Shown: in pieces, positions 1-64,000 of the stretch
Position numbering within the stretch: the first letter of the stretch is position 1
Layout: the number at the start of each line of letters is the position of its first letter
From: Balneolaceae bacterium
GTDB taxonomy: Bacteria > Bacteroidota > Rhodothermia > Balneolales > Balneolaceae
DNA length: 64,000 bases
Direction of reading: 5' to 3'
Assembly: GCA_020832285.1 (NCBI GenBank)
Contig: JAFIFB010000079.1
Span: 1 to 64,000 of the forward strand
The notes under the pieces: generated by a model
What the model was told of the DNA's origin: nothing
What the model saw: only the letters and a program-made list of their open reading frames with translations
Database searches by the model: none
Program-made: the position numbers and the translations under genes

Positions 1-2
1 GA

Positions 3-95
3 CACAAATGGTACAAACGTGTCAACTACGCCAAAGGCTTCGAAGACCAGGGCCCTTGCGCCATGCTAAATATTTTTTTGGTATTTAAATATTAA
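3..95 (+). CDS. Possible C-terminal tail of a protein that starts before the window
   Basis: Frame 3 is open from the first base to a TAA at 93-95. It gives about 30 residues, beginning HKWYKRVNYAKGFEDQGPCA. The composition is protein-like but the family is not recognised and the stretch is very short. It may be the end of an upstream gene or chance. The rest of 1-158 is AT-rich and shows no other feature. Confidence 0.22.
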   Translation, partial: HKWYKRVNYAKGFEDQGPCAMLNIFLVFKY

Positions 96-158
96 TTTTG
101 AACAAAGGAAAAAGAAACAAACCTTTTACCCGCATCCCGCAAATCCAATAAACATTGT

Positions 159-1181
159 TTGAATCATTTTGTATATTTCGTGCTTTTGAAACCGGAACTG
201 AAGAATCGTTTGGACTTCATACAACCTTATACCTCGCTGATTGAAAGCGAACTGAAAAATCTTGGCCTTCCTGAAAAACCGGAGACGCTTTACCAGCCTC
301 AAATTTATATTCTCAGCAGCAGTGCCAAGCGAATTCGCCCTGTGCTTACACTGATTGGGTGCGGACTTTGCGGATCAGAGATCGATAGGGCTGTTCCGGC
401 AGCCATTGCAGTAGAGCTTGTCCACAATTTTACACTGATCCATGATGATATTATGGATCAGGCCGAAAGCCGGAGGGGAGAACCAACGGTTCATGTTCGC
501 TGGAACAGGTCGACCGCTATACTTTCTGGTGACGGAATGTTTGTGCAAGCTCTACTTCAGTTGCAAAATCTGTCTGATGATGTTGATTTTAAAGAGATTA
601 ACCGGGAGTTTTTAACCGGGGTTAACAGGGTTTGCGAAGGACAGGCACTGGATATGGAGTTCGAGAAGAGGCTGGATGTGACCACACAAGAATATCTTGA
701 TATGATTGGAGGTAAAACGGCTGCGTTGATCTCCACATCTCTCCGAATGGGCGGAATGGCAGCCGGGGCTTCTGATGAGATGATTCAGTATCTTGGCATT
801 CTCGGTGAATCCCTGGGAATTGCATTCCAGATTCAGGACGACCTGCTGGATGTAATAGCAGACCCCGAAAAGTTTGGAAAGCGAACGGGCGGAGATATTT
901 CCGAAGGCAAGAAAACATTTTTGATGGTTAAGACGTTGGAAAGCTGTACAGATTCCGAACGGGAATGGCTGACCAGCCTTCTTAAGAATCGCCCTGTTTC
1001 AAAGGAAAACATTCATAAAATTATAGATCTGTATAAGAAATACGGGGCTACAGACTCAGCGGATGCGTTAATGAATGAATATTATTCGAAAGCAGTAAAA
1101 GCCCTGGATCAATTTGGTGATTCGGATTATAAACGAGATCTTCAACACCTGATACATTATCTGAAAAAACGTGACTTTTAA
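159..1181 (+). CDS. Polyprenyl (trans-isoprenyl) diphosphate synthase
   Basis: This enzyme condenses isopentenyl diphosphate onto an allylic diphosphate to build a linear polyprenyl chain, used for example for the menaquinone side chain. Both Asp-rich motifs are visible: HDDIMDQAESRRG (first DDxxD region, residues about 91-103) and QIQDDLLDV (second). KRIRPVL, GGKTAALI and FGKRTGGDISEGKKT are also typical of the family. The 340-residue length is normal. The annotated start is a TTG at 159; in-frame GTG 180 or TTG 186 are alternatives, so the first 8-10 residues are uncertain. The stop is one base before the bamD ATG, so the two are probably co-transcribed. Chain length, and thus IspA, IspB or HepT type, cannot be read from sequence alone. 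Confidence 0.93.
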   Translation: MNHFVYFVLLKPELKNRLDFIQPYTSLIESELKNLGLPEKPETLYQPQIYILSSSAKRIRPVLTLIGCGLCGSEIDRAVPAAIAVELVHNFTLIHDDIMDQAESRRGEPTVHVRWNRSTAILSGDGMFVQALLQLQNLSDDVDFKEINREFLTGVNRVCEGQALDMEFEKRLDVTTQEYLDMIGGKTAALISTSLRMGGMAAGASDEMIQYLGILGESLGIAFQIQDDLLDVIADPEKFGKRTGGDISEGKKTFLMVKTLESCTDSEREWLTSLLKNRPVSKENIHKIIDLYKKYGATDSADALMNEYYSKAVKALDQFGDSDYKRDLQHLIHYLKKRDF

Positions 1182-1182
1182 T

Positions 1183-2001
1183 ATGATTCGAACAATTTTT
1201 ATTCTTTTTATTGCTGCACTTGCCCTTGCATCTTGCCGAAGCCAGGATCTGATCCGGCCCGGTGATACCCTTGAGGAAGCTTTTGAGAAAGCGATGAACC
1301 AGTTTGAAAATGAAAACTACAGTGAAGCAGCACGAGCTTTTGAAACGGTAATTTCAATCGGTAGGGGGACAGATATCGGGCAGGATGCTCAATTTTACCT
1401 GGCCGAAAGCCACTTTTACAACCGCCGTTATCTGATGGCTGCATCAGAGTACAGCCGTTATGTTCAGTTTCATCCCAACTCTACACGACGGGAACTCGCA
1501 GATTACAGGGAAGCGATTTGTTACTACCAAATGAGCCCTCGGTACAAACTGGATCAAACCTATACAAACAGGGCTATTGAACGATTTCGTCTCTTTAATT
1601 CCAGGTATCCGAACTCAGAGCGGGCCGATGAAGTGGCTGAATATATATCGGAGTTACGTGATAAGCTTGCACGGCGGGATTATAATGCGGCTGAATTTTA
1701 CATGAGAACTAACCGTTACAATTCTGCGGCTATTTATTATGACCTGGTAATTGATAACTTTCCAGAATCAAGTTATGCCGAGCGGTCTCTCTACAGGCAG
1801 ATTGAAGCCTACGTTCTCTATGCTGAAAACAGTGTGGAACGCCGCCAGGAAGAGCGTTTTGAAAAAGCCCTCGACAGTTATAGCACATTTCTTCAGCTAT
1901 TTCCGCAGGGTGAATACAGAAGCCGGGCCGAAGATCTTTACGATCGTGCACAACGTGGTGTGCAGCGGGTACGTGAAAGAGATTCTGTGGCACAGAACTA
2001 A
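1183..2001 (+). CDS. bamD: Outer membrane protein assembly factor BamD (lipoprotein)
   Basis: This periplasmic, outer-membrane-anchored TPR lipoprotein is part of the BAM complex that folds beta-barrels into the outer membrane. The N-terminus is a lipoprotein signal, MIRTIFILFIAALALASC, with the lipidated Cys at residue 18. It is followed by TPR-like helices (YSEAARAFETVI, RYLMAASEYSRYVQFHPNS, YNSAAIYYDLVIDNFPES), the usual BamD pattern. I chose ATG 1183, one base after the preceding stop, because it starts directly at the signal peptide. A GTG at 1171 would add four residues. At about 272 residues the length fits the family. nadD follows 11 bases downstream in the same probable operon. Confidence 0.9.
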   Translation: MIRTIFILFIAALALASCRSQDLIRPGDTLEEAFEKAMNQFENENYSEAARAFETVISIGRGTDIGQDAQFYLAESHFYNRRYLMAASEYSRYVQFHPNSTRRELADYREAICYYQMSPRYKLDQTYTNRAIERFRLFNSRYPNSERADEVAEYISELRDKLARRDYNAAEFYMRTNRYNSAAIYYDLVIDNFPESSYAERSLYRQIEAYVLYAENSVERRQEERFEKALDSYSTFLQLFPQGEYRSRAEDLYDRAQRGVQRVRERDSVAQN

Positions 2002-2012
2002 CAATATCCATT

Positions 2013-2591
2013 TTGAAACCAAGAGTGGGTATTTTCGGGGGATCATTTGATCCGGTTCACAAAGGCCATGTAAGTATTTCGGAATCATTCCTGAACAGTG
2101 GTGTCATTGATAAATTACTGGTTCTTCTTACACCTGCTCCGCCGCATAAAAGCAATCAGAACCAGGCGCCCTATTTACACCGTCTTGAGATGCTAAAGCT
2201 CGCTTTTGGCGGGATGAATCATGTTCAGGTGAGCGATATCGAGACATCTCTGCCAAAACCTTCCTACACGCTTCAGACGATAGAGTATCTTCGGAAAACA
2301 TTTCCCGGCAGCCTCTTTTATCTCTGCCTGGGAGAAGACAGCCTGTCCCATTTTCATGAGTGGTACAAGTATCGGCAGATTCTGAATTCTGTAAGCCTTA
2401 TAGTAGCCCGGCGTCCTGACTTCGACAGTTCATCGGTTGATCCTGAGATACTGGAACGCACTATTTTTACTGATCACAATCCGATTGATATTTCCTCAAC
2501 ACAGATCAGATCAGGTCAAATATCAAAAAAGGCACTGCCCGAAAAAGTGTCAGAGTATATCCGCCGGCATCATTTATACACTTCTGATTGA
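2013..2591 (+). CDS. nadD: Nicotinate-nucleotide adenylyltransferase
   Basis: NadD adenylates nicotinate mononucleotide in NAD synthesis in the cytosol. Diagnostic features are the nucleotidyltransferase motif GGSFDPVHKGHV near the N-terminus and the C-terminal ISSTQIRSG motif. TPAPPHKSNQ and LCLGEDSLSHFHEW are also typical. The 192-residue length is normal. The start is TTG 2013, or possibly GTG 2025 four codons later; no ATG is available. It lies 11 bases after bamD. Confidence 0.93.
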   Translation: MKPRVGIFGGSFDPVHKGHVSISESFLNSGVIDKLLVLLTPAPPHKSNQNQAPYLHRLEMLKLAFGGMNHVQVSDIETSLPKPSYTLQTIEYLRKTFPGSLFYLCLGEDSLSHFHEWYKYRQILNSVSLIVARRPDFDSSSVDPEILERTIFTDHNPIDISSTQIRSGQISKKALPEKVSEYIRRHHLYTSD

Positions 2592-2694
2592 AACAGCAAT
2601 GGGCCAGAATATTTTTGTTTGATCCGGAAAAATAAAAACTGATAAAAGAGATGATCTTTTCCGCATATTTGATGATATTTGTTCCTTCACTTCA

Positions 2695-2712
2695 GGTTGT
2701 TTGTAAACAACC
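2695..2712. promoter_or_regulatory. 18-bp inverted repeat upstream of the Wzi-like pair
   Basis: GGTTGTTT-GT-AAACAACC is a perfect 8-bp inverted repeat with a 2-base centre. It lies 45 bases before the first Wzi-like start and has no T-run after it. It could be an operator or a weak transcript-end hairpin for nadD. No regulator is identified. Confidence 0.3.
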
Positions 2713-2757
2713 AGATCAATAGATCGTGTAGAGTTACCATATTATCATTTTATAAAT

Positions 2758-4461
2758 ATGTTGAAACAGTGGCCTCTATTTTTGGCTTTTACAATCTTTT
2801 CATTCATTCCGGTTGAGACGTTTTCTCAGATTGTCCCTGTTGGCAGTCTTCAGGATGAACAGTTGCGTATTCAGGCCCTGCTGAGTGATTCAACCAACTA
2901 TTCGTTTGTAAACAGGCCGGTAACAAATCTTAACGGGCTTGAAATTCACGGAGGCGGTAATTTTTTGGGTGACCCCACCCGCTGGTGGAGCCGGAAGATG
3001 GAAAGCAGTGAGTACAGCCCTTTAGACAATTTGGATATCAGGGTTGGTCTGAATCCGTTATTTCTTCAGAACACGCTCAATACACGGTTTCCTTACAGTG
3101 AAAATAATGGGGCTGCATGGTATGGAAGGGGATTCAATACCGAAATTCAGGCTGGTTTCTACATCACATCTCCTTACTTCACGATCAATATCTATCCGCA
3201 CATTGTTCATCAGCAAAATGAAGATTTTTTGTACCCCAGATTTATTTCAACCCGCAGCGGAGAAGTAAGATATTTGGCTGAGGGCATAGGTAACGCTCTG
3301 GATGCTCCTTTTCGTTTTGGTCCGGACCCGTTCACAACCATCGATCTCGGTACATCTTCAATCCGCCTTCATTACCGGGAATTTGAGACGGGTCTAACCA
3401 CAGAACCGATGTGGTGGGGGGGAGCGGTACAATATCCGCTCATTATGAGTAATAATGCACCAGGTATTCCTCACTTTTTTATTGGAACCAGGGAGGCATT
3501 TCGCATTCCATATTTTGGATACGTTCAGTTTCGATGGATTCTTGGGTACCCGGAAGAATCAGATTATTTTGATGGTATAGGTCAGGGTGAAACGCGTTTT
3601 ACCAATGCGGCAAATATTGCATACAGCCCCCCGTTTTTCAAGAATTTAACACTTGGCGCCAGCAGAGTTTATCACCTTTATGAAGAAGATGGATTTGATT
3701 TTCAAAATGCACTTGTGATGTTCGATCCACTCCGCCGATCTTCTCTCGTAGACAGACAAGGGCCCGACGCAACACGGCAGCGAAGAAATCAAACGGCATC
3801 GGTGTACATGCACCTCCACCTTCCTGAAGCCAATGCTGAGGTTTACGGAGAATTTTTCCGGGAAGATCACAGTTTTGATTTTCGGGACCTGTTTGTACAG
3901 CCGCATCATAACAGTGCTTATTCATTCGGGTTTCAAAAAATATCTCATGTCCCCTGGTTCGATTTTGTTAAAAGCAATCTCGAGTTTACAAATATGACCA
4001 ATACTCAGCTCCGGCAGGTTAGGCCCCAGGCTTTTTATTATACTCACAGCCGAATACGGCACGGTCATACCAGCCGCGGACAAATTTTAGGGGCCGGACT
4101 GGAACCGGGATCAAATAGTCAGTTTTTTTCATTCGATACGTATAAAGATAATGTAAAAGCGGGCTTTTTTGCTCAGCGTATAGCTGTGAATGACAGTTTC
4201 CATTTAAGGGAAGGTTCGGCAGCTAATAATCCATCACCCAATTTTGGAGACTATTTCCGGCACCGGATTGATCTGAATTTCGGACTGAATTTTTTATACG
4301 GCCCGGGTCCGTTTTATATTAACAGCAGCCTGGTTTGGACGAGAGCATACAACTACGGGCGTTTTGGCTACGGTGATTTTGACGGAATAAATATTACCAA
4401 TTATGACCATTTTGACCGGACTAATATTCAGTTTCAGATCGGTATCACATATATTTTATAA
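2758..4461 (+). CDS. Capsule assembly Wzi-like outer-membrane protein, copy 1
   Basis: Wzi-type proteins are outer-membrane beta-barrels that help attach capsular polysaccharide to the cell surface. The protein has a signal peptide (cleavage near VETFSQ-IVPVG), followed by PVGSLQDEQLRIQALL, a conserved start of the mature domain. It is rich in aromatic, alternating strands and ends in a strand with terminal aromatic and hydrophobic residues (FQIGITYIL). Motifs such as WWGGAVQYPLIMSNNAPG and EFFREDHSFDFRDL recur in the adjacent paralogue. The 567-residue length suits the family. It is followed after 15 bases by copy 2, so the pair is probably one transcript. The capsule role is inferred from family; no capsule synthesis genes are in the window. 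Confidence 0.8.
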   Translation: MLKQWPLFLAFTIFSFIPVETFSQIVPVGSLQDEQLRIQALLSDSTNYSFVNRPVTNLNGLEIHGGGNFLGDPTRWWSRKMESSEYSPLDNLDIRVGLNPLFLQNTLNTRFPYSENNGAAWYGRGFNTEIQAGFYITSPYFTINIYPHIVHQQNEDFLYPRFISTRSGEVRYLAEGIGNALDAPFRFGPDPFTTIDLGTSSIRLHYREFETGLTTEPMWWGGAVQYPLIMSNNAPGIPHFFIGTREAFRIPYFGYVQFRWILGYPEESDYFDGIGQGETRFTNAANIAYSPPFFKNLTLGASRVYHLYEEDGFDFQNALVMFDPLRRSSLVDRQGPDATRQRRNQTASVYMHLHLPEANAEVYGEFFREDHSFDFRDLFVQPHHNSAYSFGFQKISHVPWFDFVKSNLEFTNMTNTQLRQVRPQAFYYTHSRIRHGHTSRGQILGAGLEPGSNSQFFSFDTYKDNVKAGFFAQRIAVNDSFHLREGSAANNPSPNFGDYFRHRIDLNFGLNFLYGPGPFYINSSLVWTRAYNYGRFGYGDFDGINITNYDHFDRTNIQFQIGITYIL

Positions 4462-4476
4462 AGAGTATAAGCTTTT

Positions 4477-6228
4477 ATGCAACGTTCAAGGAAAATTTGG
4501 CTGATTGGTTCTTACTTGCACTTTCGGTTATGCGTGCTTCTCACTGCAGGTATCTTTCTGTTTTCTGTCCAGCCGCTCTTTTCTCAGACCATCCCGATTG
4601 ATGATATCCAGGAAGAACAGATACGTATTCAGCAGCTCATTCACGGTTCATTATACTCGGGTTTTACCAACCGGCCGGTTTGGAACCATACATACGATGC
4701 TTATATGGACCTGGGTGAAGCCCGCTATGGTTTCTGGAGCCGAAAACACAATGCTCCCCAGGTTGAGATGGGAGGATCGTTTAGGGCAGGACTCTATCAG
4801 CCTTCAGTGAAAATTACGACCAATTCACGTGTGCCTTATGGTGATAATAATGAAGCTGCATGGTATGGCAGAGGTTTTACAGGGGAGTTTAATGGCGGAT
4901 TTTGGATTACATCCGATTATGTGACACTCACATTTCGTCCGCACATGGTTACGCATGACAATATGGAGTTCGAAGAACCCCGGTTTATTCCCGAAGATGA
5001 ACATGGAAATCAGCTCTTTGCTGCAGAAGGAATTGGGGATATTATAGATCGCCCGTTTCGTTTCGGTGATGAATCATTTAATACACTCAGCCTTGGTTAC
5101 ACGTCCCTTCGTGTTCATTACAAGATGATTGAAGCGGGTGTGAGCAACGAGCCGTTGTGGTGGGGTGGAAATGTGAAATATCCTCTCTTGATGAGCAACA
5201 ACGCTCCCGGTATGAAACATTTTTTCCTGGGAACCCGAAAACCTCTCCATATCCCGTATGTAGGGAATCTTGAATTTAAATGGTTGGGGGCCTTTCCTGA
5301 AGACTCCGAATATTTTGAGTACAGGGCGGACCAGGAAAGGCACGACCGCTTTATGAATGGAATTAACATTTCCTATTCACCTGTATTTGCCCCCAATTTG
5401 CATATTGGTTTATCGAGAGTTGTACATACCTACATAGATCCAGTAAAAGGGCTCACTCGTGAAGATCTCGGAATGATATTTGATCCGTTTATGCTGAATA
5501 ATTTTGTTGAAACCCGCGGCCCATTGTCAAATATCAAACCACGAAATCATCTGAATTCCATTTATGCCCGATGGATTTGGCCTGAAAGCCGATTCGAGTT
5601 GTTCGGGGAGTTTTACCGTGAGGACTTTGCCTACGATTCACGGGATTTGCTCATGGAGCCCCGCCATAATAGTGGATATGCATTTGGGGCTCAGAAATTG
5701 TTCGATGCACCCTTGGTTGATTTTTACAGGATGCATGTTGAATTTACGAATATGACTCCCTCTTACCTGAGGGAAGTGCGACTTCAAAATTACTACTATA
5801 CCCATCCCGAAATTCGCCAGGGCCATACCAACCGCGGACAGGTACTGGGAGCTGCGATTGGGCCGGGATCAAATAGCCAGTTTTTCGCCATTGACGGCTA
5901 TTTTCAGGATGGACGGGCGGGTGTTTTTGTAAGAAGGCTGGCTGACAATAACCATTTTCATTATGAGTACGATCGTTCACTGAACCGTCCCGAGGAGTGG
6001 AGAGGAGGGTATGGCGATTACTGGCGCAACCGCACCGATTTAACACTGGGTGCAAGAGCTCTCTACAATTACGGCGAATTTTTGATAACCGGGGAGTTTT
6101 CCTGGACAAAGCTGTTCAATTACGGAAGATTCGATTACGGGCAGTTTGGCGGGCTATCCATCGCAAATTTTGAGCCATATGATACTACCAATATGCAGTT
6201 TCAGATATCAGTTTCATACCTTTTTTAA
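4477..6228 (+). CDS. Capsule assembly Wzi-like outer-membrane protein, copy 2
   Basis: This is a paralogue of the preceding gene over its whole length, with shared blocks such as DDIQEEQIRIQQL, NEAAWYGRGF, WWGGNVKYPLLMSNNAPG, EFYREDFAYDSRDL and HTNRGQVLGA. It has a signal peptide ending near VQPLFSQT and a C-terminal strand ending VSYLF, typical of beta-barrel insertion. The 583 residues make it slightly longer than copy 1. The pair arose by tandem duplication and has diverged substantially, so both copies may be kept for different polysaccharides. Function is by family only. Confidence 0.8.
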   Translation: MQRSRKIWLIGSYLHFRLCVLLTAGIFLFSVQPLFSQTIPIDDIQEEQIRIQQLIHGSLYSGFTNRPVWNHTYDAYMDLGEARYGFWSRKHNAPQVEMGGSFRAGLYQPSVKITTNSRVPYGDNNEAAWYGRGFTGEFNGGFWITSDYVTLTFRPHMVTHDNMEFEEPRFIPEDEHGNQLFAAEGIGDIIDRPFRFGDESFNTLSLGYTSLRVHYKMIEAGVSNEPLWWGGNVKYPLLMSNNAPGMKHFFLGTRKPLHIPYVGNLEFKWLGAFPEDSEYFEYRADQERHDRFMNGINISYSPVFAPNLHIGLSRVVHTYIDPVKGLTREDLGMIFDPFMLNNFVETRGPLSNIKPRNHLNSIYARWIWPESRFELFGEFYREDFAYDSRDLLMEPRHNSGYAFGAQKLFDAPLVDFYRMHVEFTNMTPSYLREVRLQNYYYTHPEIRQGHTNRGQVLGAAIGPGSNSQFFAIDGYFQDGRAGVFVRRLADNNHFHYEYDRSLNRPEEWRGGYGDYWRNRTDLTLGARALYNYGEFLITGEFSWTKLFNYGRFDYGQFGGLSIANFEPYDTTNMQFQISVSYLF

Positions 6229-6653
6229 TCTCACAGTACAGTATAAAAAAGAGTTAATATACTGCATATACTCCTGCATTAATTATTAAAAACATCAGTT
6301 ATGGATGCATAAGATATTTCATTTGGAATAATTTTTTGTAGATGAAATGTCTTGGCAATAGGATTAATTTATTAGCAGTCAGAATGTAGGTAGACTTGAT
6401 AAATCAAATGACAGAAAACTGTATTCTGCAAAAAGGAACTTTATTCAGCCCGATTCGATGAAAAATTTGACAATCTGAAATGTTAGTTATTTATTGCAAG
6501 CAGGTGTTTGTTACAATTTCATTTAATCAACATAGCAGGAATTATTAAAAGAATGGTAAAAAGGAGGATACATTAAATTAATTTTATGCTCTAATGTGAT
6601 GTTTCAAACATTTGCCAGTACGGTTCAAAAGGATTTTATTCATAAAGCATGCC
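6229..6653. other. Intergenic region before the ECF sigma gene
   Basis: This is an AT-rich gap of about 425 bases with no credible gene. It must hold the promoter of the sigma gene. AAAAGGAGGATAC at 6557-6569 looks like a ribosome site but is followed by no usable start codon. Confidence 0.4.
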
Positions 6654-7247
6654 ATGAGTCAGTTCCAGAATGATAAAATATTGATTCAACAGATTGCTGA
6701 TGGAGATGAAAGGGCTTTTGAAGAGCTTTTTAGTATATATTTTCATTATCTGCATAATGTTGCTTATAACCGGCTTCAGTCAAAAGAGGTGGCAGATGAT
6801 ATCGTTCAGGAAGTTTTTACAGATATCTGGAACAATCGCAATTCGTTAGAAATCCATACATCGTTTCAGGCATATCTTCATCAGGCTGTGAAAAATAAAG
6901 TGTACAAGATTATTCGTCATCAGACGGTAAGAAATAAAGAGATGTATATCCGGCGTATTTATGAAGAGTACTATAAAAAAAGCTCATTTCCCCGGGTTGA
7001 TGCTTCGGTTCGCCATGAAGATCTGAAAAGCCTTGTGTCTCGGCATCTGGATGAACTTCCCGAGAAAAGCCGTACAATTTTTTCCATGAGCCGGGATGAC
7101 CATTATACACACAATGAAATTGCCGAGCAATTAAACTGCTCTCCCAAAACGGTGGAATATCACATCGGCAAAGCGCTGAAACACCTTAGAGTAAATCTCA
7201 AAGATTACGTAGCAGCCTTGATTCCGCTCGCCCTATTGTTACTCTGA
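6654..7247 (+). CDS. ECF-type RNA polymerase sigma-70 factor (FecI-like)
   Basis: This sigma factor redirects RNA polymerase and probably activates the SusC/SusD-like uptake genes downstream, in partnership with the FecR-like protein at 8376. Region 2 is seen as EVADDIVQEVFTDIWNNRNSL and region 4 as LPEKSRTIFSMSRDDHYTHNEIAEQLNCSPKTVEYHIGKALKHLR, a helix-turn-helix. I start at ATG 6654 (MSQFQNDKIL). The upstream TTG at 6612 would add 14 unlike residues. The 197-residue length is normal. The C-terminus is hydrophobic (AALIPLALLLL), common in this Bacteroidota subgroup. Unusually, fecR is 1.1 kb away rather than adjacent. Confidence 0.9.
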   Translation: MSQFQNDKILIQQIADGDERAFEELFSIYFHYLHNVAYNRLQSKEVADDIVQEVFTDIWNNRNSLEIHTSFQAYLHQAVKNKVYKIIRHQTVRNKEMYIRRIYEEYYKKSSFPRVDASVRHEDLKSLVSRHLDELPEKSRTIFSMSRDDHYTHNEIAEQLNCSPKTVEYHIGKALKHLRVNLKDYVAALIPLALLLL

Positions 7248-7309
7248 TAGCTTCCTTGGAACCGCCCTTCAAAAACTCTCACTGGCGCTAAGTTCTTATT
7301 CTGTATATT

Positions 7310-7456
7310 TTCTCTGTGTGTTCTCCGTGGTTCTCTGTGTAATTAGCCGCTCATGAGACCTGCACCGCCTCCCCTCTAACGAAAGAATAAATCCATAACA
7401 TTCATCACAAACTCTCCTCCGCGGTCCTCAGTGACTTCTCTGTGGTTCTCTGTGTA
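7310..7456. repeat. CTCTGTG-type degenerate repeats, cluster 1
   Basis: Two short groups of imperfect units of about 10 bases, such as TTCTCTGTG, TTCTCCGTGG and TTCTCTGTGT, lie at about 7310-7342 and 7413-7456. They precede the 3' end of the GxxExxY gene. The same unit recurs on the other side of that gene. Confidence 0.7.
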
Positions 7457-7480
7457 AAAATAACCGAGAATCAGAATAAA

Positions 7481-7852
7481 CTAAAGCTTGTATCTTTTTA
7501 TCCCGTTCTTGAGCAGCGTTACATAAAAATTAATCAGCAGTCCCACGGGCTTTTTAGTAAATTTCATATAGGTGAGAATCTGGGCTTCATGAACAGGGCA
7601 GAATGTTTCAACTGTTTTCAGTTCCACAATAACGGTCCCTTCAACCAGTAAATCCAATCGATAACCATAATCAAGCTGAATTTCTTTATAAACCACCGGC
7701 ACAGCTTTTTGTCTTTCCACGTATAGCCCCTTGTTAGATAGTTCATAAACCATGCACTCCTCATAAGCTGACTCCAGCAACCCAGGTCCCAAATGTTTAT
7801 GCACTTCAATCGCACTCCCAATAATAGCACCGGTAATTCTATTCATATCCAT
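7481..7852 (-). CDS. GxxExxY protein
   Basis: This is a small protein of the GxxExxY family, related to PD-(D/E)XK nuclease folds. Its cellular role is unknown. The signature is seen as GPGLLESAYEECMV (G-x-x-E-x-x-Y). It is followed by YGYRLDLLVEGTVIVELKTVE, where the Asp and the E-x-K match the nuclease-fold core. The C-terminus AQILTYMKFTKKPVGLLINFY is typical. The 123-residue length is complete. It lies opposite to the sigma, fecR and sus genes and is bracketed by CTCTGTG repeats, so it looks like a mobile or inserted unit. Confidence 0.88.
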   Translation of the reverse strand: MDMNRITGAIIGSAIEVHKHLGPGLLESAYEECMVYELSNKGLYVERQKAVPVVYKEIQLDYGYRLDLLVEGTVIVELKTVETFCPVHEAQILTYMKFTKKPVGLLINFYVTLLKNGIKRYKL

Positions 7853-7883
7853 AATCTTATCTTTTAAACTTTAACTCTGTGGT
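7806..7883. repeat. 78-bp direct repeat, copy 1
   Basis: This segment is identical to 8071-8148. It spans the first 15 codons of the GxxExxY gene and its upstream region, up to the first CTCTGTGG unit. The copies are 265 bases apart, which indicates a recent tandem duplication. Confidence 0.9.
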
Positions 7884-7988
7884 TCTCCGTGACTCCTCAG
7901 TGCTGCTCTGTGAAACCCCGTCCCTGCTCAGTAGACACAGAGAGCCACCGAGAAAACACAGTGGACCACTGAGGTTACACAGAGGTCT
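7873..7988. repeat. CTCTGTG-type degenerate repeats, cluster 2
   Basis: The left part carries CTCTGTGGTTCTCCGTG and CTGCTCTGTG. The right part carries the complement (GACACAGAGAG, AACACAGTGG, TTACACAGAGG). The cluster can therefore pair as a long imperfect hairpin. It lies between the intact and the decayed GxxExxY copies. Confidence 0.65.
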
Positions 7989-8000
7989 GTTTGTATTTAA

Positions 8001-8117
8001 ATGAGCCATGAAAACCATGCATTCCTCAATCAAAGATTCTTGCGACACTGCACACAAATATTCACGAACATCAATCGCACTCCCAATAATAGCACCGGTA
8101 ATTCTATTCATATCCAT
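8001..8117 (-). pseudogene. Decayed GxxExxY gene copy
   Basis: The first 15 codons are identical to the intact copy (MDMNRITGAIIGSAI). The reading then degrades: the GPGLLESAYEECMV block has become AVSQESLIEECMV, and after ECMVFMAH it runs into CTCTGTG repeat sequence. An open frame continues to 7857 but encodes only translated repeat. It is a truncated duplicate without the nuclease-like core. Confidence 0.75.
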
Positions 8118-8148
8118 AATCTTATCTTTTAAACTTTAACTCTGTGGT
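8071..8148. repeat. 78-bp direct repeat, copy 2
   Basis: This is identical to 7806-7883 and marks the duplicated 5' part of the GxxExxY unit. Confidence 0.9.
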
Positions 8149-8232
8149 ACTCTGTGCCTCCTCTGTGCCCCTCTGTGAAACCCCGTCCTAGTTCAACAGG
8201 CACAAAGAACTACCAAACCACACGGAGTTGTA
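8138..8232. repeat. CTCTGTG-type degenerate repeats, cluster 3
   Basis: CTCTGTGGTACTCTGTGCC and CCTCTGTGAAACCCCGTCC on the left are followed by complementary-looking GGCACAAAGAAC and CACACGGAG on the right. This gives the same imperfect hairpin design as cluster 2. The cluster ends about 145 bases before fecR. Confidence 0.6.
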
Positions 8233-8375
8233 TAAAGAAATTCATAGAATCCCAAAAACATGTTTTATAAGTATGAACCGAAAAAAGAAAAAAACTTACA
8301 GAAATTTTTAGGGTATACCCCGTCTTCACGGTACATATTGTCAAATGATTAAAAACTTTTGCCATTAAGTACTGT

Positions 8376-9377
8376 ATGCCCAACAAAAAAAATCTTAATC
8401 CGCTGAGGCGATATTTTTCAGGAGGAAAGTCTGAAAAAGGGGAAAAGATTTATTCAGAATGGTTTCGATCCTTCGACGATTCAAAAGGCTACCTGAACCG
8501 ACTCAGTGAGAAAGAGAGAGAAGACTATCAAAACAGGATATTTCGCTCTTTGCAAAAAAAACTTGATAGCAAAGAAAACGTTTTTTCCTCCCAAATTTCC
8601 CTGAGAATAAACCGCCCCGGAAAATGGTTCGTGTTCTACAGAGTAGCAGCAATCCTGGCAGTGGGAGTGTTGCTTTCGCTTGCAATTATTCATTTCAGTG
8701 GCATTGCTGATTCCGAAGAAGTTCCCGTGATTGTTGAACGATCCAATCCGGTTGGTCAGATTTCCGAAATTACACTTCCCGATGGTACTACTGTATGGCT
8801 GGGGGCTGCCAGCTCACTTGAATATCCTGAAGAATTTTCAGATGAAAACCGAACAGTGCAATTGAATGGGCAGGCATTTTTCGAAGTGGAACACGATCGA
8901 GACCGTCCCTTCATTGTAGAAAGCGGCCCTTTTACCACACACGTTCTCGGGACCTCATTCAACGTGCGGGCCTATCATGATGATGCCGATATGGATGTGA
9001 CCCTTGCCACCGGGAAAGTGGAAGTGTTTGTAAACAGAAATGCTGAAAAACTAATTCTGGAGCCCAATCAGCGGTTGAGATATAACGATTTGCAAGGTTT
9101 GAGCGAAGTTGAGCTTGTAGATGCTTCACTTGCAAAAATGTGGACACAGCGAGAACTGGTATTTATCCGGGAAAACTTCGCGACTATAGCCAAAACGTTT
9201 GAACGATGGCACGGTGTGGAGTTTGTATTTGAAGATGAATCCTTGAAAAAGGAAACCTTTGTTTATCACTTCAAAGATCTTTCACTCACAAACTCATTGA
9301 TTATACTGAATGAGCTGGCAGATTTTGACTACGAAATTGATAACGACACAGTCTTTATCAGGCGTTCCGCAGAATAA
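8376..9377 (+). CDS. FecR family anti-sigma / transmembrane signal transducer
   Basis: FecR-type proteins sit in the inner membrane, hold the cognate ECF sigma on the cytoplasmic side, and sense the state of an outer-membrane transporter from the periplasm. Here the cytoplasmic N-terminus (residues 1-85) is followed by one membrane helix at about 88-107 (VAAILAVGVLLSLAIIHFSG). The FecR domain follows (about 128-225, with SEITLPDGTTVWLGAASSLEYPEEF and GQAFFEVEHDRDRPFIVES), then a C-terminal STN-like DUF4974 domain (about 260-330). The 333-residue length is normal. It belongs with the sigma gene at 6654 and the SusC at 9498, whose N-terminal STN domain is the expected partner. Confidence 0.92.
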   Translation: MPNKKNLNPLRRYFSGGKSEKGEKIYSEWFRSFDDSKGYLNRLSEKEREDYQNRIFRSLQKKLDSKENVFSSQISLRINRPGKWFVFYRVAAILAVGVLLSLAIIHFSGIADSEEVPVIVERSNPVGQISEITLPDGTTVWLGAASSLEYPEEFSDENRTVQLNGQAFFEVEHDRDRPFIVESGPFTTHVLGTSFNVRAYHDDADMDVTLATGKVEVFVNRNAEKLILEPNQRLRYNDLQGLSEVELVDASLAKMWTQRELVFIRENFATIAKTFERWHGVEFVFEDESLKKETFVYHFKDLSLTNSLIILNELADFDYEIDNDTVFIRRSAE

Positions 9378-9497
9378 TAACAAGCCTTAATACCTGTATC
9401 CTATTTTTAGTTAGAATGCGGAACGATTCAAGATACAGGAACAGGCTGATGCTTTCATAATGATCTCTCTTTAACATCATTAAAAAAAACGCAAAAC

Positions 9498-12400
9498 ATG
9501 GAAAACTATACTACAAATAACCAGAAAGGACGATGCCTGCCTTTTTTGAAAATGGGAGTCTTTTTGATTCTCTTTATCGGATTGGCAGGGCAACAATCAA
9601 TCGCACAGACTGCAATAAACGGTGCGGTGTCAGATCGATACCAACAAGCCGAAGAAGAAGTGAATCTGGACGAACTGATAGTTTCTGTTAACTTTGAAAA
9701 CTATCCATTGGACGAAGCCATTCTCATGCTTGGAGAAAAAAGCGGTGTAATGTTCAACTACAATGCAAATTTATTGCCCGATGATGTCGCAGTTACCTAT
9801 CAGGCAAATAATGTTACACTTGCGGAGGCTCTTTATTCCATACTTCCGGAAAATATCAACCATATTGCGGTTCGGAACTTTGTGATTTTGCAAAAAGATG
9901 ATGAGCCTGAAATTGATTTCGAAGAACTTTATCAGGAAACGGTAACAGGAAGGGTTACAGATGCTGTTACAGGTGAACCTCTGACCGGTGTGAATATCGT
10001 CATACAAGGTACAACTACCGGTACCACAACAGATTTGGATGGTACTTACAGTATTAATATTGAAGAAGCCGGAACAGATCTCATCTTCTCCTATATAGGC
10101 TATCATAGCCAAACTGTAACCGTTCAGTCTCACCATATCAGTGATGGCCTTGATGTTTCTTTAGAGGAAGATGTGGCCATGATGGATGAAATGGTTGTAG
10201 TTGGTTTTGGTACGCAACGAAGAGGTGACGTAACAGGTGCAGTGAGTTCTGTATCAGCTCAAGATTTGGAAACAAGGCAAACACCTAATACAGCACTCGC
10301 ACTTCAGGGAGCCAGTCCGGGATTAAGTATCCAGGATCAGGGTGGACATCCGGGAGAGGAAGATGTAGTTGTTCGTATTCGCGGCACAGGTACATTAAAT
10401 AATCCGAATCCACTTGTTTTGGTTGATGGTGTTGAACAGTCCCTTTCCAGTGTGGAGGCTTCAAATATCGAATCAATAACCGTTATGAAAGATGCGGCTT
10501 CTGCAGCGATTTACGGTTCAAGGGCTGCAAACGGAGTAATTCTGGTTACCACTAAGCGTGGTGCAGATACAGGGCTAATCGTTAATTACGGAGGTTATAT
10601 AGGGGTTCACAATGAACGCCATTTTCCTGAAGCCGCAAACAAAGAAGATTGGATGCTTCTCAGGAATGAGGCAGATATAAATGCAGGTGCCACACCCGTA
10701 TTTACAGAAGAGTATATCTCTAATGTACTTGCAGGTACCAATCCCCTGGAGTATCCTTTTGCTGATTTTGAAGGAGCTGTGTTCAGAGAGAATGCTTTAG
10801 AGCATAGTCATTCGCTTTCCCTCTCTACAGGAAGTGACACTGGCAGGCTTTATGCTGCTATCAATCATCATGATACGGAAGGTATTATGAGAAATTTCAG
10901 TAATCACCAAACTTCGTTACGTGTAAATAGTGACCTGTTTGTTACAGATGACCTGACTTTTCAGGCAAATCTCCTCTACAGAAACAGACAGGCCAGCGGG
11001 CCCGGCTTTACAGCCCAGCGTATTACACAGGCCCTGCTTCATATGAACCGGGATATGATCATGCAGTACCCGGACGGCAGAACAGGAACGGGTGACATTA
11101 TTGGTGGAACATGGAGTGCCTATGTAATGTCTCATACCGGTGAAACCCAAAGAATAAACAATGACATTGTTGGTTCCGCAGGACTTACTTATCAAATTAA
11201 TGATGCCTTTGCAATTGAAGGTGACTTTACCATAAACCAAAGGATTGCCGATGAATCTATTTTCCGGGAGGATAGAAGTAATATGATTCATCCGCTGACC
11301 GGTTCTACTGTTGCTGCGAGTGGTTGGTTTGCAACAAACACTTTAAATGAAGGCAGGTACAATAGAAGAGAACTGAGCCAAAGAGCTTTCCTGAACTTTG
11401 AACAAAGTTTAAATGTACACCGGTTCAGTGGTGTTGCTGGTTATGAGGAGGTCTATACCAGAGCAAGACAAGTGTCTGCTGCACGGGCCAACTTTTTTAA
11501 TGACGAGTTAAGGTCTTTAAATGCCGGTGACTCAGGCAATCAGCAAACATGCAGTCAGTTCCATGATGCAGGAAGCTTCACAGGAACATGTTTTAATGAC
11601 GCATGGAGAGTGCGGTCATTTTTCAGCCGTCTGAATTATACGTATGATGACCGATACTCATTCCAGGCTAATGCACGATATGATGGTTCTTCCAGATTTG
11701 CGGAAGGAAACCGATGGGGCTTCTTCCCTTCATTTTCAGCTTCCTGGAGAATTACAAGTGAGCAATTTATGCAGGATGTTGACTTGCTGAGCAACCTGAG
11801 GCTTCGTGCTTCCTGGGGCCAGTTGGGGAATGAGCGGATGAGTACAAATGAGAGAACGGGACTGCACTCTCATTTAAATAGCTTTAACCTGGGCCTTTCC
11901 TATCAGTTTGGTGATAATGTTGCATCGGCTGCGGCTGTTACAGCTGCCGGTAACCCGGATATTTCATGGGAAACAACCACCATGAGAAATATTGGCCTTG
12001 ATGTCGGTTTTTTGGATGACAGAGTTGAAGTAATCGCAGAATATTTCTGGAATTATACAAGTGATATTTTGCTGCAACTTCCTGTACCTCTTATTGTTGG
12101 TGTTAGTGCTCCGTTTCAAAATGCCGCAGAAGTATCGAATGAAGGCTGGGAAGTAGAGGTCATTTACCGAAGCATGCCAAGTACAGATTCTGGATTTCAG
12201 TGGTCTCTTGGAGTTAATGTTTCTGATGTGACCAACACGATTGAAGATTTGCGAGGACAGGGCCCGTTCTACCCGGATGCATTTACAGTCTGGACGGAGG
12301 GTGAATCCCTGAGTGCATTAAGAGGTTACAGATCTCCTGGTTTGTATCGAACACAAGAAGATCTTGATGCTTATCCCACCAAATTCAGCCCGGATGTGGG

Positions 12401-12959
12401 AATCGGAGACTGGATTTTTGAAGATCTGACCGGAGATGGTTCATTGAGCACCGCCTTATATCCGGATGGAGATCACGTCGTACTGGCAGATGAAGATCCA
12501 AGATTTGAATTCGGTGTCAACTTCAATGCTGCTTTTCGCGGATTTGATTTCACGATGTTCCTGCAAGGAGTTATGAGACAATATCACATGCTTGATGGTG
12601 CTTTGGTTGAAGGACCAAATAACCAAAACTTTATCCACCAAAAATATGTGAGGGAAAGATATCACCCTGAATTGAACCCGGACGGAACCTGGCCGAGAGT
12701 GATGGTTGGATCTCAGGACTGGAACAGAAGGGCTAATGAAAACTGGGTTGAAGATACCAAGTATTTGAGATTAAAAAATATTGAGCTGGGTTACAGTGTG
12801 CAACAACCACTTGTACAAAGCCTGAGAGTATTCGTATCAGGCAGAGACCTGCTCACGTTCACACCAACTGAGCTTTTTGATCCGGAAGTGCCAAGAGGGC
12901 GGAATCAATTTTACCCTCATACAAAAGCAATCACTGCTGGTGTGAATGTCACATTTTAA
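9498..12959 (+). CDS. SusC/RagA family TonB-dependent outer-membrane transporter with STN domain
   Basis: This large outer-membrane barrel imports a nutrient, usually an oligosaccharide or peptide, together with the SusD-like lipoprotein that follows. Order seen: signal peptide (ends near QSIAQT, residue about 38), STN signalling domain (about 50-120, NFENYPLDEAILMLGEKSG), carboxypeptidase-regulatory-like domain (about 150-225, VTGRVTDAVTGEPLTGVNIV), TonB-box/plug region (GFGTQRRGDVTGAVSSVSA, about residue 236 on), and a barrel to the C-terminal aromatic (GVNVTF). The STN domain marks it as transcriptionally coupled to sigma and FecR. The 1153-residue length is normal. The substrate cannot be read from the sequence. 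Confidence 0.95.
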   Translation: MENYTTNNQKGRCLPFLKMGVFLILFIGLAGQQSIAQTAINGAVSDRYQQAEEEVNLDELIVSVNFENYPLDEAILMLGEKSGVMFNYNANLLPDDVAVTYQANNVTLAEALYSILPENINHIAVRNFVILQKDDEPEIDFEELYQETVTGRVTDAVTGEPLTGVNIVIQGTTTGTTTDLDGTYSINIEEAGTDLIFSYIGYHSQTVTVQSHHISDGLDVSLEEDVAMMDEMVVVGFGTQRRGDVTGAVSSVSAQDLETRQTPNTALALQGASPGLSIQDQGGHPGEEDVVVRIRGTGTLNNPNPLVLVDGVEQSLSSVEASNIESITVMKDAASAAIYGSRAANGVILVTTKRGADTGLIVNYGGYIGVHNERHFPEAANKEDWMLLRNEADINAGATPVFTEEYISNVLAGTNPLEYPFADFEGAVFRENALEHSHSLSLSTGSDTGRLYAAINHHDTEGIMRNFSNHQTSLRVNSDLFVTDDLTFQANLLYRNRQASGPGFTAQRITQALLHMNRDMIMQYPDGRTGTGDIIGGTWSAYVMSHTGETQRINNDIVGSAGLTYQINDAFAIEGDFTINQRIADESIFREDRSNMIHPLTGSTVAASGWFATNTLNEGRYNRRELSQRAFLNFEQSLNVHRFSGVAGYEEVYTRARQVSAARANFFNDELRSLNAGDSGNQQTCSQFHDAGSFTGTCFNDAWRVRSFFSRLNYTYDDRYSFQANARYDGSSRFAEGNRWGFFPSFSASWRITSEQFMQDVDLLSNLRLRASWGQLGNERMSTNERTGLHSHLNSFNLGLSYQFGDNVASAAAVTAAGNPDISWETTTMRNIGLDVGFLDDRVEVIAEYFWNYTSDILLQLPVPLIVGVSAPFQNAAEVSNEGWEVEVIYRSMPSTDSGFQWSLGVNVSDVTNTIEDLRGQGPFYPDAFTVWTEGESLSALRGYRSPGLYRTQEDLDAYPTKFSPDVGIGDWIFEDLTGDGSLSTALYPDGDHVVLADEDPRFEFGVNFNAAFRGFDFTMFLQGVMRQYHMLDGALVEGPNNQNFIHQKYVRERYHPELNPDGTWPRVMVGSQDWNRRANENWVEDTKYLRLKNIELGYSVQQPLVQSLRVFVSGRDLLTFTPTELFDPEVPRGRNQFYPHTKAITAGVNVTF

Positions 12960-12982
12960 TCGAATTAAATAACTTAGCTATT

Positions 12983-14530
12983 ATGAAAAAGTATATCATT
13001 ATTTGTTTTTTGTTAAGTACCGCAGTCATGATAGGATGTGACTCGGGTATGGATATTGCACCAACTGCTTCTGTTACAGAAGAGATCTTCTGGGAGCGGG
13101 ACAGCGATGTCAGACAAGCGGTAAACGGAGTATATGCTGAGATGGACGGTAGGCCTATGGGCTTGGATAACCGTACTGATATAGCCTACACACAGTTGAC
13201 GCCTCTTGTTGCTTCTGATGGTACGGTTCAAGGTACATGGGCCAGGTACTACAGAGGTATTCGGAGAGCGAACGATGTTATTAACAACATCGATCAGGTT
13301 GAATTTGGAGATATGGATTTGGTTCAAAGACTTGGCGCAGAAGCGAGGTTTTTGAGAGCTTATTTCTACACCCAGTTAACCAGTTTGTATGGAGATGTTC
13401 CTTTTTTAACCGAAACTATACAAATAGATGAGCATGTAGGCCGTACCGACAGGGAAGTTATTGTGGATTTTATCATCGATGAACTTGATGACATTATTAA
13501 CACAAACGTACTCCCCATTAGTTACAGTGGAAATAATTTAGGCCGTGCAACTCACGGTGCTGCTGAGTCATTAAAAGCAAGGGTTGCTCTTCGAAACGAA
13601 CGATGGGCTATCGCACGTGATGCTGCTCAGTCGGTTATCGATAGCGGAGTCTACTCTCTTTATCCCGATTATGTAGGGCTATTTCAATATGAAGGACAAA
13701 ACTCATCGGAAGTAATTTTTGACAGACAGTACACCGCTGATGGTCATAATTTTAATGCATTCGGTCATTCAGCAACGTCTCTTGGTGGCGGAGCTTCGGT
13801 TGAGCCATATCATGGGACGTACCTCCTTTTCAGGCTTGATGAAGAGGAGTATAATGTCGAAAATTTTACTGATCCTATGGAACCTTACGAAAATATGGAT
13901 CCGCGTTGGTATCATTCTGTTTACTATACCGGCAGTGAGATCGGAGACGGAGCCATTTTTGATTCTCATCCGCAACGAGGAAGCCCGGATGCTGCCAATG
14001 TTACCGAAACAGCCACAGAGCTCGGCTACAATATGAAGAAGTATGTAGACTATGAAAATGACCGGGACGATCCGGGCAGAGGCTCCATCAACTTCATACA
14101 TATTCGATATGCGGATATTCTTCTGATGTATGCTGAAGCAAAAGTACAGCTTGGTGAGATCGACCAGTCCGTCTATGATGCGATCAACGAGGTACGGCAG
14201 CGTCCGACCGTAGAGCTTGATCCGATTTCTCAGGCTACACACCCGGATGCTGAATCCCTGATGGATTATTTAATTGAGGAGCGAGGCCGGGAATTCGTTT
14301 TTGAAGGCCTGCGTTTGTTCGATATTCACCGATGGGGTAACGGAGTTGAATTGGTTTCAGGGCCTAAATTAGGTGCTCACTACGAAAATCTTGAAACAGG
14401 CGAGATATTCCTTTGGAATATTGGCCGTTCACAAACATTCCAGGAGCATAATCATTTATGGCCAATTCCTCAGGCTGAGATCAATGCGAACCATGAAATT
14501 TCCGGAGCCGACCAAAACCCAGGGTATTAA
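12983..14530 (+). CDS. RagB/SusD family nutrient-uptake outer-membrane lipoprotein
   Basis: This surface lipoprotein acts as the substrate-binding lid on the SusC barrel encoded 23 bases upstream. The lipoprotein signal is MKKYIIICFLLSTAVMIGC. Typical SusD blocks follow: SVTEEIFWERDSDVRQAVNGVYAEM, LGAEARFLRAYFYTQLTSLYGDVPFLTE, and near the end IRYADILLMYAEAKVQLGEID and LIEERGREFVFEGLRLFDIHRWG. It ends with the usual LWPIPQAEINAN. The 515-residue length is normal. A strong terminator follows. Confidence 0.95.
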   Translation: MKKYIIICFLLSTAVMIGCDSGMDIAPTASVTEEIFWERDSDVRQAVNGVYAEMDGRPMGLDNRTDIAYTQLTPLVASDGTVQGTWARYYRGIRRANDVINNIDQVEFGDMDLVQRLGAEARFLRAYFYTQLTSLYGDVPFLTETIQIDEHVGRTDREVIVDFIIDELDDIINTNVLPISYSGNNLGRATHGAAESLKARVALRNERWAIARDAAQSVIDSGVYSLYPDYVGLFQYEGQNSSEVIFDRQYTADGHNFNAFGHSATSLGGGASVEPYHGTYLLFRLDEEEYNVENFTDPMEPYENMDPRWYHSVYYTGSEIGDGAIFDSHPQRGSPDAANVTETATELGYNMKKYVDYENDRDDPGRGSINFIHIRYADILLMYAEAKVQLGEIDQSVYDAINEVRQRPTVELDPISQATHPDAESLMDYLIEERGREFVFEGLRLFDIHRWGNGVELVSGPKLGAHYENLETGEIFLWNIGRSQTFQEHNHLWPIPQAEINANHEISGADQNPGY

Positions 14531-14596
14531 ACGTCACATTTGAATCCGGAATTTAATCACTCCTCTTGGGGTGTATAAAATTGAAAGCTTCTTAAA

Positions 14597-14642
14597 GGCA
14601 CCTGTTCTGACTTGTTAAATTGTCAGGCAGGTGCTTTTTTTT
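14597..14642 (+). terminator. Rho-independent terminator of the susCD operon
   Basis: GCACCTG (14598-14604) pairs with CAGGTGC (14628-14634). An inner CTGAC/GTCAG helix continues the stem, and a run of eight T follows. It lies 68 bases after the SusD-like stop. Confidence 0.92.
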
Positions 14643-14648
14643 GGATAT

Positions 14649-14966
14649 CAATCTGAGTTCGATAATAAATTGTCATTCATGTTCTTCAAAAGTGAGGCTG
14701 TCCAAAAAGTCAAAATTATCTAAAACCTGCATAAATATTATTTAGGTATTAACAAGATCCGATCTTTTCTGACCCACCCCCCGTCCTCTCCCTCCGGCGA
14801 AAAGCACACCGCAAGTTAGTGTTTTTCCAATCCCGACCATTCGGGGGAGGGGTGCTCCTTTTCAATGCCTTGACAAACTTAAAAATTTTAGGTTTTAAGA
14901 TCTTGAAAATCACTTTTTGGACAGCCTCAGTATTTTACACCATAATTTTAAATCGAACTCAGATTG
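14649..14966. repeat. Outer 15-bp inverted-repeat element, interrupted by a second element
   Basis: CAATCTGAGTTCGAT at 14649-14663 is exactly mirrored by ATCGAACTCAGATTG at 14952-14966. With the inner element (14694-14928) and one AGT removed, this would be a compact AT-rich hairpin of about 80 bases. No protein is encoded. It may be a small non-autonomous element hit by another insertion. Confidence 0.6.
14694..14928. mobile_element. MITE-like element, 235 bp, with 17-bp terminal inverted repeats
   Basis: Left end GAGGCTGTCCAAAAAGT (14694-14710) is the exact inverse of the right end at 14912-14928, and weaker pairing continues inward (TAAAACCT against AGGTTTTA). AGT flanks both sides (14691-14693 and 14929-14931), a possible 3-bp target duplication. 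There is no transposase inside, so it would need one supplied in trans. The GC-rich centre differs from the AT-rich flanks. Confidence 0.72.
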
Positions 14967-15081
14967 TATGTATGAGCATCGCTGATTTACTTTGAAAAAG
15001 TGTCAATCTCTCTTTCCGTATTGGTATTCATAAGATTATATTTCAGCATAACACTTTTAAGTCAGGTCAAGTTTACTGTTT

Positions 15082-16062
15082 ATGATTTCTACGATTCGGC
15101 TCTTGTTATTAATGACAGGATGCCTCTGGTTGATTATTGCGTGTTCAGAACCGGAACCACCCCCACAATCCAGAGAATTGCCTGAAGGTACTGTAGAAGC
15201 ACTGTTTCATCATCTGGACAGATACGCTGAATGGGATCTGATAAGTGATGATCTGCTACCATTTCAGACATTTCATACGCAGGGTATGACTAAATGGAAC
15301 GGTTATTACTTTTTATCATCCGTGGAAATTAAAGAGCGTACAGAGACTATCAATGGTATCTCCCGGTTCGACCGGACTCCGGGTGAAGGCGAAGGGCATC
15401 TGTTCAAGTTTGATGAAAACGGGGAGCTGGTCCAGTCGATTACAATCAGCGAAGGTAGAATGTATCACCCGGGCGGAATCGATTATGGAGGAGGGTACAT
15501 ATGGGTACCTGTGGCGGAATACAGGCCGAACAGCCGCACAGTTGTATACAGAGTGGATCCCGAAACTATGGAAGCAGAGGAAGTTTTTCGATTTTCCGAT
15601 CATATCGGATCCGTTATTTTTGATGCAGGCCAGCAGGTGCTGCATGGATACAACTGGGGTTCAAGGCGGGTCTATTCATGGGAACTGGAAGATGACCTGA
15701 TGTTGTCTGATCCCGTACAACGCAGGGCGCCGGAATTTAAGATTAATTCTCAGTTTTATATCGATTACCAGGATTGCCAGTACCTTGGAAATGATTTAGC
15801 TATCTGCTCTGGTTTATCCAGCTATAAAGGCATCCAGATTGGAGGAATTGAACTGATTAACCTGATAACCCTTCAGCCCGAATACCAGGTGCCGGTAGAG
15901 GAATTTACAGACGGAGAAAACCCGCGTGTTATGACACAAAACCCGTTTTTTGTGCAAAGCCTGGAAGATAAACTGGAGTTTCATTTTATCCCGGAAGATG
16001 ATGAATCCCGCCATTACATTTACGAAGTATCTTCTTTCCGCCCGATTTCCTGCAGGTTTTAA
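15082..16062 (+). CDS. Exported lipoprotein, propeller-like, possibly DUF6454
   Basis: The N-terminus is a lipoprotein signal (MISTIRLLLLMTGCLWLIIAC; lipidated Cys at residue 21). The mature part has repeated beta-rich segments (HTQGMTKWNGYYFLSS, GHLFKFDENGELVQSI, MYHPGGIDYGGGYIWVP, VVYRVDPETMEAEEVFRF, LHGYNWGSRRVYSW). These resemble a beta-propeller; the pattern reminds me of DUF6454, from memory only. No catalytic residues are recognised. It sits 83 bases before galK on the same strand, so a link to galactose or another sugar is possible but unproven. Confidence 0.7.
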   Translation: MISTIRLLLLMTGCLWLIIACSEPEPPPQSRELPEGTVEALFHHLDRYAEWDLISDDLLPFQTFHTQGMTKWNGYYFLSSVEIKERTETINGISRFDRTPGEGEGHLFKFDENGELVQSITISEGRMYHPGGIDYGGGYIWVPVAEYRPNSRTVVYRVDPETMEAEEVFRFSDHIGSVIFDAGQQVLHGYNWGSRRVYSWELEDDLMLSDPVQRRAPEFKINSQFYIDYQDCQYLGNDLAICSGLSSYKGIQIGGIELINLITLQPEYQVPVEEFTDGENPRVMTQNPFFVQSLEDKLEFHFIPEDDESRHYIYEVSSFRPISCRF

Positions 16063-16145
16063 GGCGGTTACAAAAAATGCAGAGACGAGTGAAAATGTTA
16101 ATCCCAGACTCTCTTTGATCCACCGAATAAAACTAAAAGCCATTG

Positions 16146-17321
16146 ATGAAAAAGCGTTCTGAAAATATTCTTAAACTCTTCAAAAAACACTTTTCTGGTG
16201 AGCCGGTTCTGGTGCGATCTCCCGGCCGCATCAACCTGATTGGTGAACACACCGATTACAATGACGGATTTGTACTGCCTGCTGCTATCGATAAAAATAT
16301 TCTTTTTGCAATGGCTCCAAACGGAATTGATAAAATTCGACTGGTATCTGCAGATATGGATCAAGCATACGAAACCGGGATTGCAGATCATTATCAAAAA
16401 GCAGACCTGGGATGGGCCAATTACATTCTGGGAGTGGTGGATCAGGTTCAGAAAAAAGGAAAACCGGTCAGAGGTTTTGATTGTGTATTTGGCGGCAATA
16501 TTCCGATTGGGGCAGGGCTCTCATCATCTGCTGCGCTTGAAGGAGGTGTGCTGTTCGGGCTGAATGAGCTGTTCAGGCTGGCTCTATCACCCCTTGAGAT
16601 AGCATTAATGGCTCAGGCCGCTGAGAATCAGTTTGTGGGAGTACAGTGCGGTATTATGGATCAGTTCGCCAGTATTCACGGCAAAGAAGGCCATGCTCTG
16701 AAGCTGGACTGTCGCACGCTTGATTTTTCGCTTTTTCCGGTCAAAACAGATATCGTGGATATCCTTCTCTGTGATACCAAAGTACACAGGGAACTGGCTA
16801 CATCAGAATACAATGTCAGACGAAGCCAGTGCGAAGAGGGAGTGAAAGCCTTGCAAAAACATGAGCCCGGAATTCAAAAACTAAGGGATGTCTCTCATAA
16901 ATTGCTGGAGTCTCACAAACATGAAATCGCTGAGATTGTTTATCGCCGCTGCCGGTTTGTAGTGAATGAAAATCAACGGGTATTGGATGCCTGTGATGAC
17001 CTGGAGAGTGGAAATATTAATTCATTCGGACGGAGGATGTACGAATCTCACTACGGATTGCGTGATGAATATGAAGTGAGCTGCCGGGAACTGGATCTGC
17101 TGGTGGAAATCACCGAAAATTTGGATCCGGTATTGGGTGCGAGAATGATGGGCGGCGGGTTTGGCGGCTGCACGATTAATCTTGTAAAAAAGGGGAATAT
17201 GAAAGAAGTAAAAGAGACAATTGCCGGGATATACAGCACAAATCTGAACAGTGATGTTGAGTTTTATGAAGTGAACATCAGCGAGGGAACGGGGCTGGCA
17301 GATTCCGGAGATCTCATCTGA
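16146..17321 (+). CDS. galK: Galactokinase
   Basis: GalK phosphorylates alpha-D-galactose at C1 with ATP, the first step of the Leloir pathway. Signature [24 protein letters not shown] (galactokinase motif) lies at residues about 22-45. The GHMP ATP-binding loop is [15 protein letters not shown], and [14 protein letters not shown] is the third GHMP motif. CGIMDQFAS carries the catalytic Asp. I start at ATG 16146; the TTG just before it is not needed. At 391 residues the length is normal. galT follows 14 bases later. Confidence 0.96.
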
Positions 17322-17335
17322 AAGGCAAAAGATCT

Positions 17336-18406
17336 ATGAAAATGAACGAAGTATTCAAAAATAGTCCGCATCGAAGATTGAACATCCTTACAGGGGAATG
17401 GGTGCAGGTTTCACCTCACCGAACCCAAAGGCCGTGGCAGGGACAGGAAGAAGAGCAGGCTGCGAAGAAAAAACAGGAGTACGACTCCGGCTGTTATCTC
17501 TGTCCCGGTAATGAGCGTGCGGGCGGAAACAGAAATCCGGAGTATGGTTCCACTTTTTTGTTTGATAACGACTTTAGTGCACTTCTGCCGGACACCCCTC
17601 AGAAGTTACATGATCAGAACAATCTGCTGATTGCCAAAACAGAGCGCGGAATCTGCCGCGTTATCTGCTTTTCCCCAAGACACGATCTGACTCTGCCCGA
17701 AATGTCGGTCGATGCGATTACAGAAGTGGTGGATCTTTGGACAGCCCAATATGAGGAACTGGGCAGCAAAGATTTTATCAATTATGTGCAGATTTTTGAG
17801 AATAAGGGTGAGATAATGGGATGCAGCAACCCGCATCCACACGGGCAAATCTGGGCACAGGAGAGTATTCCCGAAGAGCCGATGAAAGAGTTGGTTCAGC
17901 AAAAAGCATATTTTGAAAAAAAAGGCCGAACTTTGCTTTCCGATTACCTGGAGCTTGAACTGAAAGAGAAGAAAAGGATTGTGGTACAGAATGAGGATTT
18001 TATCGTACTTGTACCTTTCTGGGCATTCTGGCCGTTCGAAACCATTCTGATATCCCGGCGCGCGTTTGGCAGTTTTTCGGATATGACAAGTGGTGAAAAA
18101 CGATCACTGGCCGATATCATCAAAAAAATCACAACCCGGTACGATAATTTGTTCCGAATCTCCTTTCCATATTCGGCAGGATTCCACCCATCTCCCACAG
18201 ATGGCAATGATCACCCGGAATGGCATTTTCACATGCATTTCTATCCGCCCCTGTTGAGGTCAGCTACCATCAAAAAATTCAGAGTGGGATATGAAATGCT
18301 GGCAAATCCCCAGCGCGATATAACGGCTGAATACAGTGCGGGAATGCTCAGAGATTTACCGGATGCACATTATTTGGATAAGAGAAACGGAAAAGGGCAA
18401 AAGTAA
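17336..18406 (+). CDS. galT: Galactose-1-phosphate uridylyltransferase
   Basis: GalT swaps UMP between UDP-glucose and galactose-1-phosphate in the Leloir pathway. The active-site H-x-H motif is visible as [12 protein letters not shown], with the nucleophilic His second. The zinc and substrate regions CYLCPGN and [22 protein letters not shown] are also present. The 356-residue length is normal. It forms a two-gene unit with galK. No galE or mutarotase is in the window. Confidence 0.96.
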
Positions 18407-18576
18407 CCAGAAAAATTCACCAAGATTATCTTTTATCCAGCGAAGCGAAATTTTAATTTGTACAACGCAATAAAACCAGTTTACTATTATTTGTTAATAA
18501 TACAGGTTAGAGTTAATCAGGGTTAAAAAAATATACCCTATGAAATTTGCCCTTACCTATTTCACTTTTATCTCTT

Positions 18577-19014
18577 TCACCCCGGATATCCACTTGTGAT
18601 GTAGCTGCGCAGTGAATCGATTTCCACTTTTTGACGATCGATAATCGATTTGACCACATCACCGATCGAGATCAGTCCTGCCAGTTTGCCGTTAGCCAGA
18701 ACCGGGAGATGCCGTATACGTTTTTCAGTCATGAGTTTCATACATAGATTAACACTGTCATCCACATTCACGCAAAACGCCTTTCTGCTCATAATCACAT
18801 TAACTTCGGTAGTTTTTGATTTCCGGCCCATTAAAATTACTTTGTCACGGTAATCTCGCTCTGAAATCATACCCTTCAATTCGCCGTTATCAATAACCAG
18901 TAATGCACCGATTTTGAGTTCCGACATTTTTTTGATCGCGTTGAACACGGTTTCGTCCGAACGGATTGAGTAAATGTCATTACCTTTTCGGCTCAGAATC
19001 TCTTTAACTTTCAT
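18577..19014 (-). CDS. CBS-domain pair protein
   Basis: This small protein of two CBS domains is likely an adenine-nucleotide-sensing module. CBS1 is about residues 8-60 (DIYSIRSDETVFNAIKKMSELKIGALLVI, then GMISERDYRDKVIL). CBS2 is about 75-130 (AFCVNVDDSVNLCMKLMTEKRIRHLPVL, then AGLISIGDVVKSII). There is no attached catalytic domain and the target is unknown. It is divergently placed to rarA with about 100 bases between starts. Confidence 0.9.
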   Translation of the reverse strand: MKVKEILSRKGNDIYSIRSDETVFNAIKKMSELKIGALLVIDNGELKGMISERDYRDKVILMGRKSKTTEVNVIMSRKAFCVNVDDSVNLCMKLMTEKRIRHLPVLANGKLAGLISIGDVVKSIIDRQKVEIDSLRSYITSGYPG

Positions 19015-19112
19015 AATGCCTCCTTTTTTACATATACTTTCAATTAATAAGTTTTTTGATGATTTACAAAAAAAAAATCAATACAGAATTTTAACTCTGA
19101 ACACTGCCTGTT

Positions 19113-20474
19113 ATGGATCTGTTTGAAGATGACAAATCCAATAAAAAAGAACATCAATCCAGCTCGGGAAATCAGCCGCTTGCCACACGGATGAGGCCGC
19201 GTTCCCTTGCTGAATTTGCAGGACAGGATCACCTGGTTGGTGAGGGTAACATGCTGAACCGGATGATTAGAAGCGGTGTGATTGGCTCACTCATTTTTTA
19301 TGGCCCGCCCAGTTCGGGGAAAACGACACTTGCCCACGTTATTTCACGTGAAATTGATGCCCGTTTCGAGGTGATCAACGCGGTGCTTGACGGAATCAAA
19401 GAGTTGAGAAAGGTGGTGGGTAAAGCGGAGCATCAGCAGAAAGCCAATGGCAGAAAAACAATCCTTTTTGTTGATGAAATTCATCGGTGGAACAAAGCCC
19501 AGCAGGATGCTCTGCTCCCCCACCTTGAATCGGGTGTACTGACGCTGGTAGGGGCGACGACTGAAAACCCGTTTTATTCGCTGGTAAGTCCGCTGCTGTC
19601 GCGTTGCCAGTTGTTTGAACTATATCCGCTGACAACCGATCATGTAAAGGAGATGCTTAAACTGGCAGTGATGGATAAGGAGCGTGGGCTTGGATTTCTG
19701 AATCTTGATGTTACGGAAGAAGCGATCGATCATCTGGCCGATTATGCCGGTGGTGACATCCGTAATGCTATGAATGCTCTTGAAGTGGCTGCACTTTCCA
19801 CTCCGAAAAGTGCGGACGGGACTGTAAAAATAACACTTGAGATCGCCAGGCAGTCAATTCAAAAACGCAGTGTGCGTTACGATCGGGGTGGAGATGAACA
19901 CTATCACTACGCTTCTGCATTTATCAAGTCTATGCGCGGTTCAGATGTGGATGCTTCCCTTTACTGGATGAATGCGATGCTGGAGGGGGGAGAGGACCCC
20001 AATTTTATTTTCAGGCGTCTGCTGATTTTTGCGTCAGAGGACGTTGGAATGGCTGATCCCTATGCTCTTACGGTGATCCATTCGGCACACGAAGCTTTTT
20101 TGAAAACCGGAATGCCCGAGGGATTTTATTTTCTGGCTCATGCCGCTATTTTTCTTGCACTCAGCCCTAAGAGTAACAGTACCAAAGCCATTTTTGAAGT
20201 GAACAGCGAGATCAAAAAGAAAGGGGCGGGAGAGGTGCCTTCACATTTAAGAGACAAAACTGCAAACAAGCTGGCTGCAATGTATCTCGATTCAAAAAAT
20301 GCTTCGGACGACTACAAATATCCACACGATTTTTCCGGTCACTGGACAGAGCAGGAGTATCTGCCGGAGAATCTGAAGGGGAGAAGGTGGTATAACAGTG
20401 GAACAGAAGGAAGGGAACCAAAACTTTTTGAGCGCCTTGAAGAGATCAAAAAGAGAAGCCGCGGCAAGAAATGA
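19113..20474 (+). CDS. rarA: Replication-associated recombination ATPase RarA (MgsA)
   Basis: RarA is a AAA+ ATPase related to clamp loaders that acts at stalled replication forks. Walker A is GPPSSGKTT at residues 64-72, Walker B is [20 protein letters not shown], and sensor 1 is [19 protein letters not shown]. The C-terminal MgsA oligomerisation part is seen in [21 protein letters not shown] and [17 protein letters not shown]. The 453-residue length is normal. A hairpin follows the stop by 25 bases. Confidence 0.95.
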
Positions 20475-20498
20475 TTGCAAATCAGATTTAAAAAAATA

Positions 20499-20527
20499 CT
20501 TGCCCGGAACTGTCCATTCCGGGCAAG
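20499..20527. terminator. 11-bp perfect hairpin after rarA
   Basis: CTTGCCCGGAA pairs with TTCCGGGCAAG around a 7-base loop, and outer AATACTT/AAGTATT bases extend it. It lacks a downstream T-run on the + strand but has an A-run upstream, so it would make a better terminator for leftward transcripts. It probably protects or ends the rarA mRNA. The remaining sequence to 20837 is AT-rich without a gene. Confidence 0.6.
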
Positions 20528-20837
20528 CGAAGTATTGGAGCTATTGCTCGATGTCTACCATAACATGAGTTCTTGCTAACTGAAGTGGTTAACTCAGTAA
20601 GCTGTAACAATGATAGGGTGTATAAGGAAATTAAACAAATAAAATTAGGTATTTAATTTTAATCACATTCTTTATTTAATTATTTGAGTCAAAAAAGCGC
20701 TTTTATTTAGAAAAAAAAATTTCTGCATTGCGAATTAAAAAGCACAATTGGAACAACTTTAATCACTTTCAGTTCAGATTTTGTGCATATTTGGAGAATG
20801 AAATTAATTTCCTGGGTGTTTTATTGGTTAGATTATC

Positions 20838-21398
20838 ATGCTAACGAAAACAAAACAGATGTCACGAATTCACGTTTTATCAGCTACCGACAGACCCAAA
20901 TCCAATGCTCTGAAAGTTTCGGAGTATGCAACCTCCATACTTTCAGAATATGCGGAAACCAAACTCTTTTCACTGTGTGATTTCCCTTTGGGAGATGTGG
21001 TGGGCGGAAAGTATGGCAAAACACCGGATTCTGTAAAAAAGTACAACAAGGATTATCTGGAAGCGGATGGATTTTTATTCATAATCCCGGAGTACAACGG
21101 TGGATTCCCCGGTATCCTTAAACTCTTTTACGATTACCTTCCTTTCCCTGAATCGTTTTCCAAAAAGCCGGTTAGTTTAATCGGGGAGGCTGCGGGTGCA
21201 TTCGGTGCGCTGAGGGCGGTGGAACAGTTCGAGCAGCTTTTAAAATACCGAAAGGCATACATTTTCCCTGAGAGAATGTTTATTCAGCGCGTAAACGACC
21301 AGTTCGATGAAGAGGAAGGCCTGAGCTCCGAAAGACTCCAGAGTTCACTTGAAAAGCAGCTGTGCGAATTTCCGGACTTTGTTAAAAAACTGAAATAG
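20838..21398 (+). CDS. NAD(P)H-dependent FMN reductase-like flavodoxin-fold protein
   Basis: This cytosolic oxidoreductase belongs to the NADPH-dependent FMN/quinone/azo reductase superfamily. The flavin-binding start is MSRIHVLSATDRPKSNALKV. The core IIPEYNGGFPGILKLFYDYLP is the classic P-E-Y-N-G-x-x-P motif, and KPVSLIGEAAGAFGALRAVEQF follows. The ATG could be 20838 or, better matching relatives, 20859 (MSRIHVL). The 186-residue length is normal. The physiological substrate is unknown. Confidence 0.88.
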   Translation: MLTKTKQMSRIHVLSATDRPKSNALKVSEYATSILSEYAETKLFSLCDFPLGDVVGGKYGKTPDSVKKYNKDYLEADGFLFIIPEYNGGFPGILKLFYDYLPFPESFSKKPVSLIGEAAGAFGALRAVEQFEQLLKYRKAYIFPERMFIQRVNDQFDEEEGLSSERLQSSLEKQLCEFPDFVKKLK

Positions 21399-21530
21399 CC
21401 TGTAATATTTTTAATTAACCGGCATTATTCACCAGGAAATTCAAATCGTTGATTGATGTTTCTTATTGGCGGGTATAATGGTAAACCGAATTGACTTCTG
21501 TTAATAGTGAATAAACAGGAAAGCCTTGAA

Positions 21531-22247
21531 TTAATTCAGCCGGAGCATATAACCAACCCCGTGCAGAGTTACAAGGTAACGGGGATCATCCGGATTCAAT
21601 TCAATTTTTGCGCGTAATTTGGAGATGTGAACATCCACAGTGCGAGTGTTGGTGCTGTACTCGTAACGCCACACTTTTTCCAGGAGATCGTCTCTCGATA
21701 TGGGTTTATTGGCGTTGGCCAGTAAAAATTCAATAATTTCAACTTCACGCGTGGAGAGTTCTTCTTCCTGATTCCCGGGTTTAACAACTTTAGATTCGTT
21801 CAGGTCGATTTTTATGTCGCCCAGTTTAAGGATCTCGACAGGTCCTGATTTGGAGTAAGCGTTAGCCCTTCTCAAGCGTGCTTTAATTCTGGCGAGAAGT
21901 TCTTTCACACCAAACGGTTTTGTGATATAATCATCTGCCCCGATATTCAGCCCTGTTACTTTATCAATCTCCTGATCGCGTGCCGTCAGCATGATAATCG
22001 GGAAAGTATATTTCAGGTCCCTGACTTCTTTACAGATGTCGTAGCCACTGATATTAGGCAGCATGAGATCCAGGATCATCAGGTCTGGCTCGGTTTTTTT
22101 AACTTTATCTACGGCTTCGGCACCGTCAGTAACAACAATCACGTCGTAGTTTTCTGCTTCGAGAGTATCTTTTAAAGTAAAAACGAGACTCGGTTCGTCT
22201 TCAACAATGAGAATTTTTTTTGAGGTATTTTTTTTATTGTCTGGCAT
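21531..22247 (-). CDS. OmpR/PhoB-family response regulator
   Basis: This is a two-component transcription factor. The receiver domain (residues about 12-125) has the acidic pair E16-D17, phospho-acceptor D60 in DLMILDLMLPNISGYD, Thr in IMLTARDQ and Lys in YITKPFG. The C-terminal winged helix (about 140-235) has STREVEIIEFLLANANKPISRDDLLEKVW, then RTVDVHISKLRAKIE and the final GYMLRLN. Its start overlaps the 3' end of the kinase gene by 14 bases, so the two are translated together. The regulon is unknown; an M1 peptidase lies just upstream of the kinase. Confidence 0.95.
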   Translation of the reverse strand: MPDNKKNTSKKILIVEDEPSLVFTLKDTLEAENYDVIVVTDGAEAVDKVKKTEPDLMILDLMLPNISGYDICKEVRDLKYTFPIIMLTARDQEIDKVTGLNIGADDYITKPFGVKELLARIKARLRRANAYSKSGPVEILKLGDIKIDLNESKVVKPGNQEEELSTREVEIIEFLLANANKPISRDDLLEKVWRYEYSTNTRTVDVHISKLRAKIELNPDDPRYLVTLHGVGYMLRLN

Positions 22248-23958
22248 ATTGTTCTAACTCCACTCTGTCAGGTATGTTAATGGCTTCGTATTCATGGGCT
22301 TCGTCTTGTACTTCTGCGGATCTTTGCCGGGCAGGAAATGTAATTGAAAAGACGGAACCTTTATTAACTTCACTTTTCAGGTCAATCGTTCCGCCATTTA
22401 GTTCTACCATATTTTTTACTATCGATAAGCCAAGCCCGTGGCCTTTAGTCAGGCCTGTCATGCTGTTTTCAACTCTGTAAAATTTATCAAAAACCTTTTT
22501 TTGAGCTTTTCTGGGGATCCCCATCCCTTTGTCTGCTACGGTAATTTTTACATCTGACTGATTTGAAGAAATTCCGATTTGAATCTCTTTCCTCTGGTCA
22601 CTGTATTTGATGCTGTTTTCGACGAGATTATTCAGAATAGTTTCAAGGTGGTCGGGATCAACCATAACAAGAGGGCTTTTTCCGTTTGAATTAAACTCGA
22701 AGGAGAAGCCCTGGCTCTCTACATAAGCCCTGTTTTTTTGATAATATTCTTTCAAAACGTGATCGATGTTGAGTGAAACTTTTTTGATTAGTGTCTGGCC
22801 CGAATCAACCCTGGCCACATCAAGTAATTTGTCGATCATTTTTCTGAGGCGGATCGCTTCACCATAAATATGTTCACCATATCCTTTCAGACGCTCTCCG
22901 TCGGTTACCCGTCCATCGGATATATTTTCTCCTGCTGCCTGCATTACGGCAAGCGGTGTTTTAAGCTCATGAGTTACATTGGCGAGAAATCCGGCCTGCC
23001 GCTGGGCAAATTCACGTTCACGCTGGGCGTTGATGAACATGAAGACCAGTGCACCAAAAAGAACAAATACGGCAAAGCCCAAAACAATTAGATTTCTGGT
23101 GAGTGAAGCATTTGTAGCAGCAACGGCTGGCGATTGAAGGAATGATGCCTGCAGCACCCAGTTATCAAGCAGATCCGGGAAACGCTGTCTCATGTCCACT
23201 TTATCCCTGCTGAATTTAAAATCGCTGTTACTGCTGAGTAAAATATCATCCTGCATCCAGTCGCGAACCCATACCACCATACCGGACTCTTCGGTATCCC
23301 CGAATTTAGACATCAGTTCAGGTTCAAGGATGTTGTGAAGCAGGTGGTCCCTGTCAATCATGAAATTAATGTGTCCAACAATGTTTCGGTCATCAAGGTT
23401 GATGAGGGCAAGTGTCATGGAACGATGTGCATCAAAGGCCACTTTGTTGTTCCAGCGAAAATCTTCAATCGTAATTGTATTCATTCTCGATTTTGAGATA
23501 CCAAAACCATCACAAACTTCCTTTGGGGTGTCCTGCGATATTGTAAACAGGCCGGAAAATGGATCAAATTTGTAGATCGGGTGATCCTCATTGTAACAGC
23601 CATCCAGATAATCGGGTGTATAGTAAATGTCGGAAAAAAGAGAGTCACTCAGCGCATCTTTCAATACGTTCTGAAAATGGATGGGAAAATGCCCGCTTGC
23701 CTCCCAGGAATTTTCAAGGTCATTCATATCAAGCTTGCTGATGCCCCGGAAGGGCCTGTAAAACCGGTGACGAACCTTATTGGTGAACTCTTCTAACTGG
23801 AACTTCCTGTTTTCTTTGGCTGATTCGATCGTTGACTCCTGAAGTGCATAGAGAGAGTAAACATTCATTCCGGTTAGTGCAATCACAGCGAGAATTCCTA
23901 TACCAAGGAAAAACCAGCGAAGTGAGTTGCTCTGTTTGAATTTTTTGAAAAGTGGCAT
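22234..23958 (-). CDS. Membrane sensor histidine kinase
   Basis: This kinase partners the response regulator encoded directly downstream. TM1 is about residues 15-36 (FFLGIGILAVIALTGMNVYSLYAL), a periplasmic sensor of about 250 residues follows, and TM2 is about 288-310 (LIVLGFAVFVLFGALVFMFINA). The HisKA domain carries the phospho-His in ANVTHELKTPLAVMQ. HATPase boxes are NLVENSIKYSD (N box), DKGMGIPRKAQ (G1), FYRVENSMTG (F) and GHGLGLSIVKN (G2). The 574-residue length is normal. The periplasmic sensor has Cys residues (LDGCYNED, PKEVCDGFG) and no recognised ligand domain. Confidence 0.94.
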   Translation of the reverse strand: MPLFKKFKQSNSLRWFFLGIGILAVIALTGMNVYSLYALQESTIESAKENRKFQLEEFTNKVRHRFYRPFRGISKLDMNDLENSWEASGHFPIHFQNVLKDALSDSLFSDIYYTPDYLDGCYNEDHPIYKFDPFSGLFTISQDTPKEVCDGFGISKSRMNTITIEDFRWNNKVAFDAHRSMTLALINLDDRNIVGHINFMIDRDHLLHNILEPELMSKFGDTEESGMVVWVRDWMQDDILLSSNSDFKFSRDKVDMRQRFPDLLDNWVLQASFLQSPAVAATNASLTRNLIVLGFAVFVLFGALVFMFINAQREREFAQRQAGFLANVTHELKTPLAVMQAAGENISDGRVTDGERLKGYGEHIYGEAIRLRKMIDKLLDVARVDSGQTLIKKVSLNIDHVLKEYYQKNRAYVESQGFSFEFNSNGKSPLVMVDPDHLETILNNLVENSIKYSDQRKEIQIGISSNQSDVKITVADKGMGIPRKAQKKVFDKFYRVENSMTGLTKGHGLGLSIVKNMVELNGGTIDLKSEVNKGSVFSITFPARQRSAEVQDEAHEYEAINIPDRVELEQYARQ

Positions 23959-24019
23959 ATTAGCAAATTTTTCCGGTCGTTAGACTCCAGATATTTCAAG
24001 TTCAGCCTGCTTCATAAGA

Positions 24020-24034
24020 TTGCAAAATTTTACT
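24020..24034. repeat. 15-bp direct repeat, copy 1 (upstream of the kinase gene)
   Basis: TTGCAAAATTTTACT is repeated exactly at 24110-24124. Both lie between the kinase start and the M1 peptidase stop and could be operator copies. There is no direct evidence for binding. Confidence 0.4.
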
Positions 24035-24109
24035 GTGTTACTTTAATCAACATTTGGGAATGTTGCAATTAAAACAGTTTACTGATACAGAACTGTTTCT
24101 GCCAACTAT

Positions 24110-24124
24110 TTGCAAAATTTTACT
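24110..24124. repeat. 15-bp direct repeat, copy 2
   Basis: This is the exact second copy of TTGCAAAATTTTACT, 90 bases from the first and in the same orientation. Confidence 0.4.
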
Positions 24125-24138
24125 TTGATACGGATTTT

Positions 24139-26133
24139 CTACTCCCATACATTATTAATGAAGTCAGCGTGAGGAAATAGTTCATCCGGATCAATTTCAA
24201 CTCTGAGTACCTCAGAGTCGGTTTCTATACGTAACTCTTTGGTTCGGAATCCTTTCAGCCAGTGGTCCACTTCAATTGTTTCGTTTATAACGGAACCATC
24301 TTCGAGGGTTATTCTTAAAATAACGGGCATCGGCACATTTCCGATATCTTCAATAACAATAACGGTTTCACCACCATCTTCATACACATCCGCCACACTT
24401 TGATTTAATACCCAGGTTTCGTAATACCAGGCCCTCCAGAACCATGAGAGATCTTTACCGGAGACATCCTCAAACGTGTTGAATATGTCCCAGGGGTAGG
24501 GATGTTTATAGGCCCATCGCTCAATGACCTCCAGGTGGGCTTCGCGGAAAACTTCTTCTCCAACTACACCCTTAAGTGCATAGAGTACTGAGGCCGGCTT
24601 TGGATAGGATGCAACGCCGTAGGCAGGGCCGGGGTAGTGATAATCTGACCAGCGCATCATTTCCCCTTCAAGATCTGTACCCGCAATCTGAAGATATCCG
24701 CCAAACAGATCAAACTGGTCGAATTGGTCGTCTCCAAAGAAGTCGATATTGGCTTTGTTAGTATGAAAGGTTGTGTGGCCTTCATCTATCCAGGTGTAGC
24801 GGCGTTCGTTAGTACTAACGATCATCGGGTACCACATGTGAGCAATTTCGTGGGCTGTAACCCCATAAAGGGCCGTTGCACCAGCAGTGTTGTAGTCACC
24901 AATGATAGTCATCATGGGAAATTCCATGCCGCCACCGATAATTTCGGCACCCTCAACTGAGGTCATGTGAGGCCACGGGTAAGGGGTGGCCAGGTAGTCC
25001 GACAGAAAGGTGACGGAGTGCTGAGCGTATTCGGTCTGATCTTCCCATAGCGGGGCAGTATCACGGTAGTTGGTGTTGATACGAGTGTAATCGGTTTGTC
25101 CGTCTCCGGAGAGGTCGCCAACGGGTGTGCGTGCTCCTTCCCATTTCGATTCAAGAGTGGCACTGAAGGCCACATCACGTACTTTTTCAGCACTGAATCT
25201 CCAGGTCAGCTTTCCATCATCGCTGTGAAGGGTGGCATTATCAAGCTCATCAAAATCGGCAATTATTACCATATTATCGCTTTCTCCGGCCTGTTGGTAA
25301 CGTTCAAGAGTCCGTTCGGCGAGGGTTTCTTCAGGGTTCAGAAATTCCCCGGTCCCCATCACCAGCCATTCCTGCGGCATGGTTACGGTAAGTTCATAAT
25401 CGGCAAATCCATGATAAAATTCGGCGTTGCCAAGGAACGGCTCATAAAACCATCCGTATACATCATCATACACGGCGATGTGAGGATACCAATAGGCGAT
25501 AAAATAAAGATTATCGCGGCTTCGGCCCATTCGTCCCGAGGCTCCTTCCTGTGGAATTTTGAACGACCACTCAAATTCAAACTCCATCGAACCGCCTGAT
25601 TCAAGAGCTGCTTCAGGAAAGATATAGAGCTGAGTGCCTTCCAGAATATAGCCGCTGCTGTTCTGGGTCCACCGAGCCATTGGTGTGGTTTCTTCCAGAT
25701 CTGATCCGTTTACGGCAATTTTCGTGAGCTCTTTACCGCCTGTAATTTCGGTGATCTCTTTTTTTGGAGTTCCTTCTTTATGGAGATTTTGTGCCAGCTC
25801 CACAACGATGACATTAAGTCTGTTAGGGGAATTATTCTGGTAGGTAACGATGGAAGAGCCGTAGAGGGTGTGAGTTTCGGGATCAATTTCGGCGCGTAGA
25901 TCGTAGGAAGCATAGTTTTGCCAGTAGTTTTCTCCGGGTTTGCCGTCGGCCGAACGAGTTCCGCTGTTCAATGCCATTTCGAAGGCCATGGGTACATCGA
26001 TCGGGTAGGGGACAGGGCGTTCCGGGGTGAAAATTTCCGGCTCAGCCGATTGTGTATGTTCCTGAGCGGTTTCAGTTGTGGTACAGGATGCGGTGAACAG
26101 AAAAACAGCAAAAAAAACGGATAAGTAGCGCAT
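24139..26133 (-). CDS. M1 family metallopeptidase (lipoprotein)
   Basis: This is an aminopeptidase-type zinc enzyme anchored to an envelope membrane. The lipoprotein signal is MRYLSVFFAVFLFTASC. The zinc site is HEIAHMW with H428, E429 and H432; the third ligand is E451 in WIDEGHTTFHTNK. A GGGMEFP substrate-binding motif precedes it, a variant of the GxMEN motif (N replaced by F-P), as in several M1 subgroups. The N-terminal beta-saddle (residues 70-270) binds the substrate. The 664-residue length is typical of the lipoprotein M1 subgroup, which lacks the long C-terminal helical domain. Exact substrates are unknown. Confidence 0.93.
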   Translation of the reverse strand: MRYLSVFFAVFLFTASCTTTETAQEHTQSAEPEIFTPERPVPYPIDVPMAFEMALNSGTRSADGKPGENYWQNYASYDLRAEIDPETHTLYGSSIVTYQNNSPNRLNVIVVELAQNLHKEGTPKKEITEITGGKELTKIAVNGSDLEETTPMARWTQNSSGYILEGTQLYIFPEAALESGGSMEFEFEWSFKIPQEGASGRMGRSRDNLYFIAYWYPHIAVYDDVYGWFYEPFLGNAEFYHGFADYELTVTMPQEWLVMGTGEFLNPEETLAERTLERYQQAGESDNMVIIADFDELDNATLHSDDGKLTWRFSAEKVRDVAFSATLESKWEGARTPVGDLSGDGQTDYTRINTNYRDTAPLWEDQTEYAQHSVTFLSDYLATPYPWPHMTSVEGAEIIGGGMEFPMMTIIGDYNTAGATALYGVTAHEIAHMWYPMIVSTNERRYTWIDEGHTTFHTNKANIDFFGDDQFDQFDLFGGYLQIAGTDLEGEMMRWSDYHYPGPAYGVASYPKPASVLYALKGVVGEEVFREAHLEVIERWAYKHPYPWDIFNTFEDVSGKDLSWFWRAWYYETWVLNQSVADVYEDGGETVIVIEDIGNVPMPVILRITLEDGSVINETIEVDHWLKGFRTKELRIETDSEVLRVEIDPDELFPHADFINNVWE

Positions 26134-26483
26134 AAAAAGATCTTAGATGATTGAAATACTTGCAGAGATGGCTTGTTTTAGAAAAAAAGATTGATCCCGC
26201 ATTTCTCACCATGAAATATGGTTGAAAAATTTATTTCATAAGATAACCAAAATAATCAGAAAAGTATTTTTGCTGTCTGAGTTAAAAATGAAAAGCTTGG
26301 TGAATAGTGCAGGTTATGAAGAAAATGAGCTTTTTACAACGTTTTTTGCGTTTAATAATTTGAAAAAAGCCGGTGATTACCTCTTATTCAGGTTGAAATT
26401 TATAAATGAATTGATCATTATCGGTTTGCATTAACAATTAACCAACTCAACTGGAAACATCTAACCGTAATTGGGAAACAAAC
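26134..26483. other. Intergenic region between the M1 peptidase and DUF805 genes
   Basis: This stretch of about 350 bases is AT-rich and lies between divergent starts. It should contain both promoters. No convincing small gene or structured RNA was seen. Confidence 0.4.
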
Positions 26484-26849
26484 ATGGATTTTAATGAAAT
26501 AAAAGAATGGTATGTTAAGCCTTTCGAAAAGTTTATTGAGTTTAGCGGCCGGTCTCGCAGAAAAGAGTTCTGGACCTTTGTGCTTGTGAATTTGGGGATT
26601 ACAATTTTGCTAAACGTGCTCGAAGGAATTATCGGGCTTTTTGGAATTATTGCTACACTTTTCAGTCTGGCCATTTTAATACCGAGTATAGCAGTGGGAG
26701 TCAGAAGGCTCCACGATACCGGACGTACAGGATGGTGGCTGCTGCTGGGTTTTATTCCACTGATCGGACTGATTGTACTGATTTATTTTTACGTACAGGA
26801 CAGTGAGCCGGGATCGAATCAATACGGGCCAAATCCCAAAGCAATTTGA
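26484..26849 (+). CDS. DUF805 inner-membrane protein
   Basis: This small membrane protein belongs to the DUF805 (YhaH-like) family, of unknown function. The start MDFNEIKEWYVKPFEKFIEFSGRSRRKEFW is typical. About three membrane segments follow (NLGITILLNVLEGIIGLFGIIATLFSLAILIPSIAVG and TGWWLLLGFIPLIGLIVLIYFYV). The signature GVRRLHDTGRTGWW lies between them, and the tail is PGSNQYGPNP. The 121-residue length is normal. A terminator follows. Confidence 0.93.
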   Translation: MDFNEIKEWYVKPFEKFIEFSGRSRRKEFWTFVLVNLGITILLNVLEGIIGLFGIIATLFSLAILIPSIAVGVRRLHDTGRTGWWLLLGFIPLIGLIVLIYFYVQDSEPGSNQYGPNPKAI

Positions 26850-26872
26850 TGACTGCTCTATTTATTTTTATT

Positions 26873-26902
26873 AAACCCTTCTTTAACAGGAAGGGTTTTT
26901 TT
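26873..26902 (+). terminator. Rho-independent terminator after the DUF805 gene
   Basis: AACCCTTC (26874-26881) pairs with GAAGGGTT (26890-26897) around an 8-base loop, followed by a T-run. Confidence 0.9.
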
Positions 26903-27003
26903 GTTTCTATTGTAAATTTCAGACAAAATGAGAAATTAACCCAAGTTACAGCTAACAATCATCAAAGCGTTATAAAACAGTACCTTGAATTTTTGATTAC
27001 CGG

Positions 27004-27797
27004 TTAGTGTACTGCGGATTTTCGTTTGACGAAGGGATAATGTCGATATCCCAGTGCCTGATAGATTTCTTTTACCTTGGCTTGGGGCTGGCTGCATCGT
27101 CGTACTGAGATCATCTCATCAAAGGTGTTTTGCCCGCACGTTGTAATCACCTTCTGAGTGTTGGTAATCTTGAGAATTTCTTTCCAACAATAGGTGATCT
27201 GCTTTTTCTTGAGTTGATAACGGATGGTATTTACCAACCAATATGCCTATAACTTCAACTGAATGTGAGAAATGGACGAATCATCATTTTTATGAAAGAT
27301 CGGGCGCAGGTCCAGGTCTGTTTTCAGGCAACGAAAGATACTTTCAATTTCACCGATGGTGTTATAGATCTTCTATAGGCTTTGTTGATCCTTCACATCC
27401 AGGTTTGTCCTGATGAAGTAGGTTCCAAGATGTTCTTCGTTGTGGGTGTAGCTGTCTTTTTTCAAAAGGGTAATATCAGTGGCAATCTCACCATTGGTTT
27501 TGACCTGGATCACGAAGTGCTTGGCACCTTCAAAGAACGTGTTGGTCAGATCATTCTGGATAATGCGGTCTTAAAGGTCAAACAACTCATTGGTTTTGTT
27601 TGAAAGAAATTGTTCCAGCGGGCCTTTGATGTTGAACAAGTCCAAGGCGTTTTAGTAGAGCTTATCCTTGGTAGTTTTGTCTATCGGATAAGCGGTTATT
27701 TTACATATAACAGAGTTTTCCTTGATCCAGCGATTGGTCCGCAATTCCGGATTGAGAAAAAACAGCACGGCATATATTACATGCCTCAGTCTTTATG
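27004..27797 (-). pseudogene. Degenerate IS1634-type (IS4 superfamily) transposase
   Basis: The minus strand translates piecewise into one transposase. The 5' part reads FFLNPELRTNRWIKENSV, then NALDLFNIKGPLEQFLSNKT, DLTNTFFEGAKHFVIQV, IYNTIGEIESIFRCLKTD and LDLRPIFHKNDD, broken by at least three in-frame stops. A shift of frame leads into the intact C-terminal piece (27004-27237), VNTIRYQLKKKQITYCW and EMISVRRCSQPQAKVKEIYQ. The REIES-FR-LKTDLDLRPI-H and NTIRYQLK blocks are hallmarks of IS1634 transposases. The N-terminal third is missing and terminal repeats were not found. It marks the left edge of the surface-protein island. Confidence 0.85.
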
Positions 27798-28039
27798 AGT
27801 TGGAATGTTACCGCACTTTTTGGGGGATCGACGGAGTCTCTAAATTCTAACCGGGCAAAACGACCGTGACTGATTTGTGTTCATGCAAGAACTTAAAAAT
27901 TCCTATAAAAGTTGCTAGAGTTGAGGTGGTTACAAAATAATCAGTGTTAAAATCAAGCAAGGTTTCTGTAATAATGGTTTTTAAGGACAAGAAATGAATA
28001 AATTCCATACGTAATTTCAGTTAGTATAGAGCCTCCATT

Positions 28040-28732
28040 TTAATTTATACTAAAATCATACCGAATTGAAAAAGTAGATTGTGCCCTATTTGATATTTCA
28101 ACACTCCCTTCCTGGTTCATATCTATTTCCATATCAGAGTCTGTATCAGATAGAGTAAGAGTACCAGGCATTTTTTGTGTTTGTAGATTCCAATTTATGG
28201 TAATTATTTCCGATTCCCCCATCTGAAGAAATAATTGCCACTCAGCTTTTTTATTAACATCATTTTGATAGTTGGACCACCATTTTGTGTCCTCAGTTTG
28301 TAGATATCCATGTAGAACTCCTTCTGGCGGTGGAGGTGGTACACGTTCATTAATTTCTGATGGATTCGAATTTTGACCCAGTTTAAGCAGGATAATATCC
28401 CTGCCATCTGTTATTTCAAGTTCAACAGAATAGACAGAACGTATATCTATGAAATTGGCTGTCAAGCTGATATCCTGATCAACTACTAAAGAGAGTGGGT
28501 TTTCTTCTGATGAAAGATGTCCGGACCACATTTCAAATTCCCAACCATCAGAAGGTGCAGCTGTAAGATTTATGGTTTCTCCTTCTTCGTAGTCACCCCC
28601 TGATGGATTAATGGCTCCTTCACCAATTACAGAGGTAGTCAGCGTATAAACAGGTGTGGATTCGGTACCACACCCAACGGTTAAACCAAATACAAATATC
28701 AGAATGATTACGACTGTTTTCCTTCTTCTCAT
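28040..28732 (-). CDS. Lipoprotein with one divergent InlB-type B repeat
   Basis: The protein has a lipoprotein signal (MRRRKTVVIILIFVFGLTVGC). One InlB/Flg_new-type repeat at about residues 30-95 follows (YTLTTSVIGEGAINPSGGDYEEGETINLTAAPSDGWEFEMWSG). After it comes about 130 residues of beta-rich sequence I do not recognise. The STPVY-L-TSV start of the repeat matches the lipoproteins at 33219, 35359 and 43211, so it is a distant member of that family. It lies 4 bases after the metalloprotease stop and is probably co-transcribed with it. Confidence 0.78.
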   Translation of the reverse strand: MRRRKTVVIILIFVFGLTVGCGTESTPVYTLTTSVIGEGAINPSGGDYEEGETINLTAAPSDGWEFEMWSGHLSSEENPLSLVVDQDISLTANFIDIRSVYSVELEITDGRDIILLKLGQNSNPSEINERVPPPPPEGVLHGYLQTEDTKWWSNYQNDVNKKAEWQLFLQMGESEIITINWNLQTQKMPGTLTLSDTDSDMEIDMNQEGSVEISNRAQSTFSIRYDFSIN

Positions 28733-28736
28733 TATA

Positions 28737-31700
28737 TCACCTGATTAATGTTATTTTTTGTATTTGGGAAAATGAACCGGCCTGTAACCGTACAAAGTAA
28801 ACACCCGACGCCTGATTACTGCCATCAAACTGAACCGTGTACACACCGGCTTGCTGTGCATCTTCTACCAGAGCAGCTACATGTCTTCCTGTAATATCAT
28901 AAACATCCAGTTGCACGCTGCTTTCGAAAGGGAGTTCATACTGGATATTGGTTGTGGGATTAAACGGGTTTGGATAATTTTGATGTAGTTTATAAGAATT
29001 TACAATCTCTTCTTCAGGCAACTTTTCCAGGTAGATTATTTCTCCTGAGGGATGAACAGTTATTGGTTGATCTGATAGATTATAATAAATATCATTACCA
29101 TCTATACGATCTACCAGCCGGTAAGCTTGGTTTGATTGGGATGACTCTGACAAAGAAATACTGATTTGCACTGGTTTGCCGGATGTTCTCAGCTCTATGG
29201 TCGCAGGAAGATTGTCAGCTACTTGAAACCCAGATGTGGATCTCATATCCAGAATAGGCTCAGGTGCGAGGGGAGGCATCAGATAGCGGATACGTTCATT
29301 ATCGTCTATTACTTCATCACTAATCCAGAAGTCCTGAGTTATTCCATTAGTTGAGATTTCTAATTGATGGAAATTTCCTGCAATTCTGTGGTCTCGAACT
29401 TCTTTTAATGCATTTGGCTGTTGGTGATTGAGTTTTATAGATCCCGTTTCGTTGGCGTGTATCCAGTATCCATTGCCAGGCTGGATTGATTCAACCGACT
29501 GATAGACTCCATTTCTATATTCATATATTGGGGCTTCACTTAACAATTCTCCGGGATCATCAATTGCTGTAACGGATATTTCATCGGCAAGACTGCCTAT
29601 CAGATTCCATCCAGTCTGTATATCAATCTCCAAATCAAGCAATGCTTCACCATTTATATCGGCCTGTTCATTTTCATCACTTCGCACCCAAACCCCATAT
29701 CCAGGATATACAACATCAGACCGTTGATAAATTCTGTCGAATGAAAATATCTGTGACATCGGTAGTTGAAGTTCTGAACTTTTCAGAGGCAAACTAATCA
29801 ATTCCCAGCGATCTGACGCCACGTAATTATCTACTATAAAACCGACTACATCAGAAAATTCACTTTTATCTCCCTGTGAATATTCCGCTTTAACAGCATA
29901 AAATGATGTTTGAACCGGATCATCATTATAGGTTGTAAACTCAGCAGATATTGCTTCCAGCGTATCTAAACTGCTTGTAGACTCCCCTCGATAAATCCAA
30001 TAACTGATAATATTTTGCGATTCTACAGAATCCCATTCAAGCTTTACATTATCATCTTCTTTAATTAAGGCAAAGTTTTCAGGAATAGGGAAATTTTCTG
30101 TTTCAAATGACCAAACATCACTCCAGTCACTTTTCCCAGTACTATTTTCAGCAATCACTCTCCAAAAGTATGAAGTTTGATATAGCAATGGTGATGGAAC
30201 TTCAAAGAATGTTTCAGTTAGTTCTTCATCGTATACAAGCGATGTGAAATCCTGATTTTTTGAAATTTGCAAATTGTAATTATCTGTTCTGTCACTCTTA
30301 TTCCATTCAAAAATAGTTTCAGTTGATTCGGACTCACTATTATTTACAGGCGATATCATAGTAACAGTTTCTGGCGGAGCAATCTTCGTTGTAAAATTCC
30401 AGGCATCACTCCAGTTGCTATTACCGCCCTTATTTTCGGAGCGTATACGCCAGTAATAGGTAGTCGAATAGTCAAGACCATTTGAAGAAACATAGCTCAA
30501 ATTGGTTGTTTCACTATCCAATATTAGGTTGTTGAAGTTTGAACTCTCAGATAGTTGTATTCTGTATTGTTCAGCTCTTTCACTTTCTTCCCATTCAAAT
30601 TCGGGTTGAATGGAGATAGATTCACTGCTGTTTTCGGGGGATATCAGAGCAACTGCTTCAGGAGGGGCAATCACTGTTGTAAAGTTCCAGGTATTACTCC
30701 AATTACTGTTCCCACCCTCATTTTCGGCACGAACACGCCAGTAATAGGTAGTTTTATAATCTAAATTAATAGACACCTCTAATTGAACATCGGTTGTTCT
30801 ATTGTCAATTTTAATATTGTTAAAATCAGAGCTCTCAGAGACCTGGATTCTGTATTGTTCCCCCCTGCTGGATGCCGACCATCTTAATTCTGGCGACCTA
30901 TTTTGACCGGTTGAGCCATTTGAAGGAGAAGCTAAAATCGGTACTGAAGGTGGATCAGGTGCTTCTGTTCTGTATGCCGCAATAATATCTCTTGTTTCTC
31001 GAATACTTCTTGCATTATCAGCCGGGGCAAATTCACCACTATAAGAACCAGTAGGTACACCCTGATAGTTTATATCGGGATTACTGAAGTATGGAACCCG
31101 TTCATCCCCTTCACCATATGTCATTACTGATACATAACCATTCCCGTCATTTCCTGTCCAGCGCCATCCGGTCGAATAATCTCTGTGTCCAATCCCCCTT
31201 GCAGGTGCACTTTCTTGATTTCTGCTGTGTTCACTACCAAAATTATGCCCAAACTCATGTACCAAGGTATAACTGACGTCCATTTGCTGTACCCTGTTTA
31301 CCGAAAATCCGAGTTCAGGTCGAAGTGGCCTTGTCCAGCCCCTGCCACCCCAGTTGCTTACCCTTGCGAATAGTGCTACGAGGTCCGCATTAACCTCATC
31401 CCTTATTGCATGGATCTCTTCCATATAACCGTCGAATTCATCTCCCCATGGATTATAAGACGGTGAAGCTGAAAAGCGCTTTAATAATTCAGCACTATCT
31501 TCATCATCATCTTCATCATAACTTGTTTGGTGTGTATGAACCAAATTCAGGTTAACAGGTATTTGGCTGTTGTCCATTACCATCTGAGATAGGTTCATCG
31601 CTTGTGCTATAACCTGGTTTCTGCTGCTATGATTATTCATCCAGGAGTTGGCTCTCTGCGTATACACTATCATGATATCCACATCTGTGGTACCAGAAGA

Positions 31701-32291
31701 TTCTTCAAAATCAGGTTCAGATCTGCTCATATCGAACTCCCAATCTGGCAATCCCTGAAATAACTCTTCAATTTCATGATATTGATGATCAGCCTCACAA
31801 TAGAGTACATCAAGTTCCGAAGAGCTAACTTCCATGATATAATTTGACTGTAACTCCCTGTCAAATTCCAGATAATAGAGATCCTCGAACTGATTTAGAT
31901 GCAATTTTCCGGAAACTTGCTCTTCTTCTATAGTAAATACAAGGTAATCTCTCTGGCCATTTGAGGCCTTTGCAATTACAGATTTCGTATTATCTGTATA
32001 TCTGTTGACTCGTTGAATTTCAAATAAGTGCTCACTATCTCCCAATGAGAAATCCAATACTGTACCCTCCATTAATGAAGATTGTATACTTTCTGTATGA
32101 ATCTGGATATAATCCCTGCTAACCTCATGTGGAACGGTTGCCTGCTTGAAAGCTATGTCGGTTTTGATTTCAAAAAATGTTACTGTTTCTGAATCTTGTG
32201 CATACACACTATTTATTGAAAATGTGATGCATATCAGTACAGTGAACAGATATAATTGGTATGAATTCAATCTCTCCATTTTTTCTTGCAT
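28737..32291 (-). CDS. Secreted reprolysin-like zinc metalloprotease with FN3-like repeats and T9SS sorting domain
   Basis: This is an exported endopeptidase. The signal peptide ends near NSVYAQ. A propeptide-like region follows (about 35-180, with RDYLVFTIEEEQVSGKLHL). The metzincin domain (about 200-445) has the extended zinc motif HEFGHNFGSEH at H345-H355 and a downstream Met-turn candidate SVMTYGE. Three FN3-like repeats (about 455-740) each contain a TTYYWRVRAENEGG-type strand. The C-terminal 80 residues are a type A T9SS sorting domain (NYPNPFNPTTNIQYELP, then GVYFVRLQAG), so it should be exported and surface-attached or released. Its start overlaps the stop of the upstream propeptide-like lipoprotein by one base. 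Confidence 0.92.
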   Translation of the reverse strand: MQEKMERLNSYQLYLFTVLICITFSINSVYAQDSETVTFFEIKTDIAFKQATVPHEVSRDYIQIHTESIQSSLMEGTVLDFSLGDSEHLFEIQRVNRYTDNTKSVIAKASNGQRDYLVFTIEEEQVSGKLHLNQFEDLYYLEFDRELQSNYIMEVSSSELDVLYCEADHQYHEIEELFQGLPDWEFDMSRSEPDFEESSGTTDVDIMIVYTQRANSWMNNHSSRNQVIAQAMNLSQMVMDNSQIPVNLNLVHTHQTSYDEDDDEDSAELLKRFSASPSYNPWGDEFDGYMEEIHAIRDEVNADLVALFARVSNWGGRGWTRPLRPELGFSVNRVQQMDVSYTLVHEFGHNFGSEHSRNQESAPARGIGHRDYSTGWRWTGNDGNGYVSVMTYGEGDERVPYFSNPDINYQGVPTGSYSGEFAPADNARSIRETRDIIAAYRTEAPDPPSVPILASPSNGSTGQNRSPELRWSASSRGEQYRIQVSESSDFNNIKIDNRTTDVQLEVSINLDYKTTYYWRVRAENEGGNSNWSNTWNFTTVIAPPEAVALISPENSSESISIQPEFEWEESERAEQYRIQLSESSNFNNLILDSETTNLSYVSSNGLDYSTTYYWRIRSENKGGNSNWSDAWNFTTKIAPPETVTMISPVNNSESESTETIFEWNKSDRTDNYNLQISKNQDFTSLVYDEELTETFFEVPSPLLYQTSYFWRVIAENSTGKSDWSDVWSFETENFPIPENFALIKEDDNVKLEWDSVESQNIISYWIYRGESTSSLDTLEAISAEFTTYNDDPVQTSFYAVKAEYSQGDKSEFSDVVGFIVDNYVASDRWELISLPLKSSELQLPMSQIFSFDRIYQRSDVVYPGYGVWVRSDENEQADINGEALLDLEIDIQTGWNLIGSLADEISVTAIDDPGELLSEAPIYEYRNGVYQSVESIQPGNGYWIHANETGSIKLNHQQPNALKEVRDHRIAGNFHQLEISTNGITQDFWISDEVIDDNERIRYLMPPLAPEPILDMRSTSGFQVADNLPATIELRTSGKPVQISISLSESSQSNQAYRLVDRIDGNDIYYNLSDQPITVHPSGEIIYLEKLPEEEIVNSYKLHQNYPNPFNPTTNIQYELPFESSVQLDVYDITGRHVAALVEDAQQAGVYTVQFDGSNQASGVYFVRLQAGSFSQIQKITLIR

Positions 32292-32851
32292 TATTCTGGA
32301 TAGTCCATATAAAGAGGATCTTCCTCGATCTGTATATCCATTTTATTTTCATCAACTTCAGTTACCACCTGTTTTCCAGAGTCTTTATGATAGGTTATTA
32401 GAAAAAGCTTCTTCTCAGAGGGAATACGTACCGAGCCAAATGCTTTTCCATCCTCAATAGTTATCGATACAAAGCCTTCACCATTTTCTGTAATTTGACC
32501 AGTTATGGCCTTTACATTACCATATCCGATTTCAGATCTTGTGATTGTAGTAGTATAGTTTGTATCCTCAAACAGATTAAGTCTGAATACACGATCTTCC
32601 AATTCTCCATTAGATTCTGAAAAAAGAAGAGAATCAAGTTTTACGTACCGCCCCCTAATCTCATACTCTTTTGTAGCCTTCCATTTATCAGAATTGTCTG
32701 GATACCCAGAGAAAAGAATCTTAATGCTATCTGTATCTGAATAGTTATTTGCATCACTTCTATGATCTCGAAGATCTTTTTGTTTACAGCTTGTTACAAG
32801 CAATAGTAATCCAACAAAAAAAATCATGACTGACAATTTTTGAATAATCAT
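32291..32851 (-). CDS. Stand-alone lipoprotein resembling a reprolysin propeptide
   Basis: The lipoprotein signal is MIIQKLSVMIFFVGLLLLVTSC; I start at ATG 32851, since the longer frame to 32887 only adds residues before the signal. Residues about 85-150 contain VKAITGQITENGEGFVSI and IEDGKAFGSVRIPSEKKLFLI. The same order of motifs occurs in the propeptide part of the protease encoded directly downstream and in M12B-type propeptides (G-x-V/I..S-x-T/I..DG..G-x-I/V). There is no protease domain. It overlaps the protease start by one base, so the two are translationally coupled. A chaperone or inhibitor role for that protease is inferred. Confidence 0.72.
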   Translation of the reverse strand: MIIQKLSVMIFFVGLLLLVTSCKQKDLRDHRSDANNYSDTDSIKILFSGYPDNSDKWKATKEYEIRGRYVKLDSLLFSESNGELEDRVFRLNLFEDTNYTTTITRSEIGYGNVKAITGQITENGEGFVSITIEDGKAFGSVRIPSEKKLFLITYHKDSGKQVVTEVDENKMDIQIEEDPLYMDYPE

Positions 32852-33099
32852 ATATAATTGTTTCCATAGCAGTGCAATTATTTGCACAGGGTAAATTCAA
32901 AATTCTTTTTCTATAATCCTTGCAATTCTTCTACTGTGCAGAAAAAAAACTTTACTTCTCTCTGATCTAATCAATAACACCTTTCAAGACAGTCTATCAA
33001 GCTGAAAAGAAGTATTGGGCAAAAATATTTATTAACTAATCTATAAGCTTCAGAAACATTTTAATCGTGATAATTCTTTTTAACAAAGGGATGAAAGAT

Positions 33100-33218
33100 T
33101 TTAATTCAAATTTCAGCACTCTTAATGAATTGAAAGGAGGTTATGTGTAATCTCGAATTTTTAACCAGGTTTAGTATTTGGTCACACAAAGATGCTTAAT
33201 AAACTTATTCCAAGACCC
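33100..33218 (+). promoter_or_regulatory. Conserved leader of the lipoprotein family, copy A
   Basis: This shares GAATTGAAAGGAG and the following 80 bases, with changes, with the leaders at 35241 and 43094. The strong AAAGGAG is followed by ATG at 33143 opening an 18-codon frame (MCNLEFLTRFSIWSHKDA). In copies B and D the matching ATG is immediately followed by TAA. It probably contains the promoter and 5'UTR of the next gene. Confidence 0.5.
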
Positions 33219-34961
33219 ATGAAAAAACTTCTTTGGCTACTTCCGATAATAGGGGCACTGCTACTTTTGGGCCAATCCTGTTCAACGAAAAGCACTCCTG
33301 TTTATCAGTTAAATACGTCGGTGGAACCATCTGAGGCAGGTTCTGTAAATCAATCAGCCACAGAAGCTGAAGAAGGAGAAACCATCACCATTACCGCCAA
33401 AGCCAATGAGCACTGGGTATTTGACCGGTGGAGTGGGGATCATTCAGGAACAGATAATCCAGCTTCCATTGTGATGGATACTGATAAAAGTGTTACTGCT
33501 CTTTTCGAAAAAAGAGACTATCCACTGACAATACATATAGAAGGAGAAGGAACTGTTGATGAGAGAGTGGTGCAAGCTAAAACAACAGATTACCCACATG
33601 GAACAGTTGTTGAGTTGACTGCAGATCCCGATGAAGGTTGGAAGTTTAGTGGTTGGAGTGGAGATGTGGAATCAGCAGAGGAAGTGATTGAAGTAACCAT
33701 TGATGATAGAATCAATATTACAGCTACGTTTAACCGTATTAAGTATCCATTGATCATTTCCATTAAAGGAGAGGGAACTGTTGATCAGGAAGTGATTGCG
33801 GCCAAAACCACAGAATATCCCAATGAGACGGTCGTAGAACTGACAGCCACACCCTCTGAAGGATGGATATTCACAGGCTGGGAAGGGGATATTGAAGGCA
33901 ATGAGAATCCTGTTAATATTACAATCAGCAAAGAAGTAAATGTAACAGCTATTTTTAGTACTCCTGATGTTAATCACATTATTTTGCGAGTAGTTCATGT
34001 AACAGAAGATTGGATGCCTTTTTCTTCAAATAGTGGATGGCAAAGGGCTGCACCTATAAAAGAAAAACATGGTGTTAAGTTTTACGAGGTTGCTATCTGG
34101 GATGAAACTTTATCTATTCATCTATATGAATTTCCAAATGACTATGATCCTAACTATGGAGTTAGGGAAGGCCTTTCAGATGAAGAAAGAATATCATACC
34201 GTGAGAAATTTTCTCTGAAAACAGTAACTGGTATGCCCCCACAACTACAAGATAGGAGTAGTTTTGTCATTGATGCATTTCATAAATTTTCTCAAATTTT
34301 AGTTGATAGGCACCCTGATGCAATTCATAATCTTGTATATAGTGGTCATGGTAGTCCCGGAGGAGAATTATTTGCTCGGCATCTAGATCCCGAAGAAGCT
34401 CATATCCTCCTCAACAATTGGACATCATTATTAGGACGAAATTTAGGTTTTATAGACATGGGCGGACCCTGTAACAAAGGTGGCTTTGGTGATCTCCAGG
34501 TTTTTTGTCAATATTCAAAATATTACATCGCTTCTGATTTAGTAAATGGTGGCTACGCCATAGATGATTTTTCCTTGGAGACTTATCGAATGTCAGACAT
34601 TGATTATAATTATCCACGTATTTTGGGAACTAATGACAATTTACAAAAGGCACTAATTGATAGAATTAATATTCGCAGGCTAAGGTATGAGGTTTCAATA
34701 AACAACATTACAAAAAATGAAGTTATGCAGGCTAATTACTTGTATTCTTGCAATGAATTTTTATCTCATGAAGATGAAATATCTTATTTCATGAAAAAAA
34801 TAAATGCAAAAAGTCATGTTGATATTTTATCTGAGATGCAAATTCATAATGCTGAGCCAAGTTTAATAAATAAAGTAAAATCAATTATAAGCTATGGTGT
34901 GGATACAAAAGATTTCTTCACATGGCCTGTCGAGAAAAATGGAATATTATGGACGAAGTAA
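33219..34961 (+). CDS. Surface lipoprotein: three InlB-type repeats plus a caspase-fold-like (clan CD) peptidase candidate
   Basis: The signal peptide MKKLLWLLPIIGALLLLGQSC is shared almost exactly with three other genes in this island; I start at ATG 33219 rather than 33192. Three InlB-type repeats of about 75 residues span about 24-245, each ending in a W-SGD and a TALF or TATF-like strand. The C-terminal module (about 260-580) has a His in YSGHGS (H377) and a Cys in IDMGGPCNKGGFG (C418), 41 residues apart. That is the spacing and local pattern of clan CD peptidases such as clostripain or caspases, including an acidic residue before the Cys loop. Overall family not recognised. The repeats probably form a stalk or adhesive part on the cell surface. 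Confidence 0.82.
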   Translation: MKKLLWLLPIIGALLLLGQSCSTKSTPVYQLNTSVEPSEAGSVNQSATEAEEGETITITAKANEHWVFDRWSGDHSGTDNPASIVMDTDKSVTALFEKRDYPLTIHIEGEGTVDERVVQAKTTDYPHGTVVELTADPDEGWKFSGWSGDVESAEEVIEVTIDDRINITATFNRIKYPLIISIKGEGTVDQEVIAAKTTEYPNETVVELTATPSEGWIFTGWEGDIEGNENPVNITISKEVNVTAIFSTPDVNHIILRVVHVTEDWMPFSSNSGWQRAAPIKEKHGVKFYEVAIWDETLSIHLYEFPNDYDPNYGVREGLSDEERISYREKFSLKTVTGMPPQLQDRSSFVIDAFHKFSQILVDRHPDAIHNLVYSGHGSPGGELFARHLDPEEAHILLNNWTSLLGRNLGFIDMGGPCNKGGFGDLQVFCQYSKYYIASDLVNGGYAIDDFSLETYRMSDIDYNYPRILGTNDNLQKALIDRINIRRLRYEVSINNITKNEVMQANYLYSCNEFLSHEDEISYFMKKINAKSHVDILSEMQIHNAEPSLINKVKSIISYGVDTKDFFTWPVEKNGILWTK

Positions 34962-34964
34962 AAG

Positions 34965-35165
34965 CGCACCCTTCCACACTGATTTGTCAAGTTCTCTACT
35001 GCAGGCTTTGTGGTCACTGTCACCAAGAGTAACTCCGTTGGCTTCGGCAGAACCTTAAACGCCTGCCGGATTTTACCTGCAGCTACTGATATATTCCCTA
35101 TACTGCCATTTATTTTTGGGGCCTGAACCCATCACAAATATGATCTTAGGTTCAAAAGTAGCCAT
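34965..35165 (-). pseudogene. Remnant of a small unrecognised gene
   Basis: The minus strand from ATG 35165 reads MATFEPKIIFVMGSGPKNKW and on to a stop after 30 codons. The neighbouring frame continues with protein-like sequence (AAGKIRQAFKVLPKPTELLL, VTVTTKPAVENLTNQCGR). One frameshift would join the two into a protein of about 70 residues. The family is unknown. The stretch 34962-35240 otherwise shows nothing. Confidence 0.3.
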
Positions 35166-35240
35166 CGTTTATGTTGGGCATAGAAACGTGTCTCTCAAAT
35201 TCCTGTTTTTACACTCATTAATCCCCTGAATAATTTAAAT

Positions 35241-35358
35241 TGCAATTAAAATTCTGCATACTCAACGAATTGAAAGGAGTTTACATGTAATCACGAAATT
35301 TTAACAGGTTTGGTATTTGTTCACTCAGAGGAGTTTATCAAACTAATCCTCATGACCT
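35241..35358 (+). repeat. Conserved leader of the lipoprotein family, copy B
   Basis: This 118-base segment is almost identical to 43094-43210 and clearly related to the leader at 33100. It carries AAAGGAG (35273-35279), then five bases later ATG-TAA (35285-35290), a start codon directly followed by a stop, and ends at the lipoprotein ATG. It is duplicated with the 5' part of the gene. Confidence 0.85.
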
Positions 35359-37158
35359 ATGAAAAAACTTCTTTGGCTACTTCCGATAATAGGGGCACTG
35401 CTACTTTTGGGCCAATCCTGTTCAACAAAAAGCACTCCTGTTTATCAGTTAAATACGTCGGTGGAGCCATCTGAGGCAGGTTCTGTAAATCAATCAGCCA
35501 CAGAAGCTGAAGAAGGAGAAACCATCACCATTACCGCCAATGCCAATGAGCATTGGGTATTTGACCGGTGGAGTGGGGATCATTCAGGAACAGATAATCC
35601 GGCTACCATTATGTTGGATGCTGATAAAAGTGTTACCGCTCTTTTTGAAAAAAGAGACTATCCACTGACAATACATATAGAAGGAGAAGGATCTGTTGAT
35701 GAGAGAGTGGTGCAAGCTAAAACAACAGATTACCCACATGGAACAGTTGTTGAATTGACACCTATCCCATCAGATGGATGGGAATTAATTTCTTGGAGTG
35801 GTGATGTAAGTTCCACTGAAGAAGTAATTACAGTTACTATTGATGGAGAGACCAATATCACAGCTACATTTGAACGAAAGGCCTATCCGATGACCATTAC
35901 CGTTGAAGTGGATAATATTACAACAGGCAGTGTCACAGCGCAGGCAGAAATTGAACAAGACGACCTCAACGAAATCAGCGAAAGAGGGGCATGTGCAGTT
36001 GTTGCTGATCATTCCTCGGCAGAACCAATCTGCTCTGTAGCCTCTGAAGCAGGATTTGGGCCTTACAGTGTTTTGATTTCCGGGTTGGAAGCAGATACAA
36101 GATACGAGGTGTACTCTTTTGCGATTTCATTTGAACGTAAAACTGTTTCAGAGAGTGAAATAATAGAAACTGCTATTCGAATAGAAGATTCGTCAGATAT
36201 TGAGGGCAGCATCCAGCTACCGGCCGGTAGCAGTGTTAATACGGAGACATTGCAGGTGCATTCTCCTTACTCAGGTACGGGTGTGGCAGACGGGCGTTTT
36301 GCTATAAATACCCCGGGTGATTTTTCGATACAATATGTTACCAACGATGAGGAAAGTGTGATTCTGATGGGCTATAACTACCCCGGTGCACCCGATCATA
36401 ATATTAATCCGGAAAGTACAGCATTGGCGTTGATTATGAATATGCCATTAATGGCAGATCTTTCAGACGACGCAAAAATGGATGTAATTAATGAGGTCCG
36501 GAACAGCAGCGGCTTCCGGGGTTTGATAAATCAAATAGAAGAGAGCTCCGGAAATAATCGCGATTTATTTGATGAGAATAACCAGGCGCTATTGGCAGCC
36601 CTCGAAAACGTACTTTCGGAGATTACTCCTCAGGAAAATACATCAACCATACGTTCAAAAAATGTTCAATATGCTTCTGGCAATAATCCCCCTGTTAATA
36701 TCTTTCAATCTGGCAGGGAATTGGTTTTTAACACAACCAAAACACATTCAAGCGTAATTGGAATCTATGAAGATGACAGCCGTTTGGAAAAAATTGAGGT
36801 TTTAGGCAATACATATGTTGCAGAATCTTTGTCTGAAATTATCTCGGGTACCGCAAATCCGGGCAGTGATTTTACCGACTATCCCTACCAGCTCCCAAAT
36901 GACGGAGAGTACGATGTAATTATAAGAACCGGACGTCCCGGAAGCGGGGATGGGAGTGATGAGCACACAGAGGCCTTCGTACTTAATTCACGTTATTTTG
37001 TCACTCAAAGTCTTTCATCATTGTTCCCTTACATAAACACATTGGGTTGTATACCTGCGGTTTATGCAAGTACGGCCAATTTAGTGCCCTTTTTACTTGG
37101 GTTGGGTTCTATGAATGATCCGAGACAAGTACTGGTTGAGGTAACAAAAGAGATGTAG
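35359..37158 (+). CDS. Surface lipoprotein with two InlB-type repeats, FN3-like region; 5' part of an amber-split gene
   Basis: This has the same signal peptide (MKKLLWLLPIIGALLLLGQSC) and first two InlB-type repeats as the gene at 33219, nearly identical to residue about 140. It then differs: an FN3-like part (about 172-260, GFGPYSVLISGLEADTRYEV) and a region of about 330 residues with no recognised family. The frame ends at TAG 37156-37158. It then remains open in the same frame through 37252 into the BspA-repeat protein, to 38475. Read through, the product would be about 1,038 residues. Either a recent nonsense mutation has split one surface protein, or the stop is bypassed. The first part alone would still be exported. 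Confidence 0.82.
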   Translation: MKKLLWLLPIIGALLLLGQSCSTKSTPVYQLNTSVEPSEAGSVNQSATEAEEGETITITANANEHWVFDRWSGDHSGTDNPATIMLDADKSVTALFEKRDYPLTIHIEGEGSVDERVVQAKTTDYPHGTVVELTPIPSDGWELISWSGDVSSTEEVITVTIDGETNITATFERKAYPMTITVEVDNITTGSVTAQAEIEQDDLNEISERGACAVVADHSSAEPICSVASEAGFGPYSVLISGLEADTRYEVYSFAISFERKTVSESEIIETAIRIEDSSDIEGSIQLPAGSSVNTETLQVHSPYSGTGVADGRFAINTPGDFSIQYVTNDEESVILMGYNYPGAPDHNINPESTALALIMNMPLMADLSDDAKMDVINEVRNSSGFRGLINQIEESSGNNRDLFDENNQALLAALENVLSEITPQENTSTIRSKNVQYASGNNPPVNIFQSGRELVFNTTKTHSSVIGIYEDDSRLEKIEVLGNTYVAESLSEIISGTANPGSDFTDYPYQLPNDGEYDVIIRTGRPGSGDGSDEHTEAFVLNSRYFVTQSLSSLFPYINTLGCIPAVYASTANLVPFLLGLGSMNDPRQVLVEVTKEM

Positions 37159-37251
37159 GATAGAATTGAAACATTAGTAAGCAGTTGTTCTACGAATAAT
37201 GTTCCCGCCAATGGTTTTTTTGCATCGCTTAATAGTGGTTTCTCGTTATTC

Positions 37252-38475
37252 GTGAGTTCCATTGGAAGTCTTGCAAATGTCACTTTGTTTAGTGCACAAT
37301 GGGCGCTGTCCGATACGGCAATGGATGAGTGTTATAAGGTAAACGGAAACGATGTTACAGAATGTGATGGCGACTTTTTCCTGGATGATAACGGGATAAC
37401 CATTCGCTGCCCTAATGTCGAACCGGGCGAAACGGGATTTGTAAACGATGTTGAATATGAGGCAGTAGACACTAATCTGTTGCAGAAACGCATCGACGAA
37501 GGAGCAGATTTGCAACGAGTTTGCACTTCACTTGTTACAAGAATGAGTGGCATGTTCTCTGGCGCGAGCTCATTTAACCAACCCATAGGCAGTTGGGATG
37601 TCAGCAGTGTGGGAAGTATGGGGAACATGTTCTCTGGCGCGAGTGCATTTAATCAACCCATAGGCAGTTGGGATGTCAGCAGTGTAACAGATATGAGTAA
37701 TATGTTTGGGAGAGCGAGTTCATTTAATCAACCCATAGGCAGTTGGAATGTCAGCAGTGTGACAGGGATGGGTTGGATGTTCAATGATGCGAGTTCATTT
37801 AATCAGCCCATAGGCAATTGGGATGTCAGCAGCGTGACAAATATGGGGCTCATGTTCAGAGGCGCGAGTTCATTTAATCAGCCCATTGGCAATTGGGATG
37901 TCAGCAGTGTGACAAATATGTCAAGAATGTTTCAAAGAGCTAGCACATTTAATCAACCCATAGGTAGTTGGGATGTCAGTAGTGTGACAGATCTGCGGGG
38001 AATGTTACATGGTGCGAGTTCATTTAATCAGCCCATAGGCAGTTGGAATGTCAGCAGTGTGGACGATATGGGTTGGATGTTCTATGATGCGAGTGCATTT
38101 AATCAACCCATAGGCAGTTGGGATGTCTGCAGTGTAACAGATATGAGTAATATGTTTGGGAGAGCGAGTTCATTTAATCAACCCATAGGCAGTTGGAATG
38201 TCAGCAGTGTGACGATTATGGGTTGGATGTTCAATGATGCGAGTTCATTTAACCAACCCATAGGTAGTTGGGATGTCAGCAGTGTGACATATTTTGGGGG
38301 AATGTTCGTTGGTGCAAGTTCTTTTGATCAAAATCTTAATGATTGGTGTACCTCAGAATCTATTGGTTGTAGTGGCAGTCCTTTATGCTCTTACGACAGT
38401 GAAGTTTACAAGTGCAACCCAAAAATGCCCCAGTGTGGTGAAGATGGATCTGTAATATGCCTGCGCGATGATTAG
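37252..38475 (+). CDS. BspA-type (DUF285) repeat region; 3' part of the amber-split gene
   Basis: Residues 101-350 are ten 25-residue repeats of the BspA/DUF285 type (M-F-x-x-ASSFNQPIG-W-VSSVT-M), with a partial eleventh. They form a leucine-rich-repeat-like surface stack used in adhesion in relatives. A Cys-rich tail follows (CSGSPLCSYDSEVYKCN). There is no signal peptide, and GTG 37252 is only the first possible start. The sequence back to the TAG at 37156 is in the same frame without another stop, so this is best seen as the C-terminal half of the lipoprotein at 35359. If not read through, it has no route to the surface. Confidence 0.8.
   Translation: MSSIGSLANVTLFSAQWALSDTAMDECYKVNGNDVTECDGDFFLDDNGITIRCPNVEPGETGFVNDVEYEAVDTNLLQKRIDEGADLQRVCTSLVTRMSGMFSGASSFNQPIGSWDVSSVGSMGNMFSGASAFNQPIGSWDVSSVTDMSNMFGRASSFNQPIGSWNVSSVTGMGWMFNDASSFNQPIGNWDVSSVTNMGLMFRGASSFNQPIGNWDVSSVTNMSRMFQRASTFNQPIGSWDVSSVTDLRGMLHGASSFNQPIGSWNVSSVDDMGWMFYDASAFNQPIGSWDVCSVTDMSNMFGRASSFNQPIGSWNVSSVTIMGWMFNDASSFNQPIGSWDVSSVTYFGGMFVGASSFDQNLNDWCTSESIGCSGSPLCSYDSEVYKCNPKMPQCGEDGSVICLRDD
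37552..38301 (+). repeat. Ten tandem 75-bp repeats encoding BspA units
   Basis: Each 75-base unit begins ATG-TT and contains TTTAATCAACCCATAGGCAG or a close variant. Units 2-4 (37648-37803) and units 8-10 (38098-38253) are nearly identical to each other over about 155 bases, exactly 450 bases apart. A six-unit block has therefore been duplicated or converted recently. Confidence 0.93.
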
Positions 38476-39000
38476 AGAATGGCCGATCGCACTTAATATA
38501 ATTCATAGGTTTATAAATGATTCGTTTCAATGCAATTAACCACTCCACAAGCAGTGTTTTGGTATTAAGTTTTTCGATACTGTGGCATAAGGTTTGTGAG
38601 ACTATTTAATGCTTAACAATTTTTAAAATTCCAGAAGTTTAATCGGCTGAAGAATAACATTCAACTTACTATTCGTTTTGGCAACTCTATTTATTTTTTA
38701 CGGATATTCGATAGATTCAGCTGAAGTTAACAACTTATGAGCAACTGAGTAATAAAATGAAACTCAATATTCAGCAAGTCTATATATAACAATGGTATCA
38801 TGCAGTCGAGTTAGCTTTTGGTTGCTGTTTGAGGTTAAGAATAATTGAAATAAACTGTATGGTATTTCAACTTAATGCTCTTACAAGTATAATACACGAA
38901 CTCAATGAAAGTAGTGATTTGAGCACACCACTTTTGTCCTTCTGGGAGTTGTGGTGGAAAACCACAGCTCCTTCTTTTTACCAAAACAAAATTCGCTTAG
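38476..39000. other. Intergenic stretch after the BspA-repeat gene
   Basis: This is AT-rich with many stops in all frames. No gene, terminator or structured RNA was recognised. Confidence 0.4.
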
Positions 39001-39141
39001 AACGACATCATCAGGCATACCCAGCAGATACATAAATTTGTACGTGGACAACTGGATTGGGACAAATCCCGGGAACTCCTGGATGAGATTTTAGAGTCCG
39101 AAGAGTGGATAAAGCATCTTGAAATGGACATGCTAATATAA
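39001..39141 (+). pseudogene. Remnant of a small protein gene
   Basis: An open frame directly after a stop reads NDIIRHTQQIHKFVRGQLDW and DKSRELLDEILESEEWIKHL, ending EMDMLI then TAA. It is amphipathic, charged and protein-like but has no start codon. The family is not recognised. It is likely the 3' end of a gene lost when the lipoprotein gene downstream was inserted. Confidence 0.3.
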
Positions 39142-39294
39142 ATGGTTGGGATAAGTGGTAAAAATTAGTTCTTCCTAATTTTTTCTGCAGATTTGGCAAA
39201 TTAAAAGGAGTATTATTCTACTAAATCTATAATGTAATCATGATTGGAATCGGCATTATGTTGAGGGCTGATCGATAGGCTAACCTCAAGACCC

Positions 39295-41247
39295 ATGAAA
39301 AAACTTCTTTGGCTACTTCCGGTAATAGGAATACTGTTACTTTTGACCCAATCCTGTTCTGATAGTTCGACATCTTCAGATACTCAACCTGAAACTGATG
39401 AAAATACTGTTTTAGAAGAAGTAGACAAAAATGGGGGAACATTCCTGTCTTCAGATGGAACTTTGAAAGTTCATTTTCCGGAAGACGCAATAAAGGGTAC
39501 AGGAACTCTAATAATTAAAAAACTAAATATTGATGACTCACCAGAGTTGGGTGTTGATTTTCTAAGTTCCGCTTATCAGATTGAGCTTAATGGTGGGGAA
39601 ATTTTAAAAGAAGTTGAAATAATCTTTAATGTACCAATTAGTATTAGTAAAAGAGAGAATAATCTTATTGGTAAATCCGGTGAATCAATGCGAGTGGTGA
39701 CTTGGTCAGATGAATTTGGGGTTTGGGTTGAACCAGAACAATCCTATTTACCAGAGTCAAATCAAATAATTGTTGAGACATTGGAATTTAGCATTTGGAA
39801 CATCACAGATATACCAACATGGGAATCTCCCAAAACAGTTACTTGGAATTTAGACAGACTACCAACCAACCCACAAGGCATGAATAACAGACAAGAAATT
39901 GAAACTGTTTTACAGAATATGTTTGACATATGGGAAGAACATACTCGGAGAGCCGAAATAAATTTTCAAAAAGTTTCAAGCTCTGAAAATGTAGATATAT
40001 CGATTACTTTTGAAGAAATCATAGGGTTACGTAAACTGATAGATTTTTTTAGAAGTGGTGAAACTATTGGATTTGCTGGTAATTTCTATGTTAATGGGAA
40101 TAGGTACGTGAAAATAGTATTCAATGATGATTTAGACTGGGGTCATCTTTATGGAGATAAAGGAAAATATCCATTAGATGAAGCGGCGTTACATGAAATA
40201 GGTCACGCTCTTGGTTTGTGGCATGCGTGTAGAAATTGTGAAAGTCCCCCAATTATGGCATCACGTATAGGCGGGGCTTGGCCAAGATTGTATCAGTATG
40301 ACATAAATCATTTTATGGAGAGATATAACATTGAGGTGAGTCTTCCAACGGTAAACACTAAGGAAATAAAAAATGTGACTTCAGAAACTGCACAAGCTGG
40401 TGGAGTTATTATTGATGATGGTAATTCTAACATCACAGATAAGGGTGTTTGCTGGAGCACCTCACAGAACCCTGGCCTGAATGATACTTGTACAACGGAT
40501 GGCAGCGGTACAGGCGAATTTACAAGTGATCTTATTGGTTTAAGCCCTGATACAGAATATTTCGTTCGAGCTTATGCTACCAATGAAGTGGGAACAGGCT
40601 TTGGTGACGAGAAAAACTTTACCACCGACTCTGAACCGGATCATGGCGATTGGCCCAGAGATACGGATACAGAAGTTGTAGATGTAACCAATCCTGCAAC
40701 CGGGAGAACATGGATGGACCGCAACCTGGGTGCCAGCCGTGCGGCAACCTCCAGCACCGACGAGCAGGCCTATGGAGATCTTTATCAATGGGGCAGGGCG
40801 GCGGATGGGCACCAGCGAAGAAATTCTGCTACCACCAGTACCCGAAGCAGCAGTGACCAGCCCGGCCACGGGAATTTTATTCTTGCACCAAATAATCCTT
40901 GGGACTGGCGCAGTCCTCAAAACAACCACTTGTGGCAGGGGGTCAACGGCATCAATAACCCTTGCCCTGCCGGCTACCGGTTGCCTACCGAGACCGAGTG
41001 GAACGCAGAGCGCCAAAGCTGGAGTAGTAAAGATCCGTCCGGGGCCTTTGCCTCTCCACTGAAATTGCCTGTCGCGGGCTACCGTGGCCTCGGTACTGGT
41101 TCAATCTACGATGTTGGCTTCCAGGGTGGCAGTTGGTCGAGTACGGTTTCTGGTATCTATTCACGGCACCAGTACTTCGGTAGAACAGCTGGTATGCAAT
41201 ACACATACCGCAGTGATGGGTCGACTGTTCGCTGCCTCAAGGACTAG
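39295..41247 (+). CDS. Surface lipoprotein with ZU5-like region, metzincin zinc site, FN3-like part and FISUMP domain
   Basis: The signal peptide MKKLLWLLPVIGILLLLTQSC matches the family, but the InlB-type repeats are absent. Residues about 45-175 look like a ZU5-type domain (GGTFLSSDGTLKVHFPEDAI). A matrixin-like protease domain (about 180-345) has the zinc motif HEIGHALGLWH at H300-H310. A Met follows soon after (PIMASRIGG), as in metzincins. An FN3-like part (about 360-450) contains KGVCWSTSQNP and YFVRAYATNEVG. The C-terminal FISUMP domain (about 475-650) has GRTWMDRNLGASRAAT, CPAGYRLPTETEWN and GGSWSSTVSG. It is likely a surface-anchored protease that also binds a ligand through the FISUMP fold. 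Confidence 0.87.
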   Translation: MKKLLWLLPVIGILLLLTQSCSDSSTSSDTQPETDENTVLEEVDKNGGTFLSSDGTLKVHFPEDAIKGTGTLIIKKLNIDDSPELGVDFLSSAYQIELNGGEILKEVEIIFNVPISISKRENNLIGKSGESMRVVTWSDEFGVWVEPEQSYLPESNQIIVETLEFSIWNITDIPTWESPKTVTWNLDRLPTNPQGMNNRQEIETVLQNMFDIWEEHTRRAEINFQKVSSSENVDISITFEEIIGLRKLIDFFRSGETIGFAGNFYVNGNRYVKIVFNDDLDWGHLYGDKGKYPLDEAALHEIGHALGLWHACRNCESPPIMASRIGGAWPRLYQYDINHFMERYNIEVSLPTVNTKEIKNVTSETAQAGGVIIDDGNSNITDKGVCWSTSQNPGLNDTCTTDGSGTGEFTSDLIGLSPDTEYFVRAYATNEVGTGFGDEKNFTTDSEPDHGDWPRDTDTEVVDVTNPATGRTWMDRNLGASRAATSSTDEQAYGDLYQWGRAADGHQRRNSATTSTRSSSDQPGHGNFILAPNNPWDWRSPQNNHLWQGVNGINNPCPAGYRLPTETEWNAERQSWSSKDPSGAFASPLKLPVAGYRGLGTGSIYDVGFQGGSWSSTVSGIYSRHQYFGRTAGMQYTYRSDGSTVRCLKD

Positions 41248-41647
41248 TGTTATGTCAAAGATAAAACGTCGGGTAAGTCATCAGATGAGTTTTTCTAAAA
41301 TTAAACCAATGAAGATAATTGGGATGATCCCGGATCGACTCGTCTGAAAACTCACTCACACTTATACAGTTGACACGACACTAGTCTTGAGGGCAAGAAG
41401 AAGGGTTAATACTTATGATTCATTCTGACATTTCTGACACTTTAATTATTCCATCCCGCAGGGAGGTATCATGATAAACTACCGTCTTTGGTAGTTGAAT
41501 TTTTTTCAAAACATCATTACAATTGTACAGAAAATAACATTTTCAAAAAATGCAGGACGTTTTACCATTTATCGCGAAGGCATATTTTACAAGTGCTAAA
41601 ATGAGGATGTAACGGTCTTTAATACTTCTTAAAAAGATGTATTATTT
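41248..41647. other. Intergenic stretch between the FISUMP gene and the thioredoxin-like pseudogene
   Basis: About 400 bases with no credible gene. ATG-started frames of about 30 codons exist (for example at 41251) but lack support. Confidence 0.35.
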
Positions 41648-43029
41648 ATGAAAAAAATCTGGCTGTTTCTGATTTTTATATCCGGCTTTGGTTGTGCTAA
41701 TGCCCAAACCATCTCCGGTACTTTTCCTCTGCTTGCTGGTGAGAAGATTCGGCTGGAAGGATTCGAAGGGTTTGAGTCCTACCTAATCAGCACCACAGAC
41801 ATTTCTCAAGACGGAACCTTTACGTTGGAATATTCCCGTGCCAACTATGGGGGGAACTGGTTTCAGAGGGTGGCAGTTCCTTTATGGTGATCTTATCCGG
41901 AGAGGAGCTTGAGCTGAAAGGAGAGGCGCTTAGCGTACCTGAGAGCATCGAGATTGTAAAAGGGAATGAAAACCGTTTATTTGAGCAGTATGCCGGCGAG
42001 CACCCCCGGCGGGTGCAAACCCTGAGCGCGTGGATATATCTGAATCAAATCTACCAGAGCGACTCCCTGTTTGCCATGCAAGAGGAGCCACGCAAAGCCA
42101 TTACACAGGAAATGGGACGAATACGCCGCGAAGATAATGCATTTATTGAAGAACTTGATTCCGATTCCTATCTTCGCTGGTACCTGCAGGTGCGCAAGCT
42201 GGTAAACTCTGTACCGGTGGTTGCCCAAATCCGAACCGAAGAAATTCCACAGACTATCCAGGGGTTCAGAGAACTTGATCATACCGACGAGCGCCTCCAC
42301 AGAAGCGGGCTGTTGGGTGATGTGATTGAAAGCCACGTATGGCTCATTGAAAACAGCGGCCGCTCGCTGGATTCGGTCTTCGTGGAGCTGGATCACTCCA
42401 TTGATATCCTCACCGATCAGCTTGCATTCGAACCTGCACTATTCAACGAAATCATGGAGTACCTATTCGATTTATTGCAGCAGCGCAGCCTCTATACCTC
42501 CTCGGAACATCTTGCCCTGAGCCTGCTGGACAGTTATTCTGACCTCATTCGCTCCCGGCTGGCCAGTAAGCTGGAGATTTACCGCACCACGAAACCCGGT
42601 AACACGGCGCCGGATATTGACTTCACAAAAAGTACACTTCGTCCAAATGGTATAATTGCCACCCGCCTGAGCGAGATTGATGCGGACTACATACTGGTTA
42701 TCTTTGCAGCAGGATGGTGTCCGCACTGCCGTCAGATGAAACCTGAACTGTTGGAGCACTATCCCGCCTGGCGTGAAGCAGGCGTGGAAGTGGTACTTGT
42801 TAGCCTGGACGATTCGCCCGAAAGTTTTGAACAGTTTGCAAGTGATCTGAATCTAATCAGTACCACTGACTTCCAACGATGGGACAGCCCGATGGTGAAG
42901 GAGTATCATGTGAATAGCATTCCGGCAATGGTACTTTTAGATCAAAATCTGGAGATCCTGATTCATCCCAATTCAATCCAGCATATGGATGCCTGGGTGG
43001 ACTGGTATCTCGTGCAGGGGAAACGTTAA
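41648..43029 (+). pseudogene. TlpA/thioredoxin-like exported protein, frameshifted in a G-run
   Basis: Two frames make one protein. The first (41648-41890) has a signal peptide (MKKIWLFLIFISGFGCANAQ) and the start of a DUF4369-like beta domain (GTFPLLAGEKIRLEGFEGFE). The second frame, read back from 41884, gives GELVSEGGSSFMVILSGEEL, which continues that domain. The frames meet at a run of six G (41849-41854); a seventh G would restore one reading frame of about 460 residues. The C-terminal thioredoxin domain has AAGWCPHCRQMKPELLEHYP, with a CPHC redox site. When intact it would be a periplasmic thiol-disulfide oxidoreductase. As written, it is inactive or phase-off. Confidence 0.85.
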
Positions 43030-43093
43030 GATCCCTGGTTGTTCCTGCTACTCTTAAACAAGGCATTAGATAAAGCTCGGGATTTTTTAATAT

Positions 43094-43210
43094 TGCAATT
43101 AAAATTCTGCATACTCAGCGAATTGAAAGGAGTTTACATGTAATCGCGAAACTTTAACAGGTTTGGTATTTGGCACTCAGAGGAGTTTATCAAACTTATC
43201 CTCATGACCT
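43094..43210 (+). repeat. Conserved leader of the lipoprotein family, copy D
   Basis: This is almost identical to 35241-35358, with one base missing near 43170. AAAGGAG is followed by ATG-TAA at 43138-43143. It ends at the ATG of the next lipoprotein. Confidence 0.85.
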
Positions 43211-45280
43211 ATGAAAAAACTTCTTTGGCTACTTCCGATAATAGGGGCACTGCTACTTTTGGGCCAATCCTGTTCAACGGAAAACACTCCTGTTTATCAG
43301 TTAAATACGTCGGTGGAACCCTCGGATGCCGGAACTGTGAACCAGTCAGCTCAGCAGGTCGATCAGGGAGAAACGATAACTATTACCGCTAACGCCAATG
43401 AACACTGGGTATTTGACCGGTGGAGTGGGGATCACGTTGGCACCCAAAACCCAGCCTCTGTAGTGATGGATGCTGATAAAAATGTTACTGCTCTTTTTGA
43501 AAAAAGAGACTACCCACTGATAATCCATATAGAAGGGGAAGGAACGGTTGATGAAAGAGTGGTGCAAGCTAAAACAACAGATTATCCACATGGTACGGTG
43601 GTGGAGTTAACTGCAAATCCCAAAGAAGGTTGGAAGTTTAGTGGTTGGGAAGAAGATTTAGTAGGTGAAGAAAATCCCGTTGAAATTACTATCGAAGAAG
43701 AGAGAATGGTTACTGCAAATTTTGAAAGAATTGAATATTCACTCAATATAGAAATTGAAGGTAAGGGTGAAGTAAAACAGACTATTGTCAGTTCGAAAGT
43801 TGTGGATTACCCGCATGGGTCGGTTCTTGAATTAGAAGCTGTACCAGAGTCTGGTTCGGTTTTTACAGGCTGGCAGGGAGATATTACTGGTATTGAAAAT
43901 CCAATTGAGCTTGAAATGCTGGGTGAATATACAATTAAAGCAATATTTGAAGAAGTTGCCGATATAGAGGTGGAGGGAAAAGGTTCTGTACATATTGAAC
44001 TTTATAATGATGAAGATCAACATTATCAACAAAAACAAGGCTCCACCGGAAGTAGTTTCAGAACCGGACGCAGATTCAGATTGGCTCCTTACCCGGCCCC
44101 TAAATTTAAATTTTCTCACTGGGAAGGAGCTTATGAAGGAAATGAAGAGACAATTATAGTTGAAGAAGAAGAGGACTTAATAAATATAAGAGCTGTTTTT
44201 TTAACGGAAGAGGCTCAATGGGAACTGCAATTCCACGAGGATGATATTGATTATAATAGCGGTCTAGATTCAAGAGAGACAGAAATCTTTTTAATGGATG
44301 TAAACTTTGCAAATTCCCGTCTTGGATATGCTGTTGGAGGTGGGGCTTCAACTCATTCAAGAAGTTTGATTTTAAAAACTTCTGATGGTGGAGAAACATG
44401 GAGGGAATGGGCTGAATTAGTTGGGACAAGAGAGAAATTTACTTCAGTGTATTCCAGACAAATAAGAAATAGTAATTTCACATGGGCGGGCGGATGGAAT
44501 GGATCTGTGGTTCGAATTACTTCAGGAACAGGATTCGAAGAATTTCATGGATATGAAACAAGAAGTTATGATGGGCAGCCAAATGTTTCAGGAATGCATT
44601 TTTTTCCGGATGTAGATCCAACACGTTCAGTTTCAGAAGGAATTATTACACGATTTGGTGGCCGTAGATATGGAATGTTAAGGAAAAGCTGCTGTATTGG
44701 TTGGTCACCCTACAATCAGTATGGTTCTTTTTGGAATGAAGTTAATTTTCCATATGCATTGCAAGATATCCACTTTCATAAGGGGTGGGGAAACCAAGGT
44801 GAAAAGAACGGTTGGGTTGTTGGATTTACTACGGATCGACGAACTGCTACTGACTGGGATTATATTGGCATAGTCGGACGAACTACGGATCGTGGGTATA
44901 CCTGGGAACTAATCAGGTCAAACATTCATGCAAGGTTTTTGGCTGTTTACTCATTGGGTAAAAATACAGCCTGGGTTACAGGCAGTGCCGGTGGATCTTC
45001 AAGAAGAGGTGGTGTTATTTATCGAACAACCGATGGAGGGGGAAATTGGGAACTACAACTTGAAACTGAAGCGCAGATAACGGATATTCATTTCACAGAT
45101 CATTTTAATGGATGGGCGGTCAGTCGTAGGACTATTTACCGAACAAGAGACGGAGGCGAAAATTGGTATGTAGAAGCATCACTGAGTAGTACACTAAATG
45201 CAATATATTTTACAGATCGAAATCACGGCTGGGCCGTCGGTTATCGCGGTAGTATATATCGATATTTTCCAGTGGAGTAA
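43211..45280 (+). CDS. Surface lipoprotein: InlB-type repeats plus Ycf48/BNR-like propeller
   Basis: The signal peptide MKKLLWLLPIIGALLLLGQSC and the first InlB-type repeats are nearly the same as at 33219 and 35359. There are three to four repeats (about 24-320), the later ones diverged. The C-terminal module (about 335-689) is a beta-propeller of Ycf48/BNR type, with LILKTSDGGETWREW, GRTTDRGYTWELI, VIYRTTDGGGNWELQ and IYRTRDGGENWYVEA, and paired strands such as FNGWAVSRRTIY and NHGWAVGYRGSIY. The module probably binds a protein or glycan at the cell surface. The ligand is unknown. Confidence 0.87.
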   Translation: MKKLLWLLPIIGALLLLGQSCSTENTPVYQLNTSVEPSDAGTVNQSAQQVDQGETITITANANEHWVFDRWSGDHVGTQNPASVVMDADKNVTALFEKRDYPLIIHIEGEGTVDERVVQAKTTDYPHGTVVELTANPKEGWKFSGWEEDLVGEENPVEITIEEERMVTANFERIEYSLNIEIEGKGEVKQTIVSSKVVDYPHGSVLELEAVPESGSVFTGWQGDITGIENPIELEMLGEYTIKAIFEEVADIEVEGKGSVHIELYNDEDQHYQQKQGSTGSSFRTGRRFRLAPYPAPKFKFSHWEGAYEGNEETIIVEEEEDLINIRAVFLTEEAQWELQFHEDDIDYNSGLDSRETEIFLMDVNFANSRLGYAVGGGASTHSRSLILKTSDGGETWREWAELVGTREKFTSVYSRQIRNSNFTWAGGWNGSVVRITSGTGFEEFHGYETRSYDGQPNVSGMHFFPDVDPTRSVSEGIITRFGGRRYGMLRKSCCIGWSPYNQYGSFWNEVNFPYALQDIHFHKGWGNQGEKNGWVVGFTTDRRTATDWDYIGIVGRTTDRGYTWELIRSNIHARFLAVYSLGKNTAWVTGSAGGSSRRGGVIYRTTDGGGNWELQLETEAQITDIHFTDHFNGWAVSRRTIYRTRDGGENWYVEASLSSTLNAIYFTDRNHGWAVGYRGSIYRYFPVE

Positions 45281-45361
45281 TCTTCTTGACTTAGGTAAAA
45301 AACTAATTTACGTTTTTAATTAAATTCAGTTAAGTACACTCCAGAATCTCAGAGGCACATC

Positions 45362-45437
45362 CACTTTGCTATTGTTGAATCCTCAGGCTTTTCTATAAGC
45401 AAAGTGCCTTAAGACTTTCAAAGTCTTTCGATTTTTT
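45362..45437 (+). terminator. Hairpins after the Ycf48-like lipoprotein gene
   Basis: CACTTTGCT (45362-45370) pairs with AGCAAAGTG (45398-45406). A second small stem, AAGACTT/AAGTCTT (45411-45427), is followed by a run of seven T. It probably ends the lipoprotein transcript. The rest of 45281-45888 is AT-rich, shows no gene, and must hold the promoter of the next operon. Confidence 0.55.
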
Positions 45438-45888
45438 TATAAGCCATACACAAAGAAACTGAACAACCATATTCAAAAATATAAAGAGTTCGGGAGTTTT
45501 TTTACCAAGTTGTCACCTTTTCATGCCTGAAAGTTACATGTTCGTGTAGTGCTTTGACATCTCTTCGTTTTTTACATTCTTCAGCGAGAATTGCCAAATT
45601 TCCAGGAATAAGTCATAGTACTTTTTGACGGATACCATATAATGATATGAATCAACAAATCAATTTTTGTCAGGTATTAGCAGGAATTATGAAATGGTTC
45701 AGTAATACTATAAAAAAATTAATAAAATTTTTCTGCACCTCTCTCAATCTGCCATGACATAGGTACTCAAACGAATAAATATTCAACCTAAGCATCCGAA
45801 TAACCTATAAAGGTCTGTTAAAGAAGAGATTCATTCATCGAATGATCAGTCTCTAAAATGCGCAGATTCTTAATAGATAAATATTTTC

Positions 45889-46899
45889 ATGGCAGATATT
45901 ACTGAAAAGCTACTATTACCAAAGCTACTGATTGGCTCTTTACTTTTTATTCTCGCTTGCGAAAGCGCTGTTATGAGAGAGTTCAATACTCATATGGCTG
46001 GGAGTGATTTCCGTTCGGCAGAGCAAATGCTCGAAAGAGAACTCTCGCAAAATCCTAACAGTGCCGAAGCAAATTTCCTGATGGGTAATGTTCTCAGCCG
46101 GGAGAAGCAATATACCGAAGCCAACACCTATTTTGAACGTTCACTGAATTCCAGCTCAATGTATCGCGAGCATATAGACTATCTAAAAGAGAGAAACTAT
46201 CGGCTGGAATTAAATGCGGGTATTGATGCCTGGGAACGAGAACGTTTCCAGCAAACTGTGCAACTACTTACCTACGCCAACCAGATTTATCCTGAACGGA
46301 TTGAAGTGTACCCTACACTTGGAAGTGCTCTTACAGAAACCGGACAGCACGAAGATGCCCAGCACATGTACCTGCAATGCCTCAATTTTGAACCCGAAAA
46401 TTTTCAATGCGGATTAAATCTCGCAAAATCGTATTACAGTACTTCTATGTATGATGAGGCCATACGTATTGCTCAGGAATTTTCTGAATACTATTCTACA
46501 AATGCCACATTCCTGAAGATACTTGCTTATTCAAATTTTGAAACTGGACACCTTGACCAGGCCCAGGATGCTTTTGACAGAAAATTGAACTTACAAGTAA
46601 ATAATGAAGCTATAAAGCAATTTGCTATTGAGTTGAACAATATCGGAGAGATTTATAGAGCAGAACAATACTTCAGGCGATACCTGGAGCGGATGCCGAG
46701 AGATAAAGACGTCTTGAGCGCACTTTCTTACATCTATTTAGAAACGGGAAATTTCCGGTTAATGGTACAGGCAAACGAGCGCCTTGTTGCTATGGAACCC
46801 GCGAACAGACAGCTCAAAGAAAATTTGATGCTTGCGTATGAACTGCATGGAGATATTGACAACTACAGAGCGATTAAATCTGACCTTGGCCTGGATTAA
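45889..46899 (+). CDS. TPR-repeat lipoprotein, first gene of the motor operon
   Basis: The lipoprotein-type signal is KLLLPKLLIGSLLFILAC, Cys at about residue 24. Five or more TPR units follow (SAEANFLMGNVLSREKQYTEANTYFERSL, YPTLGSALTETGQHEDAQHMYLQCL, YDEAIRIAQEFSEYY, HLDQAQDAFDRKLNL, VLSALSYIYLETGNFRLMVQANERL). It probably scaffolds partners in the periplasm at a membrane. The stop overlaps the next start (TAATG), showing translational coupling with the surface-protein gene. Confidence 0.85.
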   Translation: MADITEKLLLPKLLIGSLLFILACESAVMREFNTHMAGSDFRSAEQMLERELSQNPNSAEANFLMGNVLSREKQYTEANTYFERSLNSSSMYREHIDYLKERNYRLELNAGIDAWERERFQQTVQLLTYANQIYPERIEVYPTLGSALTETGQHEDAQHMYLQCLNFEPENFQCGLNLAKSYYSTSMYDEAIRIAQEFSEYYSTNATFLKILAYSNFETGHLDQAQDAFDRKLNLQVNNEAIKQFAIELNNIGEIYRAEQYFRRYLERMPRDKDVLSALSYIYLETGNFRLMVQANERLVAMEPANRQLKENLMLAYELHGDIDNYRAIKSDLGLD

Positions 46900-49397
46900 T
46901 GGACCGATTTGCAAAAGATATGATGAAAACTATATTTAATATTGGATTACTGTTACTTTGCATGCTTCTACTCTCATTTCAGTATGCATCGGCACAGTTT
47001 GTAGTAAGCAGTCAGTCTCCTGCACCTAACAGTACAGAAGCCGCTGCCTCTGATCCTATCACTATCACATTTAATCAAAATGTTAGCCAGTCGAGTCTTA
47101 ATGGTGGAATTTTTGTATACGGTTCAGTATCCGGAAGCATAGAGGGAAATATTTCAACTTCATCTAATACCGCTGTTTTTACACCTTCAAATCCGTTTTC
47201 TGAAGGTGAACAAGTATTCATATCTGTTACTGAAAATGTTCAATCCAGCGGAGGGGAACCATTAAGCCAGCCTTTTTATTGGTCGTATCGCGTACAGCCA
47301 TTCGTTGGTAGCTATGAATTTTCACAGCCCCAGATATACACACTTCGGGAAGGAAGCGAACCTTCCGGCATTTATGCAGTTGACCTTTCAAATAATCGTG
47401 CCCCGGATATTGTAGTTGTTAATTCAAACAATACTCTTGTAACTATACTTGAAAACCGGACTCAAATTTCTGATGATTTTTCAATAGTTAGCGAAATTGA
47501 AACCGGAATAGAGGTTCAGTCAAATGAAATTATTGAACCTGGTTTGGCCTTTGCTACAACATCACTTCCTGCGAATTCCGGTATCACAGCGGCTGATCTG
47601 AATAACAATGGGTTTACAGATGTCATTATCTCTGCCACTTTATCTAATCAGCTGATTATCCTTCGCAACCAAGATGGTGATCCTTCCAATATGGAACTTC
47701 AATTTATAGATACGGGAGAACGTCCTGTTGATGTATTAAGTGGTGATTTTAATGGAAATGGTTATATGGATCTTGCTGTGGCTTCTTTGGGTTCAGACAG
47801 GGTTTTTATACACTATAACAATGGTGCCGGTTCATTTGGAAACCCTCAGTCACATTCTGTAGGACTTGCTCCCACAGCTATTTCAGCGGAAGATATTAAT
47901 GGCAACGGATTGCTTGATATCATTGTAGCAATTTCAGGCGAAAATCGGGTAGAAGCTCTTCTTAACCAGGGAAATTCAAATTTCAACAATAATATATTGA
48001 TGGATAATCTTTCCTTTAATCCATCATTCATGGTTACAGGTAATTTTGTAAGGGAAAATAATAACGATTATCCGGACATTATTTTAGGCTCGTCTGACGA
48101 AAGAATATTTTCCATTTTTGAAAATACAGGAGGCAGCTACTCTTTTGCTGCATCCCGCACAACGGGTAATTCATCAAGGCCGCTTGCAGGTGCTGCAGCA
48201 GATTTAGACAGTGACGGGGCTTTGGACTTATTAACAACACACTTTGGTTCGAATGACCTGATAATTAATGAATTCACTTCTTCAACGCTTTTTGGTTCTC
48301 AAATTACTGTGGATAATAATGTGTCAGGACCATTGGGTATTACTTCTGCTGATTTGAATCTCGGTGGATCCATGGATATCGCTGTTTTGAGTTCAACAAA
48401 CAATCAGGTTCGTATTTACTTTAATCTTTTTGAAAGTGAAGTTTGTGAAGATATCACTGCTGGTCTAACATTTCCGCAAGTAGTTAATTTTGGTGCAGTT
48501 GAGGTAGGTCAGACCTCAACCCGTCAATTTCAAATTGTAAATAATAGTGAAGTCTCATTTGATGTAACTCTTGAAATAGCATCAGGAAATAATTTCAATT
48601 TGGAAACTACATCTGAGTTTGATCTGGCAATTGGTTCACAGAGAAATATAACCGTTTCATTCACACCAGATGATATTGATGAATTCTCGGATGAATTGAT
48701 TATGAGGGTCAATTCTGTGTGTGGAGTACAAACGTTTAGAATTGACCTATTAGGAGAAACGGGCGAACCTTTACCAGACCTTGTTGCAACAGCAATTAAC
48801 TCTATCTCATTCGAAACTGAATATTTACTTGGTACTTCCTATGAGTTTGAAGGAGTTTTTACACTTGAAGGTGATGTAGTGGTTGATGATCCATTTAATG
48901 TTTCTTTTTTGGTGAACGGAGAGGTTGAAGAAGTTATTCGGGTTGACGAAACCATTCAGCCTGGACAAACAAGGGCATACTCCTTCAGCTTTAGCTTTTC
49001 TCAGCCCGGGGCCAATACAATAACCTTTTTTGTTGATTCAGATGATGAAATCGAAGAAATGGATGAAACAAACAATGAAATTTCGATAAATATCACAGTA
49101 TCAGAAGGCGGAGTTTTAGTCAGTCCAAATCCATTCACACCAAATAACGATGGTTTTAATGATTCTGTTCAATTTAATCTGACTCAATTAGCAAATGTAA
49201 CCAACCCTAACATTCAGATTTTTAGTTTTAATGGCAGGCTTGTCCGCACCTTACGGGGTGAAGATTTCGGAGGCTCATTTATTGAGTGGGACGGTACAGA
49301 TGAAAACGGAAACGTCTTGCAGCCCGGAGTATATCTTTATGTGGTTGAAGATAATAACAACATGGTAATCAGAGGCGCTGTCACTTTAGCATTGTAA
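46899..49397 (+). CDS. Secreted FG-GAP repeat protein with CARDB and gliding-motility-type C-terminal domain
   Basis: The signal peptide ends near QYASAQ. Domains seen: a Big_5-type Ig domain (about 35-130, SPAPNSTEAAASDPITITF), FG-GAP/VCBS repeats (about 145-510, ITAADLNNNGFTDVIISA, VLSGDFNGNGYMDLAVAS, ISAEDINGNGLLDIIVAI), an ASH-like domain (about 525-625, VNFGAVEVGQTSTRQFQI), CARDB (about 630-735, DETNNEISINI), and a C-terminal domain with VSPNPFTPNNDGFNDSVQF and LQPGVYLYVVED. The last is typical of type B T9SS and gliding-motility cargo. Such cargo usually works with an adjacent PorP/SprF-like protein, which follows 20 bases downstream. It is the likely client of the machine encoded by this operon. 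Confidence 0.88.
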   Translation: MDRFAKDMMKTIFNIGLLLLCMLLLSFQYASAQFVVSSQSPAPNSTEAAASDPITITFNQNVSQSSLNGGIFVYGSVSGSIEGNISTSSNTAVFTPSNPFSEGEQVFISVTENVQSSGGEPLSQPFYWSYRVQPFVGSYEFSQPQIYTLREGSEPSGIYAVDLSNNRAPDIVVVNSNNTLVTILENRTQISDDFSIVSEIETGIEVQSNEIIEPGLAFATTSLPANSGITAADLNNNGFTDVIISATLSNQLIILRNQDGDPSNMELQFIDTGERPVDVLSGDFNGNGYMDLAVASLGSDRVFIHYNNGAGSFGNPQSHSVGLAPTAISAEDINGNGLLDIIVAISGENRVEALLNQGNSNFNNNILMDNLSFNPSFMVTGNFVRENNNDYPDIILGSSDERIFSIFENTGGSYSFAASRTTGNSSRPLAGAAADLDSDGALDLLTTHFGSNDLIINEFTSSTLFGSQITVDNNVSGPLGITSADLNLGGSMDIAVLSSTNNQVRIYFNLFESEVCEDITAGLTFPQVVNFGAVEVGQTSTRQFQIVNNSEVSFDVTLEIASGNNFNLETTSEFDLAIGSQRNITVSFTPDDIDEFSDELIMRVNSVCGVQTFRIDLLGETGEPLPDLVATAINSISFETEYLLGTSYEFEGVFTLEGDVVVDDPFNVSFLVNGEVEEVIRVDETIQPGQTRAYSFSFSFSQPGANTITFFVDSDDEIEEMDETNNEISINITVSEGGVLVSPNPFTPNNDGFNDSVQFNLTQLANVTNPNIQIFSFNGRLVRTLRGEDFGGSFIEWDGTDENGNVLQPGVYLYVVEDNNNMVIRGAVTLAL

Positions 49398-49417
49398 AGT
49401 TTCAAAGTTCGAACTTC

Positions 49418-51202
49418 ATGATTAAACGTATAATTTTACTACTATTTTTATTTTACATTTTGTTTTGGAAAACAGCTTATGGACAGGATTTTATCTATGG
49501 TCCTGCCACAAGTATTATGGATAGTAAAGCTCAATTTGCGAACCCGGCAATTATATCATTCCAGCCATCGCATTTTTCACTTGGAGTAAAAGCTTATCAC
49601 ATGGGATTCTTTGAGAATTCACAGTTTGACTACAGGCATGGCTACTTTACACTTTCCACACCAAGAATGGTAGGTAGCAGGTTTGGTAGTGGGCTACAGG
49701 TTCAATATTTCGATAGCCCTATATTCAGCCGGTCTCAATTTGGCGGCTCGGCTTCGCTGCAAATTTTGAGGCGATTAGCTATAGGAGCAAATATTTCACT
49801 GCACCATATCGGTTATAATCAGGACAATTTTGTTGGATTTGATTTTGATGATCCTGTATTTCAGGATGGATTCTCTGGATATGCTTTAAATACGGCAGCA
49901 GGTATTTATGCCAGACCTATATCAGATCTTGAAATTGGCGCAGGAGCAAGAAATATCAATGAACCCGACCTTTCTCTTATTGGAGCAAATGCCAATGAAC
50001 CTATGGAGATCTTTGCGGCAGTAAGTTACAACTTTGGCTTGCTTAAAGGAACGTTTGAAATCATTGAGGGGCGATATGGTTTACAAAACAGAACTCATAT
50101 AGAAGCTTATTCTACAAAGGGTTACTACGTAAGGGCCGGAGCCAATATGAATTTTGACAGTGGATATCTTGAAGCACAGGCTCATGTTTTCGGAGGTTTC
50201 AGTGTAAACTATCAATATGAACTACCAATAAATGAGTTCTCTGGAAATACGAGTGGTTCTCATATGTTCTCGTTGATTTATGAATTTAACAGAGTGCCTC
50301 CTCTCCCGGAGCGAAGAAGCCCAGTTGCAATACAAACATCATTTGAGCGGTCAAGAAGTTCTGCACAATTACCTTCTGCAATACTATTAAACTCAGACAC
50401 TGATCATCTTAAATTATATGAAATCAATTTAAACAGGAGAGTTGACTATGCAACAGTGACAGAGTTTGACCTTGCAGCACTTTCAGGATATGACATTGGT
50501 AGACTCGAAGAACAACCTGAATTGGAAAGATCTCCTTATCAGAATATAAAACCAACTGAGGCTCCACTTCCTGAAACTATAGATCTTACCGTCTCAGTTT
50601 CGGATCAATACCGACAAACCATCGAACTGCTTAAAAATTATTTATCTGAAGAACGAATACAAGAATTGCAAATACTAATAAATGAAGGTTCTGAAATAAG
50701 GGCTTCTGGGTTAAGAAATACTATTCAAGAAGAAGATTTGCTACCGGTATTCATATCCGAATTTGTTCTTAACGAAGAAGACTCGGCGTTGTATCAAACA
50801 CCCGTTGATGAAACTATGTTACTTGCATCCGATACAGTGACACGATTAAATCCGGAAACAGCAAGAATTCGTCCCATCTTTACAGCGCCTATAAATGTGA
50901 CCAACTGGTCATTGAATATATTTAATCAGAATGACCTTTTAATCAACCAAATTAATGGTACTGGAAACGTACCTGAATATATCGAGTGGGATTGGGCAGA
51001 CAATAACGGTGAACTCGTAGAACCCGGCCTTTATTATTACAATCTGAGATGGGTTGATCATAACGGCGTCGAAGAAATTTCACGTCCCAGAAACCTTTAT
51101 GTCCAAAAAATTGAGCGGAATATCACAATTGACATCACAAAAGACATTGAAAGAATTATGGATGACCCGGATCAAATTAACGTAATACTAAAAAATAACT
51201 AG
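49418..51202 (+). CDS. PorP/SprF-like outer-membrane protein with long C-terminal extension
   Basis: The N-terminal 290 residues fit the PorP/SprF type IX secretion membrane protein family. There is a signal peptide (ending AYGQD), SIMDSKAQFANPAI near the N-terminus, repeated barrel strands (GSGLQVQYFDSPIF, GYALNTAAGIYARPISDLEIGAGARNI) and YLEAQAHVFGGFSVNYQYEL. The extension (about 295-594) is unusual. It ends in a FlgD/gliding-like Ig fold (NWSLNIFNQNDLLINQING, WADNNGELVEPGLYYYNLRW) that resembles the end of the upstream cargo protein. It may tether that cargo or link to the periplasmic motor. Confidence 0.78.
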   Translation: MIKRIILLLFLFYILFWKTAYGQDFIYGPATSIMDSKAQFANPAIISFQPSHFSLGVKAYHMGFFENSQFDYRHGYFTLSTPRMVGSRFGSGLQVQYFDSPIFSRSQFGGSASLQILRRLAIGANISLHHIGYNQDNFVGFDFDDPVFQDGFSGYALNTAAGIYARPISDLEIGAGARNINEPDLSLIGANANEPMEIFAAVSYNFGLLKGTFEIIEGRYGLQNRTHIEAYSTKGYYVRAGANMNFDSGYLEAQAHVFGGFSVNYQYELPINEFSGNTSGSHMFSLIYEFNRVPPLPERRSPVAIQTSFERSRSSAQLPSAILLNSDTDHLKLYEINLNRRVDYATVTEFDLAALSGYDIGRLEEQPELERSPYQNIKPTEAPLPETIDLTVSVSDQYRQTIELLKNYLSEERIQELQILINEGSEIRASGLRNTIQEEDLLPVFISEFVLNEEDSALYQTPVDETMLLASDTVTRLNPETARIRPIFTAPINVTNWSLNIFNQNDLLINQINGTGNVPEYIEWDWADNNGELVEPGLYYYNLRWVDHNGVEEISRPRNLYVQKIERNITIDITKDIERIMDDPDQINVILKNN

Positions 51203-51208
51203 AAGATT

Positions 51209-52735
51209 ATGTTCATAAACAAATACACTTCTGCATTTATTGTAATTTTGCTTTTTTCATTTCTCATCTTTCAAACAGAAATTAAAGCACAGGAAGCAGA
51301 ATCTCCTGATGATCAAGTAGAGGTAGTAGAGGAAGATTTAGAAGAGTCTGATATATTGGACTCATCCAGTATTTGGGATTTAGTTGGACAGGCTGGTGGT
51401 ATTCGATATCCTATTTACGCTATACTCATTGTTGGAATCTTTTTAATCAGCCTCAGATCATATGAACTATATAATGACAAAATCCAGCAGAAAGATCTTG
51501 TTGAGACATCGTTTAGGAACCTGTCGTTAAATGAAATAAGTTCTAAAATTTCTATACAACAGGATTATATGCTATCAAGAATTATGGCAAAACTTCTGAA
51601 TGTTTTCCAAACAAATAGGAATGCTGACTACCTCCATGACGAAATTTCGAATTATAATACTGTACAACAGGGTAATTTCAATACCTTTAAAAACCGAATT
51701 GACTTTCTTTCAGACACTGCCGGAGCTCTTGGGCTTTTAGGAACCGTTTGGGGTATGTTTATGGTATTCTCATCTGGTACACTCGAAAGGGAAGTAATTC
51801 TTGTTGGTATGGGAATTGCACTTTTATCTACTTTTTTAGGGCTGGTTGTAAGTATTATTCTAAACTTTTGCTCCACACTCACAGAAGGATACTTTTCAAA
51901 GCACCTTGAAAGTGTTACCACCAAAGCAGACGAACTTCGATTTAGATTAATTGAGCTATCCGAAACGCCCACAGCAGTTCCAGTTACTGCGAATGTTAAT
52001 AACAATAGTCATTCCAAAGAAGTGCAACAATCTGTACAAAAGAAAGCACCTGAAAAAAATAGTAAAGAAGATCAGGCAAAGCCTGTAGCCAAGGAGCAAG
52101 TTAATGAACCTGCTAAAATTGTTCTTTCTTCTGATATAAAACCTGTATCAGCAGGTGATTCGTTTGATGAAATTCAAGTAAAACTAATGGGCACCATGGA
52201 TGGGCCGGTTTCAGGCTCTGAACTGGAAATGGTACTTGAAGGCGAAGGTAAAGTGAATGGAAAGAATGGAAAATATTCAGTTAAAACCGATGAAAATGGT
52301 ATTGCTGCATTTCAGTGGACACCTGACTCTGATGTTGGTGAGAAAAGAGCATTTATAAGAAGTAAAGAAAACAAGAAAACAAAGCTTGTTTTAAACCCAA
52401 AAGTAATTGCAGGTGAGCCTGAAACTTTGAAATTACTTAACAATCACCAGGCTGGCATAATGGGAAACCAACTTGAGAAACCTGTTAGTGTAATTGTAAC
52501 TGATAAATTCGAAAATCCTGTCTCTTCTATTAATGTGCTTTTGAAAGTAACAATGGGCAATGGTACGTTTTCAAATGGACGGCGAGAAACTACTGCTGTA
52601 ACTGATGAGGAAGGAAAAGTATTTATAGATTTTACATTAGGATCTGAACCAGGATTTAATGCCATAGATATTACTCTGCCTAAATATAACATTACAAAAT
52701 CCTTCCAGGCCGTAGGGCAGGAAGTAACTGTTTAA
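51209..52735 (+). CDS. ExbB/TolQ/MotA-like proton channel fused to C-terminal Ig-like domains
   Basis: A signal-like segment (1-28) is followed by TM1 at about 68-84 (YPIYAILIVGIFLISLRSY), TM2 at about 168-188 (SDTAGALGLLGTVWGMFMVF) and TM3 at about 197-220 (VILVGMGIALLSTFLGLVVS). The TM2-TM3 block is the ExbB/TolQ core with the G-L-L-G-T-V-x-G-M and T-x-x-G-L-V-V-S motifs. A Lys-rich linker (255-300) leads to two Ig-like domains of the Big_1 type (about 302-400 and 405-508, YSVKTDENGIAAFQWTPDSD and NGRRETTAVTDEEGKVFIDF). Normal ExbB proteins end after TM3. By standard ExbB topology this extension would lie in the cytoplasm, which is odd for Big_1. It probably pairs with the two ExbD-like proteins that follow. 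Confidence 0.85.
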   Translation: MFINKYTSAFIVILLFSFLIFQTEIKAQEAESPDDQVEVVEEDLEESDILDSSSIWDLVGQAGGIRYPIYAILIVGIFLISLRSYELYNDKIQQKDLVETSFRNLSLNEISSKISIQQDYMLSRIMAKLLNVFQTNRNADYLHDEISNYNTVQQGNFNTFKNRIDFLSDTAGALGLLGTVWGMFMVFSSGTLEREVILVGMGIALLSTFLGLVVSIILNFCSTLTEGYFSKHLESVTTKADELRFRLIELSETPTAVPVTANVNNNSHSKEVQQSVQKKAPEKNSKEDQAKPVAKEQVNEPAKIVLSSDIKPVSAGDSFDEIQVKLMGTMDGPVSGSELEMVLEGEGKVNGKNGKYSVKTDENGIAAFQWTPDSDVGEKRAFIRSKENKKTKLVLNPKVIAGEPETLKLLNNHQAGIMGNQLEKPVSVIVTDKFENPVSSINVLLKVTMGNGTFSNGRRETTAVTDEEGKVFIDFTLGSEPGFNAIDITLPKYNITKSFQAVGQEVTV

Positions 52736-52751
52736 ACTCTGAGCTGTAACT

Positions 52752-53144
52752 ATGAAAAGAGGACGTTTTCTTCTTCGTTTTGTTGATGTAGTATTAATAC
52801 TCTTGTTTGGGTTTATAGTCATATCCGATATAGATGAAGAATCCCAGATCATTTTACCAAGTAGTTCTGAGACTGAAATGTTTACACCCGGAGCGGAAGT
52901 TGTCTTATTTATTGGTATTACGTCTGATGGTAATTATATCGATGAGCGTGAAAATATACTCTTTCCAAATGAACAACAGTTAACTCGTTATATAAGTCAG
53001 CATAAAAACAGATATGGTGAACTCGCTAAAGTACGAATACGTGCCAATTATGACACACAAGCAAGGCATGCTATAAGAGTTGCGCAAATATGTGATGAAG
53101 TTGGAATTAAAAAAGCATTGGATGTCAGATTACTAAGCAGATAA
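52752..53144 (+). CDS. ExbD/TolR-like protein, copy 1
   Basis: This has a single N-terminal membrane helix (FLLRFVDVVLILLFGFIVISDI, residues about 6-27), preceded by a basic KRGR and carrying Asp in the helix (RFVDVVLIL). That is the position of the proton-carrying Asp in ExbD/TolR. The periplasmic part (about 45-130) has the ExbD pattern of TRYISQHKNRYGELAKVRIRANYDTQARHAIRVAQICDEVGIKKA. At 130 residues it has normal length. The stop overlaps the next ATG by one base. Confidence 0.87.
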   Translation: MKRGRFLLRFVDVVLILLFGFIVISDIDEESQIILPSSSETEMFTPGAEVVLFIGITSDGNYIDERENILFPNEQQLTRYISQHKNRYGELAKVRIRANYDTQARHAIRVAQICDEVGIKKALDVRLLSR

Positions 53145-53560
53145 TGAAAAAAAGTACATTTTTAATACGATTCATTGATATTGGTTTAATCATATTATTT
53201 GGATTTATCATTATCAGTGATATTACTGTTCGATCCCAAATCGAATTACCCGGTTCAGACCCTGGTGAACCCCAGGAAGAACGAGAATTAAATTTATTCG
53301 TCATCAATATAGAGCCTAACAATCAATATAGGTTAGCAGATTTTGTGGAATCCACAATTATTGGCACTTATGATGGTATTGAACATCTTGAATCAGCATT
53401 AAGAAGCTTAATAGATGAGATACAGTCACAAGGTAAATCACCCGTAGCGTTAATTGAACCTGATGAAACTGTAACTATGCAGAGGCTAATTGACCTGATG
53501 GATTTATGTGATCAGATAGGAATTCCAAAAAATGTAAATGTAGAATCTCTGAGGTTATAA
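53144..53560 (+). CDS. ExbD/TolR-like protein, copy 2
   Basis: This paralogue of the preceding gene begins with the same layout (KKSTFLIRFIDIGLIILFGFIIISDITV), again with Asp in the membrane helix. The periplasmic domain is ExbD-like (LESALRSLIDEIQSQGKSPVALIEPDETVTMQRLIDLMDLCDQIG). Two ExbD paralogues per ExbB suggest a heteromeric motor shaft. Its start overlaps the previous stop, and the next gene starts immediately at its own stop, so expression is strictly coupled. Confidence 0.87.
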   Translation: MKKSTFLIRFIDIGLIILFGFIIISDITVRSQIELPGSDPGEPQEERELNLFVINIEPNNQYRLADFVESTIIGTYDGIEHLESALRSLIDEIQSQGKSPVALIEPDETVTMQRLIDLMDLCDQIGIPKNVNVESLRL

Positions 53561-54649
53561 ATGATTATACCCGAGAAAAATGAGGATCCCAGAAAGCGTT
53601 ATTTTTCAGTAACAGTAACTGCTGTAATCTGCTTTCTTTTCTACATAGGCCTGGTCATAGCATCAGTTACTGATTCTGGATCTACAAGAGTGCATATGAC
53701 AGAGCTAACCCAATTAAATATTTCCAACTTCCAGCCTCGCGTACCCGAACCTGATATACAGCCAGAGCCTGATGATCCTGCTCCACAGGAAGAAAGTGCA
53801 GCAGAAACCGAGATTGTGGAAGAGATTACAACACCACAACGAGTGGATATGACCGAGATTTTACCACAGGGTGTTCAGGTAGATCTTTCTATTTCAAGAT
53901 CACCAACTGAAAATACTGCAAGATCTCAGCAGAGTAATGCAGAACAAACTCAATCACGATCGCTTCGGGTAGAAGAAGCTGAAATGGAAAGGATAGGTGG
54001 TTTACAAACACTTTCTGGTGGTACCTTAACATCCCCATCTGCAAATCGACGATCTGTAGGATCCAATGGAGGTGCTGCTGGTGGTCTTGATATTGCTGAG
54101 GGTGGTGAATTAAGTGGTGGAAGAAGAGGTGTTACTGACGGGGGTGGTACTGGAGGGCTTTTAAGTGGCCCACAAGTTAGAGATGGTAATAGAGAGGGAC
54201 AAGAGGTTGGACTACGGGATTTGACTGAGTTTGGAGAAGGATATTCAGACATGGATCCGATTATTCATGATCTGATTAAGTGGATGAAAGAAAACCCGGC
54301 AGAACTTCCAACACCTGTTCGAAGAACCATGGGTGATGGTCGATGGGACCCTGATTTTTTAACCTCAAGAGTACCCTTTATTATTGAAGACAGACAATTT
54401 GACTTATTGCTGATGGTCAAAGAAGAGCTTTTGGAGGTACATATTTTTCTTGTTGAAAGCCATGATGCTACTTACCTGATTGATCGGGGGTTTCAAGAAA
54501 CGTCAAGCTTCCTGAGACGCGGCAGTGTAGGATATCAGGAAGATATTGTTGAGGTTGATTCTCAAATGAGAGCTGCCAATCGACAACACACACAAGAGTT
54601 TTATCAAATATTTCTTAGTTGGTGGAATACGGTAAAATCTGATTTATAG
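53561..54649 (+). CDS. TonB-like inner-membrane protein with unusual C-terminal domain
   Basis: The N-terminus has a short cytoplasmic basic end and one membrane helix (about 15-37, VTVTAVICFLFYIGLVIASV). A proline- and acid-rich periplasmic stretch (about 58-90, PRVPEPDIQPEPDDPAPQEE) and a Gly-rich linker (about 150-215) follow. This is the TonB/TolA layout. The last 140 residues (about 222-362, DPIIHDLIKWMKENPAELPT and FDLLLMVKEELLEVHIFLVE) are not a canonical TonB C-terminal domain. By position it is the energy transducer between motor and outer-membrane partner, but that is inferred. Confidence 0.72.
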   Translation: MIIPEKNEDPRKRYFSVTVTAVICFLFYIGLVIASVTDSGSTRVHMTELTQLNISNFQPRVPEPDIQPEPDDPAPQEESAAETEIVEEITTPQRVDMTEILPQGVQVDLSISRSPTENTARSQQSNAEQTQSRSLRVEEAEMERIGGLQTLSGGTLTSPSANRRSVGSNGGAAGGLDIAEGGELSGGRRGVTDGGGTGGLLSGPQVRDGNREGQEVGLRDLTEFGEGYSDMDPIIHDLIKWMKENPAELPTPVRRTMGDGRWDPDFLTSRVPFIIEDRQFDLLLMVKEELLEVHIFLVESHDATYLIDRGFQETSSFLRRGSVGYQEDIVEVDSQMRAANRQHTQEFYQIFLSWWNTVKSDL

Positions 54650-54679
54650 AATTAAAAAAAACTACAAAATTCACTGAAC

Positions 54680-56188
54680 ATGAAAATAATACACTACCTG
54701 AACATTTTTTGTTTTCTGTTTATCACTGCATGTGCTACGAGTTCATCGTACAGTTCACTTGAAGACCAACCACATGATGAAGAAAGCCCCAGGGAATTAA
54801 TGATACCTGCCGGGGTTGACAGCGTTATTGCAGCTGAAGCACGTGAACTTGCAGATTCATCATTTGTCACCTATCAGAGAGAACAAGAAGCAGAAGAATT
54901 AAAAAGGCGTGCTAATGCATACAGAGCTGAGAGTGATACACTTTGGCATTACTTATCTTTGGAAGCAACAGATGAACCTGATAACATGCAAGATGATCCG
55001 GACTTTGTGGATTCCTTTAATGAAGGAGCACAATATTTTGGTGAAGCAACTACAATTGCAGAGTCAAATGAAATATCAGAAGCTGATTTAGAGCAATATT
55101 CATTGCTACTGGCAAATGCTATAAACTCATTTGAAGAAGCCCTTCAGTTAAATCCATTCGACTCACAAACCAGGCTTGTATTAGCTCAGCTATACGGAGC
55201 AAAAGCCAACAGATTAAATCAAACGGAAAATTATGAACGTGCCATTGATATACTTGAAAAGCTTGTTCGCTTGGAACAAGGACAATTCGTTATTTATGGG
55301 GCACTGGGAGAAAATTACTACTTGGTAGAAAATTTTGAAACGGCCGCTCAAAATTTTGATAAAGCAATTGAATTGCTTCATGAAACCATCCCATTCACAG
55401 ATTACTATTTTGAACATAATTCCTACAGCCCGGATGATTCATTAAATGTTTTTTTCTATGAATTCTATGCAGGGCAATCATACACAAACCTATTTGACGC
55501 TGATACTGCAATTGAAAGGTTTGAAAATGCCCAAAACTATGCAACCTCTGAAAATGATTTAGCTGCCATTGAAGGTGAGCTGGAATTTATTAATTGGGAT
55601 GATGGAAATATTCTGGGCAGTATGCGGCGGGATTCCTTGATTTCTCTTGTAAACAGTGATCAATTAGCAGAGGCAGAAGCTGGCTTTTTTGAACTGAAGA
55701 ACAGTTTGAAAACTACCCGTGCAAAGGATGAAATTGAATGGCGTCTTGCTGTAGTTCAATACCAGCTTGGAAAAGAAGAAGAGGGTGCCAACCGGCTGTT
55801 AAATTTAGTTCAACGAACAGAAGTTGATGAAAATGGCTCTCCTATAAATGAAGCCTACAGGGAATATTTCAATGATTTTGGTACAATTACCTATAATTTG
55901 GGGGTAAGATACAACAGTGAAAGAGATCGTAATTTAGCTTTAAAGTACTTCCTTCAGAGTGCCAAAGTAAGTTGGAGTAACAGGGCGAGATCTAATTTAA
56001 TGATTGCAGATTTACTAAGTAATAATACTAATGAATCTCTACAGTATGCATTACTTGCAGAACAAGAAATTGAATCGTTGAGTGAAAATGATAGAAAAGC
56101 ACTCTATGAGCTTCTTACAAATTTGTATAGAAGTTCAGGTGAAATGGAAATGGCAAGAAACTACCTCCAGTTGTGGAGAGAATTATAA
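54680..56188 (+). CDS. TPR-repeat lipoprotein, second in the motor operon
   Basis: The lipoprotein signal is MKIIHYLNIFCFLFITAC. TPR-like repeats span about 135-480, with AINSFEEALQLNPFDSQTRLVLAQL, ALGENYYLVENFETAAQNFDKAIEL, NLGVRYNSERDRNLALKYFLQSAKV and ANRLLNLV. It probably lies in the periplasm, scaffolding outer-membrane components. It is 30 bases after the TonB-like gene. Confidence 0.82.
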   Translation: MKIIHYLNIFCFLFITACATSSSYSSLEDQPHDEESPRELMIPAGVDSVIAAEARELADSSFVTYQREQEAEELKRRANAYRAESDTLWHYLSLEATDEPDNMQDDPDFVDSFNEGAQYFGEATTIAESNEISEADLEQYSLLLANAINSFEEALQLNPFDSQTRLVLAQLYGAKANRLNQTENYERAIDILEKLVRLEQGQFVIYGALGENYYLVENFETAAQNFDKAIELLHETIPFTDYYFEHNSYSPDDSLNVFFYEFYAGQSYTNLFDADTAIERFENAQNYATSENDLAAIEGELEFINWDDGNILGSMRRDSLISLVNSDQLAEAEAGFFELKNSLKTTRAKDEIEWRLAVVQYQLGKEEEGANRLLNLVQRTEVDENGSPINEAYREYFNDFGTITYNLGVRYNSERDRNLALKYFLQSAKVSWSNRARSNLMIADLLSNNTNESLQYALLAEQEIESLSENDRKALYELLTNLYRSSGEMEMARNYLQLWREL

Positions 56189-56196
56189 AGGTTAAT

Positions 56197-57030
56197 ATGG
56201 TTAGATTATTTAAAATATTATTATTGCTTTGTGCATTTGTTATCTGTTTCTCTTCACTAATTGAGGCAAGGCAACAATACCAGGAACCGGAAGTTTCTGT
56301 AATATTTCGAAATATTGCAGAAATAACAGATCCAGCATCTATAGAAATTATTATAGATGACTTCTTAATAACAGAGTTTATTGAAGATATAGAACGAATT
56401 GAGGTCATTGATGTCAGTAATATTGGATTTGGCACTAATGATATTTTGGTGGTACACCCATCTCGAAATGTGTATTTACTTGACTCTCCATCATCACCAG
56501 AACTATTAGAAACAATGCAAAATTGGACAATTACTGAACAGAGAAGAGATGCATCTAATGTTTTATCAGCAGATGATTTTTACCCCACCCATGCTGATAC
56601 TTTAGAAAGCTGGGAGTTGGAAGAAACGCAAATTGAACTGGTTCAGAACTCACTTATTTCAGATGTTCTAACATCATTAAACAGAAACTATACTGAGCTT
56701 CCCATCAGTTTCAGGTTTGAACGAGATCATGATGGTTTTACTTTCCAGATGTGGAATTATGACGAAGATGCATTTTTATTCACCCCTCGTCCACCAGGTG
56801 TTGCAGACAGTGTGGCTGTAAACGATTTTCTTTATGTGCTATACAGCGATTCAACAGTTGTTGCAGATACCACATTATATGACGTGATTTATATTAATAA
56901 AACTATTCAGGAAACCATTCATGTTCCTGAAATTGAAGAGCAAGAAATAATTCAGACACAAACCCTCCCCGGTTCAGAAGCTTTTATAAATGAATTGCAA
57001 AATCTGGAAGCAACAATTAGAAGAGAATAA
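56197..57030 (+). CDS. Exported protein of unknown function, last gene of the motor operon
   Basis: The signal peptide is MVRLFKILLLLCAFVICFSSLIEA. I start at ATG 56197, preceded by AAAGG, rather than the GTG at 56173 that lies inside the upstream gene. The mature part of about 250 residues has two mixed alpha/beta halves (EPEVSVIFRNIAEITDPASI and LPISFRFERDHDGFTFQMWN) that I do not recognise. No lipid or sorting motif is seen. It ends 3 bases from the stop of the convergent protease gene. Confidence 0.78.
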   Translation: MVRLFKILLLLCAFVICFSSLIEARQQYQEPEVSVIFRNIAEITDPASIEIIIDDFLITEFIEDIERIEVIDVSNIGFGTNDILVVHPSRNVYLLDSPSSPELLETMQNWTITEQRRDASNVLSADDFYPTHADTLESWELEETQIELVQNSLISDVLTSLNRNYTELPISFRFERDHDGFTFQMWNYDEDAFLFTPRPPGVADSVAVNDFLYVLYSDSTVVADTTLYDVIYINKTIQETIHVPEIEEQEIIQTQTLPGSEAFINELQNLEATIRRE

Positions 57031-57033
57031 AAC

Positions 57034-59373
57034 TTATTTCACAAAAGTTTTCTCTTCTGAAAAAAAATTCATCGCTTTTTGGAATCCCTCCCCATCCCAA
57101 TACAACAGTGAATCCTGATATGCTTCAAAGTATTCATAGCCGGGAATAAACGGAATTTCTCCTTCTTCGTAAAGCTCTCTTGATATTATATCATACAAAT
57201 CATTCGTTCCAACACCGATCGGGGTCATCGTTCGGTCGAAATAAAGAATTGTAAAGATATCTTCATTATAATCTCTGAAATATCTTCGTCCTTCTGCAAT
57301 CTGAAACCATATACTTTCACTAACATTATCAAAAAATATATACCGCCCCTGATTGTATTTTTCGATAGAGCTTAAATACTCACCAATAGGTGTTTTCGGT
57401 ACAAGTATATAAGCAAATTCATTAGCTGCATGAATTCCTTCTGGTTTGTAATCCTCTGTTAAGGGTGAATGGCCTTGAGCATTATTAGCTTCTAAAACAA
57501 CAATAGCTGCATTCCAAAAAGCATTATTTATTCCGGTTAAAATTATTTCATTGACTCCATTTCCTGTCAAATCAGCCAGTATCATGGCTCTTAATTGGCC
57601 AATATGAACGTATTCTGAAATAATTTCTCCATTTTGAACATTTAGCAAAAAAACTACATTTTGAAAATAGATATTGGAGCTTGCATTTATTACGATTTTA
57701 TTAAGCCTATCTGTTTCAATGTATCCAATTTGATTACTTCTCAAGCCGGTCTCAAGAAGAGCACTCTGTCTTGGGAAATTGTAATTCAATTTTAATTCTT
57801 TTTGCCAAATTAAAGAATCGCCACTAACAGACCAAGCTGAAACAACGGAAGTTTGTTCATCAGCTCTGTTACCTCTGCTCGTCCATATTAATTCATTTTG
57901 CCCGTCATTTGTAATATCTGCCAAAACTGCTAACGGGTTTACTTCAATATCGCGTTGAGTTGACTGATAATGAGCGGTTTCAGCATCAACTGTTATTTTA
58001 TTTATTTTACTTCCGCTGTTATTGGCTAGTACCAAATAATTACCTTCAAAAGAAAAAGAGGCAGGGTTTCTGTCCCGAGGTTCAGTTATCAAAGCTATTA
58101 TTATGCCTAATAAAACAATCGAAAATGCCGCACTAACAGGATTTCCAATTTTCTCTGATACATTCCTGTAATACTGAGATATCAGATTTGTTCTGACAAG
58201 ATCAGTTACTCTTCGGTCATAAAATAGATCTTCTAATTTATTTGCGCCAACTACATCCAAGCTTCTTGATGGATATTTATTTTGGAGCTTTTCAATTTCC
58301 CTTTCGAATAACGTTTTTTGTGATTGAGGTACAACAAGTACATCAATCCAAGAAAAAAAAGCTGCTTTTGTTTTTTGATATATTGATTCAGAAGATATCT
58401 CTACCACCTTACCATCACTTTCAACATCACCGGTGATTGCAGCATCAGGATTAATTATAAACTTCTCACGGTTTCCGGTTTTTTTTAATAAGGCTGAATA
58501 CCATAATGCAGATATAGCGAGATTGGCTGAAGTTCCGTCGTGTAGTGCACCGGTTAATTCATAGCTAATTAATCCTTTAAAAAAAGTATTATTTAATTTA
58601 TTTGTTCTTTCTCTTAATAGTTTTCTTGTAGCATTTAAAACCTCTCTTTTATAAAGATATGTGGGCTCTTCTATACCATAGACATTGAAACTTCGACTTA
58701 GCTCATCTTCACTTTTAGATTCACTGTATAGTTCAATTGAAATCCTCCTTAACCTCCCGGAATTTATGGAAGATGCTTCGTCGTTATCAACATAATCTTC
58801 AACCACGGGAATCATTACCTTCCCTATTTTTTTTTCAATCAGTAGCTGAACTTCTTTTTTCAGTGAATTTAACTTTTTTATCTCTCTGTCAAGTATTTGA
58901 ATTTCATGAATTAAGTATTTGAATAAAATTTTAATACCCACTTCTGAAGATACTTCAGCAAATTTTGATAAACTGGAAACTCTACAACCGGTCAAATCTT
59001 CTAAATGTTTTTCAGCCACTTCAAACTCATTCAGACAACTGTATGAATAAACACAAACTTCATGCAATCTTTCATTGATTTTTTTAAAATGAGTGCTCTT
59101 TCTCAAGGCAGGCAACTCTGATATGAGTGTTGCAAATAGATCAAGATCATCTTCTAATTCATCAGGGTCAATACCACTCCATGTAACAGGCAAACCATAC
59201 AATGGTAAATCAGCTATAATGTGGCTGATATAACTCTCATATCTTTTATACTCTCCCTCTAATTCTTTTACAAAATTTCTGAAAATGTGATATCGGTATC
59301 TTATAGATACAGAATTTTCAAATTGATATATCAGCTTTTGAAATAATTGTTGAATTTGAACAGGATTGGGCAT
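57034..59373 (-). CDS. Membrane protein with cytoplasmic Lon-type (S16) protease domain and periplasmic FG-GAP propeller
   Basis: Residues 1-200 are helical and charged. About 235-390 match the Lon proteolytic domain: ALHDGTSANLAISAL aligns with the Lon serine motif (D-G-P-S-A-G), giving S282. AAITGDVESDGKVVEI aligns with A-M-T-G-E-I-x-x-x-G-x-V, and YQKTKAAFFSWIDVLVVP aligns with the Lys helix, giving K334, three residues before A-A as in Lon. There is no AAA+ ATPase part. One membrane helix follows at about 413-433 (SAAFSIVLLGIIIALIT). FG-GAP-like repeats then span the rest (LAVLADITNDGQNELIWTS, RAMILADLTGNGVNEIILTG). Thus the protease should be cytoplasmic and the propeller periplasmic, a sensor-protease layout. 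The signal and the target are unknown. Confidence 0.75.
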   Translation of the reverse strand: MPNPVQIQQLFQKLIYQFENSVSIRYRYHIFRNFVKELEGEYKRYESYISHIIADLPLYGLPVTWSGIDPDELEDDLDLFATLISELPALRKSTHFKKINERLHEVCVYSYSCLNEFEVAEKHLEDLTGCRVSSLSKFAEVSSEVGIKILFKYLIHEIQILDREIKKLNSLKKEVQLLIEKKIGKVMIPVVEDYVDNDEASSINSGRLRRISIELYSESKSEDELSRSFNVYGIEEPTYLYKREVLNATRKLLRERTNKLNNTFFKGLISYELTGALHDGTSANLAISALWYSALLKKTGNREKFIINPDAAITGDVESDGKVVEISSESIYQKTKAAFFSWIDVLVVPQSQKTLFEREIEKLQNKYPSRSLDVVGANKLEDLFYDRRVTDLVRTNLISQYYRNVSEKIGNPVSAAFSIVLLGIIIALITEPRDRNPASFSFEGNYLVLANNSGSKINKITVDAETAHYQSTQRDIEVNPLAVLADITNDGQNELIWTSRGNRADEQTSVVSAWSVSGDSLIWQKELKLNYNFPRQSALLETGLRSNQIGYIETDRLNKIVINASSNIYFQNVVFLLNVQNGEIISEYVHIGQLRAMILADLTGNGVNEIILTGINNAFWNAAIVVLEANNAQGHSPLTEDYKPEGIHAANEFAYILVPKTPIGEYLSSIEKYNQGRYIFFDNVSESIWFQIAEGRRYFRDYNEDIFTILYFDRTMTPIGVGTNDLYDIISRELYEEGEIPFIPGYEYFEAYQDSLLYWDGEGFQKAMNFFSEEKTFVK

Positions 59374-59490
59374 AAATCATTATGATTTTGTCAAAAGTCC
59401 CCTACTACATATTTCTTGCACTGTTAAATTTGACTAAAAGCCAAACTTTAATTTCAGTTTAGCTATATCATACAGAAGAAATAATAATAT

Positions 59491-60300
59491 TCACTTATAA
59501 AAAAACAGAAGAGAGTTGCTGCTCTTCAATTTTTCTACAGGTAATCTGCAAAAGCCACTATTAATCAACCACAAACTTGAATTGCCACCCGTGTGAAGGA
59601 CTATCTTATCAGGCTTACAGGTATTTGAAATATTTTCAACATCTATTTTAATTTCATCCTTGCTTATTTCCATTATGTGAGAAAAGCCTACCTTATCTGC
59701 AGAATCTGATGTATATGTAATGTTTCCTGTAATGCTATCACGAAAAAGATCGATCTTCAGTATTGGCAAATGCATACTACACTTTTCAAGATCAGTAATT
59801 TTTTCCTTTGGAATAACTGACTCAGATATTTCAAGAATACCGCCTGGTTTGCTAATAAAGAAGTTTAAATTATCTTCTAATTTTAATATCACGATGTCTT
59901 TCTCATTCAGATATTGTGATATAACATGAAGACGGGATCTTAATTTCACATCATCATAGATAACACGTATCAGTGTCTTATACTTTTCTGAAATAAAAGT
60001 TTTAATTGATTTATGCTTGTTCTTTGCAACCGTTGTCTGTGCAGCAAGAACAAAATTATTTGCAGTATTAAATTGATTTGACACTGCTTTCAAATGAATG
60101 ATTGAAGGTTTTCTCTCTTTTCTTTCACTGTTTTGTTTAATTTCTTCAGTTAGATTGTAAAATTCTTTGAACCAAACAGCTAATAATCGAACTTCTTCAT
60201 CACTTTCAACCCATTCACGAACCCACCTTCTTTCCTCTCTGGATAATTTCACAGGGTTCTTTACAAACAATTCAATTTGATATTCAGTAGGCTTATTCAA
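59491..60300 (-). CDS. Soluble protein with FecR-N-like start, possible anti-sigma
   Basis: The N-terminus (residues 7-48, YQIELFVKNPVKLSREERRW and VREWVESDEEVRLLAVWFKE) resembles the start of FecR-type anti-sigma proteins. No membrane segment follows. The remainder (about 60-269) is beta-rich and unrecognised, with FISKPGGILEISESVIPKEK and KIVLHTGGNSSLWLINSGFC. It lies between the sigma-like gene and the membrane protease on one strand, with gaps of 52 and 117 bases. It could be the protease substrate. That role is an inference from order and the short similarity. Confidence 0.55.
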   Translation of the reverse strand: MNKPTEYQIELFVKNPVKLSREERRWVREWVESDEEVRLLAVWFKEFYNLTEEIKQNSERKERKPSIIHLKAVSNQFNTANNFVLAAQTTVAKNKHKSIKTFISEKYKTLIRVIYDDVKLRSRLHVISQYLNEKDIVILKLEDNLNFFISKPGGILEISESVIPKEKITDLEKCSMHLPILKIDLFRDSITGNITYTSDSADKVGFSHIMEISKDEIKIDVENISNTCKPDKIVLHTGGNSSLWLINSGFCRLPVEKLKSSNSLLFFYK

Positions 60301-60352
60301 AATATTATGATTTATAGATATATCCTGACAAATTGTTACAACTGCAGAAAAG

Positions 60353-61357
60353 TTATGCCCAATCCTGCTTATAAACTCTTACCAAATCTGCTCTAACAAG
60401 TTTCACAAGATATTCAAGTTTTTGCCTGTGATGCGTTCTGAATTGATTATATTCCAGTGCCGGCATTTGTTCTTTTAAACACTCATAATGAGAGATATTA
60501 TTATTCTTTCCTATAAAATGTTCTTTTACTATCTCTTTTGATGCATTCATATATGCATTTAATGACTTTATTGACATCTTATTTTTTCTAATATAGTTAT
60601 AACCAACTGTGAAGCGGATTGATTTAACACTCCTTTCAAGGAATTCATCAAACTCTCCATTTAACAATCGCAAGTCGACATCCGGGATAACTTTATCCTG
60701 AATTTTATCACTATTAAAATGGACAAAAATTTCTCTTATTATTATTGCAAGGCCTATCAAAGAAAAACGCTTTTGATACTCACTCTGTTGCATCATGATG
60801 TCAATCACTTCAATCAGAATGTCAGGAATCTGAATATGTTTGTCCAGCCTTTGGCTCAGTTTAATCTGCATAAATTCGGATGGCATTTTGGGTAGGTTAT
60901 TCAAACCTTTTTCAATTACTAGGTCACCATTATTGAAACATACACGCCATTCACAATCACTTTCGCGAATTGCCAACTTTAAGTTTCTGATAATTTTTCG
61001 AAGCGACGGATCTCTCTCACCAATAGCCCTGAATAGATTGTCTTCAACTTTAGTAAAGATCAATTTTCGAATCAAAAATGTTATTTCGGGTTCAGTCATC
61101 TCATTCAAATCATATCCATCAAAGTATTCTTGAAACTTGATTAATCGTCCATCTATATCTTTTTCAAAGCTTTCGGCAATAAAGTCCCACGCCAAATCTT
61201 TAAGATCTTCTCCATGAAATAGAAAAAGTTTGTTTGCAGATGCTTTCATTTTTAAATAAGCAAGAGCTATAGAATGACATTCCTCAATGAGTCTACGTAG
61301 TTCTCTTGTATGATTTGATGAATTTATGCAGCATATCAAAGAATTTCTTAACCCCAT
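60353..61357 (-). CDS. Unrecognised protein with sigma-70-like features
   Basis: Mostly helical, 334 residues, no signal or membrane helix. An ECF-region-2-like pattern is visible at about 48-110 (HGEDLKDLAWDFIAESFEKD, PEITFLIRKLIFTKVEDNLF). A C-terminal helix-turn-helix-like stretch (about 295-330, EQMPALEYNQFRTHHRQKLEYLVKLVRADLVRV) recalls region 4. The similarity is weak and the central 150 residues have no sigma equivalent. A divergent sigma or another DNA-binding regulator are both possible. It is the first gene of the leftward three-gene operon, a usual place for a regulator. Confidence 0.5.
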   Translation of the reverse strand: MGLRNSLICCINSSNHTRELRRLIEECHSIALAYLKMKASANKLFLFHGEDLKDLAWDFIAESFEKDIDGRLIKFQEYFDGYDLNEMTEPEITFLIRKLIFTKVEDNLFRAIGERDPSLRKIIRNLKLAIRESDCEWRVCFNNGDLVIEKGLNNLPKMPSEFMQIKLSQRLDKHIQIPDILIEVIDIMMQQSEYQKRFSLIGLAIIIREIFVHFNSDKIQDKVIPDVDLRLLNGEFDEFLERSVKSIRFTVGYNYIRKNKMSIKSLNAYMNASKEIVKEHFIGKNNNISHYECLKEQMPALEYNQFRTHHRQKLEYLVKLVRADLVRVYKQDWA

Positions 61358-61951
61358 AGGACTCTTATTTAGTTAGATGTGTAGTCAGATAATAAAATGT
61401 GTTTAATTTTGCAAACAATTACAATTAAAAATGTTTAGTCGTAAAACTATTTGTTCTCATATTTAATTTTTAATTTCCTATATATATATCTTACATAATA
61501 ATGATTTTATTTAATATAGCTCTATAATTCTTCAATCAATATCCCAAGATATATTTATGTTAATTTTCTTTAATATGTAATTTTTAATAATACTGTCAGC
61601 TATTTTCCTACTGATTTAGTTTGGCTCATTTTTACGGGTTTTTGAGTATTAGAATTCTTTCTTTTTCCGGGTATGAATCCATTCATTGATTGTGAGATGA
61701 GTTCTTAAAATTAAATATTTCTATTTGGTAGGTGATGATTCGAGATTAATTTATTAGGTGGCTTACTCATTATTTATTCGATGTGATGAAAACCGGATAA
61801 CTCTTCCAATTTTCATTGAGAAAATGAGACAAAATATCTTCCTGAATACAAAAGTTTTTTTACTATAGTGATTGATTTAATAGAGGTTAGATTGGGCCGA
61901 ATTATTACCAATTCCAATTTGTAGAATCCAATCGAAAACTGCATATTTTCG
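61358..61951. other. AT-rich intergenic region between the regulator-like operon and the sugar kinase
   Basis: About 600 bases, very AT-rich, between divergent genes. It must hold promoters for both. No gene, repeat or RNA structure was recognised. It marks the right edge of the accessory region. Confidence 0.4.
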
Positions 61952-61978
61952 ATGATTCATTTCAAACAAACCATAACC

Positions 61979-62884
61979 ATGAAAAAGAAGATTCTTTGTG
62001 CCGGGGAAATTTTATGGGATTCCATGCCGCCGGGACTGTTTCTTGGCGGTGCTCCTTATAATGCGGGCTATCACCTGAATAAGCTGGGGCTGGACGTTTA
62101 TATCGTCAGCCGGGTGGGAGATGATGATCTTGGCCGTGAAGCTGTAAAACGTGCTGCAGCTTCCGGTGTATACACAGATTTAATTCAGGTGGATTCTGAA
62201 CTTCCCACTGGATTTGTGGAAGTGAATCTGGGGGCAAACGGTATCCCCGAATACAACATCAAAAAACCAGTAGCATGGGATGAAATTTCGTTGAATCCTG
62301 AACTGGCCGATGTGGCTAAATCGGCCGATGCACTGATTTTCGGGACCCTCGCACAGCGCTCAGAAACATCCGGGAATACGATAAGGCAGCTCGGAAAGGC
62401 TGATTGTCTGAAAGTGCTGGACCTAAACTTTCGTTTCCCTTATGTTGATCCGGATATAACCGATCAATCGCTGCAGATGGCTGATGTTGTGAAGATGAAT
62501 CATGAAGAGCTTGAACAGCTTCAGAAGTGGTTTTCTCTTTCCGGTGAGATGAAGGAGGCGATCCGCCAGGTATCGGACAGATTTTCGCTGGAGATGGTTT
62601 GTGTAACCAGTGGGGCAGTAGGTGCTCTTTTATGGGACGGCAACCGGTTTTACGAAGGAAAAAGCTATAAAGTGAATGTTGCCGACACAGTCGGTTCCGG
62701 TGATGCTTTTTTGGCGGTAATGGTTTCCGGTTACCTGTATGGAGTGCCGCCCGAGAAACTAATCAGTTATTCGAACCGGATGGGTGCGTTCATCGCCACA
62801 CAAAACGGCGGTACTCCTGAATACACGCTCGGCACTATCGAAGCGATTGAATCTTTACCGCTGCCAGTTAATCCGCATTTTTAA
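61979..62884 (+). CDS. PfkB-family sugar kinase, probably fructokinase
   Basis: This kinase phosphorylates a sugar with ATP in the cytosol. The N-terminal motif GEILWDSMPPGLFLGGAPYN and the C-terminal PfkB signature DTVGSGDAFLAVMVSGYL (catalytic Asp in GSGDAF) are clear. CAGEILWD and the early GGAPYNAGYHL fit fructokinase-type members. I start at ATG 61979 (MKKKILCAGE), since the ATG at 61952 adds nine unlike residues. About 301 residues, normal. The sugar porter downstream may supply the substrate. Confidence 0.88.
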   Translation: MKKKILCAGEILWDSMPPGLFLGGAPYNAGYHLNKLGLDVYIVSRVGDDDLGREAVKRAAASGVYTDLIQVDSELPTGFVEVNLGANGIPEYNIKKPVAWDEISLNPELADVAKSADALIFGTLAQRSETSGNTIRQLGKADCLKVLDLNFRFPYVDPDITDQSLQMADVVKMNHEELEQLQKWFSLSGEMKEAIRQVSDRFSLEMVCVTSGAVGALLWDGNRFYEGKSYKVNVADTVGSGDAFLAVMVSGYLYGVPPEKLISYSNRMGAFIATQNGGTPEYTLGTIEAIESLPLPVNPHF

Positions 62885-63067
62885 GAGAAAAACTTATGAA
62901 TAAATCTGTCTATTTGATTATTAATGCCTTACCTGCATTTCTGGGACGCTACGCCCACAATCAAATTTCTTGGTGATAAATGCGGGTTGGCTGAGAATAC
63001 AGACGGGGAAGGAAGAAATCCCTGTGAAATAACCGAAACCTGACTTAACCATAACACACAATCAGAT
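62885..63067 (+). promoter_or_regulatory. Leader before the sugar porter with a weak TPP-riboswitch-like motif
   Basis: CTGAGA (62991-62996) and AACCTGA (63037-63043) flank a possible stem (ACAG..GGG/CCC..TGT), reminiscent of part of the thiamine-pyrophosphate riboswitch. The rest of the conserved core (the TAAT..GCGTAGGGA part) is not seen, and sugar transport is not a usual TPP target. It may be coincidence. Confidence 0.15.
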
Positions 63068-64000
63068 ATGAAGGATAATAAAATTTACATTTGGGCCCTG
63101 ATCTCTGCACTGGGCGGATTTCTGTTCGGGTTCGATACGGCCGTGATTTCGGGCGGGGAGCAAAACATCCAGCAGATGTGGGATCTCAGCGACATTATGA
63201 TCGGCCAGACGGTAGCGATGGCACTATATGGAACCATAATCGGAGCACTTTTTGGTGGTGTGCCCGCACAGCGATATGGCAGGAAAATAGCACTGATCTG
63301 GATTGCTGCCCTCTTTTTGATTTCGGCGATCGCTTCTGCATTGGCTCCCGAAATATACACGCTGATGGTTGCACGATTTATCGGTGGCCTGAGTATAGGT
63401 GCATCATCGGTGGTTGCCCCAATGTATATTGCTGAAATAGCCCCATCGGAAAAACGAGGTAAACTTACTGCACTCTTTCAGTTTAACCTGGTGGTGGGAA
63501 TCCTGATTGCCTACTTCTCCAACTTTATGATTGGAACCGAAAACATCGAATCGTGGCGGTGGATGCTCGGTGTAGAAGTGATTCCGGCGGCTCTTTTTCT
63601 CGCGCTTGTTTTTATCATTCCCGAAAGTCCGCGCTGGCTGGTTGTGGCGAAAAACAGAGTGGAAGAAGCCAAAGAAATTTTACGTGTTATCAATCCCGAT
63701 ACGGTTGAATCTTCGCTGAAAGCGATCCAGGCGAGTGATTTGAATCCCGGCAAGACGACTCCGGTTCGGGAGTTTTTCAGTGCTCGATTTAAATTTCCTA
63801 TTCTGCTGGCCTTCCTGTTCGCATTTTTTAACCAGGTTTCGGGCATCAACGCCATTATCTATTTTGCCCCACGTGTTTTTGAGCTGGCAGGCCTTGGTGC
63901 AGAAACTGCTCTGCTTTCAACGGTGGGAGTAGGTGTTGTAAATCTGGCCTTTACCATGCTTGGCCTCTTGCTGATTGACCGCTTCGGACGGCGCTTTTTG
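63068..64000 (+). CDS. Sugar porter (MFS) transporter, 3' end beyond the window
   Basis: The frame opens at ATG 63068 and stays open to the last base (311 codons), so it is truncated by the window. It begins MKDNKIYIWALISALGGFLF, then GFDTAVISGGEQNIQQMW. Family hallmarks are RYGRKIAL, RFIGGLSIGASSVVAPMYIAEIAP, EKRGKL, PESPRWLV (PESPR motif), FFNQVSGINAIIYFAPRVF (the QQxSGxNxxxYY equivalent) and the second DRFGRR. About eight of the twelve expected membrane helices are included. It likely imports a hexose or related sugar for the adjacent PfkB-type kinase. Confidence 0.93.
   Translation, partial: MKDNKIYIWALISALGGFLFGFDTAVISGGEQNIQQMWDLSDIMIGQTVAMALYGTIIGALFGGVPAQRYGRKIALIWIAALFLISAIASALAPEIYTLMVARFIGGLSIGASSVVAPMYIAEIAPSEKRGKLTALFQFNLVVGILIAYFSNFMIGTENIESWRWMLGVEVIPAALFLALVFIIPESPRWLVVAKNRVEEAKEILRVINPDTVESSLKAIQASDLNPGKTTPVREFFSARFKFPILLAFLFAFFNQVSGINAIIYFAPRVFELAGLGAETALLSTVGVGVVNLAFTMLGLLLIDRFGRRFL

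Follow-up and report, generated by a model that had tools for sequence, protein, structure and literature searches.

Three genes on the minus strand of the window (the whole stretch of DNA analysed, 64,000 nucleotides from a Balneolaceae genome) form a cassette with the order sigma-like, anti-sigma-like, protease. The first gene, P0003 (60353-61357), encodes a protein of 334 amino acids that fold, profile and gene order suggest is a divergent sigma-70-like factor. The second, P0002 (59491-60300), encodes a soluble anti-sigma-like protein of 269 amino acids, so described from neighbour counts, fusions and a zinc motif in relatives, and proposed here as a Lon substrate. The third, P0001 (57034-59373), is an open reading frame of 779 amino acids with an ATG start, whose Lon(S16)-transmembrane-propeller layout is drawn from the family alignment and an AlphaFold2 model (mean pLDDT 85.7). 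The initial annotation, which dealt with P0001, did not mention the two partner genes upstream of it. P0001 begins with a helical domain (residues 1-180, 58834-59373, minus strand, by DSSP of the model), for which partner docking is proposed and whose profile matches 44 of the 68 collected S16 proteins, and it ends with modelled helices after the propeller (residues 724-779, 57037-57204, minus strand).

Between these ends, P0001 carries a real Lon (S16) domain at residues 181-395 (58189-58833, minus strand), recognised by both profile and fold. All 50 matches listed by Foldseek for the P0001 model were Lon, and in VIA comparisons the domain superposed both on Lon protease domains taken alone and on a number of full chains with Z 17-18 at 2.4-2.7 Å over 171-181 residues, LONP1 and E. 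coli Lon being among the structures matched (Z 17-18, about 2.5 Å, about 174 residues). Profiles of the family likewise found Lon proteases in the PDB, with 8dvh_A as the best match of the full-length profile (E 6.7e-4) and Lon protease 1z0e_A as that of the S16-only profile (E 2.4e-10). The initial annotation had read a Lon-type domain from the letters alone, and structure prediction and profile searches both bear this out. The single sequence of P0001 gave no match of weight in Pfam, NCBIfam or PDB sequences, and its isolated S16 span scored under the cut-off of Pfam Lon_C (PF05362; 13.9 bits versus 21.1); among the 35 of 60 family S16 spans that were searched, 17 reached E <= 1 against Lon_C, the best with 1.1e-7. 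The AAA+ part is missing, as had been noted: a Walker A pattern that does find the own Lon of the Balneolaceae genome was present in 0 of the 68 S16 proteins examined, two of which (L164 and L165) are Lon-like but lie outside the P0001 family.

The codons of the two catalytic columns lie at 58528-58530 (S282, in DGTSAN) and 58372-58374 (K334, in QKTKAA), both on the minus strand. These residues had been proposed as the Ser-Lys dyad, and both fall in Lon catalytic columns in the family alignment and in the PDB profile alignment, where they align with 8dvh and 1xhk. Since serine and lysine are each kept in 65 of the 67 proteins with a residue at the respective column (68 S16 proteins examined), and since the two exceptions have lost both residues together, the dyad is, as judged from the alignment, under selection in the family. 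Each doubly mutated relative adjoins a second copy with an intact dyad, as one would expect if the enzymes are active and now and then paired with a pseudoenzyme. The unusually wide spacing of the dyad was also recovered, with a serine-to-lysine spacing of 52 in P0001 and in 59 of 64 measured matches, against 43 in the same genome's own Lon and in canonical Lon.

P0001 has one hydrophobic segment, the single predicted transmembrane helix at residues 412-430 (58084-58140, minus strand; Kyte-Doolittle mean 2.43), which lies between the S16 domain and the propeller, and a hydrophobic segment occupies this position in all 57 collected proteins with both domains (57/57). Among 55 proteins with a single helix, lysine and arginine were in excess on the N-terminal side in 47, on the C-terminal side in 2 and equal in 6, with P0001 itself a tie (2 and 2). 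On charge counts, this family bias puts the protease half inside the cell, in keeping with the membrane arrangement first suggested for P0001. Residues 435-723 (57205-58071, minus strand) form an FG-GAP-type beta-propeller, predicted by topology to be extracytoplasmic. The propeller had also been proposed initially; residues 434-727 matched 6vbu_2 in VIA with Z 15.3, and two FG-GAP-like motifs lie near residues 486 and 601. Of 17 family members, 11 reached E <= 1 with the Pfam model FG-GAP_3, the best with 1.2e-4; the match of P0001 itself was weak (E 0.16). This layout fits outside sensing combined with inside cutting.

The identity of P0003 was approached through its fold and through profiles. 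Its model (pLDDT 83.3) gave nothing in Foldseek at E <= 1e-3. The top 12 VIA rows all came from structures of sigma factors or of RNA polymerase initiation complexes, with Z 5.7-7.8, in a range (Z below 8, or below about 13 for helical bundles) where a match may be just a common arrangement; the rows for residues 1-116 superpose at 2.8-3.1 Å over 82-91 residues, and whole-chain rows at about 20 Å. Pfam Sigma70_r2 and Sigma70_r4 were absent for P0003 and from the tables for 13 and 28 family members (the latter table listing 25 of 28 families). In profile-profile comparison with 29 ECF sigma factors of the same genome, residues 1-131 (48 rows) scored 19.3 (E 0.015, probability 3%), against 16.0 for the best of 10 shuffles and 15.6 for the reversed control. 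The full-length 48-row profile scored 21.3 against 20.1 for the best shuffle, and its global score was below that of the reversed control (6.7 versus 7.8). An earlier comparison with 28 rows (19.1 versus controls of 10.0-17.8) was not significant and fell on another stretch; the 48-row alignment, at its weak scores, puts the region-2 segment in register with sigma factors. The sigma-like gene of G005 reads as two overlapping ORFs, the longer of which was used unchanged. Taking the weak fold and profile evidence together with gene order, P0003 is likely to be a sigma factor, and the confidence placed in this identity and in the main explanation given below was reduced in view of how little the full-length profile exceeds its shuffles. 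Weak, scattered matches of P0003 or its family to CheZ, troponin and poxvirus RNA polymerase were rejected.

P0002 consists of an N-terminal ZAS-like domain without zinc ligands, followed by a C-terminal domain. In the alignment the Hx3CxxC zinc motif is absent from P0002 itself; it is present in the relatives L028 and L033, and a count of relatives with the motif gave five that are soluble and nine that are fused. Matches of zf-HC2 in relatives all lay below the curated cut-off (best E 0.0058), and a zf-HC2 search of the own Balneolaceae genome found nothing; two weak PDB matches of the P0002 family were rejected. Ten other Bacteroidota proteins carry a domain of the P0002 N-terminal type fused to a transmembrane segment and propeller (E 2.9e-9 to 7.1e-4). 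Nine of the ten have Hx3CxxC, nine have a detected hydrophobic segment between domain and propeller, and nine have a sigma-like gene directly upstream, the tenth being at a contig end. Operons of ECF sigma factors typically encode an Hx3CxxC partner directly after the sigma gene. Since the same propeller is fused elsewhere to an anti-sigma-type domain, it is probably a shared sensor. The identities of P0002 as an anti-sigma factor and of P0003 as a sigma factor are probable.

The cassette is conserved beyond the window. Among 56 testable Lon-like genes (those with at least 2.6 kb upstream), a sigma-like gene was near 46, an anti-sigma-like gene near 44 and both near 42, a partner being counted on the same strand within 7 kb and with profiles derived in part from the loci being counted; the link was first made by BLAST searches in which P0002 and P0003 of the window were the queries, and to that extent it is independent of those profiles. 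The sigma-like gene was not found nearby in 10 of the 56 (L072, L074, L079, L084, L153, L155, L156, L157, L159 and L160), and G012 (L166) has a sigma-like and anti-sigma-like pair without a P0001-type protease. The neighbourhoods cover most matches of the two larger genome sets (244 and 394 genomes), the exceptions being G150, G205, G070, G334 and G438 and second matches in G194, G246, G254, G258, G316, G476, G493 and G514. The protease family itself is patchy, being present in 16 of 98, 37 of 244 and 50 of 394 genomes. Some cassettes have tandem receptors after one sigma/anti-sigma pair, with three in L023, two in L022 and two in L069. In the four tandem-copy pairs compared, the propellers are 27-41% identical and the S16 domains 46-60%, and the C-terminal helices (the region of P0001 residues 724-779) are 46-96% identical.

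The sigma-like and anti-sigma-like neighbours suggest what a cut by P0001 might do. In the explanation that we favour, to which we give about an even chance, the receptor protease P0001 would free the sigma-like P0003 by cutting the anti-sigma-like P0002; we infer catalysis, the substrate, the signal with its polarity, and that P0003 works as a sigma factor. P0001 would be a single-pass inner-membrane receptor protease whose propeller, outside the cytoplasm, may sense an envelope or surface ligand and control the cytoplasmic Ser-Lys Lon domain, which without an AAA+ motor would make a limited cut. The most likely substrate would be P0002, the soluble product of the adjoining gene, which would hold P0003. 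Once P0002 was cut, P0003 would be freed and would direct RNA polymerase to a small regulon, which in some relatives perhaps takes in the genes just downstream that encode large secreted or surface proteins.

The anatomy and gene order are silent on the sign of the signal and on the substrate, and a rather unlikely alternative is that the protease is active at rest and switched off by ligand, or that it degrades the sigma-like protein, so that the regulon is lowered. The sigma factor sigma-T is reported to be a substrate of soluble Lon (PMC10662116), which is in line with such an arrangement; against it, the anti-sigma-type domain fused to the propeller places the output of the sensor at the anti-sigma step, and CalpL cuts an anti-sigma and not a sigma factor (PMC11417357). 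It is improbable, too, that the S16 domain acts mainly as a docking scaffold, with P0001 an anchor that binds or releases P0002/P0003 by conformational change in place of direct fusion. To judge from the fusions, an anti-sigma-type domain may be controlled by a propeller with no Lon domain involved, and two relatives lack both catalytic residues; the retention of each of the two residues in 65 of 67 proteins and the intact copy next to both double mutants speak against a scaffold.

P0003 may instead be a helical or nucleic-acid-binding protein of some other kind, with the cassette serving as another protease-regulated switch, such as a stress or defence module. The missing Pfam sigma match, the empty Foldseek search at E <= 1e-3, VIA Z values below 8 and the weak profile scores would all allow this; it is made unlikely by the sigma factor structures that top the VIA list, the region-2 segment aligned by the broader profile, and the Hx3CxxC partners directly downstream, an arrangement usual in operons of ECF sigma factors. 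In PADLOC neither P0001 nor P0003 had a match, which also tells against a defence module, and P0002 drew one HTH model (E 0.018). As no plasmid record matched P0003 either, a defence or plasmid setting was dropped. Lon domains usually serve quality control, and P0001 could by that precedent be an ordinary membrane quality-control protease with incidental neighbours; this is very improbable and strongly disfavoured in view of the conserved neighbours, the patchy distribution, the tandem receptors with diverging propellers and the lack of Walker A.

Among known systems, LonA, LonB and LonC (MEROPS S16, Pfam Lon_C) share the S16 fold and the Ser-Lys dyad with P0001, which differs in having no Walker A, a transmembrane helix after the protease domain and a propeller. 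YlbL of B. subtilis is, like P0001, a membrane-anchored S16 domain without AAA+; unlike P0001, it has a PDZ domain and works outside the cytoplasm, where it targets a cell-division inhibitor, and we know of no sigma or anti-sigma partners for it. Transmembrane ZAS-type anti-sigma factors form a recognised class of regulators of ECF sigma factors. The ten fused relatives, with a ZAS-like N-terminal domain and, in nine each, a detected hydrophobic segment and a sigma-like gene upstream, resemble this class, whereas in the window P0002 is soluble and the part of the membrane sensor falls to another protein, P0001 with its Lon domain. In textbook outside-in sigma control, a membrane-spanning anti-sigma factor is cut from both sides by separate proteases; here sensor and protease appear to be one molecule and the inhibitor is soluble, and other families carry the sensor on the inhibitor in a two-gene form. 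The two architectures yield a testable account of how a signalling route may have been rewired. A close likeness is to a type III CRISPR system of Sulfurihydrogenibium in which the Lon protease CalpL senses cA4 through a SAVED domain and, once signalled, cleaves CalpT, an anti-sigma factor in complex with the ECF sigma CalpS (PMC11417357). The system is like the proposed cassette in joining a Lon-type protease, an anti-sigma and a sigma factor, the partner identities in the cassette being probable, and it differs in its cA4-sensing SAVED domain, in place of which P0001 has an FG-GAP propeller beyond a membrane helix. CalpL (7qda_A) appears weakly in the list of the family S16 profile (E 0.073); no SAVED match was found for P0001 in Pfam or PADLOC, and its C-terminal half folds as a propeller.

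Searches of the open-licence PMC literature turned up papers on CalpL and on sigma/anti-sigma regulation in general, and no description of the cassette. A Lon domain inside, a propeller outside and sigma-like and anti-sigma-like neighbours together suggest that the cassette converts an outside signal into gene expression through protein cutting, by a route not described so far, and that it is possibly a non-CRISPR counterpart of CalpL. This gives a concrete proposed role and substrate to a Lon-like family left unnamed by single-protein searches of Pfam, NCBIfam and PADLOC (and, for P0001 only, of PDB sequences).

In the window, no same-strand gene lies just downstream of the cassette. In relatives, 12 of 29 same-strand downstream genes encode large 'secreted' proteins, as do 33 of the 383 other genes (Fisher p 9e-6), 'secreted' being defined by a crude hydrophobicity rule with thresholds chosen after looking and among related genomes, so that a tendency of such genes to follow cassettes is suggestive only; for the fused form the count is 2 of 8 (p 0.15). 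When the DNA upstream of 15 sigma-like genes was read, GGGGTTA-like strings were seen near many starts. Such a string as a promoter motif for autoregulation was set aside, as it overlaps the start codon in the window and has no statistic behind it.

A broader reading, tentative and a little short of an even chance, is that these receptor proteases are a distinct class of transmembrane signalling proteins with S16 output, exchangeable ectodomains and a soluble anti-sigma factor that would be cut to turn on a divergent sigma-70 lineage. The class would coexist in the phylum with the simpler propeller-anti-sigma fusion form, and the CalpL/T/S system of CRISPR could be related to it through rewiring, with the membrane sensor replaced by one for a nucleotide. 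Other ectodomains do occur on Lon-like relatives, namely a DUF5122 propeller in L087 and a LamG-containing ectodomain in L162.

For the receptor P0001, the open reading frame at 57034-59373 on the minus strand is intact, starts with ATG and encodes 779 amino acids, and a search with the single protein detected one copy of the gene in the genome of the window. The P0001 sequence alone is not recognised by Pfam, NCBIfam and PDB sequence searches, and its isolated S16 span scored 13.9 bits against Lon_C, below the cut-off of 21.1. A profile of 17 relatives led to Lon in the PDB (8dvh_A, E 6.7e-4) with both catalytic motifs aligned, and a profile of 35 S16 domains matched 1z0e_A at 2.4e-10 and, weakly, CalpL of the CRISPR-linked Lon/anti-sigma/sigma system (7qda_A, 0.073). 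The predicted structure (mean pLDDT 85.7, pTM 0.53) returned Lon in 50 of the 50 Foldseek matches listed, and the structure comparison VIA against isolated Lon protease domains (6wzv_B, 3wu4_A and others) gave Z 17-18, the superposition being 2.4-2.7 A over 171-181 residues and covering about residues 180-392 of the model. As structure comparison and profile search both give Lon, the Lon-type S16 domain proposed in the initial annotation is real.

The catalytic residues S282 and K334 occupy in the alignment the positions assigned to them previously. Among 68 S16 proteins, including two Lon-like proteins from outside the P0001 family (L164 and L165), the serine column contains S in 65, L in two and no residue in one, while the lysine column contains K in 65, I and C in one each and no residue in one; judged from sequence, the Ser-Lys dyad is under selection. 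Both proteins with a replaced serine also lack the lysine (L087:2004-4199 and L088:7522-9756), and each adjoins a second copy with both residues. These pairs of Lon-like membrane proteins with one dyad-less copy (L087:145-4199 and L088:5654-9756) possibly represent a protease with a pseudoprotease. The Ser-Lys spacing, measured in 64 hits, is 52 in 59 of them, 50 in two and 67 in one, compared with 43 in both outside proteins and in the genome's own Lon, in agreement with the longer spacing noted earlier. The reported absence of the AAA+ part also holds, as the Walker A pattern is missing from all 68 S16 proteins and detects GPPGVGKT in the genome's own Lon, the positive control.

The membrane helix ahead of the propeller is supported by the 57 proteins collected that combine S16 with a propeller, every one of which has a hydrophobic segment between the two. 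In 55 single-segment proteins, nine of which are fused forms that join a P0002-type domain to the propeller, flanking K/R residues are more abundant on the N side in 47, on the C side in two and equal in six; the counts for P0001 itself are tied at 2 and 2. The propeller was correctly assigned to the FG-GAP type, since residues 434-727 match the fold of BBSome chain 6vbu_2 (VIA, Z 15.3) and FG-GAP_3 was matched at E <= 1 in 11 of 17 family members. One relative of 438 aa (L030) stops after the helix, and other ectodomains on S16 include a DUF5122 propeller (L087) and a LamG-containing region, the latter replacing the propeller in an S16-TM protein on a short contig (L162:3-3032).

Upstream of P0001 and on the same minus strand are the genes for the anti-sigma-like P0002 (59491-60300) and the sigma-70-like P0003 (60353-61357), and for most of the relatives collected first, BLAST matches to both lie beside the receptor. 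Of the Lon-like genes, 56 have 2.6 kb or more of sequence upstream; on the same strand and within 7 kb on either side of these, P0003 relatives were located in 46 cases and P0002 relatives in 44, with both present in 42. For all 63 rows the counts are 49 and 48, with either in 52. The profiles used are partly derived from the very loci counted. The ten genes lacking a P0003 relative are at L072 and L074, where P0002 is present, at L079 and L084, and at L153, L155, L156, L157, L159 and L160, which belong to more distant families. Tandem receptors follow one sigma/anti-sigma-like pair at L023 (three), L022 and L069 (two each), and L151 has one pair with four Lon-propeller genes nearby. In the four tandem pairs compared, identity is 27-41% for the propeller versus 46-60% for S16, a difference that would fit diversifying sensors.

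The P0002 N-terminal domain is fused to a propeller without S16 in ten other Bacteroidota proteins of 444-863 aa (P0002 profile, E 2.9e-9 to 7.1e-4). A hydrophobic segment lies between the domains in nine (L134 is below the threshold used), and a P0003 relative is directly upstream of nine of the genes, the tenth, L138, being located at a contig end. Hx3CxxC, the signature of zinc-binding anti-sigma domains, is present in all of these proteins except L138, in five soluble P0002 relatives from the same batch, and in L028 and L033 of the first P0002 alignment; of ten proteins searched for zf-HC2, six gave a match (E 0.0058 to 0.27), none of which reached the curated cut-off. The window's P0002 lacks the Hx3CxxC zinc ligands in the alignment. 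Its ORF starts with TTG, and in the first alignment 10 of the 14 sequences have L as their first residue; if non-ATG starts of P0002-type genes are true, they might hold down the inhibitor level.

The P0003 model (pLDDT 83.3) had no Foldseek match at E <= 1e-3. The top 12 VIA rows were chains from structures of sigma factors or of RNA polymerase initiation complexes, some chain identities being inferred from the entry title. Their Z of 5.7-7.8 lies below 8, a level (about 13 in helical bundles) under which a match can reflect a common arrangement. Four rows are confined to the segment from residue 1 or 12 to residue 116, presumably the place of sigma region 2, and superpose at 2.8-3.1 A over 82-91 residues. 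The remaining eight extend over the full chain at about 20 A, which limits the superposition to the first domain. Against the 29 ECF sigmas of the genome, a 28-row P0003 profile scored 19.1, not significantly above controls of 10.0-17.8. For residues 1-131 of a 48-row profile, columns 12-67 align with sigma profile 10-68 at a score of 19.3 (E 0.015, probability 3%); the highest of 10 shuffles reached 16.0 and the reversed profile 15.6. The full-length profile gave 21.3 and its best shuffle 20.1. With an anti-sigma-type gene adjoining, we consider P0003 rather likely to be a sigma factor. Strings resembling GGGGTTA were seen by eye shortly 5' of sigma-like start codons (for example L023, L070, L071).

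The cassette probably works through a ligand-induced Lon cut of P0002 and release of P0003. Binding of a putative ligand to the propeller would cause a change that passes the single helix and alters the S16 domain, perhaps by oligomerisation. The S16 domain, with its predicted catalysis, would then make a limited cut in P0002, the proposed substrate, setting P0003 free; as P0001 has no recognisable motor, P0002 is more likely to be cut in an exposed loop than to be fully degraded. Hexamers are the active form of Lon domains. Oligomerisation is proposed on this ground and because CalpL oligomerises on activation, according to PMC11417357. The same paper describes Lon cutting the anti-sigma and thereby freeing the sigma in CalpL/CalpT/CalpS, and the P0001 cassette would work alike; however, P0001 has a membrane propeller instead of a SAVED match, and thus the cassette is not a member of that system. 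Unlike AAA+ Lon, P0001 carries the S16 fold and dyad without the AAA+ module. Literature searches of open-licence PMC papers returned no description of the cassette, and there is a live case for regarding the family as a distinct class of receptor proteases.

The receptor was identified in 16 of 98 relatives (search with the single protein), in 37 of the 244 genomes searched from the class and in 50 of 394 genomes drawn from the phylum. In the phylum draw several genomes have the fused form only, and G418 and G505 are matched solely by Lon-like proteins outside the family. P0003 relatives occur in 45 of the 244 class genomes. In some cases such relatives occur without the Lon receptor gene: L166 contains the sigma-like and anti-sigma-like pair alone, and at L168:5461-8397 and L170:5437-8361 the next gene downstream of the sigma-like one on the same strand encodes a membrane subtilase, with a Peptidase_S8 domain instead of the Lon receptor.

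On the 3' side of the receptor, secreted-looking, mostly large proteins are encoded on the same strand at L024, L025, L029, L031, L069, L070, L071 and L079, in some cases with an NYPNPFNP-type tail, a type associated with type IX secretion; these genes are a possible regulon. In the window, a convergent gene (56173-57030) ends 3 bp from the receptor stop and is 70% identical to the same-place neighbour in L002. The gene run at 46899-57030 suggests an energised envelope or secretion cluster: from sequence, 51209 is a probable MotA/TolQ/ExbB-type gene, 52752 and 53144 are presumably ExbD-like and followed by what we take to be TonB-like and TPR proteins, and a presumed FG-GAP-like secreted protein is also encoded. 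The region 33192-45280 appears to encode a group of surface lipoproteins that are diversifying, in which ORFs 33192, 35359, 39295 and 43211 share the near-identical lipoprotein-like start MKKLLWLLP(I/V)IG (a few residues in for 33192) and differ downstream, and ORF 37252 is made of FNQPIGSWDVSSVT-type repeats.
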